Shown here: positions 1 to 34,379 of the stretch, piece by piece | How positions within the stretch are numbered: position 1 is the stretch's first letter | How the letters are laid out: each line of letters starts with the position of its first letter | From: a virus | Length of the DNA stretch: 34,379 nt | IMG/VR virus record: IMGVR_UViG_3300027573_000081 | Coordinates: 1 to 34,379 of that record | Reading direction: 5' to 3' (one strand) | Notes under the pieces: model-generated | Database searches by the model: none | The model's input: only the letters and a program-made list of their open reading frames with translations | What the model was told of the DNA's origin: nothing | Position numbers and translations under genes: made by a program

Positions 1-324
1 CATCGGCCGAGCGGGCATCATCATTTCCTGCGATTGCATGCCACCGGGTTGAGGACCACCTGCCATCGGCATCGCTGCCGCTTGTCCTGCTGCCTGCTTC
101 ATCGCGGCCTGCTTCATCATCTCCATCTGCGGACCAGCGGGTGCCGCACCCATCGCAGCGGGCGGCATCGGACGTGCACCTGCCGCGCCCATCGCAGCCG
201 GAGGCAGTCCTGCTGATGGCGCCATCGGCCGTGCAGCGGCGCCCGCCGCAGGAGCAGCCATCCGAGCTGCCGGAGGCGCTGCGCGCCCAACGGGTGCTTG
301 CGGTTGAGGTTTCCTGAGTGCCAT
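1..324 (-). CDS. Met/Ala/Pro-rich phage protein, partial (C-terminus beyond left edge)
   Basis: This reading frame opens with ATG at 324-322 and stays open for 108 codons to the left edge, so the C-terminus is missing. It starts one base after the stop of the upstream gene (TGACATG), with a GGAAAGGTGG ribosome binding site before the ATG. The product is low complexity: Ala, Pro, Gly and Met dominate, with repeated units such as MGAAGARPMPP and AAMGAAPAGP and a Met/Gln-rich stretch (MEMMKQAAMKQAAGQA). No enzymatic motif is visible. It is the most distal visible member of the leftward virion operon, so a virion-associated or assembly role is likely from context only. Such composition is often seen in linker-like tail or internal virion proteins, but that is inference. 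Confidence 0.75.
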   Translation of the reverse strand, partial: MALRKPQPQAPVGRAAPPAARMAAPAAGAAARPMAPSAGLPPAAMGAAGARPMPPAAMGAAPAGPQMEMMKQAAMKQAAGQAAAMPMAGGPQPGGMQSQEMMMPARPM

Positions 325-325
325 G

Positions 326-1093
326 TCACACCACCTTTCCGCGAGTCTTGCCCTTCTTGGCGCAGCCGTCGATGCTGCCGCCGCCGGCATAGCGAGGGGC
401 GCCCATCGGCGTCCGGTTGTAGGCCGAACGCACCGGAGGCTTCTCGGGCTCGGGCTCCGTGGCCGCGATCCGCTTCGCCGACTCCGCACGCGCGGCCCGC
501 TGCGCGAGCTGCGCGCGGCCGGGCGGTGCCGAAAGGCTGGACGAAAGGCCAGAACCCAACGCCTTGAGGGCCGTCTCCGCGAAACCGGTCGTGTCGCGGG
601 GCTTCGCCGCTGCCGATGCCGCCTTGCCCTTGCCTTCGTTGCTGTAGATCGTCGTGGTCTTCTGTTCGAGCACGGGCTTGGGTGCCGCAGCAGCGGCCGC
701 AGGAGCCCGACGGCGGGCCGGAACCGCAGCCGGTGAGGCTTCGGCCGCACTCGCATCGCCAGCGCCTTCAGCGTCCTGCTGTGCCCGCCGCTTCTCGACC
801 CACGCCATCGCACGCGAGCGCGTGTCGTCGTCGATCGATCCGCCCTCGGCGAACGGCTTGGCCTTCGCCTTGCCCTTGCCGAAGTTGAACGCGCCGTGGC
901 CGACGAAGCGGCTCTTGCCGGCAGTGCCGGCTGAGCCACCACCCGATGAGCCGCCACCTGCAAGACCGTGCTCCTTCTTCTCGGCAGCGATCATTGACTT
1001 GGGCGCACCCTTGTCCTTCATGAACTTCAGCTCTTTGGCGACCTCGCCGCCCTTCGCGAAGGCCGGGCCGAGCTGATCGAATTTCTTGCGCAT
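326..1093 (-). CDS. Gly/Ala/Lys-rich virion-operon protein with repeated GGSID-type motifs
   Basis: The product is a basic, low-complexity protein of 255 aa. It starts at ATG 1093 behind a GGAGA ribosome binding site. Three related glycine motifs can be seen: FAKGGEV near residue 13, FAEGGSIDDDTR around residues 81-92, and YAGGGSIDGCAKKGKTRGK at the C-terminus. The middle is Ala/Pro-rich and probably disordered. C-terminal GGSIDG-x-A-x(2)-GKT-type endings are familiar to me from small proteins in the structural modules of environmental podovirus-like phages, where their function is unknown. The gene lies between small structural genes and the Met-rich protein. A virion or DNA-binding role is possible given the basic charge but is not shown by the sequence. 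Confidence 0.8.
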   Translation of the reverse strand: MRKKFDQLGPAFAKGGEVAKELKFMKDKGAPKSMIAAEKKEHGLAGGGSSGGGSAGTAGKSRFVGHGAFNFGKGKAKAKPFAEGGSIDDDTRSRAMAWVEKRRAQQDAEGAGDASAAEASPAAVPARRRAPAAAAAAPKPVLEQKTTTIYSNEGKGKAASAAAKPRDTTGFAETALKALGSGLSSSLSAPPGRAQLAQRAARAESAKRIAATEPEPEKPPVRSAYNRTPMGAPRYAGGGSIDGCAKKGKTRGKVV

Positions 1094-1102
1094 GGTTGTC
1101 TC

Positions 1103-1375
1103 CTAGCCGACGAACATCGTGACACCGCTGATGGTGCCCGTGATCACGACGTAGATGCCTGCCGGGAACAGGATGCCGCCGCCGGGGATGACCACGTTCG
1201 ACCCGCCGGCAGCCGCCGCATCGAGCATCAGCAGCAACGTGCCGCCGACAAGACCGTTGCGGAACTCGACGCTGCCGACACCGCCCGCGGCCATGTAGAC
1301 GCCGCGCAGCCGCACGCGGTTCGTGGTTGCTGCCCCCGAGGCTGCGACCCGGAGAAACGAGACATCGGAGTCCAT
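1103..1375 (-). CDS. small phage structural-module protein (90 aa)
   Basis: This short protein starts at ATG 1375, preceded by a clear AAGGAG site. It is rich in Gly, Val and Ala with alternating hydrophobic residues (for example VRLRGVYMAAGG and GIYVVITGTISGVTMFVG), which suggests a beta-rich fold. There are no Cys residues and no signal peptide. It is translated next to the 83-aa gene upstream, both lying downstream of the major capsid terminator. The composition and position fit a small capsid- or tail-associated protein. I do not recognise a named family. Confidence 0.75.
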   Translation of the reverse strand: MDSDVSFLRVAASGAATTNRVRLRGVYMAAGGVGSVEFRNGLVGGTLLLMLDAAAAGGSNVVIPGGGILFPAGIYVVITGTISGVTMFVG

Positions 1376-1385
1376 GTCGGACTCC

Positions 1386-1637
1386 TTATGTCAGCGCTGC
1401 GCCGATGGCCGTGACCCACGCCGCTCCGGTACTGATCACGAGGCAGAACTCGTTGTTGCCAGCGCCGTTGTCGTTGACCACTGCGACGGCGCCAGCGTTG
1501 GCCGGAGCCGCTGCGGGCAGCGACGCAGTAGAGATCGGGGTGAAGATGGCGCCGTAGCCGACGGCAACCGGGGGAACGAGGACGCCGATGAATCCGTTCT
1601 CGGAAACGACCGGACCATTGAACGTGGTGCGTGCCAT
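1386..1637 (-). CDS. small phage structural-module protein (83 aa)
   Basis: The frame starts at ATG 1637 with a GAGG element seven bases upstream. The protein begins MARTTFNGPVVSENGF, a type of opening I associate with short structural proteins in environmental phages (an N-terminal T-x-F-x-GPV followed by a Gly/Ala/Val-rich body). The rest is small and hydrophobic (PISTASLPAAAPANAGAVAVV), probably beta-rich, with one Cys. It is the first gene after the bidirectional terminator that follows the capsid gene, so it may have its own promoter or depend on read-through. Function is unknown; a minor capsid or decoration role is inferred from position. Confidence 0.7.
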   Translation of the reverse strand: MARTTFNGPVVSENGFIGVLVPPVAVGYGAIFTPISTASLPAAAPANAGAVAVVNDNGAGNNEFCLVISTGAAWVTAIGAALT

Positions 1638-1742
1638 AGAGCCTCACATGCGAGTGATGCGCGCTGAGTCTGCATGTCGTCAGCCGGGCCTGTCGCAGCG
1701 CGAGTGGGGTTGAATTCCCGGGGGCAGTCGTAGTCTGCCATG
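1638..1742. other. short noncoding gap between capsid terminator and next structural genes
   Basis: About 105 bases separate the terminator from the next leftward gene. I see no convincing -35/-10 pair, tRNA or repeat. A reading frame starting at 1741 on the minus strand overlaps the 83-aa gene in another frame and is more likely a shadow. Confidence 0.4.
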
Positions 1743-1769
1743 AAAAGAGGCCCCGCGGGGCCTCTTTTT
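1743..1769. terminator. bidirectional intrinsic terminator after the major capsid gene
   Basis: A perfect 12-bp inverted repeat (AAAAGAGGCCCC, GC loop, GGGGCCTCTTTT) has A-tracts on one side and T-tracts on the other, so it can terminate in both directions. On the minus strand it lies about 20 bases past the stop of the major capsid gene, where it would cap the abundant capsid message. Confidence 0.9.
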
Positions 1770-1789
1770 CGTGCAGCTTCGGACGCAGC

Positions 1790-2722
1790 TCAGGTCGCGC
1801 CGGCCGAGCCCCACATGCCGAGCGCATCGCTCCACCCGAACGAGTAGCGCTCGCGGGCCTTGTACCGGCAGTTGCCGGTGTCGAAGTCCTCGTCCATGCC
1901 GGTCTTGAGAGCGACACGGTTGAAGTGCTTCAGGCCGTTCGGCACGTCGGTCTTGATGAACCAAGCGTTCGTGTCGGTGAGGTAGTGATTCACCGTGTAG
2001 CCGCCCGGGATCGCCGACATGTTGCGGATCGCGTTGATGTCGTTGTCGGCAGTCGCGGTGCGACCCTCCGACTGCAGCAGACGCACCGCAACGAACTGGT
2101 ACGACGGCGGCACGACGAGCTTGCGAGCTTGCGCCGCGATCAGCAGGCCGCGCTCGTCGGTCCACGCCGCGATCTGGATGATCGCCGCCTCCAGCGATGT
2201 CTCGTTCATGTCCACGCCCGTGGGCGGAGAGTTGAAGTTGACGCCGCCGCCGACCAGCGGGTGTCCGACGCGGGCTGCCGCGGCATTGACGCCGAACAGC
2301 GACACGCCGTCACCGCCGAGGAAGGCGCCGTTGAAGCCGTTATTGAGGATCGCCGCACCCTTCACCTGCTTGGTGTACGCCATCGCACGGGCGAGCGCCT
2401 TGGTGTAGCGCGCCGAGAGCGAGTCGTAGAGGTTGTCCTCGACGGCTTCCTCGGTGACGCTGAACCCGAGCGCGATCGTCTCGTGGATGTAGCGCGAGGT
2501 GAACGCTTCCTGTGCGTTGTCGTAGCTGAGCGCGTCGCCTTCGGCCTTGACCGGTGCGGCGCCGAAGCCCGAGAGCTTCACCTCTTCCTCGAACGAGCGC
2601 TCGGAGTTCTCCGTCTCGAAGATGTCCTTGTGCTCTTCCGGGTACTGCTTGTATTCCAGACCGAACAGTGCGTTCAGCCCGGGAAGCAGCTCCTTCATCA
2701 GTTGTGCGCGTGAGATGGCCAT
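1790..2722 (-). CDS. major capsid protein
   Basis: The product is 310 aa, starting at ATG 2722 behind an AAGGAG site. The length suits a HK97-fold major capsid protein. The N-terminus is helical (MAISRAQLMKELLPGLNALF), followed by an acidic stretch, then SEERSFEE-like and ALGFSVTEEAVED segments and a C-terminal half with mixed beta content. Phage capsid proteins of podovirus-like environmental phages share this plan (N-terminal helix with K-[QE]-Y, then a central segment containing IALGF-x-VTEE). It is the last gene before a strong terminator and follows portal, scaffold-like and decoration-like genes, which is the canonical position. I rate the capsid call as likely from family resemblance and order; the HK97 fold itself cannot be proven by reading alone. 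Confidence 0.82.
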   Translation of the reverse strand: MAISRAQLMKELLPGLNALFGLEYKQYPEEHKDIFETENSERSFEEEVKLSGFGAAPVKAEGDALSYDNAQEAFTSRYIHETIALGFSVTEEAVEDNLYDSLSARYTKALARAMAYTKQVKGAAILNNGFNGAFLGGDGVSLFGVNAAAARVGHPLVGGGVNFNSPPTGVDMNETSLEAAIIQIAAWTDERGLLIAAQARKLVVPPSYQFVAVRLLQSEGRTATADNDINAIRNMSAIPGGYTVNHYLTDTNAWFIKTDVPNGLKHFNRVALKTGMDEDFDTGNCRYKARERYSFGWSDALGMWGSAGAT

Positions 2723-2752
2723 TTCGTTTGCTCCTTGTTGCTGACGGCTGGG

Positions 2753-3358
2753 TCAGATACCGACAGCGTTGAGGTAGCTGTGATGACCCGGGTTGAACTT
2801 CACGAGCACGTCGGCGAACAGGTCGCCGACGGGCGAGACGAGCGCCACGACGCGAAGGGCTGCGTTCGTCGCGACCACCGTCGATTCCAACGCCGACGTG
2901 GAGTTGCCCGTCGTCGTGCTGCCGGTGCTGGTGGACTGCACCGCCGCGAGGAAGGTGTTCGCACCGATCATCGCCTGCAGCGCCGCGCCATCCATCTGCC
3001 CTTGGAAGAGCACGTCGGGATCGCAGACCACCTTGGCCTTGATCTTCGTGCCCGTGGGGGCGACGTAGCTGGCCGGGTAGTACTGCGAGAAGATGAGCTG
3101 GCCCTGCGCATTGACGAACTCGCAGCCGACGAAGACACCGATGGTGCCCGCCGGGAACGCATTCGTGGTGCCGTCGGCGCCAGTGGCCGTCATCAGGATG
3201 ATGTAGCCGTTGGTGTCGAGCGTGACGATCGAACCGTTGTAGATGTTCGTCGCGATGCCTGCGGGGTTGATCTGAAACTCGCTGACGGCGCCCGCATAGG
3301 GCAGGCCGTCCATACGCTTGACGGGGCGGAGCCCGTACGGGGTTGCCGTTGCTGACAT
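2753..3358 (-). CDS. capsid-associated (decoration-like) structural protein
   Basis: This is a 201-aa protein starting at ATG 3358 behind AAGGAAC. It begins MSATATPYGLRPVKRMDG, the A-x-P-[YF]-GLRPV opening typical of a phage structural protein commonly found next to the capsid gene. It is rich in Gly, Thr, Ala and Val, with segments such as NGSIVTLDTNGYI, GVFVGCEFVNAQGQ and GTKIKAKVVCDPD that look like beta strands. A Ser/Thr/Gly linker (STSTGSTTTGNSTS) divides the N-terminal beta region from a C-terminal part. Placement directly upstream of the capsid gene supports a head decoration or cement role. A second capsid-type protein is the alternative. Confidence 0.72.
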   Translation of the reverse strand: MSATATPYGLRPVKRMDGLPYAGAVSEFQINPAGIATNIYNGSIVTLDTNGYIILMTATGADGTTNAFPAGTIGVFVGCEFVNAQGQLIFSQYYPASYVAPTGTKIKAKVVCDPDVLFQGQMDGAALQAMIGANTFLAAVQSTSTGSTTTGNSTSALESTVVATNAALRVVALVSPVGDLFADVLVKFNPGHHSYLNAVGI

Positions 3359-3367
3359 GGTTGTTCC

Positions 3368-3841
3368 TTAAGTTCCGTTGCCGAAAGACTGGCCGCGGGT
3401 CGTCTTGCTCTTGCGTTGGACGAACAGCGGCATCCGGGGATCGTTGTTGCGCATGAGAGCCGCGTCCACCGACTGCATCTGCTTGCGGGCCTGCTCGGCG
3501 AAGTACGCTTGACGCGCAACCACCTTGGCCGTGGGCATCTTGCAGAGCATCAGACCACCGATCTCGACGTTGCCCGCGGCGTTGCCCGGCAGTTCGAGTT
3601 CGGGGTGATCCACCGCCTTGACCGGAACCCAGCCCTCGCGAAGCCTCTTGCTCACGTTGGTCGGATCGGCCACCCCCAGAACGTGCGTGGCCACCCAGTG
3701 AAAGGTGAACCCCGCCTCGGGATTGGGGACAGGCAGCGTGCTCGGGGGCACGTAGGACTCTTCACGAACTTCTTCAGCGCGCGTCTCGGTTTCGCGCGGT
3801 TGACGAGGTGTTGCGGTTGCGGGTGTGGACGGGTTGCTCAT
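3368..3841 (-). CDS. conserved phage virion-operon protein (157 aa)
   Basis: The ATG at 3841 overlaps the stop of the scaffold-like gene (ATGA), so the two are translationally coupled. The first 40 residues are polar and Pro/Glu-rich, hence probably disordered. The central part contains HWVATHVLGVADPTNV, REGWVPVKAVDHPEL and VEIGGLMLCKMP. The C-terminal helix carries ARKQMQSVDAALMRNNDPRMP. The pattern EGW-PV ... G-x-VEIGGL-L-KMP ... Q-x(n)-DP is one I recognise as a conserved hypothetical in phages with this module order, without an assigned function. A head-assembly or virion role is inferred from position. Confidence 0.78.
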   Translation of the reverse strand: MSNPSTPATATPRQPRETETRAEEVREESYVPPSTLPVPNPEAGFTFHWVATHVLGVADPTNVSKRLREGWVPVKAVDHPELELPGNAAGNVEIGGLMLCKMPTAKVVARQAYFAEQARKQMQSVDAALMRNNDPRMPLFVQRKSKTTRGQSFGNGT

Positions 3842-4818
3842 TTCTGCTCCAGACGCACAACTTCCTGTGCGTATTGCTGCGGGGTGAGGCCGAACTTCTT
3901 CGCCAACGCGAGCTGCGTCTGCGTGAGCTTGACCTTGGTGACGCCTGCGACGGTGCGCGTAGCCGGAGCTACGGGACTCGTGCGCTGCGTTGTGCGCTGC
4001 GTGGAGCGTTTGTCGTCGTCACCGGTGGGTGCGGCCCCGAAGAAATCGGGAAACACCTCGCGAAGCCGGCCATCGACCTTTTCGTAGTACTCGTCCGAGC
4101 GAGGATCAACGCCCGACTTCACCAGCTTCTGGTGGAAGCCCAGCGCGAAGCTGGTCATGTCCTCGTTCCCCTCCGAACCGAACCACTGGTTTCGTGCCTG
4201 CCAGCGCAGTGTCTTCTGGTCTACCGGTTCGTCGGGGTTGCTTACTGCCGGCAGTTGTACCTCAGTTTCTGGTGCCTGTACAGCCCGCGGCCGGTACCGC
4301 TCGATTTCCCTGAGTTGAATCTTCGCTTCGAGCAGCTTCTCGTTCGCCGCCATCTCAGCGTCGGGATCGAACGCCTCCTTGGCCGCTTTCAGCTCGATGC
4401 GCGCGGCCGCGAGCGCCGCCTCGGCGTTGGCCTTCGACGCGGCGACGAGGTGCGTCTCGCCATCGACCGTGCGCTTCTGCAGCTCGCGGTTCTGGTTGAG
4501 GAGCGCCTGCGCTGCGCGTGTCGCCTCGTCGCGCTCGCGCTCTGCCTTCTCGCGCGAGCGACGCTCATCGTGCCGCGCGTGCGTCAGCTCCGAGAACCGA
4601 GCCTTGACGCCAGCCGAGTAGGTGGCCAGCTCGTCATCGGTCGGGTCCTTGACCTCGCGGCCGAGCGGCTTGCGACCGCGGTCCTTCTCGGGCGTGTCAT
4701 CGACGATCTCGATGTCGTCGAGGTCGGGGTCCTTGTCGTGGCCGTTGGCCTTCGACTCGATCTTGCCGCCATCGGCGGCGCCGTCGAGCGTCACTTCTTC
4801 ATCATCGGGGTCTGCCAT
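3838..4818 (-). CDS. scaffolding-like capsid assembly protein
   Basis: I choose ATG 4818 because GAGGAG lies six bases upstream, giving 326 aa; an in-frame ATG two codons earlier overlaps that site. The N-terminus is very acidic (MADPDDEEVTLDG, then DPDLDDIEIVDD). The centre (about residues 70-165) is a long charged heptad-like helix with many Ala, Glu, Arg and Lys, predicted coiled coil. Next is a Pro/Val linker, and the C-terminus is a short basic helical segment (VTKVKLTQTQLALAKKFGL followed by TPQQYAQEV). This acidic N-terminus, coiled coil and basic C-terminal hook is the usual architecture of phage scaffolding proteins, and the gene lies between portal and capsid genes. No protease gene is visible in the window. 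Confidence 0.75.
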   Translation of the reverse strand: MADPDDEEVTLDGAADGGKIESKANGHDKDPDLDDIEIVDDTPEKDRGRKPLGREVKDPTDDELATYSAGVKARFSELTHARHDERRSREKAERERDEATRAAQALLNQNRELQKRTVDGETHLVAASKANAEAALAAARIELKAAKEAFDPDAEMAANEKLLEAKIQLREIERYRPRAVQAPETEVQLPAVSNPDEPVDQKTLRWQARNQWFGSEGNEDMTSFALGFHQKLVKSGVDPRSDEYYEKVDGRLREVFPDFFGAAPTGDDDKRSTQRTTQRTSPVAPATRTVAGVTKVKLTQTQLALAKKFGLTPQQYAQEVVRLEQK

Positions 4819-4828
4819 GTTCATCTCC

Positions 4829-5248
4829 TCAGGCTTGCACGCGGAGAATGCCGCGAGGGTCATCGACGACAGCTTCCACTTGGTCGTCGTTCAAGATGCG
4901 GAACTCCTGCCCAAAAATCTTGAAGCGGGTTCCGGCATAGGTTCTCACCACGATGAAGTCGCCCTTCTTACACCACGGCCCGCTCGGGAAGCGCGCCTTG
5001 TCGCTGTAGGCATCGGGGCCGAGGTCGAGCACGAAGAGGATGGTCGTTGCCGCCTCCTCGTCCGCCATCGTCTTCGCGGCCTTCACGAGGATCGACTCCT
5101 CGAACGACTCCTTGGCCTTCGGGATCGCGCAGAGGATGTGGTAGCCCGCAGGCTTGGGCAGCATTCGCGATGCGGGCTCAGGCGTCTCGCCTGCAAGGTG
5201 TTTCGGCAGTACCAATCCGGGGTCAGGTGTCAGAATCGTCGCGGTCAT
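4829..5248 (-). CDS. GroES-like co-chaperonin (Cpn10 family)
   Basis: The most sensible start is ATG 5248 (139 aa), overlapping the end of the previous gene by 26 bases; upstream in-frame residues look like shadow translation. After a 30-residue extension, the chain follows the Cpn10 order. KPAGYHILCAIPKAKE corresponds to the first strand. A polar loop with FEESILVKAAKTMADEEAA (about residues 46-65) corresponds to the mobile loop that docks to GroEL. Then come ILFVLDLGPDAY, CKKGDFIVVRTYAG and GQEFRILNDDQVEAVV, matching the strand, dome and C-terminal strand signature. Phage GroES homologues (T4 gp31 is the classic case) pair with host GroEL to fold capsid proteins. Its place between portal and capsid genes fits that role. 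No ribosome binding site is evident, so coupling to the upstream gene is likely. Confidence 0.75.
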   Translation of the reverse strand: MTATILTPDPGLVLPKHLAGETPEPASRMLPKPAGYHILCAIPKAKESFEESILVKAAKTMADEEAATTILFVLDLGPDAYSDKARFPSGPWCKKGDFIVVRTYAGTRFKIFGQEFRILNDDQVEAVVDDPRGILRVQA

Positions 5249-5435
5249 CGAGGTGGTCCAGCAGGGCTTTGATGCGTTGCTCGGCGATGCGCAGCCCAGA
5301 GAGCACACCGACGAGGTTTTGATAAGCGGGATAGTCCACGGGTGCTCCGCGCACAAGCGCATCGACACGACCGTTCAGCTCCATCTGAACCTGCTTCAGC
5401 AGGTCATCGACATCCCGAGGAGCGTCGCCTTTCAT
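5223..5435 (-). CDS. small helical protein between portal and co-chaperonin (70 aa)
   Basis: ATG 5435 overlaps the portal stop (ATGA), so translation is coupled. The product is a short, charged, predicted all-helical protein: VDDLLKQVQMELNGRVDAL, then YQNLVGVLSGLRIAEQRIKALLDHL and an Asp-rich tail. The G-x-LSGLR-AE-x(2)-I-x-LL pattern is typical of tiny conserved proteins found next to portal genes in tailed phages. No function is assigned to them. Overlap with the co-chaperonin start at its 3' end suggests a tightly coupled set. Confidence 0.78.
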   Translation of the reverse strand: MKGDAPRDVDDLLKQVQMELNGRVDALVRGAPVDYPAYQNLVGVLSGLRIAEQRIKALLDHLDDRDDSDT

Positions 5436-8065
5436 TGCGGCATGCCCTCGTCAGGCACGAGCGGCTGCGCCTCGGGCACTGCGGGCTGCGGCTCCGGCTC
5501 GGGCACCTGCGGTGCCGGACCCGCTGCCTCTGCCTGATCGTCCGAGGGGTCCTCGGTCTTGCTCAAGCCGATCTCGTTGCTGTCGTGCTCCGCTGCAAGC
5601 CGATCCACGTCGGCCTGCGCGTTCGCGCGGTCCTGCGCCAGCAGCTCCTGATCCTGCGCGCGGCCCATCATGCCGACCTGCAGCGCCTTGACCTCGATCT
5701 GCTGCTCGCCCAGCTCGCCGGCCTGCACCACCTTGTCGCGGGCGAGGTCGATCTTGTCGGCCTTGTCGGCAGCCTCGATGCTGACCTTCTTCTCGGCCAG
5801 CGCGCTCTTGTCCTCCAAGTCCGCGGCCTTCACCTTCAGCTCGTTCTCCTTGAGCGTCAGCTCGCGATCGCGCTGCTCCAGCGCACGCTGTGCGAGCTGC
5901 ATCTGCGGGTCCTGCGCGGCCTGCTGCGCGGCTTGGGCGGCGGCTTGCTGCGCGTGCTCCTGCGCGACCTGTTGACCGGCGGTGGCCATCGCCTGCGCGA
6001 GCGCCTGCGACTGCGCCTCGTCCATCGGTGCGGCCGGGTCCGGCAGCGGCTGGCCCATCGCCGTCTGCATCTGCGCACGGTACTGGTAGGCCATGTGCTC
6101 GGCGATGTGCGCCTGCATCGCGCCCATCATCATGGGCGCCTGCGGATTCTGACCAAGGCTCTGCATCACGATCGGGTCCTGCATGAAGGCTTGGTGGACC
6201 TTCAGGTGCGCGTCGTGATCCTGCTGCACGAACGCCTTGATGGGCTTGGCCATCAGCACGTTCATGTTCTCGGTCACGGGGTCGGCGGGGACCGCCTCGG
6301 GCTTCAGCGGCACGAGCTTCGCGGCGTTCTTGATGCCGAGCACTTCGAGCATGCCCCGATGCAGCTCCGCGAGGTCGTAGACCTGCGGAGCGGTCGAGGA
6401 GAGCTGGATCGCGGCTTGGTACTGCACCACGCGCTGGCTCATCGTCGCAGCGCTCGGATCGCTGACCGGGATGATGTCCACCATCGCGAAGTCGGCCTGC
6501 TTCGACCCCGGCTGGTTGTCGGTGGTCTGGTAGCTGTAGTTGTCGTCACCCGAGTCACGGATGACCTCCTTCAACAGCTTGAACTCGTGCTTGAGAGAGT
6601 TGTGGGTCCGCGCCTGCACCGCGCTCATGACCTTGAGCTGCCGTTCGAGGAGAGCGAGCGTGGTCCCGACCGGCGCCTGCGCGCTCATGTCGCTGATCTT
6701 CATGTCGGCCGTGCCGGGTATGCGCCGGCCGTCCTCGATGATCTTGTCGAGCAGGGCTGCCAGCGTGGCATCCGCGCCCTTGTACGGCAGCGGCAGGAGG
6801 TTGTCGCGCAGCGTACCCGAGAGCACGTCCACGTCGCGCCATTCGCCGGGGCTGATGGGCGTGTCGTCGCCCTTGATGCGCAGCCCCTTCGACTTCAGGC
6901 CACCCGGCAGGTTCGCGAGCGTGCCCGCGTCGATGAGCATGCGAATGATGGAGGTTGCACTCTTCGCGTACCCGCCGATCAGGTGGAAGAGGCCGTAGCC
7001 ATAGGGTCCGAACCCCGGCACGTAGTCGTACTGGACGAAGTGCTGGCGCCGCATGTACAGCGGGTCGTCCTCGTTCCAGTTCCGCCGGATCGACAGCATG
7101 TCGCCGCCGCGCAGCTTGGTCACGACGTAGGGGCGGAAGGTGTCGTCGCCCTCCATCGCCGGGAACGAGAGGCTGACCTGCACCTCGTAGAGCATGAACG
7201 ACTCGTCGGTGATGTCGCTGAAGCCAGTCTGGTCGTCCTTTGCCTCTTTTATTTCATCCTTGATCTTGTAGGGTGTGCCGAGCTGCACCTCGGCGTAGAA
7301 GCCCGCGGCCATCAACGCCTCAAGCTCCTGCTCCGTCTTCCGCATGACGTGCGTCACACGCTCGGCGGAGTAGATGTTCGATGCGCTATACGGCATCACG
7401 ATGTCCTCGGCCGGCACGAAGATCGATGCCTGCCGCTTCCACCGCGGGTCCTCGTAGACCTTCTTGAACGCGCAGCCGACCGGAGAGAGGTTCCACAGCA
7501 TCTTCTCGTGCTCGCTGCGGTACTCGATCATCTTCTCGGTGAGCTGGTAGTTCATCTCGGCCTTCACCCGGGCCGCTGCGTCCTTCTTCGGTTGTGTCTC
7601 CTCGCCGATGATCTTGGTGTTGACGGGCCCGGCTGCCGGGAACGTCTCCATGATCGTCTCGGACTGGAAGCGGACCACCGCCTCGGTGATCATGGGGTGC
7701 GTCACCCCGCAGGCGCCCGACCACGGCTCGGTGCGCTCCTCGTACTTGAGCCCGAGGAGCTTCAGCCCTTCCCGGTACGTCTGCTCCCAGTCGTCACGCG
7801 AGCGGCGGTCCTCGTCCACCCAGTGGTCGATGTCGTGGGAGAGGGTGGAGAGCACGCGCTCGTCGGCCACGTCGAGCAGGTTGTCGCCGAAGGCGAGCGG
7901 TACCGCGGCCGCAGCGGCTGCAAGGGCGTCGTCGTTCGGGTCATCGCTCTCTCCGTCGGGAACGATCTCGATCTCGATGTCGCCGAGCGGATCGTTCGCC
8001 GCGCCGGCAGGAGCGAGCGCGCCGAGCCCCATCGGAGCCGGTGCAAGGGTCTTGGCAACGGGCAT
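5432..8065 (-). CDS. portal protein
   Basis: This 877-aa protein starts at ATG 8065 behind a near-perfect AGGAGG, 17 bases after the large terminase stop. After an acidic, Ala-rich N-terminus (about residues 1-80), the core includes SRDDWEQTYREGLKLLGL, a WSGACGVTHPMITEAVVRF segment and PAAGPVNTKIIG. This set is typical of large portal proteins of podovirus-like phages, which form the dodecameric DNA entry ring at the capsid vertex. From about residue 685 to 830 there is a long Gln/Ala- then Glu/Lys-rich coiled coil, and the last 40 residues are Pro/Glu-rich. Such a C-terminal helical extension resembles the barrel of P22-type portals. Size, order (TerS-TerL-portal) and the conserved core make the call strong. 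Confidence 0.88.
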   Translation of the reverse strand: MPVAKTLAPAPMGLGALAPAGAANDPLGDIEIEIVPDGESDDPNDDALAAAAAAVPLAFGDNLLDVADERVLSTLSHDIDHWVDEDRRSRDDWEQTYREGLKLLGLKYEERTEPWSGACGVTHPMITEAVVRFQSETIMETFPAAGPVNTKIIGEETQPKKDAAARVKAEMNYQLTEKMIEYRSEHEKMLWNLSPVGCAFKKVYEDPRWKRQASIFVPAEDIVMPYSASNIYSAERVTHVMRKTEQELEALMAAGFYAEVQLGTPYKIKDEIKEAKDDQTGFSDITDESFMLYEVQVSLSFPAMEGDDTFRPYVVTKLRGGDMLSIRRNWNEDDPLYMRRQHFVQYDYVPGFGPYGYGLFHLIGGYAKSATSIIRMLIDAGTLANLPGGLKSKGLRIKGDDTPISPGEWRDVDVLSGTLRDNLLPLPYKGADATLAALLDKIIEDGRRIPGTADMKISDMSAQAPVGTTLALLERQLKVMSAVQARTHNSLKHEFKLLKEVIRDSGDDNYSYQTTDNQPGSKQADFAMVDIIPVSDPSAATMSQRVVQYQAAIQLSSTAPQVYDLAELHRGMLEVLGIKNAAKLVPLKPEAVPADPVTENMNVLMAKPIKAFVQQDHDAHLKVHQAFMQDPIVMQSLGQNPQAPMMMGAMQAHIAEHMAYQYRAQMQTAMGQPLPDPAAPMDEAQSQALAQAMATAGQQVAQEHAQQAAAQAAQQAAQDPQMQLAQRALEQRDRELTLKENELKVKAADLEDKSALAEKKVSIEAADKADKIDLARDKVVQAGELGEQQIEVKALQVGMMGRAQDQELLAQDRANAQADVDRLAAEHDSNEIGLSKTEDPSDDQAEAAGPAPQVPEPEPQPAVPEAQPLVPDEGMPQ

Positions 8066-8082
8066 GGCAGCCTCCTATGGGG

Positions 8083-9654
8083 TCAGTAGTATGCGCGACG
8101 GGGCCGGCGGCGGGCGATTTCTTCCTCCTCCGGGTCCGTCTGCACGTCGGTCTTCAGCGACAGGAAGCCGCCGCGCCGGAAGCGATCGAGGGCCAGTTGA
8201 ACGCAGTCCACGAAGTCATCGTGCTCGCCGTTGGGGTAGTCCGCGCACTCATCGACGACCTCGTACGCCCACCTCCGGTCGGGGTGCCACACGACACCGC
8301 CCTGCAGGACTGGAGCGACCGCGTTGACGCGGGCCCTCTTGTCCTTCGACACCCCGACCTTGCCCCTTGAGGGCGACACCTCTGCAATCAGGAGTCCTGA
8401 CTGGCGCAGCTCTTGGATCAGCGGAGCGCCGGCTGCCTTCTTCTCGATGATCACGTCGTCGGGCTCCCAGTCCTTGTACAACTGGAACGCCTTCTCCTTG
8501 AGCTGCGGGAACTCCCAGCGGCCGCGCAGCGCATTCAGCATGATGATGTGGTGTTTCTCGTCGTCCTCGTCGAACCACACGCCCCATGTGATGCACGCCG
8601 AGTAGTCGTTGTGGCTCTTCGTGTCGTGCGCGGTGTCCCAGACTTGCAGGATGTACTCGCAGGTTGGTGGCGTGTCCTTCGGCCATACACGCCACCATTC
8701 GCGCTTCAGGAGCTGCCCCGCGGCGCTCGATGGCTCCTGCTGGTACTGCGCGGCCCAGTATTGAGGAAGCATGCCGGCCTGCTTCGCTTCGAGCTGCTCC
8801 AGCGGCCACTGCTCGGGCCACAGCGACTTGCCGCTGGGCATGATCGCGGGGAAGCGCACCTCGTTCCAAGGGATCGATGAGGGGTTCTCCAAGGCCCATG
8901 CAAGCGCCCGGCCGATCGGGTCCTTCTTCCCCCACCGCGTGCCGATCTGAATGATCCTGCCGCCCGGCATGAGGCGCTGCAGCGGCCCCACCTGCATGTA
9001 GGTCCACGCCGTCTCGAACGCGACATCAGGATTCGCGAGCACCGCCTGCTCGGACACCAAGTCGTCGGCCAGCAGCAGGTGCGCGCCATAGCCGGCGACG
9101 CTGCCGCCGACGCCGACGGCCAGATATTTCCCGCCGACCGTGGTCGTCCAGTCGTCGGCTGCGCTCTTGTCCTTCGACACGACCGTCTCGGGAAAGATCG
9201 CGCGGTAGTCCGGCGTCGCCAGCATGTTGCGGACCAGCCGGCCGAAGCTACTCGACAGGTCCGCGGTGTGCGTGACCATGATGATGTGGTGCTCGGGGTG
9301 GTGCCCGAGATACCACGCCACGAACAGGTAGGCGATCGTCACGCTTTTCCCGAATCGGGGCGGGAGAGAGACGGTCAGCCGGAGTTCAAGGCCGATGCAC
9401 ACGTTGTGGAGCAACGGCTCCAGAAACCGATGATGAGGTCCCTCCTTGAAGCCCGGGTACATGCGGGCGCAGAAGTGCAGGAAGCTGACGCGGCAGCGCT
9501 CCAGCATGAGGCTCTCTTCAAGGGCCGTCAGATCGGCCATGAGCTGCTCGGACTGCTTCGCCGGCAGCGTCGGGAGAGTCGCCTCGATGCGCTCGATTTC
9601 CTCTTCGGAGAGGGGTGAGAGCGCGGTTGCGTCCGCGAAGGAGAGGAGTTTCAC
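8083..9654 (-). CDS. terminase large subunit (ATPase and nuclease)
   Basis: The start is GTG 9654, overlapping the small subunit stop (GTGA). The 523-aa chain has the two-domain plan of TerL. The ATPase domain has a Walker A-like SLPPRFGKS near residues 96-104, VTHTADLSSSFGR as an adenine-proximal region, Walker B LLLADD at 193-198, and a coupling-type GTRWGKKDP near 238-246. The RNase H-fold nuclease has the first Asp in QVWDTAHD (D340), a middle acidic residue in VIIEKKAAG (E404), and a C-terminal acidic cluster EHDDFVD (477-483). The protein packages DNA into the procapsid through the portal and cleaves concatemers. All catalytic positions appear intact. Confidence 0.95.
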   Translation of the reverse strand: MKLLSFADATALSPLSEEEIERIEATLPTLPAKQSEQLMADLTALEESLMLERCRVSFLHFCARMYPGFKEGPHHRFLEPLLHNVCIGLELRLTVSLPPRFGKSVTIAYLFVAWYLGHHPEHHIIMVTHTADLSSSFGRLVRNMLATPDYRAIFPETVVSKDKSAADDWTTTVGGKYLAVGVGGSVAGYGAHLLLADDLVSEQAVLANPDVAFETAWTYMQVGPLQRLMPGGRIIQIGTRWGKKDPIGRALAWALENPSSIPWNEVRFPAIMPSGKSLWPEQWPLEQLEAKQAGMLPQYWAAQYQQEPSSAAGQLLKREWWRVWPKDTPPTCEYILQVWDTAHDTKSHNDYSACITWGVWFDEDDEKHHIIMLNALRGRWEFPQLKEKAFQLYKDWEPDDVIIEKKAAGAPLIQELRQSGLLIAEVSPSRGKVGVSKDKRARVNAVAPVLQGGVVWHPDRRWAYEVVDECADYPNGEHDDFVDCVQLALDRFRRGGFLSLKTDVQTDPEEEEIARRRPRRAYY

Positions 9655-10328
9655 GCTTCAGGCGAGGCGTCGCCGGGCTCGGCCCGCTCCACGAAGGGAA
9701 TGTCCTGCGGTGCTTCGAGTTCAGCGCGTGTCTGCGGCCGCAACCCGTTGAGCTTCTGGCGAATCGCGTCCGCGAGCGCGTGAGGCGTCGCTTCAGCCGG
9801 CGGGCGGTGGATTTCCACGCGTTCCGTGTACGCGCCGATCTCGGTCACGGTCCCAAGGGTCCTCAAGGCTTGCAGAGACACCTTGGGGTCCGCGTTTTTC
9901 GCGTGCTCGACGAGGCGCGCGACGATGTAGCCCCTGATTTCCTTCGCTTGCTTGACGTACTCCCAGTCGTACTCGCTCAGCATGCCTGCCAAGTGCCTGA
10001 CTGCCAGCGGAGTTGAGAGCGCCATGAGGCGGCTCTTCTGCGTCAGCGGGTCCACGTAGGGGTTCGTCGTGGCCGCGAAGGCGTCTCTGACCCCCTGTTT
10101 TTGCTCTTCGGAGAGCTGTGGAGGGCCCTCTTCGCCCGTGTATGCCCCGATTTCTTCGAGCCAGTGGGCCGTGCGCGCTTGGGCGCTCAGCAGCTCCGTC
10201 GTCGTCGCCTCTTCGAGCGTTTTCAGGTCTTTTTCGTCGGAAACGGAGAGTTCACGAGCCGGCGCAGCCCTCTCCACCGCCTCTGGTGGCTCGTCATCGA
10301 GTTCCAATGCAATCAAGTCATCGAACAT
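9651..10328 (-). CDS. terminase small subunit
   Basis: The product is 225 aa with ATG at 10328, the first gene of the leftward operon. The C-terminal half contains KEIRGYIVARLVEHAKNADP, then SLQALRTLGTVTEIGAYTERVE. This is the recognisable small-terminase signature in many phages (LRGY-V-x-L-VE, then L-LG-VTE-GAFTERVE). The N-terminal 60 residues are acidic. The small subunit binds the packaging site and regulates the large subunit, which follows with a four-base overlap. The ribosome binding site is poor (AAGATAAC), so translation may be modest. A canonical helix-turn-helix is not obvious, which is common in this group. Confidence 0.8.
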   Translation of the reverse strand: MFDDLIALELDDEPPEAVERAAPARELSVSDEKDLKTLEEATTTELLSAQARTAHWLEEIGAYTGEEGPPQLSEEQKQGVRDAFAATTNPYVDPLTQKSRLMALSTPLAVRHLAGMLSEYDWEYVKQAKEIRGYIVARLVEHAKNADPKVSLQALRTLGTVTEIGAYTERVEIHRPPAEATPHALADAIRQKLNGLRPQTRAELEAPQDIPFVERAEPGDASPEA

Positions 10329-10361
10329 CGTGTTATCTTAGCGTTTCAGGCGTTGGTGCTC

Positions 10362-10400
10362 GGCCCGGTCGCTGCTGGAGGCAGTCCGGGCCATTTTTTT
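10362..10400 (+). terminator. rightward intrinsic terminator in the divergent region
   Basis: The arms GGCCCGGTC (10362-10370) and GTCCGGGCC (10384-10392) pair with a single mismatch around a 13-base loop and are followed by ATTTTTTT. The orientation is rightward, although no rightward gene lies upstream in the window. It may stop antisense transcription from entering the early region. Confidence 0.7.
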
Positions 10401-10550
10401 GCCCAAAATCGCCCTGTTTCCGGTGTTTTTATCAACTTTTTAGCAATTTTTAGAATTTTGATAGGGATAAGAGACAAACACTGTTCATAAAGGTCGCCGG
10501 AGTCCCATCCAGCCATTGGGGGTACCCACACCGTACCCTCGACACACCCC

Positions 10551-10568
10551 GGTTGACACCGGTAAACC
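10551..10568. repeat. dispersed dyad copy 1 (degenerate)
   Basis: GGTTGACACCGGTAAACC differs at two positions from the copies at 12137 and 14087. It lies upstream of the first rightward gene and next to two extra GTTGAC half-sites. Confidence 0.75.
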
Positions 10569-10651
10569 CCCCGTTGACAGAGGTTGACTACAATAGAGTC
10601 AGCGGTTAGGGAAGTCCTACCCGCATTCACCCTGTACTTGAAAGGTACATC

Positions 10652-11191
10652 ATGTCTAAGTCAGTTCCGTTCTCCGTCTCTTCCCTCTTCGTCGCCACGA
10701 TGCAGGCTGTGCACACCGACAACGCGGATGCCGTCGCGGCGCAGGCTGCGGGTGCGAGCGTGCTCGATCGAGCGACCCTCGCCGACTGCGTGGAAGCGTT
10801 CATCACTGGCGACACGTCCGAGCGCGCGTCCCGCGCCGGCAAGGGCGCCGCGGTGGCGAAGGCCGCTGCGCTGCTCGACGCGAAGGGCATCGACACGTCC
10901 GACGTGGACGCGGTGCGCGACGTGCTCTGGCCGATCTACTGGCTCAAGGCCGGCGGCACGGGCAAGCCGGCGAAGGGTGACACGGATGCCTCGTTGGCAT
11001 TCTTCAACCGTCACTACCAAGCCGCGCGCCGCATGGCGCAGGCCGTTGCGGGTGTGAACGCACCCGAGGCGGCGACCGTGCGCGTCCCGCGCGAGGCGCA
11101 AGACCTCGCCAACCTGCTCGCGGTGTTCGACGCGAAGGTGTGCGCCGAGGCGCTGAAGCGCGCTCGCAAGGCGGCGAAGAAGGCGAAGTGA
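10652..11191 (+). CDS. unrecognised first rightward (early-type) protein (179 aa)
   Basis: ATG 10652 is preceded by GAAAGG. The product is Ala-rich and predicted mostly helical. It has segments such as DAVRDVLWPIYWLKAGG and SLAFFNRHYQAARRMAQAV, and ends in a strongly basic tail (KRARKAAKKAK), so nucleic-acid binding is possible. It is the first gene after the divergent control region, where early regulators are often encoded. It is followed at once by a perfect dyad copy and an intrinsic terminator, so it probably forms its own transcription unit. I recognise no family and see no clear helix-turn-helix. It is one candidate for the factor that binds the dyads, from position and charge only. 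Confidence 0.8.
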   Translation: MSKSVPFSVSSLFVATMQAVHTDNADAVAAQAAGASVLDRATLADCVEAFITGDTSERASRAGKGAAVAKAAALLDAKGIDTSDVDAVRDVLWPIYWLKAGGTGKPAKGDTDASLAFFNRHYQAARRMAQAVAGVNAPEAATVRVPREAQDLANLLAVFDAKVCAEALKRARKAAKKAK

Positions 11192-11196
11192 TCGCT

Positions 11197-11214
11197 GGTT
11201 GACAACTGTCAACC
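11197..11214. repeat. dispersed dyad copy 2 (perfect)
   Basis: GGTTGACAACTGTCAACC, a perfect dyad with 8-bp arms, lies five bases after the stop of the first rightward gene and just before its terminator. Confidence 0.9.
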
Positions 11215-11222
11215 GAATGTTC

Positions 11223-11251
11223 AGCCCACGTTGTAATGACGTGGGCTTTTT
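11223..11251 (+). terminator. intrinsic terminator after the first rightward gene
   Basis: The arms AGCCCACGT (11223-11231) and ACGTGGGCT (11239-11247) form a perfect 9-bp stem with a 7-base loop, followed by a run of five T. Confidence 0.9.
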
Positions 11252-11339
11252 CTTGCGCGACTGGTGTGAACCGAGGGGTGGAAACCCGGTTCGGTCACGC
11301 TCGTCCGCGAGACAAAGCCCATCAACCTTAGGAGATCAC

Positions 11340-11522
11340 ATGTACATCACCACTGTCCCCGAAGCGCTGGCCTATGCGCTCGGCGGCTGCATCGGCTTCG
11401 TGCTCGGCGTGCTGAGCGGCATCGTCGAGATGATGCACGACCCGCTCGGTCGCATGCTCTGCATCGCCGCCGTCGGCATCGTCTACCTCGTCATCCACGT
11501 CCGTCGCACCTTCAAGGAGTAG
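11340..11522 (+). CDS. small two-helix membrane protein (60 aa)
   Basis: I set the start at ATG 11340, six bases after AGGAG; a longer in-frame opening would begin inside the upstream dyad and lacks a site. The 60-aa product has two hydrophobic stretches, about residues 9-27 (ALAYALGGCIGFVLGVLSG) and 38-52 (MLCIAAVGIVYLVIH), and a short basic C-terminus (RRTFKE). It is probably an inner-membrane protein. Small membrane proteins in early phage regions often alter host membrane processes or exclude other phages, but there is no specific evidence here. Confidence 0.72.
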   Translation: MYITTVPEALAYALGGCIGFVLGVLSGIVEMMHDPLGRMLCIAAVGIVYLVIHVRRTFKE

Positions 11523-11524
11523 CC

Positions 11525-11677
11525 ATGCCCATCCGCATCATCGTTCGCAGCTACGGCTCGGTCTTCTACTACTCGGCCGAGACACGCGCCGCTGCCGAGC
11601 TGCTCCGCTCGTGCGTCACGTCGGCGTGCCCGAGCGCCATCGTGGAGGTCTATCGAGGGGACACCCTGCTCGTCTGA
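11525..11677 (+). CDS. small hypothetical protein (50 aa)
   Basis: The ATG at 11525 is two bases after the stop of the membrane protein gene, with AAGGAG just upstream inside that gene's end. The product begins MPIRIIVRSYGSVFYYSAET and ends VEVYRGDTLLV, with alternating hydrophobic residues flanking an Ala-rich helix (RAAAELLRSC). A beta-alpha-beta small fold is likely. Function is unknown. The tight coupling and good ribosome binding site argue that it is real despite its size. Confidence 0.65.
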   Translation: MPIRIIVRSYGSVFYYSAETRAAAELLRSCVTSACPSAIVEVYRGDTLLV

Positions 11678-11691
11678 CCCCTGAGTCCAGC

Positions 11692-11713
11692 GGCATGCGC
11701 GCGAGCGCATGCC
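11692..11713. other. perfect hairpin with GCGA tetraloop
   Basis: GGCATGCGC (11692-11700) pairs perfectly with GCGCATGCC (11705-11713) around a GNRA-type GCGA loop. No T-tract follows, so it is not a classic terminator. It lies between a 50-aa gene and a dyad copy and may be an RNA processing or stability element. Confidence 0.65.
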
Positions 11714-11734
11714 AGTGAGGCTTAGCCCCACTCC

Positions 11735-11752
11735 GGTTGACAGTTGTCAACC
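11735..11752. repeat. dispersed dyad copy 3 (perfect, extended)
   Basis: GGTTGACAGTTGTCAACC is a perfect dyad. Flanking CC and GG extend the arms to 10 bp (11733-11754). It ends 22 bases before the start codon at 11775. Confidence 0.92.
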
Positions 11753-11774
11753 GGTCCTTCTCTTGGAGATGTTC

Positions 11775-12110
11775 ATGCTGTCCGTCACTCACCCCCACCT
11801 GCGCCCCGCGCTCGATCGCTTCTTCAAGGACAAGGATGCGCTCGTCAACGCACGCGCCTATCTGGCCGCACGCAACGGCGATGCCAAAGCTCTGTGTGCC
11901 GAGCTGAAGTTCGTCCCGACCCTGCACGGCACGATGGTGTGCACGCCCCCGCACATCGGGCACCGCATCCACCTGTCCATCGTCGAGGGCGGCGTGCGCC
12001 CCGGTGCGCCCGTCGGCACGGGGGACTTCTACCCCAAGGACGCGTCCGTCCCGCTGCTGTTCGAGCACCTCGCCCAGCCGCTGGCCTACATCCTCGAAGT
12101 CAACTGGTAA
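11775..12110 (+). CDS. unrecognised protein (111 aa)
   Basis: The ATG at 11775 lies six bases after GGAG and 22 bases after a perfect dyad; an in-frame ATG two codons earlier touches the ribosome binding site. The 111-aa product opens with a helical segment (HPHLRPALDRFFKDKDALVNARAY begins near residue 7). It continues with a Gly/Pro-containing region including GTMVCTPPHIGHRIH and ends YILEVNW. Two His pairs and one Cys are visible but form no known metal site. It appears to share a transcript with the following gene, which starts 9 bases downstream. Confidence 0.78.
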   Translation: MLSVTHPHLRPALDRFFKDKDALVNARAYLAARNGDAKALCAELKFVPTLHGTMVCTPPHIGHRIHLSIVEGGVRPGAPVGTGDFYPKDASVPLLFEHLAQPLAYILEVNW

Positions 12111-12119
12111 GGAGAACCT

Positions 12120-12512
12120 ATGAACACGAAGAACACGGTTGACACCTGTCAACCCGATGAACGGCGTGAACGAACGATCGCACGAGTCAACCTCGTGCAC
12201 GCGTACAACACGCTGATCGACACGCTCGGCCGGCTCGGCGCATCGGGCAGCGAGGAAGCATCGATGCTCTGGGACATGCTGCCCAACGCTGCGCCCGTGG
12301 GTGCGCCGACCACGCTGCGAAGGGCGTGGCTCGTCTCGCAGAACGTGCGCGTGATCAACGATGCCATGCCCGAGTGGCTCGCCTACGCCGCTGCACTGGA
12401 GGAGTTCCGCCGCACCCCGCTGTTCGGCCCCGCGCCGATGCCGTGCCCGCCGGGCGCGCTCGCAGCACTCGACAACGGTGAGGTGTGGCTCTTCAAGAAG
12501 GGAGGCGGTTGA
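12120..12512 (+). CDS. unrecognised protein with a dyad embedded in its first codons (130 aa)
   Basis: ATG 12120 follows AAGGAG with good spacing. Codons 7-12 (TVDTCQ) are encoded by a perfect copy of the dispersed dyad, and the stop codon lies inside another copy. The rest reads as a soluble helical protein (RVNLVHAYNTLIDTLGRLG, then EWLAYAAALEEFRRTPLF) with a Pro/Gly-rich end. The dyad-encoded residues look unrelated to the rest of the chain, suggesting that the DNA site and not the peptide is under selection there. No family is recognised. Confidence 0.75.
   Translation: MNTKNTVDTCQPDERRERTIARVNLVHAYNTLIDTLGRLGASGSEEASMLWDMLPNAAPVGAPTTLRRAWLVSQNVRVINDAMPEWLAYAAALEEFRRTPLFGPAPMPCPPGALAALDNGEVWLFKKGGG
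12137..12154. repeat. dispersed dyad copy 4 (perfect, inside a coding region)
   Basis: GGTTGACACCTGTCAACC lies within the first codons of the 130-aa gene and is identical to the copy at 14087. Confidence 0.92.
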
Positions 12513-12524
12513 CAGCGGTCAACC
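12507..12524. repeat. dispersed dyad copy 5 (near-perfect, overlapping a stop codon)
   Basis: GGTTGACAGCGGTCAACC keeps both 7-base arms. The TGA inside the left arm is the stop codon of the 130-aa gene. It opens the long noncoding segment that follows. Confidence 0.88.
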
Positions 12525-12834
12525 CTGAGGGATTGTCGTCGCGCATAGGGGGGCGGCTGACACTTGCCATCCGACGCGACACACCCTATCCGCGACCACG
12601 CGGGGTCGAGGCGCGCGTAAGTCATTGATTCTTCGTGCGCGGCCCCGCTGCTCGACCTCTTCTCTCTTATCTATATCTATATAAATAGATACATGTGAGA
12701 GAGAATTCTTCTCAGGGGTGTATCCCCCGTCGTAATTTATACCCCTCCCTAGGTATGCTTGTTTTTTTGGCTGCGTCGGCCGTGCATACGACAGCAGCAC
12801 CCCCTCACCCCCGTGAAATCAAGGAGTTAGCTCG
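12525..12834. other. 310-bp noncoding, AT-rich and inverted-repeat-rich segment (candidate origin or control locus)
   Basis: This is one of only two gaps over 300 bases. From left to right it holds a GC-rich nested inverted repeat (GGTCGAG at 12604-12610 with CTCGACC at 12651-12657, inner GCGCG arms), then an AT-rich palindromic block. In that block TTCTCTC at 12660-12666 pairs with GAGAGAA at 12699-12705, and the TATCTAT unit occurs twice (12668-12674 and 12674-12680) before ATAGATA at 12685-12691. A weak ATACC/GGTAT hairpin near 12739-12756 leads into a T-run. The last 25 bases are the leader of the next gene with AAGGAG. Reading frames on either strand here look spurious. The composition is very different from the GC-rich surroundings. 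Confidence 0.6.
12674..12691. repeat. AT-rich inverted repeat TATCTAT-ATAA-ATAGATA
   Basis: Seven-base perfect arms flank a four-base centre, nested in a longer imperfect dyad (12660-12705). An extra TATCTAT copy directly precedes it. It could be a melting site or an initiator-protein or regulator binding site. Confidence 0.7.
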
Positions 12835-13503
12835 ATGAAACCCCTCGATGACAAACCGCCCGGCTTCAACATGACCCGGCAGCAGTTCGACGCCTGTCTG
12901 AAACGCGTTGCCACCAGACTGCCACCCCTCGAAGCCCACCACCGGACCGAGCTGTGGCGCTCCTTCAACGGCATCCCGCTGGAGCCCACGCTGCCGGTCC
13001 CGCGCTTCGATCACTGGACCCGCGAGGCGCTGGCGCTGCTCGAACCCCTGCGCGTCGAGATCGAGACGTGCAAGGCAGCCGACCGCAGGGGCACGATCGA
13101 GCGCCGCTACCAAGGCATCTCCGTGACCGTGCCCGGCGGCGGGCGCGGCCGTGCGCCGATCGAAGTCGATGTCCTCGACCTCTTCGACATCTACCGCGCC
13201 GAGCTGGAGCGCATCCAGACCGAGATGGAGGACGCGCTGCGCGAAGGCAATCATCGTCGCTACGCCAAGGTGCAGGACCAGCCCATGCCTGAGTCGATCG
13301 CCATCATCGTCGAGAACGAGCGAACTGCACACACCGCTGCGCATCCACGGTACGCCGGCACGCTGCATTGGACCCAGTGGGCACGGCCCGGCCTCGTGAA
13401 GCGCATCACCCTCATCTTCGAGCAGGCCCGTGCGATGACACCGACGCGCGGCCGCTGCTGGATTCCCTTCCCCACCCCTGCCACTCTCAAGGAGCAACCA
13501 TGA
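12835..13503 (+). CDS. unrecognised protein (222 aa)
   Basis: ATG 12835 follows AAGGAG (12821-12826) at the end of the structured noncoding segment. The 222-aa product is soluble and charged. An N-terminal helical part (MTRQQFDACLKRVATRLPPL) is followed by a Gly/Arg loop (VPGGGRGRAPIEVDVLD), then a helix (FDIYRAELERIQTEMEDAL) and a C-terminal part with many His and Arg. No catalytic signature is recognised. Its position next to a candidate origin makes a replication or DNA-binding role conceivable, but nothing in the sequence proves it. It is coupled to the next gene by ATGA. Confidence 0.82.
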   Translation: MKPLDDKPPGFNMTRQQFDACLKRVATRLPPLEAHHRTELWRSFNGIPLEPTLPVPRFDHWTREALALLEPLRVEIETCKAADRRGTIERRYQGISVTVPGGGRGRAPIEVDVLDLFDIYRAELERIQTEMEDALREGNHRRYAKVQDQPMPESIAIIVENERTAHTAAHPRYAGTLHWTQWARPGLVKRITLIFEQARAMTPTRGRCWIPFPTPATLKEQP

Positions 13504-14081
13504 CCGCCAAGAAACACCCGCCGCTGAAGGAGATGTTCGCCTCGCTCCCTGAGGGCACGCTCGTGTCAGGAGATAACACGATCTTGAGCGCGCTCTCCAA
13601 TGCCATGAAGGTGTTGCGCGAGCCCGGCCACGACACGAACGTCTTCTCCATCGAGATGCGCGGCATGCTGCTCACGCGTTTGAAGGCGTCCGTCGCTGAA
13701 GTCCTTGAACCGCACACCCCTCGTGCACCCGGACGCCCTCGTGCGCCCTTGAAGAGCGAGATCGAGGCGTTCAAGTCCGCGTTCGAGTTCCTTGCGCTCG
13801 TGGTCAATGACTCGTGGCACCTGCCGGGGGACGAGCGCCCGCATGCCCAACCGCGAGCAGCACTCGACAACGCCTACGCCGCGCTCCTCAAGAAGGCCGA
13901 CGACCTGAAGCTCGACACCAAGCCCTTGAGCGATACGTGGTCCCGCTTGTCCGAGGGCTTCGACGCCTGCGCCACGCGCACATTCAGCGAGGCGCCGACG
14001 TACATGACCAAGAGCACAGCCGGTGCGCAGATGCACCTCGTGCTGAAGATTCTCCTGCGCGACGCCGCCGGCAAGCGCTAA
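13500..14081 (+). CDS. unrecognised protein (193 aa)
   Basis: ATG 13500 overlaps the previous stop (ATGA) and is preceded by AAGGAG. The product is mostly helical: TILSALSNAMKVLREPG, RGMLLTRLKASVAEVLEP, a Pro/Arg linker (HTPRAPGRPRAPLKSE), and a second helical half ending in MHLVLKILLRDAAGKR. The linker suggests two helical domains. No known motif is visible. It is the last gene before a perfect dyad copy and so may end a transcription or regulatory unit. Confidence 0.82.
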   Translation: MTAKKHPPLKEMFASLPEGTLVSGDNTILSALSNAMKVLREPGHDTNVFSIEMRGMLLTRLKASVAEVLEPHTPRAPGRPRAPLKSEIEAFKSAFEFLALVVNDSWHLPGDERPHAQPRAALDNAYAALLKKADDLKLDTKPLSDTWSRLSEGFDACATRTFSEAPTYMTKSTAGAQMHLVLKILLRDAAGKR

Positions 14082-14086
14082 CCCCC

Positions 14087-14104
14087 GGTTGACACCTGTC
14101 AACC
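14087..14104. repeat. dispersed dyad copy 6 (perfect)
   Basis: GGTTGACACCTGTCAACC lies between two genes, ending 18 bases before the start at 14123. Confidence 0.93.
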
Positions 14105-14122
14105 CAACTCTGAAAGGCAACC

Positions 14123-14836
14123 ATGAAAGACTTCAACGCATCACGCTGCCCGCTCGACCCGGACAACTACTGGGTCGATGAGGACACGGGCGAGCGCGTC
14201 TATGCCCCCAACGGCGAGCGCACGGTGGCGCCGGTCTATGTCGCCATGCTCTGCTCCGCGCTCATGGAGCAGGAGGAGCGCGTCGAACGCATCGAGCGCA
14301 TCACCACGCTCGAAGAGGCTGCGGCCTACGTCAAGGCGCAGGTGCGCGATCAGACCGAGGTGATGAACGAGCCCGCGCACATCCCGCACCCGCCCGTGTC
14401 GAACTACGACGACGAGGCCGAGCCGAGCGGCGAGCGCGCTGGGCGCATGGCGTACATCTCCAACCTCGCGCGGCAGGAAGCGCTGGCTCGTCCCAAGAAG
14501 GGCTCGTGGGAGGACGTGTTCGGCCATCTCGGCACGCCCGAGGAGGTCGGCAACATGTGGCACGCACTGACCGAGCGCGTCGATCGCGTCGAGGCCATGC
14601 GCCACGCGATCTACCACGCCGAGGCCGAGATCAAGCTGATGGACGACGGCATCTACGGCAACTACGAGGTCATCCTCTGGCGCCTGCGCGGCGTGCCGAA
14701 GACCTTCTACCCCACCAAGATGGCCGCGGAGGTGGCCGCGCGTGCGCACTTCCCGCACGACAACGCCACGGTGCGCTACTCGCGCGTCTCGTTCATCACC
14801 GTGCCCATCGACAGCGACAACTTCGAGAGCGACTGA
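14123..14836 (+). CDS. unrecognised acidic protein (237 aa)
   Basis: ATG 14123 follows GAAAGG and lies 18 bases after a perfect dyad. The N-terminus (CPLDPDNYWVDEDTGERVYAP) looks like a short folded unit. Residues 40-80 are a charged helix (EQEERVERIERITTLEEAA). A second half contains KKGSWEDVFGHLGTPEEVG, a further helix with EAEIKLMDDGIYG, and a C-terminal mixed region. No Cys cluster or catalytic motif is seen. It heads a run of small membrane and soluble genes joined by overlapping starts and stops (14123-16856). Confidence 0.82.
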   Translation: MKDFNASRCPLDPDNYWVDEDTGERVYAPNGERTVAPVYVAMLCSALMEQEERVERIERITTLEEAAAYVKAQVRDQTEVMNEPAHIPHPPVSNYDDEAEPSGERAGRMAYISNLARQEALARPKKGSWEDVFGHLGTPEEVGNMWHALTERVDRVEAMRHAIYHAEAEIKLMDDGIYGNYEVILWRLRGVPKTFYPTKMAAEVAARAHFPHDNATVRYSRVSFITVPIDSDNFESD

Positions 14837-14973
14837 TGCGCACCCTCTGGCTGATCGCGAAGGCGGTCTTCTTCCTCATCGTCGGGCTCGTGTGCACGGT
14901 CATGGTCGGGTACGCCCTCGTTGACCTGTACGTAAGCCTCTCCACCGTCATCTGGGTCAACAACTGGAGGTAG
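14836..14973 (+). CDS. small single-pass membrane protein (45 aa)
   Basis: The ATG shares bases with the previous stop (TGATG). The product has one hydrophobic helix covering most of residues 4-30 (LWLIAKAVFFLIVGLVCTVM begins there) and a short C-terminal segment ending WVNNWR. It is presumably inserted in the inner membrane. It is translated from the same message as the next gene, whose ribosome binding site (GGAGG) is formed by the last codons here. Function is unknown. Confidence 0.7.
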   Translation: MRTLWLIAKAVFFLIVGLVCTVMVGYALVDLYVSLSTVIWVNNWR

Positions 14974-14975
14974 CA

Positions 14976-15398
14976 ATGCGAACGTATTACCGAGCGAGCG
15001 GCGGTGTCGATGGAGCGATCCAGACCCTGCTCTTCTGGGCCGTGATCCTCACCGCTCCCATCTGGGTGCCCGTGATCGGTCTGATCGTCCTCTACGAAGC
15101 GCTGTTCCCGAAGAAGTACGAGCAGATACCGGTGCCCAAGCCGGCCATCGTGCGGACCTACACCGCTGCGCCTGCTTACGTCCCGCTGCCGAGGCCGGTG
15201 GCATCGGCGCCCGTTGCCTCTGCACCGGTCAAGCGTGCCAGCGTCAAGCCTATCGAGCCCATCGAGTCGGCGCTCTGTCGTGCGTATCGCAAGCTGGAGG
15301 AGAAGGGAATCGCCGACGTAGCGCGCGGCTACCCCGGCATGGGCAGCTACAACATCAAGGAGGCCCGAGCCAAGCTCATCGAACACAACTGCAACTGA
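14976..15398 (+). CDS. membrane-anchored protein with Pro/Ala linker and soluble C-terminal domain (140 aa)
   Basis: ATG 14976 follows a strong GGAGG. Residues 17-43 form a hydrophobic segment (LLFWAVILTAPIWVPVIGLI). Next is a Lys-rich stretch, then a Pro/Ala/Val linker (about 55-83, with APAYVPLPRPVASAPVASAP), and a compact C-terminal domain (CRAYRKLEEKGIADVARGYPG onward). An anchored domain on a flexible linker is the visible architecture. It resembles the layout of spanin-like or envelope-tethered proteins, but topology and position among early genes do not support a lysis call. Confidence 0.72.
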   Translation: MRTYYRASGGVDGAIQTLLFWAVILTAPIWVPVIGLIVLYEALFPKKYEQIPVPKPAIVRTYTAAPAYVPLPRPVASAPVASAPVKRASVKPIEPIESALCRAYRKLEEKGIADVARGYPGMGSYNIKEARAKLIEHNCN

Positions 15399-15409
15399 AA
15401 GGAGAACCT

Positions 15410-15478
15410 TTGGAATTCCTCATCGTCCTCGCGATCGCCATCGTGGTGGTCGCTGCCTTCTTCATCTTCTGGGAGTAA
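15410..15478 (+). CDS. tiny membrane peptide with TTG start (22 aa)
   Basis: A TTG at 15410 follows AAAGGAGAACC, the same leader pattern as neighbouring genes, and opens 22 codons ending in TAA: EFLIVLAIAIVVVAAFFIFWE after the initiator. It is one hydrophobic helix with acidic residues at both ends. The next gene begins three bases after the stop. The good ribosome binding site and exact fit between neighbours support a real gene, though its length and rare start keep confidence moderate. Confidence 0.55.
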   Translation: MEFLIVLAIAIVVVAAFFIFWE

Positions 15479-15480
15479 TC

Positions 15481-15738
15481 ATGAGAACCATCCACTGTCG
15501 AACGGGCGTTCGCGTGCACTACCTGCACGCGAGCGACACCAAGCCCGGCCGCTACAGCGTGCACATCGACGCGTTCCCCAATCGCATCTACTCCGAGCAC
15601 CTCGCGCCGGACACGATGGACTACACGGCGAAGCCCCAGTTCTTCGCGCAGCGCCGGCTCGACGAGCTGAACCTCGGCTGGCAACTCGCGGGCGCCTGCT
15701 ACATGCAGGGCACGGGCTTCGTCTTCACCACGAAATGA
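15481..15738 (+). CDS. unrecognised small protein (85 aa)
   Basis: ATG 15481 follows GGGAG at the end of the 22-aa gene. The product contains GVRVHYLHASDTKPGRYSVH, then YTAKPQFFAQRRLDELNLGW, and ends GFVFTTK. It is rich in Tyr, His and Arg and looks like a small mixed alpha/beta protein. Its stop overlaps the next start (ATGA). No family is recognised. Confidence 0.75.
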   Translation: MRTIHCRTGVRVHYLHASDTKPGRYSVHIDAFPNRIYSEHLAPDTMDYTAKPQFFAQRRLDELNLGWQLAGACYMQGTGFVFTTK

Positions 15739-15971
15739 ACGTGCTGCTCACGCGAGAGCGGCGCCTCGTCAACACCGATCCGCAACGCCGTTGCTACAAC
15801 GGCTGCCACTTCAGCGAGGAGCTGCAGTGGACGCCGTGGGTCGTGCTCGATCGGTTCCCTGCCGAGAAGAGCGAGGCCCGTCTGAAGTTCTGGACCGAGC
15901 TGAACGACTACGCCGTGAGTCAACGCGGCGAAGGCGCGAAGCGCGAATTCAAGATCAAGGAGAACCCGTGA
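15735..15971 (+). CDS. unrecognised small protein (78 aa)
   Basis: ATG 15735 overlaps the previous stop. The chain includes VNTDPQRRCYNGCHFSEELQW (CxxxC), then WVVLDRFPAEKSEARLKFW and a basic/acidic tail (GEGAKREFKIKENP). The two Cys four residues apart could bind metal only with outside help. It is coupled to the next gene by GTGA. Confidence 0.72.
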   Translation: MNVLLTRERRLVNTDPQRRCYNGCHFSEELQWTPWVVLDRFPAEKSEARLKFWTELNDYAVSQRGEGAKREFKIKENP

Positions 15972-16243
15972 ACCCGCAACCCTACCGACCGCATGTCGTG
16001 GTCGTCAACGTCTCCAGCAAGGGCCGCACGCCCGAGTCGAGGACGATGGCGAAGCACGTCACGCGTGCGATCCCGAAGTCAGCCGAGAAGCTCTCGCCTA
16101 CCGTCTGGTACATGGCGAAGGGCAGCGGCACTGCGCCTTATGCGCAGGTCTTCACGCGTCACCTCGACTGGGCCTACTTCATGCCCGCCGAGCGCTGGAA
16201 CGCCAACAACCTGATCCAACCCACCATCGAGGTGCTCGCATGA
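15968..16243 (+). CDS. unrecognised small protein (91 aa, GTG start)
   Basis: GTG 15968 overlaps the previous stop, and AAGGAG lies upstream inside that gene. The 91-aa product begins MNPQPYRPHVVVVNVSSKGR and continues with KSAEKLSPTVWYMAKGSG and a Trp/Phe-rich segment (HLDWAYFMPAERWNANN). It is probably a small beta-alpha protein. No family is recognised. A longer reading upstream exists but lies wholly inside the preceding gene. Confidence 0.7.
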   Translation: MNPQPYRPHVVVVNVSSKGRTPESRTMAKHVTRAIPKSAEKLSPTVWYMAKGSGTAPYAQVFTRHLDWAYFMPAERWNANNLIQPTIEVLA

Positions 16244-16422
16244 ACTACACCGACCAAGACAACCTCATCCATCACCGCTTCGCGCGGCGGCTGGGCGAGC
16301 TGCACCCGGACGCCACGTACGCGTGCCCGCTCGAAGGCCCGCGGCCCTCGCGTTTGAGCAAGCGAGCACTCGTCATCGTGCTCGTCGTCGCCATCCTCGC
16401 AACTCTAGGAGTCCTCTCGTGA
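16240..16422 (+). CDS. small protein with C-terminal membrane helix (60 aa)
   Basis: ATG 16240 overlaps the previous stop (ATGA). The first 40 residues are soluble with several His and Arg (NLIHHRFARRLGELHPD). The last 20 are a hydrophobic helix (RALVIVLVVAILATLGVLS), giving a tail-anchored topology. Its stop overlaps the next start (GTGA). Function is unknown. Confidence 0.68.
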   Translation: MNYTDQDNLIHHRFARRLGELHPDATYACPLEGPRPSRLSKRALVIVLVVAILATLGVLS

Positions 16423-16856
16423 AAGAAACCATCCTCAACGAACTGCTCGACGAGAACCTCGTCGCTCGCATCAACGCGTACCTCGACCAGCGCAGCGACA
16501 ACGAGAAGGTGACGCTGCGTGCCAGCGTCACGATCAACGTGCCCGTGCGCCTGCCGGTCTACAAGGACGGCGCCTACTCCGGCTCGAACATCTACGAGGA
16601 CATGCTCGACTGCGCGGCCGAGAACCTCGAAGGCGCCAGCCTGCGCCGCATCACGAGCGGCATCCTCGTCCACGCGATCGAGACGGAGACGCTGCCGATC
16701 GATGCGCCGGTGCCCGAGGAGTTCGCATCCATCAGCACCACGATGGCGTTCCTCAATCTCAGCAGCGCGGAGTGGGACGCCACGCTTCCTAGTGTGCAGC
16801 ACAAGCTGCGCAAGTACGTCTACACGCAACTCGTGCAGGAGGTGAACAAGAACTAG
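16419..16856 (+). CDS. unrecognised protein (145 aa, GTG start)
   Basis: GTG 16419 follows AGGAG and overlaps the previous stop. It begins MKETILNELLDENLVARINAY, a helix, and continues with beta-like segments (KVTLRASVTINVPVRLPVY). It then has an acidic segment (SNIYEDMLDCAAENLEG) and a C-terminal helix (HKLRKYVYTQLVQEVNKN). It closes the run of overlapping genes that began at 14123 and is followed by a dyad copy. No family is recognised. Confidence 0.75.
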   Translation: MKETILNELLDENLVARINAYLDQRSDNEKVTLRASVTINVPVRLPVYKDGAYSGSNIYEDMLDCAAENLEGASLRRITSGILVHAIETETLPIDAPVPEEFASISTTMAFLNLSSAEWDATLPSVQHKLRKYVYTQLVQEVNKN

Positions 16857-16861
16857 CAACA

Positions 16862-16879
16862 AGTTGACCGTTGTCAACC
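16862..16879. repeat. dispersed dyad copy 7
   Basis: AGTTGACCGTTGTCAACC keeps GTTGAC and GTCAAC with an altered centre and one outer change. It ends 21 bases before the start at 16901. Confidence 0.85.
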
Positions 16880-16900
16880 CATCAACTTCAAGGAACCAAC

Positions 16901-18247
16901 ATGACTATCGTCACTGTGTTCGACATCAACAACGCAGCCGTGCGGCTGCGGGAGGGACGAGAATGGCTCGCCTGCCTGCAGTCCTGCTTCGAGCTGCACC
17001 CCGCTGTCATCAGCGCCATCCGCATCGTCGGCGAGATCGACGACAAGGTGCTCTTGCAATGGCCGCATCGCTCGGTCGAGGACAAGAAGATGCTGGCGTA
17101 CACGCGCAGCGAAGAGCACGGCGAGGCCGACCGACAGACGCGGACCACGACGGGCAAGTACCTGCGCGCTGCCTTCCCCACCATGAAGGACAACGTGATC
17201 CGCGATCTCGTCTACGAGGTGGACGTTGCTGTGTCCGAGGGCTTTCGCTTCGTCGAGACGAGCGACGAGATGGTCAACGCCGTGCAGGAGGGGCCCTACT
17301 CCTGCATGCAGTGGGACGACGCCGACCCTCACCCGTATCAGTGCTACGCGCCGCGCTTCGGCTGGAGCATGGCGATTCGAGAACGAGACGGCAACATCCT
17401 GTCCCGTGCCCTCGTCTATGCCGGCGACGCGTGCAGCTACGACAAGGGCTGCTACGTGCGCACCTACGGTGACAACGGTGAGGCCGATCTACTCACCGCG
17501 TGGCTGAACGAGCAGGGCATCGAGAAGGAATCCTCGTGGCCACGCGGTGCCAAGCTGGCGTACGTTCGCAACGGACGCGAGCCCCTCTTTCCGTATATCG
17601 ATGGGAATCGAGATCGGGTGGACATCGTGAGCGACACGCTCGTGCTTCGCGACAACGGCGATTACTGCTGCAACAACAGTGACGGCACGGCGGAGCACAA
17701 CGACTACGAGCAGTGTGAGAACTGCGACGACGACATGTCCGAGGACGATACGAACCACGTCGGGCCCGAGGGCGACACGGTGATCTGCGACCACTGCCGT
17801 GACAACTACTTCACGCTGGTCACGGGCACGAGGCGGCGCGAGTACTACGTGCACGAGGAGCACGCCATCGAGGTGGACGGCGAGTACTACGACGCCAACA
17901 ACCCGCCGAAGGAGATCGTCTGCACGCGTGATGGGGAGAACGCGTGGGCGGAGGACTGCACGGAGCTGGACGGTGACTGGTACCGCTGCGACGATCCGCG
18001 CGTCTGCTTCTCGCGGTCCGAGCAGGAGTACCTGCTGTGCGCCGATGCGTGGCAGTGCGCGGCCACGCAGCAGTGGTACCCGGATCACGTCGATCGTGTC
18101 GAGATCGACGGCGACTACTACCACCCCGACGACGTGCCCGAGGGCTACGAGGTGCCCGACATCGAGAGCCGCTTCGCCGGCCGGCCCGACGGCTACGGCA
18201 CCGAGGGCAGCCTGTCCAACGACAACCAAGAGGAGCTGAGCCTGTGA
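16901..18247 (+). CDS. Cys-rich protein with zinc-ribbon-like pair and triple DG-x-Y repeats (448 aa)
   Basis: I place the start at ATG 16901, after CAAGGAA and 21 bases past a dyad; an in-frame upstream opening would read through the dyad. The N-terminal 250 residues are mixed and unrecognised. At about residues 272-299, CENC and CDHC frame a 20-residue acidic loop, a four-Cys zinc-ribbon-like arrangement. The C-terminal part has three related units, EVDGEYYDANNPP (about 323), ELDGDWYRCDDP (about 354) and EIDGDYYHPDDVP (about 400), each followed by Cys- and Glu-rich sequence. The whole protein is acidic. It may be a metal-binding or protein-binding factor. The function is unknown to me. Its stop overlaps the peptidase start (GTGA), suggesting linked expression. 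Confidence 0.85.
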   Translation: MTIVTVFDINNAAVRLREGREWLACLQSCFELHPAVISAIRIVGEIDDKVLLQWPHRSVEDKKMLAYTRSEEHGEADRQTRTTTGKYLRAAFPTMKDNVIRDLVYEVDVAVSEGFRFVETSDEMVNAVQEGPYSCMQWDDADPHPYQCYAPRFGWSMAIRERDGNILSRALVYAGDACSYDKGCYVRTYGDNGEADLLTAWLNEQGIEKESSWPRGAKLAYVRNGREPLFPYIDGNRDRVDIVSDTLVLRDNGDYCCNNSDGTAEHNDYEQCENCDDDMSEDDTNHVGPEGDTVICDHCRDNYFTLVTGTRRREYYVHEEHAIEVDGEYYDANNPPKEIVCTRDGENAWAEDCTELDGDWYRCDDPRVCFSRSEQEYLLCADAWQCAATQQWYPDHVDRVEIDGDYYHPDDVPEGYEVPDIESRFAGRPDGYGTEGSLSNDNQEELSL

Positions 18248-19281
18248 AGCTGGACCTGTTCGAGCGTGCCATCAGCATCAAGCGTGATGGCGGTACGCCC
18301 AGCGAGATGCGCTTCGTTGCGTACCTCGCCGAGCGCTTTCAACCCACCATGATCGACGAGGCGGGCAACCTGCACTTCGATCGGCGTGGCCACAACTGCG
18401 GCACGCTGTTCGTCGCCCACACGGACACGATCGTGCACAAGGCGGGCAGCGTCAACCTCTGGGAGAAGGACAAGGACGGGTTCTACAAGGCGAAGGGGGA
18501 CACGCTGGGCGCCGACGATGGTGCCGGCATCTGCATCCTCGGCCACCTCATGGACATGGGTGTCCCGGGGTACTACATCTTCTTCCGGGGAGAGGAGGCA
18601 GGTGGTACCGGTTCGCGCTACCTCGCCGAGCGCCACGAGGACTTGTGCGCCGAGTTCGATCGTGCCATCGCGTTCGACCGGCGCGGCTACTCGGACGTGA
18701 TCACGCATCAGGCAGGAGGGCGCTGCGCCAGCGATGCGTTCGCCGAGGCGCTGAGTGACGAGCTGAACTCGGAGGGGCTGCTGTACATGCCCTGCGATGG
18801 CGGCATCTTCACCGACACGGCGAACCTCATGGACCTGATCCCCGAGTGCACGAACGTCAGCGTCGGCTACGACTGGGAGCACAGCGCCAAGGAGGAGCAA
18901 GACGGCAACTACCTGATGCTGCTCGGTGCTGCGTGCGCACGCGTGGACTGGGAGAACCTGCCGACCGAGCGCGACCCTGCCGCGATCGAGGACGACGTGA
19001 CCTTCAAGCTGTACGGCAAGGAGATCAAGGACGAAGGCACCGTGCCGCCCACGCGTAACGCCGAGGACGACCGCATCTGCGAGGCGTGGGAAGCAGCACT
19101 CGACAGGCAGCCGGGCCCGCTGATGACGCTCGTGGCCAAGTACCTCAAGACGGATCGCAACCGGCTCGACGAGGAGGTGTTCAGCCCGGCCGAGGTCTAC
19201 GCGGTGGCGCTCGGCGCCGGGGACTGGCTGCAGGTGATCGAGGAGATCGCCGAGCTGTGCGAGTTGCAGATGCCGCACTAG
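18244..19281 (+). CDS. M20/M28/M42-like di-zinc metallopeptidase
   Basis: The GTG at 18244 overlaps the previous stop. The 345-aa product shows the metal-ligand series of co-catalytic zinc peptidases in order: H59 and D61 in FVAHTDTI, the bridging D91 in LGADDGAG, catalytic and ligand E117-E118 in FRGEEAGG, D145 in AFDRRG, and H213 in WEHSAKE. The fold would be the alpha/beta domain of M20/M28/M42 aminopeptidases and carboxypeptidases. The dimerisation (lid) domain of typical M20 enzymes seems short or absent, so an M28/M42-like enzyme is possible. The last 100 residues are an unrecognised helical extension. No signal peptide is seen, so it would act in the cytoplasm, on peptides or a peptide-like bond. 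The substrate is not evident. Confidence 0.85.
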   Translation: MKLDLFERAISIKRDGGTPSEMRFVAYLAERFQPTMIDEAGNLHFDRRGHNCGTLFVAHTDTIVHKAGSVNLWEKDKDGFYKAKGDTLGADDGAGICILGHLMDMGVPGYYIFFRGEEAGGTGSRYLAERHEDLCAEFDRAIAFDRRGYSDVITHQAGGRCASDAFAEALSDELNSEGLLYMPCDGGIFTDTANLMDLIPECTNVSVGYDWEHSAKEEQDGNYLMLLGAACARVDWENLPTERDPAAIEDDVTFKLYGKEIKDEGTVPPTRNAEDDRICEAWEAALDRQPGPLMTLVAKYLKTDRNRLDEEVFSPAEVYAVALGAGDWLQVIEEIAELCELQMPH

Positions 19282-19287
19282 CTAGTT

Positions 19288-19305
19288 AGCGTCTATTTAG
19301 ACGCT
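19288..19305. repeat. second, different 18-bp dyad
   Basis: AGCGTCTATTTAGACGCT has perfect 8-bp arms around TT. It lies 19 bases before dyad copy 8 and lacks a T-tract, so it is either an operator-like site or an RNA hairpin after the peptidase gene. Confidence 0.75.
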
Positions 19306-19324
19306 ATTCAGATTGACCAACCCG

Positions 19325-19342
19325 GGTTGACAGGTGTCAACC
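19325..19342. repeat. dispersed dyad copy 8 (perfect)
   Basis: GGTTGACAGGTGTCAACC is a perfect dyad, extended by a G/C pair outside (19324-19343). It ends 19 bases before the start at 19362. Confidence 0.93.
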
Positions 19343-19361
19343 CTTTTCAAGGAGAGAGTAG

Positions 19362-19607
19362 ATGACGATCATGACCAAGGTGGCGAAGCTGAAGCAGATC
19401 GCCGAGGAGAACGGCTGGGACTTCCGCGACGACTACAGCGGGCGCGGGATGTTCGGCGCCTCGTGCGTCGGCATCGACGGCGACTACGCCACGCCCATCA
19501 TCGAGGCGGCTGCGGCCGCGGGCATCACGGGCGCGCGGCAGGACTCGATGGGCAAGGGCGTCATCGTGTACTGGCCGAGCATCCAGACGAAGGAGGGGAG
19601 GTACTGA
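19362..19607 (+). CDS. conserved phage protein with YSGRGM ... DSMG ... IVYWP pattern (81 aa)
   Basis: ATG 19362 follows AAGGAGAG. The product contains DDYSGRGMFGASCVGIDGD, then AAAAGITGARQDSMGKG and VIVYWPS. I recognise this conserved pattern (YSGRGM-G-x-C-GI, then GAR-DSMG-x(3)-IVYWP) from small proteins in many unrelated phages, where no function has been assigned. It is probably a compact alpha/beta protein. It heads a new group of coupled genes after the peptidase. Confidence 0.82.
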   Translation: MTIMTKVAKLKQIAEENGWDFRDDYSGRGMFGASCVGIDGDYATPIIEAAAAAGITGARQDSMGKGVIVYWPSIQTKEGRY

Positions 19608-19608
19608 A

Positions 19609-19926
19609 GTGAAGCGCACGTTCATCCTGAGCACGGAGAAGAGCTGCAAGGTGCTCCGTGTCAAGGAGGTGTTCACCGAAGAGGTGACGGTGCTCTACGT
19701 GCCGAAGGAGGCCGAGGTCTTCGTCGGCTGGCCACACCGCACGATGGCCGAGGCCGGCTGGCCTCAACAACTGCAGAAGGAGGTGGACAACCATTTCGAT
19801 ACCGTGTTCTCGATGGTGCACGAGCGGTGGAAGCCGGCGACCCACAGGGATACGCGGTCCCCGCGAGAGTGGTACCTCGCACAACGACCGTCATGGACGG
19901 TCATCACCAACGAAGGAGAAAACTAA
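19609..19926 (+). CDS. unrecognised protein (105 aa, GTG start)
   Basis: GTG 19609 is one base after the previous stop with GGGGAGG upstream. The first half looks beta-rich (RTFILSTEKSCKVLRVKEVF, then VTVLYVPKEAEVFVGWP). The second half is helical and ends with a Trp/Arg-rich tail (SPREWYLAQRPSWTVIT). No motif is recognised. The following gene starts at the last base of its stop codon. Confidence 0.72.
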   Translation: MKRTFILSTEKSCKVLRVKEVFTEEVTVLYVPKEAEVFVGWPHRTMAEAGWPQQLQKEVDNHFDTVFSMVHERWKPATHRDTRSPREWYLAQRPSWTVITNEGEN

Positions 19927-20351
19927 TGCCACACGCTGAATTCAAGCTCGACGCGAGCGCGCTCACGGCGCTGTTCCCCGAGGGCACCGAGGCCCGTCTC
20001 AAGCTGCAAGAGACGGTGATGAACGAGATCGTTCGCAAGATCGTCGATCGCAACGTCACGAGCATGAAGGCGCAGATCGAAGCCGCGGTCAAGCTGGAGT
20101 TCGAGGCGCGGCTCGGCGCCGAGGGCGTCAAGATCACGGGTCAGCGGCTCACGCTGTCGGACCCGGCGCGCAAGCTGATCGCGGAGCAGGCTGCGGTCGC
20201 TTACAACGCGGCTGTGTTCGCGGCAGTCAACGCCGTGGCCGAGCCCGAGCTGGAGTCCATCCGGCGCAAGCTCAACGTCGCCCTCGACACCGGGCTGCGC
20301 GGCGCGATCATCGAGCAGGCCAAGATCGCGCTGCGGGGGGTGCTGGGATGA
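19926..20351 (+). CDS. unrecognised helical protein (141 aa)
   Basis: ATG 19926 follows AAGGAGAAAACTA and touches the previous stop. The chain is mostly amphipathic helix: EARLKLQETVMNEIVRKIVD, SMKAQIEAAVKLEFEARLG, a short Gly/Thr segment, then KLIAEQAAVAYNAAVFAAVN and a final helix. Heptad-like spacing suggests oligomerisation. It resembles a coiled-coil scaffold or adaptor but has no recognised signature. It is coupled to the next gene by ATGA. Confidence 0.78.
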   Translation: MPHAEFKLDASALTALFPEGTEARLKLQETVMNEIVRKIVDRNVTSMKAQIEAAVKLEFEARLGAEGVKITGQRLTLSDPARKLIAEQAAVAYNAAVFAAVNAVAEPELESIRRKLNVALDTGLRGAIIEQAKIALRGVLG

Positions 20352-20617
20352 ACAAGGAGCAGCGAGACGCCTTCGTCAAGAAGGTCGAGGCGGCGTGGTT
20401 CACTCGCGCCAAGGCGCAGGAGCTGGACAACCCCAAGCACATGAAGTACCTGCGCGCCGAGCTGGAGTTCTTCATGGGCGTCATCACGGCGTTGAACATC
20501 CTCGACGAGACGCCGCGCGACCCGGAGACGCTGAGCCACGACGTGCCGGTGATCTGGATCATCAACGCGATGTCGGGCCAGAGCATCGCCCGCATCGAGA
20601 AGGAGAAGAAGGCATGA
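20348..20617 (+). CDS. unrecognised helical protein (89 aa)
   Basis: ATG 20348 overlaps the previous stop. It begins MNKEQRDAFVKKVEAAWFTR, continues MKYLRAELEFFMGVITALN and ends in a basic helix (QSIARIEKEKKA). It is predicted all-helical and soluble. The stop overlaps the next start (ATGA). The function is unknown. Confidence 0.75.
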   Translation: MNKEQRDAFVKKVEAAWFTRAKAQELDNPKHMKYLRAELEFFMGVITALNILDETPRDPETLSHDVPVIWIINAMSGQSIARIEKEKKA

Positions 20618-21036
20618 AACCCACGCACATCCACATCCCCACCGGCAAGCTCTGCCGGATCGTGAGCGAGCACGCCAATGGCATGGTGCTGCAGCTCGAC
20701 ATGGGCGACTACCCCAACCCGTACCCGCGCGTCGATGCGTGCGACGTGAAGCTGATCGCGAGCGACGAGGCGATCCTCGCGCAGGCGCAGGCGCTCGACG
20801 AGGCGTACGCATCCGAGACGGGCCCGGCCGAGCAGTTCAACAAGGAGCTGGTGGCGGTAGTGCACGCGGCGCGTGCGCTCGTGAACTACTGCCGGCGAGC
20901 GAACATCGTCATCGGCGAGCATGGCAACGACCACACCAAGGCGCTCGACGAGGCGCTCGACAACTTCGAGCCGTGGCTGGAGGAGGACAACGACCCGGCG
21001 TCGATGGGCTGGGTCGGGAAGGACGGTCGGCCATGA
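20614..21036 (+). CDS. unrecognised acidic protein (140 aa)
   Basis: ATG 20614 overlaps the previous stop, with GGAGAAGAAGG just upstream. The N-terminal 50 residues look like a small beta domain (HIHIPTGKLCRIVSEHANGM, then LQLDMGDYPNPYP). The rest is helical and acidic (SDEAILAQAQALDEAYASE, then FNKELVAVVHAARALVNYC). No family is recognised. It is coupled to the next gene by ATGA. Confidence 0.75.
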   Translation: MKPTHIHIPTGKLCRIVSEHANGMVLQLDMGDYPNPYPRVDACDVKLIASDEAILAQAQALDEAYASETGPAEQFNKELVAVVHAARALVNYCRRANIVIGEHGNDHTKALDEALDNFEPWLEEDNDPASMGWVGKDGRP

Positions 21037-21269
21037 AGATCGAGATCATCGGCACGCCTGCGGGCGAGGAGCAGGCGTTCGTTGCCTGCATGCAGCGCAT
21101 CTACCGCTGGGGCGATTCGGAGATCGACGTGAAGGTCTACACGCGGCCGCGCACGTCGGCGGGCTGGCTCGAATGGATCATCGACATCCACAGCGAGAAC
21201 GGCAAGCAGGTGATCGTCATCGGCATGATCCAGCGGGAGCCGGGAAAGGAGTGGGAGTTTCACTCGTAG
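21033..21269 (+). CDS. unrecognised small protein (78 aa)
   Basis: ATG 21033 overlaps the previous stop. The chain alternates hydrophobic and charged residues in strand-like segments (MKIEIIGTPAGEEQAFVACM, SEIDVKVYTRPRTSAGWLEW, KQVIVIGMIQREPGK) and probably forms a beta-alpha fold. It is the last gene of this coupled group and is followed by a dyad copy. The function is unknown. Confidence 0.72.
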   Translation: MKIEIIGTPAGEEQAFVACMQRIYRWGDSEIDVKVYTRPRTSAGWLEWIIDIHSENGKQVIVIGMIQREPGKEWEFHS

Positions 21270-21283
21270 TACACTGTTGTCCG

Positions 21284-21301
21284 GGTTGACAACCGTCAAC
21301 T
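21284..21301. repeat. dispersed dyad copy 9
   Basis: GGTTGACAACCGTCAACT keeps both GTTGAC/GTCAAC arms with one outer mismatch. It ends 22 bases before the ATG at 21324. A -10-like TACACT lies about 10 bases upstream, so the dyad would overlap a transcript start if that element is used. Confidence 0.85.
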
Positions 21302-21323
21302 ACAACCTTAGGAGAACGTGTAC

Positions 21324-21542
21324 ATGGCAACAGCAATCAAGATCGACAAGAACGTACCGCTGCCGGAGTCACAGGGAAAGGGATTCTCGGCGGCGTTGCG
21401 CAAGATGAAGGTCGGCGAGAGCATCGTGATCCCGATCGATGCGCGATCGTCGATCCGCACCCTCGCCACGCGGATGAGCAAGCGCATCTCGATCCGCGCG
21501 ATGGAGAACGGCACGCACATCCGTGTGTGGCTGGTGAAGTAA
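21324..21542 (+). CDS. unrecognised small basic protein (72 aa)
   Basis: I prefer ATG 21324, nine bases from AGGAG, over GTG 21318, which is only about four bases from it. The product is basic: MATAIKIDKNVPLPESQGKG, then ESIVIPIDARSSIRTLATRM, and ends HIRVWLVK. A small beta-rich, possibly nucleic-acid-binding protein is plausible from charge. No family is recognised. It sits alone between a dyad copy and a GC hairpin, so it may be separately regulated. Confidence 0.75.
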   Translation: MATAIKIDKNVPLPESQGKGFSAALRKMKVGESIVIPIDARSSIRTLATRMSKRISIRAMENGTHIRVWLVK

Positions 21543-21546
21543 ACCC

Positions 21547-21566
21547 GCGGGGCCGCAAGGCCCCGC
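21547..21566. other. perfect GC hairpin with GCAA tetraloop
   Basis: GCGGGGCC pairs with GGCCCCGC around a GNRA-type GCAA loop, five bases after a stop codon. No T-tract follows and the ribosome binding site of the next gene is close, so attenuation or message stabilisation is more likely than full termination. Confidence 0.65.
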
Positions 21567-21581
21567 ATCAAGGAGAAGGAA

Positions 21582-21830
21582 ATGCTCAAACGAATCACGG
21601 ACCTTGCGATCACGCATGCGAACGTCTTCGAGCTGGTCGGTAACGCGAACAGCTTGCAGAAGACGCACGGCTTCGTGCAGATCAACAACCTGCACGGCGG
21701 CGCCATCATCCTGATGTGGGAGCCGGACATGGAGCTGCCCGGTCACAGCGACCTCTACCTCATGCTCCACGCGGACGGGACGTGGAACGCCAACCTGTCG
21801 CTGCCCACCACTCCGCCGGAGGGCAAGTGA
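21582..21830 (+). CDS. unrecognised small protein (82 aa)
   Basis: ATG 21582 follows AAGGAGAAGG directly after a hairpin. The product includes ITHANVFELVGNANSLQKTH, then GAIILMWEPDMELPGHSDLY and LMLHADGTWNANLSLP. It looks like a compact alpha/beta protein. Its stop overlaps the next start. No function can be assigned. Confidence 0.75.
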   Translation: MLKRITDLAITHANVFELVGNANSLQKTHGFVQINNLHGGAIILMWEPDMELPGHSDLYLMLHADGTWNANLSLPTTPPEGK

Positions 21831-22201
21831 TGGCCTATTCCATTCACAAGTGCGAAGGCAGCGGCGCCACGATGGACGACTTCCGCTTCCGACCGACGTT
21901 CTGGTTCGAGCTGCGCCACGACGACGGCAAAGTGGCAGCCCAGACCGGCCACTACTTCACGGGGTACCTCACGCCCCGTCAGGTCAACGGCTATCGACTG
22001 CAGATGGCCAAGCTCTTGCCGCGCTACGAGGCGTACCTCGCCAAGACGGGCAAGCGCTGGGAGGTCGAGGCCGAGGAGAAGCGCATCGCCGAGCGCGCGG
22101 TCAAGCAGAAGCGGGACCGCATCGCGTGGCTGACCAAGCACATCCCGCTCTACACCGCCGAGCTGGAGGAGCTGACGCGCACGAAGGAGCTGACGCTGTG
22201 A
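21830..22201 (+). CDS. unrecognised protein with long C-terminal helix (123 aa)
   Basis: ATG 21830 shares a base with the previous stop (TGATG). The N-terminal half contains FRPTFWFELRHDDGKVAAQ and YFTGYLTPRQVNGYRLQM. The C-terminal half is a highly charged helix (RWEVEAEEKRIAERAVKQKR onward), predicted coiled coil. No known motif is seen. It is coupled to the following gene by GTGA. Confidence 0.75.
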   Translation: MAYSIHKCEGSGATMDDFRFRPTFWFELRHDDGKVAAQTGHYFTGYLTPRQVNGYRLQMAKLLPRYEAYLAKTGKRWEVEAEEKRIAERAVKQKRDRIAWLTKHIPLYTAELEELTRTKELTL

Positions 22202-22431
22202 ACGCACACACGCTCTACGTCACCGACGAATCCGGCGCCGACACCGAGCAGGTGCTGGCCGAGGTCAAGCCTGCGCCGCAAGCGCTCGTGGACAAGGTGC
22301 TCGCTGCGCCGACCACGGGCCACGACGGGCGCAGCGAGTGGGTGTTCGTCCGTCTGCAGAACGGCGACCTGATCCTTGGCGTGTTCCCGCAGGGCGACAC
22401 CTACTGCGAGTGCGAGGGAGAAGCACCGTGA
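22198..22431 (+). CDS. unrecognised small protein (77 aa, GTG start)
   Basis: GTG 22198 overlaps the previous stop. The chain has a polar N-terminus (AHTLYVTDESGADTEQVLAE), a central helix with KVLAAPTTGHDGRSEW, and a short beta-like end (VFVRLQNGDLILGVFP) with two nearby Cys (YCECEGEAP). It is coupled to the NinX-like gene by GTGA. Function is unknown. Confidence 0.72.
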   Translation: MNAHTLYVTDESGADTEQVLAEVKPAPQALVDKVLAAPTTGHDGRSEWVFVRLQNGDLILGVFPQGDTYCECEGEAP

Positions 22432-22805
22432 AGATCAAGACCGCGGAACTCGAAGGCATCGCCCTCGACTGGCTCGTGTGGTGCTGCGCAGGCGGCGCCG
22501 TTGCGTATCCGGCGCTGCAAGGTGCCAAGTTCGTGCGTGCGTGGCGTGGCAACAGTGCCAAGTACGTGCACCCGTCAACCGAGTGGGACCAAGGCGGGCC
22601 GATGATCGATCGCTTCGGCATCAGCGTGCAGAAGTTCGACGGCTCGGGCCCGCCCGAGCGGATGTGGAACGCGTACATGCACGAGCCACCGCTGCGCGGC
22701 GAGGACGAGATCGTCGGCCCCACCCCGCTCGTCGCAGTGTGCCGCTGCTACGTGGCAGACATGCTCGGCCACGAGGTCGAGGTACCGGAGGACATCCTGT
22801 CATGA
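22428..22805 (+). CDS. NinX-like protein (DUF2591 family)
   Basis: GTG 22428 overlaps the previous stop, giving 125 aa. The chain reads KIKTAELEGIALDWLVWCCA at the N-terminus, VHPSTEWDQGGPMIDRFGI in the middle, and GPTPLVAVCRCYVADMLGHE then VEVPEDIL at the end. This is the characteristic DUF2591 series (K-[IV]-T-EL-G-ALDW, S-T-W-QGGPIIE, GPTPL-A-MR-YV-S-G-EVEVP), the family that includes NinX of lambdoid phages. Its biochemical role is unknown. These proteins occur among non-essential early genes, which fits the context here. Confidence 0.8.
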   Translation: MKIKTAELEGIALDWLVWCCAGGAVAYPALQGAKFVRAWRGNSAKYVHPSTEWDQGGPMIDRFGISVQKFDGSGPPERMWNAYMHEPPLRGEDEIVGPTPLVAVCRCYVADMLGHEVEVPEDILS

Positions 22806-23029
22806 ACGTCGCAACACCCGAGGGCATGGCGTTCGCCATTGCGTGGACGAAGGCGCATCTCGCGCGCATCAACGAAGGAGGTATCTGGTTCGTGCCCCGG
22901 GTGTGCTCGGAGTACGAGATCAGTCACAAGAACAAGACTGCAACCCGGCGCGGACTCATGTCCGATCCGGCCATCACCAAGGTCCTGACTGCAATGGGCT
23001 GGACCGTCATCGAGAAGGAGAACCCTTGA
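22802..23029 (+). CDS. unrecognised small protein (75 aa)
   Basis: ATG 22802 overlaps the previous stop. The product has a helical N-terminus (TPEGMAFAIAWTKAHLARIN) and a loop with GGIWFVPRVCSEYEISHKNK. It ends in a helix (ITKVLTAMGWTVIEKENP) after an Arg-rich turn. The segment W-VPR-x(5)-Y-x(6)-K has the look of a small nucleic-acid-related protein but is not diagnostic. It is coupled to the next gene by TTGA. Confidence 0.72.
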   Translation: MNVATPEGMAFAIAWTKAHLARINEGGIWFVPRVCSEYEISHKNKTATRRGLMSDPAITKVLTAMGWTVIEKENP

Positions 23030-23274
23030 GAACGATCGACATCAACGACACGCACGATCTCGCGCTCGTGCAGGACGCCGACGGCAGGCACACGCGCTAC
23101 GTGCCGATGGACGAAGCGCCACCTGACCTCGCGCCCGACACGACCAAGCAGGTCTACCTCGGCCAGCTCCACTACGTGGCGTCGCACACCGTCGTCGGCC
23201 TCGCCGTGCACGACCGCATCATCAACGGCAAGCGCTGCCCGAAGGACGGCTGGCTGCGGTGGCGCCCGGTGTGA
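23026..23274 (+). CDS. unrecognised small protein (82 aa, TTG start)
   Basis: TTG 23026 overlaps the previous stop and is preceded by AAGGAG, so this rare start is well supported. The product contains IDINDTHDLALVQDADGRHT, then KQVYLGQLHYVASHTVVGLA and GKRCPKDGWLRWRPV. It is probably a small beta-rich protein. The next gene starts two bases after the stop. The function is unknown. Confidence 0.68.
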   Translation: MRTIDINDTHDLALVQDADGRHTRYVPMDEAPPDLAPDTTKQVYLGQLHYVASHTVVGLAVHDRIINGKRCPKDGWLRWRPV

Positions 23275-23275
23275 C

Positions 23276-23620
23276 ATGGCCATCTGCAAGTTCTGCAACG
23301 TCCTCTTCAGTTGGGGGCAGACCACCGACGGGCGTTTCGTTCCGCTCATCCCCGTCGGTGACGAGGGCGAGGTCGATCGCGACTATCAGGACTCCGACGG
23401 GGTGCTGCGGTCAACGCATCGGCAGGTGTGCACCAACAAGTCCGGCCCGCTGGTGCGCGTCTACAAGCTGGAGCGCAACGTCAAGGCGAAGGACGTGCTG
23501 CCACGCAAGGAGGTCGTGGTGGCACCCGAGACGCCATTGCCCACGCTCGATGAGCACGTCGCGCAGATTCTGGCCAAGAAGGCAGCGCGTCGGCATCGCA
23601 AGCCGCGAGCGAAAGCATGA
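23276..23620 (+). CDS. unrecognised protein with N-terminal CxxC (114 aa)
   Basis: ATG 23276 is one base after the previous stop. It begins MAICKFCNVLFSWGQTTDGR, a CxxC next to an aromatic strand as in small zinc-binding units, and a further Cys follows near residue 52. A middle segment is charged (GEVDRDYQDSDGVLR), and the C-terminus is strongly basic (KKAARRHRKPRAKA). Nucleic-acid binding is plausible from charge and the CxxC, but a full zinc site with four ligands is not evident. Confidence 0.75.
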   Translation: MAICKFCNVLFSWGQTTDGRFVPLIPVGDEGEVDRDYQDSDGVLRSTHRQVCTNKSGPLVRVYKLERNVKAKDVLPRKEVVVAPETPLPTLDEHVAQILAKKAARRHRKPRAKA

Positions 23621-23778
23621 TCAAGTTCTACTTCAAGAAAGGAAGGTGGCACGTTACCAGTAGCAAGCGAGCAGTACCCGCCCAGCAGTGGTGGGATGCA
23701 ATCAATCAGGTCAAGTGCCTGAATCATCAACTGAGAATGAAAGAGAGAACGCAACATGGCACGAGCACACACCGCTAA
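23617..23778 (+). CDS. small Trp/Lys-rich protein overlapping next gene (53 aa)
   Basis: ATG 23617 overlaps the previous stop (ATGA). The 53-aa reading (MIKFYFKKGRWHVTSSKRAV, then QQWWDAINQVKCLNHQLRMK) runs 23 bases into the next gene. The KFY-K-G-W-V-T ... P ... WW-A-x(5)-CLN pattern resembles tiny proteins seen in other phages, with no known function. Its DNA is visibly less GC-rich than its neighbours. The last residues overlap the next gene in another frame and may carry little function. Confidence 0.62.
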   Translation: MIKFYFKKGRWHVTSSKRAVPAQQWWDAINQVKCLNHQLRMKERTQHGTSTHR

Positions 23779-24328
23779 GGCGGCGAAGGACTACCCCGAG
23801 CACGGCATCAAGAAGGGCGACACGTACTACTACTGGGCGCACTTCCGCGGCCCGAAGCAGATGAGCAAGACGCCGCCGCGCCAGTCGCAGCTCACCGGCA
23901 GCTCGAAGCTGTCGAACGTGTACGCCGCGGACGAAGCGCTCAGCGACGCGCTCGGCGACGCCACCTGCCCGCAGGACGTGGCGACGGCGCTCGAAGAGGC
24001 GGCACAGGCCGTCGAGGAGTGCATCAGCGAGTACGACGAGGCTGTCTCCAATCTGGAGGAGGGCTTCCCGAACGGCTGCCCTCAGATCGACGAGACGACC
24101 GAGGCGCGGGACAACCTCGAATCGTGGAAGGACGAGCTGGAGTCGGCGCAGTCGGATGTCGAGAACCTCGATCCCACCGACTTCGTGGACGAGGGCGCCG
24201 AGCCCGCCGAGGGCGACGACAAGCGCGAGAAGGCGCCTGAGTCGTTCGACGATCTCTACCCGTCGGAGCAGGAAGCGATGATGGAGGAGGCGCAGGGCAT
24301 CGCGTCCGGCGTGAGCTGCCCGCTCTGA
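23756..24328 (+). CDS. conserved phage acidic protein (190 aa)
   Basis: ATG 23756 follows GAGAGAACG. The N-terminus has GIKKGDTYYYWAHFRGPKQM and SKTPPRQSQLTGSS, a [YW]-W-FR-GPK-SKTPPR pattern I recognise from conserved phage hypotheticals. The rest is acidic and helical (EEAAQAVEECISEYDEAVSN) with a disordered Glu/Asp-rich stretch (DEGAEPAEGDDKREK). One interpretation is a basic strand pair that binds nucleic acid attached to an acidic interaction helix, but no function is established. Confidence 0.8.
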   Translation: MARAHTAKAAKDYPEHGIKKGDTYYYWAHFRGPKQMSKTPPRQSQLTGSSKLSNVYAADEALSDALGDATCPQDVATALEEAAQAVEECISEYDEAVSNLEEGFPNGCPQIDETTEARDNLESWKDELESAQSDVENLDPTDFVDEGAEPAEGDDKREKAPESFDDLYPSEQEAMMEEAQGIASGVSCPL

Positions 24329-24331
24329 CCC

Positions 24332-24589
24332 GTGGCCATCTACGTCACCCAGTACGGTGCGTGGTGGAAGCTGACCCCCGCTCAGTGGCGCGATGTCTGC
24401 ACGACAGGCGCCGCGGGCGAGGGGTACGTGTTGCCCAACAGCGCGCAACTGCGCTGGCGCCCCGGTGCCTGCATCGGCATCGAGCGCTGGGACAAGCGCG
24501 ACAGCTACTGGGTCCGCGAACCGTCCAAGCACCAACTCTTCGAGCCCCTCGATTGGGAGCCTCACGAGTTCAAGGAGCATCTGAAATGA
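24332..24589 (+). CDS. unrecognised small protein (85 aa, GTG start)
   Basis: GTG 24332 is three bases after the previous stop. The product is Trp-rich (eight Trp by eye): YVTQYGAWWKLTPAQWRDVC, then NSAQLRWRPGACIGIERWDK and a basic/acidic tail. It likely forms a compact domain. The ribosome binding site is weak, which suggests coupling to the upstream gene. No family is recognised. Confidence 0.7.
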   Translation: MAIYVTQYGAWWKLTPAQWRDVCTTGAAGEGYVLPNSAQLRWRPGACIGIERWDKRDSYWVREPSKHQLFEPLDWEPHEFKEHLK

Positions 24590-24747
24590 AGGAGAGAACC
24601 CCGCGCTCGCTACGCGACGCATTCCCCGAGGACTACGAGCCCGTGCTCAGCACAACAAAGGACCGCATCTTCACTGCGCTGATCAGCGTGGTGATCGTCG
24701 TGGTCATCGGGCTCGTGGTCGGATTCACCATCTACCTGAGGAACTGA
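24586..24747 (+). CDS. small single-pass membrane protein (53 aa)
   Basis: ATG 24586 overlaps the previous stop (ATGA), with AAGGAG 14-19 bases upstream. The first 28 residues are charged (KERTPRSLRDAFPEDYEPVL). The rest is a hydrophobic helix (FTALISVVIVVVIGLVVGFT) with a short end (IYLRN). A cytoplasmic N-terminus with one membrane crossing is likely. Function is unknown. Confidence 0.68.
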   Translation: MKERTPRSLRDAFPEDYEPVLSTTKDRIFTALISVVIVVVIGLVVGFTIYLRN

Positions 24748-24748
24748 C

Positions 24749-25012
24749 ATGGCAAGAGCAAAGCTCAAGCTGTTCCAAGTCGATCTCAAGATCGCAGCCA
24801 CCGCCTACGTCAAGGCGTACACCAAGAAGGAGGCCGGACGCCTGATCGATGAGTTCATCGAAGACGGCAGCGCACTCGAAGTCGAAGGCCCTGAAATCTT
24901 CGGCGAGTCCTACCACCACCCGCGCATGCCCATCGTGAGCCTGTCGCCGGCCATGACCATCCACGGTCGCCTGCCCGGCAGCAAGCTCGTGCACATGGAG
25001 GACTTGGGATGA
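24749..25012 (+). CDS. unrecognised small protein (87 aa)
   Basis: ATG 24749 is one base after the previous stop. The product begins MARAKLKLFQVDLKIAATAY, has TKKEAGRLIDEFIEDGSALE as a helix, and ends SPAMTIHGRLPGSKLVHMED. A strand-helix-strand small fold is likely. The opening strand, A-T-A-Y-V and K-EA resembles short conserved phage proteins without assigned roles. It is coupled to the next gene by ATGA. Confidence 0.75.
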   Translation: MARAKLKLFQVDLKIAATAYVKAYTKKEAGRLIDEFIEDGSALEVEGPEIFGESYHHPRMPIVSLSPAMTIHGRLPGSKLVHMEDLG

Positions 25013-25416
25013 CGACCGGCAACGAGTTCCTCGCTGCCGTGCGAGGCATCCCGACCCACCACGTTGCGATGGCGCTGAACGAGTTCACGTTCGGCGTGTC
25101 GTGGGCCAAGTGCAGCAAGAAGTACATGGCCAAGGAGTTCGATCGACTGAGCCACAAGACGCTGCAGCGCGTCGAGCTGGCGCACCTCGCTGTCATGGCG
25201 CGGGCGCGGGCCGACGGCTGCACCCACTGGTGGGACCTGAACCACGCCACGAAGCACGTTGTCGAGAAGGCGGCGCGCAACGGCGTGAACATCGACCCGG
25301 TGCACAGCGCGCTCGGCGTGCTGATCCTGACGCCGCACATCCGCAAGTACCTCGCAGAGAACGACCCGAAGGCCCTTGAGCAGGCCGAGACGGCGTTCGC
25401 AAGGAGCAAGCCATGA
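25009..25416 (+). CDS. unrecognised protein (135 aa)
   Basis: ATG 25009 overlaps the previous stop. The product is helical: MTTGNEFLAAVRGIPTHHVA, then CSKKYMAKEFDRLSHKTLQR, a Trp/His segment (GCTHWWDLNHATKHVVEKAA) and a final helix. Several His and one nearby Cys are present, without a clear metal motif. It is coupled to the next gene by ATGA. No family is recognised. Confidence 0.75.
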   Translation: MTTGNEFLAAVRGIPTHHVAMALNEFTFGVSWAKCSKKYMAKEFDRLSHKTLQRVELAHLAVMARARADGCTHWWDLNHATKHVVEKAARNGVNIDPVHSALGVLILTPHIRKYLAENDPKALEQAETAFARSKP

Positions 25417-25721
25417 AGGCGTTCAACAAGACGCCGCGAGCCGTGCCCGTGGGCAAGGAGTACGTGCGCCCGTTCCAGACTGACTACTCCGGCTGTTGGT
25501 CCGGCCACTGCAAGTCGCGCGAGAGCGCGATCATCGCGGCGGCGAAGCGCATGGTGAACGACTGCGTGACACGCGCCACGATCACCGACATGACGACGGG
25601 CTATGACATCGCCCGCCTCACCCTGTCGGCCGACAAGAAGAAGGCGACCATCCAAGTCATCGAGCCCTTCAAGCCCATCAACATCCCGGGCACGCGCCCG
25701 CTCTTGCGGAGGGTCAAGTAG
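25413..25721 (+). CDS. unrecognised small protein (102 aa)
   Basis: ATG 25413 overlaps the previous stop. The chain has a Tyr/Trp-rich segment with two Cys (TDYSGCWSGHCKSRESAI), a helix (AAAKRMVNDCVTRATITDM) and strand-like C-terminal sequence (KKATIQVIEPFKPINIPG). The A-x(2)-A-K-R-M-V-x(5)-A-x-I-x-D part is reminiscent of small alpha/beta domains in other phage hypotheticals. It is followed by a GC hairpin, which separates it from the ATPase gene. Confidence 0.75.
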   Translation: MKAFNKTPRAVPVGKEYVRPFQTDYSGCWSGHCKSRESAIIAAAKRMVNDCVTRATITDMTTGYDIARLTLSADKKKATIQVIEPFKPINIPGTRPLLRRVK

Positions 25722-25730
25722 CAATGCCCC

Positions 25731-25749
25731 GGCGGGGGGCTTCCCCGCC
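25731..25749. other. GC hairpin before the AAA+ ATPase gene
   Basis: GGCGGGG (25731-25737) pairs with CCCCGCC (25743-25749) around five bases. It lacks a T-tract. It lies between the stop at 25721 and the start at 25778 and could attenuate transcription. Confidence 0.55.
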
Positions 25750-25777
25750 ATCACACCAACCCTGAACGAAAGAAGAT

Positions 25778-26902
25778 ATGAAGCTCACACTCAACCACAA
25801 GCAGATCGCAGAACTCATCAAGGCCGTCGGCGCCGATCGAACGGTGCTCGTGCAAGGCGAGGCCGGCACGGGCAAGACCACGCTGCTGTACGCGTTGGCG
25901 AAAGACCCGCACTTCGCCAACTACCACGTCGTTGCGCCGATCGACTGCACGCAGTTGTCGGACGGCTCGATCTGGGTGCCGGACATCGACCGTGAGGCCG
26001 GCGTCTCGCGCGAGCTGCCGAACGAGCGCTTCGGCATCAGCAAGGGCAACCACCACGGGGTTGACGGGAGTCAACCCATCCTGCTGTGCTTCGACGAGAT
26101 CGCGAAGGCGCGTCAGTACATCAAGGACGCGATCGCGCCGCTGCTGTACGAGCACCGCAGCGGCGACTACCGCATGCCCAAGGGCAGCGTGGTGTTCGCG
26201 TGCACGAACCTCGGCGCCGAAGGGCTGGGCGACACAATGCAGGGACACCTGCGCGACCGCATCATCGACGTGACGCTGCGCAAGCCGACCGCCGAGGAGT
26301 GGACGGAGAACTTCGCGATGCACCACGACCTGCACCCGGCGATCCTCGCCTGCGTGCAGGAGTACCCGCAGGTGTTCGAGTCGTTCACCGACTACGAGGC
26401 CGACGGTCCGAAGGCCGGGCGCGATCTGGCGCGCGACAACCCGTACATCTTCAACCCGAGGGCGACGCAGGACAAATGGGCAACACCCCGGAGCCTCCAT
26501 GCGGCGAGCGACATCCTCCACAAGGGAGGAGCACTCGACAACGACACGATCACGGCGGCGCTCAACGGCACCATCGGCCGCGCATACACCGCGCTGCTGA
26601 TGGCATACGTGCGCTTCGGCCAGTCGCTGCCGGCGTTCAGCGTGATCCTCGCTGACCCGGCGGGCACGCCCGTGCCGGTCAATCCCGGCGCCAAGGTGAT
26701 GCTGGCCTTCCGCCTGATCCAGCAGGTGAAGGAGCGGCAGGAAGCCGAGGCGGTGAGCCAGTACATGGCGCGCTTCCCCGGCGAGATGAAGCTGCTGTTC
26801 GCGAGCAACGTGTCCAACAACACCAAGAAGATGGGCCTGTTCTCGCGGTCGGCGACCTTCACCAAGGAGCTGGCCAAGAGCCTCAAGGTTCTCAACGCTT
26901 AA
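25778..26902 (+). CDS. MoxR-like AAA+ ATPase
   Basis: ATG 25778 follows GAAAGAAG. The 374-aa chain has Walker A GEAGTGKT at 27-34, Walker B ILLCFDE at about 101-107, and a sensor-1 segment VVFACTNLG near 145. Arg-containing GHLRDRIIDVTLRKPTAEEW (about 160) is typical of MoxR/AAA_5 family proteins. These ATPases work with VWA-domain partners, and a VWA protein lies directly downstream, so they probably form a remodelling or maturation complex. The substrate is unknown. A dyad copy lies inside the gene just before the Walker B codons (GVDGSQP). The C-terminal third is helical (lid) and ends with FTKELAKSLKVLNA. Confidence 0.88.
   Translation: MKLTLNHKQIAELIKAVGADRTVLVQGEAGTGKTTLLYALAKDPHFANYHVVAPIDCTQLSDGSIWVPDIDREAGVSRELPNERFGISKGNHHGVDGSQPILLCFDEIAKARQYIKDAIAPLLYEHRSGDYRMPKGSVVFACTNLGAEGLGDTMQGHLRDRIIDVTLRKPTAEEWTENFAMHHDLHPAILACVQEYPQVFESFTDYEADGPKAGRDLARDNPYIFNPRATQDKWATPRSLHAASDILHKGGALDNDTITAALNGTIGRAYTALLMAYVRFGQSLPAFSVILADPAGTPVPVNPGAKVMLAFRLIQQVKERQEAEAVSQYMARFPGEMKLLFASNVSNNTKKMGLFSRSATFTKELAKSLKVLNA
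26059..26076. repeat. dispersed dyad copy 10 (inside the AAA+ gene)
   Basis: GGTTGACGGGAGTCAACC keeps both 7-base arms within coding sequence, about 280 bases into the ATPase gene. There is no start codon close downstream. Confidence 0.85.
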
Positions 26903-26911
26903 GGAGTCTTC

Positions 26912-28126
26912 ATGACCACCAACTACGACGGGCTCAATGCGCGGGAGCGCATCGCCCGCATTCACATCGACCTGATGCAGGACCCCGAGTTCTCGCGCAT
27001 CGGGCCGGTGACGCAGATCGGCGACGTGCACATCAAAGACATCCCTACCGCACAGACGAACGGGCTTGATGTGTGGTACAGCGAGGCGTGGACGCTGAAG
27101 CTCAGTCGGGGCCAACTCCGCTACGTTGTGGCGCACGAGCAGTTGCACAAGCTGCTCATGCACTGCACGCTGTACAACGCCGCGTTCAAGAAGCACCCGC
27201 AGGAATCCGCGCAAGCGGTGGACTACGTGGTCAACCTCGTCGTCGAGGACATGGACAAGAAGCGGGGCTTCGTCGAACGACCGACGGACTTCCCGCCGCT
27301 GATCGACGAGAAGTACCGGGACTGGTCCTGCATGGAGGTGTTGCAGGACTTGATCAACAACGGCGACGACGGCACGGGCGGCGGTGGCAAGGGCACCGGC
27401 AAGGGCGGCACCGCACCTCCGATGGACGAGCACATCCAGCGCGAGCCCGGCGACGGCGACGCCGCGAAGGCGAAGGAGGAAGAGCAGGCGCTGGAGGACG
27501 CGCATGTGCAGGGCGAGATCACCAGTGCCCGGCTGCGTGGCACGAGCGCAGGCGGCGCATCGCTCAAGGGCTTCGAGAAGACCCAGACCGAGTGGCGCGA
27601 TCCGCTGCGCCAGTTCATGGTCGAGGCGATGGAGGGCGACGAGATGTCGCGCTGGTGCCCGCCCAACAAGCTGTTCCGTCCGCTGGGCATCATGCTGCCC
27701 TCGCACTTCGCGGAGGCAGCGGGCGGGCTCGTGGTGGCGTGCGACACGTCGGGCTCGATGCGGGCGTACTACGCCCGCGTGTTCGGCGAGATCGGGCGCG
27801 TGGCCGAGCAGGTGCAGCCGCAGTGGATCATCGTGATCTGGTGGGACAGCAAGGTGCAGTCGGTGCAACAGTTCGTACCGGCTGACTATCCGACGCTGGC
27901 CACGAAGCTCAATGCCAAGGGCGGCGGGGGCACCATCGTGTCGTGCGTGGCGCAGTACATGGCCAAGGCCAAGCTCAAGCCGAAGGCCACGATCATCCTC
28001 ACGGACGGCGAGATCGAGTCGCAGTACGAGTGCCCGCCCGGCCCGCTGCTGTGGGGCGTGGTCGGCAACGCGCGGTTCCGTCCGCTGAAAGGCAAGCTGC
28101 TGCGCATCGGAAAGGAGACGCTGTGA
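26912..28126 (+). CDS. metallopeptidase-like plus VWA domain protein (DUF2201 type), partner of the AAA+ ATPase
   Basis: ATG 26912 follows AAGGAG nine bases after the ATPase stop. The 404-aa product has an N-terminal metallopeptidase-like domain with HEQLH (HExxH) at 75-79, another His at 84, and AVDYVVNLVVED at about 102-113, the D-x(2)-[IV]N pattern typical of DUF2201. A Gly/Lys-rich linker (about 152-170) follows. The C-terminal VWA-like domain has MIDAS motif DTSGS at 278-282, GGGGTIVS and LTDGEIES. Related proteins pair with MoxR-like ATPases in phages and bacteria. The likely role is substrate recruitment, possibly with proteolysis, by the AAA+ complex. The target is unknown. Confidence 0.86.
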   Translation: MTTNYDGLNARERIARIHIDLMQDPEFSRIGPVTQIGDVHIKDIPTAQTNGLDVWYSEAWTLKLSRGQLRYVVAHEQLHKLLMHCTLYNAAFKKHPQESAQAVDYVVNLVVEDMDKKRGFVERPTDFPPLIDEKYRDWSCMEVLQDLINNGDDGTGGGGKGTGKGGTAPPMDEHIQREPGDGDAAKAKEEEQALEDAHVQGEITSARLRGTSAGGASLKGFEKTQTEWRDPLRQFMVEAMEGDEMSRWCPPNKLFRPLGIMLPSHFAEAAGGLVVACDTSGSMRAYYARVFGEIGRVAEQVQPQWIIVIWWDSKVQSVQQFVPADYPTLATKLNAKGGGGTIVSCVAQYMAKAKLKPKATIILTDGEIESQYECPPGPLLWGVVGNARFRPLKGKLLRIGKETL

Positions 28127-28464
28127 CCCAGCTCGATGCGCGTGGTGCACGGACGGTGGCGGCGATGCACCCGCTCATGCCCGTGCACCACGCCAACGGT
28201 GAGTTGCTTGAGGGTACGTGGGTCGGTCACGCGCTGGACGAGTACCGCGTCGTCAACGGCACGTTCTGTGGCCCGCACTACCTGATCCAGCTCGGCTCCA
28301 TCCTCGACCCGGGCGACCCGCAGGCGCGTGTGTTCCGCGTGAAATTCATCATGCACTACCCGCTGGAGAAGATGACCGGTAGCACCGAGGAGCTGGAGCA
28401 GGCCAACCGTGCGGCACGCGCCATGATCGGCATGCTCAACCTGAGACGAAAGGAGTTCGCATGA
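28123..28464 (+). CDS. unrecognised protein, paralogue A (113 aa, GTG start)
   Basis: GTG 28123 overlaps the VWA stop (GTGA) and follows AAAGGAG. The chain includes ELLEGTWVGHALDEYRVVNG, then FCGPHYLIQLGSILDPGD and a C-terminal AARAMIGMLNLRRKEFA. The downstream gene repeats this plan ([LD]-G-x-W-x-G-x-AL-x(3)-RV, HY-[LI]QLG, then MLNLRR). The two are thus tandem paralogues. Coupling to the VWA gene suggests work in the same complex. No family name is recognised. Confidence 0.78.
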   Translation: MTQLDARGARTVAAMHPLMPVHHANGELLEGTWVGHALDEYRVVNGTFCGPHYLIQLGSILDPGDPQARVFRVKFIMHYPLEKMTGSTEELEQANRAARAMIGMLNLRRKEFA

Positions 28465-28991
28465 GCGACAAGAAGCTGACCGCCACGCAGGTCATGGATC
28501 AGAAGCGAGCGACTGAGCTGGCGCTGCGCAGCAACCAGCAGGGTGTCATTCCGCCAAAGGCAATGCGCGCGGCGCAACTTCCGCGCATGGCGCAGCCGCT
28601 GTCGTCGGAAGCGATCGCTGATCAGCAGCGACAGGACTTCCGCGAGGCGCAGCCGCACGTCGTCGGCAGCGTCACGGAGCTGAAGCACCTCATCCCGATA
28701 CGCGTGGCCACGCAGCGCGTGCTCGACGGCAAGTGGTCGGGCCGTGCGCTGCACGCGCATCGGGTGCTGCCCAGCGTGTTCGGCGGCAAGCACTACATCC
28801 TGCAGCTCGGGTACATGGAGGAGATCGGCATGCAGGATGACGCCGAGAAGATCGCCACGTTCCGCCTCGTCTTCGTCGTCAACCTGCCCGTGGATGCGAA
28901 GGCCGATCTCGACGACATGCTTCTGAAAGCGGACGCCTCGAACACGGCGGAAGCCATGATGCACATGCTCAACCTGAGGAGGATTCCCTGA
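28461..28991 (+). CDS. unrecognised protein, paralogue B (176 aa)
   Basis: ATG 28461 overlaps the previous stop (ATGA), with AAAGGAG upstream. After a polar N-terminal extension of about 70 residues, the chain carries RVLDGKWSGRALHAHRVLPS, FGGKHYILQLGYMEEIG and a C-terminal AEAMMHMLNLRRIP. These align by eye with paralogue A. Duplication with divergence is the simplest explanation. Its stop is followed by a -10-like TATAAT, which marks the end of this coupled unit. The function is unknown. Confidence 0.8.
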   Translation: MSDKKLTATQVMDQKRATELALRSNQQGVIPPKAMRAAQLPRMAQPLSSEAIADQQRQDFREAQPHVVGSVTELKHLIPIRVATQRVLDGKWSGRALHAHRVLPSVFGGKHYILQLGYMEEIGMQDDAEKIATFRLVFVVNLPVDAKADLDDMLLKADASNTAEAMMHMLNLRRIP

Positions 28992-29003
28992 CCCAGACTG
29001 ATG

Positions 29004-29009
29004 TATAAT
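29004..29009 (+). promoter_or_regulatory. candidate -10 element TATAAT
   Basis: A perfect TATAAT lies 34 bases upstream of the ATG at 29043, in one of few short noncoding gaps. No good TTGACA stands 16-18 bases upstream (GGATTC is there), so the -35 is weak or supplied by another factor. Confidence 0.45.
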
Positions 29010-29042
29010 TCCACACTCCCACCTACCAACCTGAAAGATGTT

Positions 29043-29930
29043 ATGAACAACCATCTAAACCTGAATTCCTGCGGCATCCTCGTGACGCTCGCCATCTCCC
29101 AGTGGACCGCGCGCAAGCTGGACCGCGGCGTGTCCGATGAGGTCGAGCAGAGCAAGGGCGCTAAGTCCAAGGGCGCCGCCCGCGTCAACAAGAACCTGCT
29201 CGCCGGCCGGCCCGAGCTGGAAGAGATCGCGCAGATCGCGACGAAGGCCCGCAACTACGTGTACGACAACACCTTCCCGTGGACCGACAGCGGGCAACGA
29301 CTGCTGCCCACGCTCAAGCTGGTCGAGTTCGACAAGACTGTGCGTGGGTACATGGCCGAGTTCAACGCCAAGGTGGACGGCTTCATCAGCATCTACCCTT
29401 CGCTGATCACGGCGCAGGCGATGGCCCTCGGCGACATGTTCAAGCGCGACGACTTCCCGTCGGCCTCCGAGATCGCCGGCAAGTTCTCCATCGGCATGGA
29501 CATCGAGCCGGTGCCGACGGCCGGCGACTTCCGCGTGGACGTGGGCAACGAGGCGCTGGAGGAGCTGCAGAAGAGCCTCTCCAACACCAATGCGAAGCGG
29601 GAGGCGGCGATGCTGGCCGACATCAGCAAGCGCTTCGGCGAGCATCTGGCGCGCATGTCCGACCGGCTGACCTCCGAGACGGACGCCAAGACGGGGGACC
29701 CCAAGCAGAAGCGCTTCCATGACACGCTGGTGTCGAGCGCCTTCGAGCTGTGCTCGCTGGTGAAATCCCTGCCGGCGTTGGCCGGGCACGACATCGACAG
29801 GCTGGCCACGGCGCTGGAGAAGGCGCTGGACGGCACCACGGCGCAGGTCTTGCGTGACGACTTCAGCAAGCGGGAGGACGTGCGCAAGGCGGTGAACAAG
29901 CTGCGCGACCAGTTCGACTTGTCAGCCTGA
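29043..29930 (+). CDS. conserved helical phage protein next to the MoxR/VWA block (295 aa)
   Basis: I set the start at ATG 29043, after GAAAGATG; an earlier in-frame ATG at 29001 lacks a site and overlaps the -10-like element. The product has GILVTLAISQWTARKLDRGV near the N-terminus, a basic stretch (KGAKSKGAARVNKNLLAG), a Tyr/Trp segment (ARNYVYDNTFPWTDSGQRLL), and a long helical C-terminal half. The L-V-x-L-x-I-x-x-W-x-AR-K-L opening and its location beside AAA+ and VWA genes recall the phage DUF3150 family, which also accompanies such genes. I offer that only as a weak match. A substrate or regulator of the ATPase is possible. Confidence 0.78.
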   Translation: MNNHLNLNSCGILVTLAISQWTARKLDRGVSDEVEQSKGAKSKGAARVNKNLLAGRPELEEIAQIATKARNYVYDNTFPWTDSGQRLLPTLKLVEFDKTVRGYMAEFNAKVDGFISIYPSLITAQAMALGDMFKRDDFPSASEIAGKFSIGMDIEPVPTAGDFRVDVGNEALEELQKSLSNTNAKREAAMLADISKRFGEHLARMSDRLTSETDAKTGDPKQKRFHDTLVSSAFELCSLVKSLPALAGHDIDRLATALEKALDGTTAQVLRDDFSKREDVRKAVNKLRDQFDLSA

Positions 29931-29945
29931 CGGGCGAGGTGCACC

Positions 29946-30173
29946 ATGCAGAAGTGGCACCGAGAGCTGGTGCACCGCCTTCGGGCGGTCGGCATCAGCG
30001 TCTCCGAGGTGAAGCAGGGCAGCAAGTCCACCCGGATACGTTGCAGCAAGGACGGAAATGAAACACTGTACTTTGCGTCCACCAGTGCCTCAGACTATCG
30101 GGCGATGGAGAACGCCGTGAAGGACATCACACGCGACCTAAGGCAGAAGGAGGAACATGGAACGCACCATTGA
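29946..30173 (+). CDS. HicA-like small protein (75 aa)
   Basis: ATG 29946 follows CGAGGTG. The product reads KWHRELVHRLRAVGISVSEV, then STRIRCSKDGNETLYFASTS and SDYRAMENAVKDITRDLRQK. This helix-strand-strand-helix order with S-x-S-D-x-RA-x-x-N-x-x-x-D-x-x-R is typical of small phage proteins with the double-stranded-RNA-binding-like HicA fold. HicA toxins usually have a His on the strand; here that position is not clearly His, and no HicB antitoxin follows. An RNA-binding role other than toxin is therefore as likely. It overlaps the VRR-NUC gene start by 17 bases. Confidence 0.72.
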   Translation: MQKWHRELVHRLRAVGISVSEVKQGSKSTRIRCSKDGNETLYFASTSASDYRAMENAVKDITRDLRQKEEHGTHH

Positions 30174-30552
30174 AACCCCGGTGAAGGAGCAGATCAGGAA
30201 CGCACTCAATGGCCGGGGGGTGTACTTCAGGATGCCTCCTGCCAACGGCTACGGCAAGGCAGGCGACTTCGACTTCGTGTGCTGCGTCCGTGGCCAGTTT
30301 CTCGGTATCGAAGCGAAGCGTGACGACAAGGAGGAACCGACGACGCTTCAGCATGACAACGCAGACAAGGCACGGCTGGCTGGTGCCGTGGTGCTGCTGA
30401 TCCACAAGGGCAACGTAGGGCTCGTGACGCAGACGGTGGACGCCCTGCACGCGCGCATCAAGCCGCCTAGCTACTGGCCCGAGCGGCGGCTGCTCGTGCC
30501 GGAGGACATCACCCCGCCGCTGCTGCGGCGGAAGCGAAGGGACAACCTATGA
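30157..30552 (+). CDS. VRR-NUC domain nuclease
   Basis: ATG 30157 follows GGAGG inside the end of the preceding gene. The 131-aa chain has the VRR-NUC signature: E6-TPVKEQI at the N-terminus, NGYGKAGDFDF with D37 near 36-40, FLGIEAKRDD with E52-x-K54, and Q65. It continues with AGAVVLLIHKGN, a strand pair seen in the family. These stand-alone phage enzymes belong to the PD-(D/E)XK superfamily and resemble Holliday-junction or branched-DNA nucleases. It lies upstream of the DNA polymerase, so it probably acts in replication or recombination of phage DNA. The C-terminus is basic (RRKRRDNL). All expected catalytic residues look present. Confidence 0.9.
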   Translation: MERTIETPVKEQIRNALNGRGVYFRMPPANGYGKAGDFDFVCCVRGQFLGIEAKRDDKEEPTTLQHDNADKARLAGAVVLLIHKGNVGLVTQTVDALHARIKPPSYWPERRLLVPEDITPPLLRRKRRDNL

Positions 30553-30854
30553 ACGAGATGAACGAACAGGAGCAAGCGGAGTTCGACGACTTCACAGCAC
30601 GCACCAAGCACTTCACCGACTCACAGCGGTACGCGTTGCGCAACTTCATCAGCATCGCCATCGGCATCGTCGATGCGCCGGACAAGCCCGCCGTGCTGCT
30701 GCGCGCGGTCGAGGGCGACGACGGCATGCGGCGCGTGATGGTGCACTGCCTGACGCCGGACCACGACGAGGCGTCGATCATGTTGCAGTACTACATGGAG
30801 GCACGCGCATCGGTCATCAGCGCCGCGATGCAGAGCAACGAACAGAGGCATTGA
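30549..30854 (+). CDS. unrecognised acidic protein (101 aa)
   Basis: ATG 30549 overlaps the VRR-NUC stop (ATGA). The product is helical with an acidic N-terminus (MNEMNEQEQAEFDDFTARTK), a hydrophobic helix (LRNFISIAIGIVDAP) and a C-terminal helix (ASIMLQYYMEARASVISAAM). No metal or catalytic motif is seen. The hydrophobic stretch is short for a membrane helix. A strong terminator follows within 14 bases, so this gene closes the unit before the PEP-CTERM genes. Confidence 0.75.
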   Translation: MNEMNEQEQAEFDDFTARTKHFTDSQRYALRNFISIAIGIVDAPDKPAVLLRAVEGDDGMRRVMVHCLTPDHDEASIMLQYYMEARASVISAAMQSNEQRH

Positions 30855-30867
30855 TCACTGAGGTCCA

Positions 30868-30899
30868 GCCCGAGCACCTCCAGAAAGCTCGGGCATTTT
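30868..30899 (+). terminator. intrinsic terminator before the PEP-CTERM genes
   Basis: GCCCGAGC (30868-30875) pairs with GCTCGGGC (30887-30894) around an 11-base loop and is followed by ATTTT. Only 12 bases separate it from the start codon of the next gene. Confidence 0.85.
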
Positions 30900-30911
30900 C
30901 AGGAGCTTGAA

Positions 30912-31517
30912 ATGAAGAAACTTTTCCTTGCGGCAGCAGCAGCGCTGGCGTTCTTCGCCGGACCTGCGAGCGCGGTCGTCGTCTGCGACAACTGCGTCTA
31001 CATCACGGGCCAGCCGGCGACGAACTTGGGCGAGCACGACCCGTCCATGTTCGACAACAGCACCTTCGGCAACGCCACCACGGGGCAGAACGGGAACTTC
31101 AGCAATACGTGGGTCTTCGACATCAACCCGGCCGGCAACGCAGCGCTCGACGTGATCTTCCTGCCGATCGCGAACATCAGCAACTTCACGGTGCGGCTGT
31201 TCGATGTGGTCAGCTCGACGTGCGGCGGCACGGGCGCTGCCTGCACGGCGCTGACGTTGGGCGGTCTGCTGGCAACGAGCAACACGATCCCCAACTACGC
31301 CTCGGTGCTGGACTTCACCGGGCCGCTCGACGGGACCTACGCCTTCGAGGTCAGCGGCACGATCAGCGGCTTGCTCGCCGGTCAGCCCGCGTCCTACGTC
31401 GGCAACCTGCAGACCGTGGCGGCGATCCCCGAGCCGGAGACGTACGCGCTGTTCGGCGCCGGCCTCGCCGCGCTGGCGTTCCTGCGCCGCAAGAAGAAGG
31501 GGGGTGCGCAAGCCTGA
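30912..31517 (+). CDS. PEP-CTERM sorting domain protein A
   Basis: ATG 30912 follows AGGAGC. The 201-aa precursor has a signal peptide (MKKLFLAAAAALAFFAGPAS, cleavage expected after residue 21, ASA). Its secreted body includes GNFSNTWVFDINPAGNAALD, which resembles the G-x-F-x-D-x-[FW] strand of FxDxF-type PEP-CTERM proteins, and CGGTGAAC. The C-terminal sorting signal reads IPEPETY (PEP at 173-175), a hydrophobic helix (ALFGAGLAALAFL) and a basic tail (RRKKK). In exosortase-bearing Gram-negative bacteria this signal directs processing and surface or matrix delivery. No exosortase is encoded in this window, so the host would have to supply it. Such a protein in a phage replication region is unusual; a host-derived accessory gene is the likely source. 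Confidence 0.92.
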   Translation: MKKLFLAAAAALAFFAGPASAVVVCDNCVYITGQPATNLGEHDPSMFDNSTFGNATTGQNGNFSNTWVFDINPAGNAALDVIFLPIANISNFTVRLFDVVSSTCGGTGAACTALTLGGLLATSNTIPNYASVLDFTGPLDGTYAFEVSGTISGLLAGQPASYVGNLQTVAAIPEPETYALFGAGLAALAFLRRKKKGGAQA

Positions 31518-31537
31518 GCCTTGCACCTCGCCACTTC

Positions 31538-31561
31538 ACCGCCGCCGAGGGCGGCGGTTTT
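31538..31561 (+). terminator. intrinsic terminator after PEP-CTERM gene A
   Basis: ACCGCCGCC (31538-31546) pairs perfectly with GGCGGCGGT (31550-31558) around GAG, followed by a short T-run. The next start codon is 24 bases further on. Confidence 0.85.
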
Positions 31562-31584
31562 CTACTCTTACAGGAATCAACGTC

Positions 31585-32247
31585 ATGAAGAAATTCTTCC
31601 TCGCGATCGCCACGGCGCTCGCACTCATCCATATACCCGCGCAAGCGGTGGACATCGGCTTCACCAACGAGTTCAGCGGTGGCACCGACTGCGCCGTTGC
31701 GGCCACGGGGTGCTCGACCCTCACGGTGACTTCGTTCGTTGGCGGGGTCCACTTCGAGCTGCAAGGCACGATGGTTCCGGGCGAGTTCGTCCGCGAGCTG
31801 TCGGGCAACTACAACGGCGGTCCGCTCACCATCTCCAACGTGACGGGCAACACGGAGACGTTCCTGGGCTTCGAGTTCGCCAGCAACGCCTTCAAGGCAG
31901 ACGGTGATGGGTTCTTCGACTGGATCATCCATCTGGACAACGCCCCGCCCGGCAACCGGTTCAACGGCACGGACACGCTGTCGTGGGACTTCCTCGGCGC
32001 CACGTTGTCGCAGTTCAACAGCCTGAGCGTGAACGGACCGGAAGGCAAGAACGGCTTCCTGTTCGCCACTCACGCGCAAGGGCTGGCCAACGGCGGCAGC
32101 GGCTGGTTCAACGGCACGGTCCCGCCCGGAGGCACCCCCTTCGACGTGACGCCGGTCCCTGAGCCCGAGACGTACGCGCTGTTCGCAGCCGGCCTTGCCG
32201 CGCTGGCCTACATGCAGCGTCGTCGCAAGAAGCAAGAGCAAGCCTAA
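31585..32247 (+). CDS. PEP-CTERM sorting domain protein B
   Basis: I choose ATG 31585 because it opens a typical signal peptide (MKKFFLAIATALALIHIPAQ, cleavage expected after residue 21, AQA); a longer frame starting upstream would bury this and cross the terminator. The 220-aa precursor body contains WDFLGATLSQFNSLSVNGPE and FLFATHAQGLANGGSGWFNG. This [AT]H-x-QG-x-x-x-G-x-SGW pattern is one I associate with PEP-CTERM family proteins. The C-terminus has VPEPETY (PEP at 192-194), a hydrophobic helix (ALFAAGLAALAYM) and a basic tail (QRRRKK). Signal and sorting regions closely match protein A, but the bodies differ. The two are best seen as related modules with a shared address and divergent cargo. 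Confidence 0.92.
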   Translation: MKKFFLAIATALALIHIPAQAVDIGFTNEFSGGTDCAVAATGCSTLTVTSFVGGVHFELQGTMVPGEFVRELSGNYNGGPLTISNVTGNTETFLGFEFASNAFKADGDGFFDWIIHLDNAPPGNRFNGTDTLSWDFLGATLSQFNSLSVNGPEGKNGFLFATHAQGLANGGSGWFNGTVPPGGTPFDVTPVPEPETYALFAAGLAALAYMQRRRKKQEQA

Positions 32248-32257
32248 GACTTGCCCC

Positions 32258-32287
32258 GCCCCCGGCGCAACGCCGGGGGCCCCTTTC
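32258..32287 (+). terminator. probable terminator after PEP-CTERM gene B
   Basis: GCCCCCGGCG (32258-32267) pairs with CGCCGGGGGC (32271-32280) around CAA. The T-tract (CCCCTTT) is poor, so termination may be partial and permit read-through to the polymerase gene, whose start is 18 bases beyond the stem. Confidence 0.6.
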
Positions 32288-32297
32288 GGGAGCACCA

Positions 32298-34301
32298 ATG
32301 CCACGTCCCTTTGACCGCATCATGGTCATCGACTTCGAGTCTGCGTGGGGCCGCGCAGTCCAACTCGGTTTCTCTTGTCAGACTATGGAGGAGTACCTCC
32401 GCGATCCACGCTTCAAGGCGTGGGGCCTATCGTGGTCATTCATCGACCTGAAGACCAACGCATGCCAGCCCGTGTGGGTGCGACGCTCCGGGCTCAAGAC
32501 ATTCTTCGCCGCGTTCGACTGGACGCGCATCGCAGTGGTCGCACAGAACGCAGCGTTCGATGTGTCGATCATGTTCTGGCACTACGGTGTCCACCCCGCA
32601 TTCATCCTCGATACCTTGTCGATGGGGCGTGCCCTCCACGGCGTCGAGGCAGGCAACAGTCTCAAGACGCTGGCCGAGCGCTACGAGCTGCCGCGCAAGA
32701 TGGACGGGCTCGCGTCGTCCGAGAACATCCTCGACGAGCTGCCCTTCCTCGTGGAGCAGGAGCTGTCCACGTACTGCAAGCACGATAGCTGGCTGTGTGC
32801 CGAGCTGCTGATCCGTATGCTGCCCTCGTTCCCGATCTCCGAGCTGCAGCTCATCGACATGACGGTGAAGATGTACACCAGACCCGTCCTCGAATTCGAC
32901 ACGCCGATGCTGGAGACGGCGCTGAAGGAGGACGAGGACGCCCTTGCCAAGGCGCTAGGGCGCGTCAATCGCACCGAGTCAGAGCTGGCCAGCAACGACA
33001 CGTTCGCCGACGTGCTGCGCCTGCTGGGCGTCGATCCGCCGATGAAACCCTCGCCGTCGGGCAAGGGCAAGGCCGAGGGCAAGATGATCTACGCCTTCGC
33101 CAAGAGCGACGCGCTCTTCCAGCAGATGCAGAACGGCGACAACGAAGACGTTGCCCTGCTCTGCGAGGCACGTCTCCGTGTGAAGTCCACGCAAGCCCGC
33201 ACGCGTGCCCAGCGGTTCATCGACATCTCGCACCGCGGCCCGCTGCCGGTGCCGCTCAACTACTGGGGCGCAGGGCCGGGCCGCTGGCAGGCATCGAAGG
33301 GCAGCAACGTCAACCTGCAGAACATGAAGCGCGGCAGCGCGCTGCGCAAGTCGATCAAGGCGCCCAACGGCTACGTGGTGGTCGTCGGCGACCTGATGCA
33401 GATCGAGCCGCGGGTGCTGGCCGAGCTGAGCGGCTACACGGACTTGCAAGGCATCTTCCGCTCCGGGCAGGACGCGTACGCGCAGTTCGGCGCCGGCATG
33501 TTCGGCGTGCCGGGCATGACGAAAGATACCCATCCTGTCCTTCGGCAATCGGCCAAGAGCGCGCTGCTGGGCGCTGGGTACATGCTAGGCTGGCCGAGCT
33601 TCGCCGGGCAGCTTCTTGCCGGCTTCCTCGGCGCTCCACCGAAGCGCTACACGGTGGCCGACGCCAAGCAGATGGGCATCACTGCGCAGCAGGTGATGAA
33701 GTTCACAGGCGACAAGTGGTGCATGGAGCGTGCTGCGCTCGTGCCGCACGCGTGCACCGACGATGAGCTGCTGATCCACTGCATCGTGGCGAAGGAGATC
33801 ATCGATCGCTACCGCGCGACGGCCGAGCCCGTGGTGAAGTTCTGGGGCTTCCTCAAGCAGATGCTGGAGGAGTGCCTGCATGGTGGCGCAACGCACACCT
33901 ACAAGTGCCTGACGTTCGAGAAGGGCGCGATCCTCATGCCCAACGGCATGCGCATCCTGTACCCCGAGCTGGCGAAGGGACGCGACGAGCGCGGCCGCAC
34001 TGCGTACACCTATCGCAAGGGCAAGAAGATCGAGTACATCCACCCCGGCACGCTGTGCAACAACGTGACGCAGGGGCTGGCTCGCATCGTGATGAGTGAT
34101 GGAATGCTTCGCGTCGCGAAGCGGCTGCCCGTGGTCCTCACGGTGCACGATGAACTGGCGGCACTCGCACGCCAGCAAGACGCTGCGAAGGCGAAGGTCT
34201 GGGTTCGCCAGCAGATGATCGTGGACCCGGTGTACCTGCCGGGCATCCCGCTAGACGCCGATGTCGGCGCACACCAACGCTATGGAGAAGCAAAACAATG
34301 A
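32298..34301 (+). CDS. family A DNA polymerase with 3'-5' exonuclease domain
   Basis: ATG 32298 follows GGGAG. The 667-aa enzyme has a complete proofreading domain: Exo I VIDFES (D12, E14), Exo II QNAAFD with the expected N and D, and Exo III YCKHD. The polymerase domain shows motif A GDLMQIEPRVLAEL (Asp near 365), where family A usually has D-Y-S-Q-IE-L-R. It also has motif B RQSAKSALLGAGYMLGW (from about 415), with R-x(3)-K but an altered N-F-G part, and motif C LTVHDELAA near 617. No 5'-3' exonuclease domain is present, as is usual in phages. It replicates phage DNA. The variant motifs A and B place it in a divergent phage lineage and could influence nucleotide selection. It is coupled to the next gene by ATGA. 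Confidence 0.93.
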   Translation: MPRPFDRIMVIDFESAWGRAVQLGFSCQTMEEYLRDPRFKAWGLSWSFIDLKTNACQPVWVRRSGLKTFFAAFDWTRIAVVAQNAAFDVSIMFWHYGVHPAFILDTLSMGRALHGVEAGNSLKTLAERYELPRKMDGLASSENILDELPFLVEQELSTYCKHDSWLCAELLIRMLPSFPISELQLIDMTVKMYTRPVLEFDTPMLETALKEDEDALAKALGRVNRTESELASNDTFADVLRLLGVDPPMKPSPSGKGKAEGKMIYAFAKSDALFQQMQNGDNEDVALLCEARLRVKSTQARTRAQRFIDISHRGPLPVPLNYWGAGPGRWQASKGSNVNLQNMKRGSALRKSIKAPNGYVVVVGDLMQIEPRVLAELSGYTDLQGIFRSGQDAYAQFGAGMFGVPGMTKDTHPVLRQSAKSALLGAGYMLGWPSFAGQLLAGFLGAPPKRYTVADAKQMGITAQQVMKFTGDKWCMERAALVPHACTDDELLIHCIVAKEIIDRYRATAEPVVKFWGFLKQMLEECLHGGATHTYKCLTFEKGAILMPNGMRILYPELAKGRDERGRTAYTYRKGKKIEYIHPGTLCNNVTQGLARIVMSDGMLRVAKRLPVVLTVHDELAALARQQDAAKAKVWVRQQMIVDPVYLPGIPLDADVGAHQRYGEAKQ

Positions 34302-34379
34302 CACATCCGATACCAACCTCGTTCCGCTTGCGCCGCCGCAAGTGGACTGTCCGGCGGCTGACCAGCAGCGTGAGTGGCA
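34298..34379 (+). CDS. start of an unrecognised gene (partial, cut at right edge)
   Basis: ATG 34298 overlaps the polymerase stop (ATGA) with GGAGAAG upstream. Twenty-seven codons are visible: MTHPIPTSFRLRRRKWTVRR at the start, basic and Arg-rich. Translational coupling to the polymerase suggests a replication-associated product. Too little is visible for a family call. Confidence 0.55.
   Translation, partial: MTHPIPTSFRLRRRKWTVRRLTSSVSG

Follow-up and report, generated by a model that had tools for sequence, protein, structure and literature searches.

What does a phage gain from a predicted cytoplasmic di-zinc peptidase, and why does the gene for it overlap the one in front? The window, the whole stretch of 34,379 nucleotides from IMG/VR virus record IMGVR_UViG_3300027573_000081, carries both genes on the same strand: the peptidase gene begins with a GTG codon that overlaps the stop of the upstream gene as GTGA (18244-18247), and a GAGGAG ribosome-binding-like site lies just 5' of that GTG (18230-18235). 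Our tentative answer, to which we assign a probability of roughly 45%, is that the pair forms a partner-guided exopeptidase/deacylase unit used early in infection. The two genes, their junction and the parts of the peptidase are as follows:

16901 to 18247, plus strand: partner gene, with an N-terminal helical region, an SCM core, a four-Cys ribbon and beta-hairpin repeats; the proteins of phrog_6980/13313 are homologues
18230 to 18247, plus strand: GAGGAG site and GTGA stop/start overlap, coupling partner and peptidase
18244 to 19281, plus strand: peptidase gene, a lid-less clan MH (M20B/M28-type) di-metal peptidase of 345 aa, PHROG 4191
18418 to 18426, plus strand: H59-T-D61, a metal-ligand His and the Asp orienting it (sequence; invariant in 37 relatives)
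18514 to 18516, plus strand: D91, the bridging metal ligand, in GADDG (sequence, 37-member alignment, PepT profile alignment)
18592 to 18597, plus strand: E117 (acid/base) and E118 (metal ligand) (sequence, 37-member alignment, PepT profile alignment)
18676 to 18678, plus strand: D145, a metal ligand, in FDR (sequence, 37-member alignment)
18880 to 18882, plus strand: H213, a metal ligand, in WEH (sequence, 37-member alignment, PepT profile alignment)
18994 to 19278, plus strand: C-terminal extension, residues 251-345, its first part of low confidence in the model and variable across the family

Is the enzyme likely to work? The translation contains H59-T-D61, G-A-D91-D-G, G-E117-E118, F-D145-R and E-H213, which place five metal ligands and the acid/base Glu in the clan MH order (H-x-D, D, E-E, D/E, H). 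The initial annotation had read these motifs as a complete ligand set with the right order and spacing, and the reading holds: none of the seven residues (H59, D61, D91, E117, E118, D145, H213) varies in an alignment of 10 phage proteins (the window protein and nine others) or in one of 37 (the window protein and 36 phage or prophage proteins). Since these ligands do not vary and residues 10-255 match the PHROG 4191 profile ("peptidase") with an E-value of 7.1e-61, the motif set is real, far beyond chance. A lack of phage homologues with this ligand set, together with signs of decay, had been named at the outset as what would count against an active enzyme; the relatives instead keep every ligand, and the omega values (a median of 0.14 in 42 pairs, and 0.19 when the window is paired with L002) place the gene under purifying selection. 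The peptidase is intact and, because its metal site is complete and selection maintains it, probably active rather than decaying, as had been suggested from the sequence. It also lacks a hydrophobic N-terminus or any membrane-like stretch (the highest 19-residue Kyte-Doolittle mean is 1.32), in line with the earlier view that it carries no secretion signal and is unlikely to be a lysin.

To which class does it belong? In the AlphaFold2 model, most blocks within residues 1-240 have a mean pLDDT above 90; confidence is poor at 250-290. The comparison with M20, M28 and M42 enzymes that the initial annotation had called for places the predicted catalytic domain, which has the common alpha/beta fold of clan MH, on PepT 3rza (Z 26.8, 2.1 Å, 230 aligned residues) and on 3gb0 (Z 26.2) among solved structures; the top Foldseek ranks are TET and PepT enzymes. 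A profile of the 37 relatives finds PepT 3gb0 first (E 5.7e-13), next the S. aureus tripeptidase and then TET1, and in the alignment to 3gb0 the HxD, LGADD, GEE and GYxxxH blocks coincide with the PepT ligand blocks. With the window sequence alone, Pfam and NCBIfam give weak matches only (14.8 bits to Pfam M28, PF04389, against a curated cut-off of 21.3), and phmmer against the PDB returns only chance lipase matches; 34 of the 37 relatives match Pfam M28 at E<=0.01. Spacing settles the domain layout: ligands 4 and 5 (D145 to H213) are only 68 residues apart, so the M20 lid/dimerisation domain is absent, and ligands 1 and 2 (H59 to D91) are only 32 apart, compared with about 105 in PhTET1 (chain 66 to 171), so the M42 insert is absent too. 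With neither present, the peptidase is single-domain in the manner of M28, with motifs nearest M20B; on the predicted model, we would file it in clan MH and PHROG 4191 rather than in M20, M28 or M42 proper. The Asp at ligand 4 was considered as proof of an aminopeptidase and dropped, since an Asp occupies this position in glutamate carboxypeptidase II as well.

Such enzymes had been called uncommon in phages, which is right as a fraction of records and wrong as a description of the family. By tblastn, relatives occur in 369 of 50,697 phage records (382 with another query), mainly in Klebsiella, Pectobacterium and Vibrio podoviruses, and also in Thermus, Pseudomonas and Bradyrhizobium/Rhizobium phages and in huge metagenomic phages. 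An alignment-based scan puts the number of viral contigs that encode the peptidase at 469 or more; an alignment was needed, as scanning these contigs with a single protein turned up just one relative, 93% identical. Records of Drulisvirus, Phimunavirus and Maculvirus carry the peptidase annotation, and in Phimunavirus the gene is one of six conserved early ORFs, its function given only as "peptidase (IPR007484)" (PMC6115819). The family itself is therefore known already, by annotation. The open-access literature that we searched yielded annotation papers only: none tests the peptidase or mentions a paired neighbour, and we found there no tested function for either protein. It is the conserved two-gene unit that this literature leaves unmentioned.

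How firmly are the two genes linked? Partner homologues lie directly 5' of the peptidase in KP34 (gp10, phrog_6980), CB5 (gp14, phrog_13313), Ep4, BDU-MI-1, OWB and Pasto. When viral contigs are scanned with the peptidase only, the partner, detected with a core HMM, is upstream in 73 of the 74 loci that have enough upstream sequence (counted from the printed table), L058 being the exception. When the partner is the query (the full-length partner alignment is too diverse for a collection scan), the peptidase follows on the same strand in 76 of 80 loci; inspection adds a downstream peptidase at L162, L180 and L181, and the contig of L159 ends 193 bp past the partner. Gaps in the partner scan are mostly between -4 and +12 bp, with -4 bp the commonest value. 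A second partner scan gives a like picture, its exceptions being L202 and L203, where the sequence available downstream of the partner shows no peptidase. As related phages may share the pair by descent, the peptidases were grouped at 50% identity into 19 clusters: the partner is adjacent in 15 of these (14 upstream, one downstream), and every other neighbour family occurs in at most five. The 15/19 figure is not an unbiased rate, some clusters having been found through the partner, but either scan direction suffices by itself to show the link. Because the same neighbour recurs in most lineages, peptidase and partner probably act together in early infection. The initial annotation had offered the coupled upstream gene as "partner or substrate": the conserved adjacency favours the first and leaves the second less likely.

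The remaining four clusters (Thermus G20c, a huge phage, L093/L094 and L098) have no partner nearby, which indicates that the peptidase can work alone. Could it then be a recycling enzyme, a PepT-like aminopeptidase that finishes the degradation of host peptides for phage protein synthesis, with the partner a merely co-regulated neighbour? The existence of phages with the peptidase only would suit such a role, and so would its nearest solved relatives, which are tripeptidases and Xaa-His dipeptidases. A housekeeping scavenger is nevertheless hard to reconcile with a partner that tracks the peptidase across very different phages when other neighbours do not, and hosts usually possess such peptidases of their own; we consider recycling unlikely, while granting it a real share of the probability.

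Some loci vary the arrangement. On a Spirochaetaceae MAG contig (L092) the order is reversed, peptidase first and then partner; at L198, L207 and L216 a second partner copy, in tandem or flanking, accompanies one peptidase gene. An HNH/AP2-type homing-endonuclease-like ORF (6667-7311 of L114) separates partner and peptidase on the contig shared by L011 and L114, whose gap of 927 bp is the sole large one in the partner scan. In Bradyrhizobium phage BDU-MI-1 (L006), a rIIA-like gene lies directly 3' of the cassette. The idea that the C-terminal extension is tied to the partner was rejected: L027, L033 and L038 are short and have a partner, and L008 is long and has none.

Elsewhere in the window, two tandem genes (30912-31517 and 31585-32247, both plus strand), just 5' of the phage DNA polymerase gene, encode proteins with signal-peptide-like starts (MKKLFLAAAAALAFFAGPASA and MKKFFLAIATALALIHIPAQA) and PEP-CTERM-like tails (IPEPETYALFGAGLAALAFLRRKKK and VPEPETYALFAAGLAALAYMQRRRKK); the second exceeds the Pfam PF07589 cut-off (28.3 vs 20.7), and the sequences of the two suggest phage-borne exosortase substrates. 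A MoxR-like AAA ATPase (25778-26902, plus strand) adjoins a DUF2201 protein (metallopeptidase-like plus VWA; 26912-28126, plus strand), which PHROG labels "HNH endonuclease"; a similar MoxR/vWA pair has been reported in jumbo phages (PMC7824862), and Thermus phage G20c has a vWA/Lon-chaperone pair near its peptidase. The MoxR/vWA (DUF2201) pair, present in the window and in two huge phages, was considered as part of the cassette and set aside, because no more than 4 of the 29 records that carry the cassette have DUF2201_N.

When would the pair act? In KP34, CB5, Ep4 and OWB it lies upstream of the primase. This early-region position, like that of the Phimunavirus ORFs (PMC6115819), would also suit a hydrolase that destroys a small acylated or peptidyl signal, or a modification made by a host defence, with the partner sensing or binding it; in Rhizobium phage Pasto (L010), an ArdA-like antirestriction gene sits immediately 5' of the pair. 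The ArdA neighbour is a single case, however, and PADLOC models give no match. We know of no defence molecule established as a clan MH substrate, and a counter-defence role seems to us improbable.

What, then, could the partner contribute? Its ATG at 16901 is preceded by an AAGGA site, with an alternative TTG start possible at 16871, and its predicted model has a mean pLDDT of 90. Three parts stand out:

17240 to 17536, plus strand: partner core, residues 124-222 (SCM ... R ... YG), whose predicted fold is weakly GNAT-like and which extends to PYxD, residue 244 (17602)
17714 to 17806, plus strand: four-Cys ribbon, C282, C285, C309 and C312 (sequence; partner alignment)
17864 to 18121, plus strand: beta-hairpin repeats, three ExDGxYY-like units (sequence and predicted model)

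The four-Cys and triple-repeat architecture noticed at the start is therefore there: two CxxC pairs (C282/C285 and C309/C312) and three similar hairpins, with the units EVDGEYY, ELDGDWY and EIDGDYY. The invariant core positions are S-C-M, P, Y, R, Y and P-Y-x-D. Residues 124-222 of the model resemble GNAT-type acetyltransferases, with Z up to 8.0 over about 93 aligned residues among VIA matches that, as listed, are nearly all GNAT-type, a Z level that may reflect merely a common arrangement; lower in the list come aminoacyl-tRNA-dependent peptide synthases, which share that fold. The best Foldseek E-value for the GNAT-like match is a weak 0.02, Pfam and PDB profiles give no match to the partner, and an hhalign comparison of partner and GNAT profiles returned nothing, as did its positive control. 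The acyl-CoA loop [RQ]-x-x-G-x-[GA] is not conserved: L003 and L006 have R-x-Y-G-x-A, and many partners lack the Gly. A GNAT-like core is thus a weak lead from the predicted model. PcfJ was considered as a possible relation of the SCM core, but the genomes tried gave no PcfJ hits. The tail, ribbon and hairpins together, may serve as a binding surface; it was also considered as a fast-evolving arms-race element, an idea prompted by an omega of 0.81 for the window pair and abandoned when the median over 42 pairs came to 0.29, against 0.24 for the core.

Could this protein instead be what the peptidase cuts, a precursor that is trimmed or matured by the enzyme encoded after it? Coupled expression and co-occurrence are what a processing pair would show, and the tail is more variable than the core. 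To our knowledge, however, clan MH enzymes are exopeptidases, and an exopeptidase would trim an end only; the partner, large, confidently modelled and with a constrained, conserved core, looks more like an active component, which leaves the substrate reading somewhat less credible than a counter-defence role. A peptidase for virion maturation or lysis, suggested by the head genes on the same contig, is very improbable: in Autographiviridae the gene sits in the early region by the primase, far from the structural genes, and the protein combines an exopeptidase fold with the absence of any signal or membrane segment.

How might a partner-guided unit operate? The two translationally coupled genes would yield one two-component unit, whose second member would be a clan MH hydrolase with a single domain, located in the cytoplasm and capable of di-zinc catalysis. 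Because the nearest solved relatives of this hydrolase are PepT-type aminopeptidases, a peptide or protein would most likely lose to it either N-terminal residues or an acyl group in amide linkage. Specificity would come from the partner: its zinc ribbon and hairpin repeats would bind the target, and its SCM core, if GNAT-like, would bind or modify the target's terminal amine and then hand the target over to the hydrolase. The unit would act early in infection, in host takeover or in protection. If the partner does guide the hydrolase, phages would have a new route for changing the proteins of the host at an early stage of infection. Annotations of the peptidase run throughout Klebsiella, Pectobacterium and Vibrio phages, and the pairing makes two genes called "hypothetical" or "putative" into one unit that can be tested in laboratory phages, KP34 among them.

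The huge phage LR756504 (636 kb; L232-L240) has eight peptidase copies, several of 700-870 aa, and no fewer than seven SCM-core proteins with the pattern SCMR...GRAIVW...DRIY; the two kinds of gene are mostly not adjacent. At L237 (3503-5605), eight CxxCxGxG-like zinc-type repeats, arranged as in the DnaJ-type zinc region, form one fusion protein with the peptidase, which links a zinc-binding module to the enzyme. A bolder version of the partner-guided unit, which we hold to be a long shot, would be a host-takeover module in which a GNAT-like SCM zinc-ribbon protein tags or presents the N-termini of chosen proteins, perhaps by transferring an acyl or aminoacyl group, and a dedicated di-zinc exopeptidase removes residues there: a pair of N-terminal writer and trimmer that controls the fate of host proteins and has been amplified in one huge phage. 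Such a module, if real, would be previously undescribed.

How does the window pair compare with known systems? KP34 gp11 and CB5 gp15, of Klebsiella and Pectobacterium phages, belong to the same PHROG 4191 family and share its invariant ligands and upstream neighbour; the window peptidase is about 30-45% identical to members from isolated phages and differs in its C-terminal extension. The PepT tripeptidases of M20B (3rza, 3gb0) have similar ligand motifs (SHMDTV / LGADD / GEESG / GYExxH) and a similar catalytic-domain fold, but their chain spans about 370 residues for what the window model covers in residues 1-239, the window enzyme having no lid/dimerisation domain. The M28 Aeromonas aminopeptidase 1amp, whose ligands are H97, D117, E152, D179 and H256 (PMC7522609), shares the five ligand types, their order and the single-domain layout, with a spacing of 20 between ligands 1 and 2 where the window peptidase has 32. 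TET aminopeptidases of M42 share the catalytic-domain fold and give the best Foldseek E-values, but carry between ligands 1 and 2 an inserted domain that the window peptidase lacks. For the pair as a whole, the closest parallel is Rac of phiKMV/LUZ19, an early GNAT that leads to cleavage of the RNA polymerase alpha subunit (PMC7552054; discussed also in PMC7824862); according to the abstract, which names no paired phage peptidase, Rac likely taps a host modification mechanism (PMC7552054). The likeness to the partner is at most a possible analogy: a GNAT-type protein, from a related podovirus group, tied to proteolysis in host takeover. Rac is the sole described precedent that we found for a GNAT-type protein leading to host-protein cleavage in related phages.

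Follow-up and report, generated by a model that had tools for sequence, protein, structure and literature searches.

Phage-borne PEP-CTERM proteins with a shared leader stem-loop as a candidate accessory display cassette

Two adjacent genes encoding PEP-CTERM proteins, P1 and P2, are present among the replication genes of a phage genome segment of 34,379 bases (an IMG/VR virus record, hereafter the window), and related genes, preceded by the same leader stem-loop, recur in unrelated phages. We consider it probable, at about 0.6, that P1 and P2 constitute an exchangeable accessory display cassette, that a putative host exosortase sorts the two proteins, and that the surface of the infected cell is thereby changed. 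As related gene sets and the same control element occur in unrelated viruses, it is probable that such viruses remodel the surface of the cells they infect. The recurrence, the shared leader, the fixed slot and the swapping of protein bodies are new beyond the preliminary description of this DNA.

Two PEP-CTERM genes in a phage replication block

The window encodes a large terminase subunit (TerL), a portal protein, a major head protein and DNA polymerase A. Neither tRNA genes nor an integrase was seen, and the phage is probably tailed and lytic. By polymerase, the nearest annotated phages are Pseudomonas phages of the KPP25 type (~30%). The features around the pair are as follows.

30157..30552, + strand: endonuclease (neighbour; phrog_93 profile, E 2e-7)
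30549..30854, + strand: small conserved phage ORF (neighbour; 93% identical in G002)
30868..30894, + strand: leader stem-loop before P1, GCCCGAGC-ACCTCCAGAAA-GCTCGGGC, with an 8-bp stem
30901..30905, + strand: Shine-Dalgarno sequence AGGAG of P1, partly complementary to the leader loop
30912..31517, + strand: P1, FxDxF-family PEP-CTERM protein, 201 aa
31538..31558, + strand: terminator-like stem-loop between P1 and P2, 9 pairs followed by TTTCTACTCT, conserved in G002
31585..32247, + strand: P2, PEP-CTERM protein of the FKADGDGFFDW family, 220 aa
32258..32280, + strand: G+C-rich stem-loop 3' of P2 and 5' of the DNA polymerase gene, GCCCCCGGC-GCAAC-GCCGGGGGC, conserved in G002
32298..34301, + strand: DNA polymerase A (neighbour)

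The natural start codon of P2 is the ATG at 31585; a mechanical list of open reading frames places the start at the GTG at 31504. In the window P2 is preceded by the terminator-like stem-loop and not by the shared leader. Terminator-like stem-loops follow both P1 and P2, and no sigma-70-like promoter was found for the cassette. The preliminary description had placed the pair between a VRR-NUC nuclease and the DNA polymerase. The pair does lie between a phage endonuclease gene (phrog_93) and the polymerase gene, and the name VRR-NUC was not confirmed by Pfam.

Both proteins begin with MKK[LF]FLA and a predicted Sec signal peptide, clear by eye and ending in an A-x-A-type motif; in their relatives, a crude hydropathy rule pointed to such a signal as well. 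At their C-termini, VPEPETYAL in P1 and IPEPETYAL in P2 are followed by a hydrophobic helix and a tail of Arg/Lys residues. The scores of P1 and P2 exceeded the cut-offs of both TIGR02595 (25.5 and 22.7 bits, cut-off 16) and PF07589 (27.2 and 28.1 bits, cut-off 20.7), in agreement with the earlier proposal of two adjacent PEP-CTERM proteins with the complete sorting layout. The FxDxF model that had been suggested as a further check (NF038126, cut-off 50 bits) recognized P1 over most of its length (65.8 bits, residues 32-195) and did not recognize P2, whose 37.6 bits came from a match limited to the tail. The P2 body corresponds to no named NCBIfam family, the tail alone giving matches. In AlphaFold models (mean pLDDT 73 for P1 and 81 for P2), a body rich in beta strands was framed by one helix at each terminus. 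Since their PDB matches were weak or generic beta-sandwiches, neither a ligand nor a function was indicated by the fold. Judged from sequence and model, P1 and P2 are beta-rich proteins with PEP-CTERM tails that are predicted to be secreted.

Three related records bear on the location of the pair. The 46-kb record 3300009678_000076 (G001) overlaps the window at 99.98% identity over 6,450 bases and includes the same pair; window positions 27930-34379 correspond to positions 1-6450 of IMGVR_UViG_3300009678_000076, and the two look like parts of a single ~68-kb genome such as that of G002. The latter (3300011435_000017, 68 kb), from another sample, carries the pair at the same place with ~88% DNA identity around it. 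In the third (G003, 54 kb, polymerase 70% identical), a relative of P1 is found elsewhere in the replication block, together with a different PEP-CTERM protein. Between the window and G002, dN/dS was 0.39 for P1 and 0.23 for P2; this purifying selection and the shared placement mark the two as real phage genes. The phage location given in the preliminary description was thus upheld by two other records with the pair at the same place. The objection raised there, a contig chimeric with a chromosome, was ruled out along with contamination by this placement and the purifying selection. A tblastn search of 50,697 annotated phage records gave no match to either protein.

Two further observations concern the genome at large. 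Palindromes of the form TTGAC-N4/5-GTCAA are present in the window at 11733-11754 and 19324-19343 and also 5' of G002_3, G002_81 and G002_83. They lie 13-20 nt upstream of several start codons in this phage group and may represent a recurring operator or promoter element of the phage. At 25778-28126, an AAA+ ATPase adjoins a VWA/putative metallopeptidase protein (DUF2201, PF09967 and PF13203) with a relative in the phage record G022; the label 'HNH endonuclease' given to this family in PHROGs is unsupported by its Pfam domains.

Recurrence, body exchange and origin

A search of viral contigs identified relatives of P1 and P2, mostly 46-71% identical, in phages of ~40 kb (group B) that have almost no other genes in common with the window and its group (group A). 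Group B phages encode a portal protein, terminase, major head protein, amidase, helicase and polymerase. Stenotrophomonas phage BUCT555, a cultured relative without P1/P2 genes, has a capsid protein with 66% identity to theirs. The gene order is usually P2-P1, opposite to that in the window, and the slot is located at the end of the replication block, at its head-on junction with the structural block. It contains P2 and P1, P2 alone, a third family (P3), other secreted proteins, or nothing. P3 proteins (273-277 aa) were encoded by 4 of 33 further relatives found by their capsid protein, slot frequencies in group B being indicative only because many contigs are fragments. P3 occupied the same slot in all three P3 phages examined and, like P2, is not a member of the FxDxF family (NF038126). 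The slot was empty in G029; in G034 it held two secreted proteins that lack sorting tails (L202:3779-4441 and L202:4458-5090). Another such protein is encoded in G037 (L205:17362-18111), and G034_4 and G037_47 are alike at their Cys-containing C-terminal ends. In neither group were P1/P2 genes found in the structural block, and some close relatives carrying the structural genes are devoid of them. Presence in some close relatives and absence from others at a fixed slot, the pattern of a moron or accessory cassette, bore out the accessory nature proposed earlier.

Two contigs document the exchange of bodies. L229 and L233 are 96.5% identical from the leader to base 35 of the gene; their bodies are unrelated, one being P3 and the other P2, and an identity of 93% returns from the PEP-CTERM tail onward. 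This pattern indicates that the body is the exchanged part, and the secretion signal and tail the constant ones. That the ends are kept through the swap argues that sorting matters to the phage.

As for origin, P2 relatives among 84,980 species genomes were at most 40% identical and came mostly from Verrucomicrobia and Planctomycetes, with one from Nitrosomonas nitrosa, a search that may miss close relatives in unsampled taxa. In a tree of P2 proteins, those of groups A and B formed one clade (100/100) on a long branch, apart from all bacterial relatives found. The P2 proteins of two other records, G021 and G022, grouped with bacterial ones, which suggests separate captures. The phage status of G021 is less sure because its terminase match is weak and the only one; G022 (76 kb) has terminase, tail and head-decoration matches. 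Two adjacent secreted genes with VPDSG-like tails are present in G022 (L097:18925-19638 and L021:5914-6603), one of them a distant P2 relative. Their scores with the VPDSG-CTERM model (TIGR03778) were 21.2 and 14.5 bits, both below the cut-off of 22, the first closely so. For P1, 399 genomes of the Nitrosomonas order gave weak matches only (best 51 bits), again with the chance that close relatives in unsampled taxa were missed. The best FxDxF matches in these genomes are distant from the phage branch, whose members share 55-82% identity with P1.

Of 14 bacterial genomes encoding P2-like proteins, 13 had an exosortase gene, as did 48 of 120 genomes of the Nitrosomonas order, including 24 of the 26 that were FxDxF-positive; FxDxF proteins thus tend to occur together with exosortase. 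No exosortase gene was found in 16 phage records, in line with the host sorting pathway invoked in the preliminary description, and sorting would therefore depend on the host. A search for the host through prophage relatives gave one distant capsid relative (52%), on a 37-kb contig in one Nitrosomonas-order genome, without PEP-CTERM genes.

The leader stem-loop

The leader stem-loop is situated 17 nt upstream of the P1 start codon in the window and recurs in both phage groups, 5' of genes of the P1, P2 and P3 families. Among seven different leaders, four of the eight stem pairs had changed on both sides, and 98% of cells in the stem were paired, against 48% or less with the stem slid. The exact pattern CCCAGGCACCTN{1,8}AAGCCTGGG was scanned over 2.9 million viral contigs. 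All 13 matches were located 19-25 nt upstream of the start of a PEP-CTERM gene, three families being represented; several are near-identical copies, leaving perhaps six independent contexts, and one contig stops soon past a start codon of a gene that opens like P2. A stem-loop of the same general kind preceded 13 of 21 PEP-CTERM genes and 99 of 764 others in the phage genomes (odds ratio 10.9, with genes that are partly non-independent). A different stem-loop (GTATGGGTCTTACGGGTCCATAC, CATGTATCTCACGGGTACATG and GCATAGGTCTTCTGGGTCTATGC) recurs 5' of PEP-CTERM genes in G007, G009 and G011 and is perhaps an alternative leader.

Several identities for the element were considered and rejected. A plain terminator was ruled out by the lack of a T-run. 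PepA, a PEP-CTERM floc protein of Aquincola, is chromosomal and sigma-54 dependent, with the promoter TGGCAC...CTGCTT (PMC9850573). A sigma-54 promoter does not account for the leader: the GG is missing from the window copy, GG-GC spacings range between 10 and 12, and the stem shows covariation. A bacterial source was not supported either, a relaxed pattern giving one match in the 399 Nitrosomonas-order genomes, with arms that do not fully pair. Rfam models gave, over 30500-32500, only an HgcC match on the other strand that did not reach the gathering score.

The loop (ACCUC..UAA) is similar to the 16S rRNA 3' end. For the duplex between loop and Shine-Dalgarno sequence, the calculated energy was -7.4 kcal/mol for the window, with p 0.036 relative to shuffled loops, and -8.3 for G008. 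These values are suggestive of a pseudoknot that might control translation, a hypothesis that may be wrong because the pairing is weak in L040, L052, G030 and G032. Alternatively, the stem-loop may act as a DNA operator.

Proposed role and its alternatives

Taking into account their position among replication genes, P1 and P2 would probably be made early or in mid-infection. The leader stem-loop, with a loop that could cover the ribosome-binding site, may adjust their translation. Both proteins would be exported through Sec and held in the inner membrane by their tails, from which a putative host exosortase would release them for attachment to the outer surface or to exopolysaccharide. There, the beta-rich bodies would alter what the infected cell displays, and phages would exchange bodies while retaining the secretion and sorting ends. 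We infer a surface change during infection from the location among replication genes and from work on bacterial PEP-CTERM/exosortase systems. The Aquincola protein PepA shifted polysaccharide from the soluble to the cell-bound form and restored floc formation (PMC9850573), and in Nostoc an exosortase is required for biofilm formation and surface adhesion (PMC12188702).

A broader reading, which we hold tentatively and at a little below even odds, is that unrelated phages share a modular cassette consisting of a phage-specific RNA leader that controls translation by an anti-Shine-Dalgarno loop, a signal peptide that stays constant, a beta-sandwich body open to exchange, and a sorting tail, the last maybe fitted to the exosortase type of the host (of the PEP-CTERM kind in groups A and B and VPDSG-like in G022). 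This cassette would rebuild the host surface during infection through the host exosortase.

Among known systems, P1 and P2 resemble substrates of the PEP-CTERM/exosortase system (TIGR02595, PF07589, PF09721) in their predicted signal peptide, PEP motif, helix and basic tail. They differ in being encoded by phages that lack an exosortase, and their subfamilies and leader were found here only in viral records. They share a sorting tail and a likely surface or matrix destination with PepA-type floc proteins (NF033554; Aquincola, Zoogloea), but score far below the cut-off of that family. LPXTG surface proteins such as SasX are likewise phage-encoded and anchored by a sorting enzyme of the host. 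SasX is encoded by staphylococcal prophages and relies on a Gram-positive sortase, whereas the present case would involve a Gram-negative exosortase and a phage in which no integrase was seen. The surface proteins and morons of superinfection exclusion, such as Llp of T5, are also accessory envelope proteins acting during infection and encoded in variable slots. To our knowledge, those described are lipoproteins or inner-membrane proteins, none with a PEP-CTERM tail. Superinfection exclusion would be the likeliest benefit: most likely the adsorption of other phages would be stopped, and less likely the matrix would be altered in favour of the phage itself. The coating, matrix change or blocking of competing phages suggested in the preliminary description would all be candidate roles. 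No earlier report of phage-encoded PEP-CTERM proteins was found in titles and abstracts of the literature covered, which leaves out most subscription papers and preprints; within it, the earlier statement that these proteins have no known phage role stood.

Alternatively, P1 and P2 could be matrix proteins that bind exopolysaccharide, so that infected cells clump, stay in flocs or disperse and thereby favour the spread of the phage, with no part in superinfection exclusion. The action of PepA is a precedent, and carbohydrate-binding modules are among the weak structural neighbours of P2 (E 0.04 or worse, not significant). Neither structure nor sequence, however, gave a significant match to a polysaccharide binder, and we regard this explanation as unlikely. 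Still less likely is a role as exosortase decoys, in which excess P1 and P2 would occupy the host enzyme, strip the cell of its own PEP-CTERM proteins and loosen the matrix, the bodies being inert. Such decoys would explain why signal peptide and sorting tail are the parts retained during exchange and why several unrelated bodies occupy one slot. On the other hand, the purifying selection on the bodies argues against pure decoys, which would also have no need for the division into separate P1 and P2 families that persists from one phage group to the other.

That P1 and P2 are virion or assembly-linked proteins with an incidental secretion signal and hydrophobic tail is very improbable. The P1 model does weakly match microvirus spike proteins along with other beta-sandwiches, but in both groups the genes stay outside the structural block, are missing from close relatives that carry structural genes, and always encode a predicted signal peptide and a tail recognized by curated PEP-CTERM models. 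We give hardly any credence to their being mere passengers, whether captured host genes without a role or products of chimeric contigs; presence in group B is patchy, but the position recurs in independent records, selection is purifying, and both clade and leader are phage-specific.

Exosortase sorting is widespread among matrix-forming Gram-negative bacteria, and few of its substrates have a known function. If the display cassette is real, phages would be retaining, controlling and swapping such substrates, a sign that the exosortase pathway is worth capturing, and their small proteins would be tractable substrates for exosortase studies. The leader stem-loop would be a new RNA element of phages, tied very specifically to PEP-CTERM genes, and phage surface proteins sorted by the host would extend from the prophages of Gram-positive bacteria to phages of Gram-negative ones.
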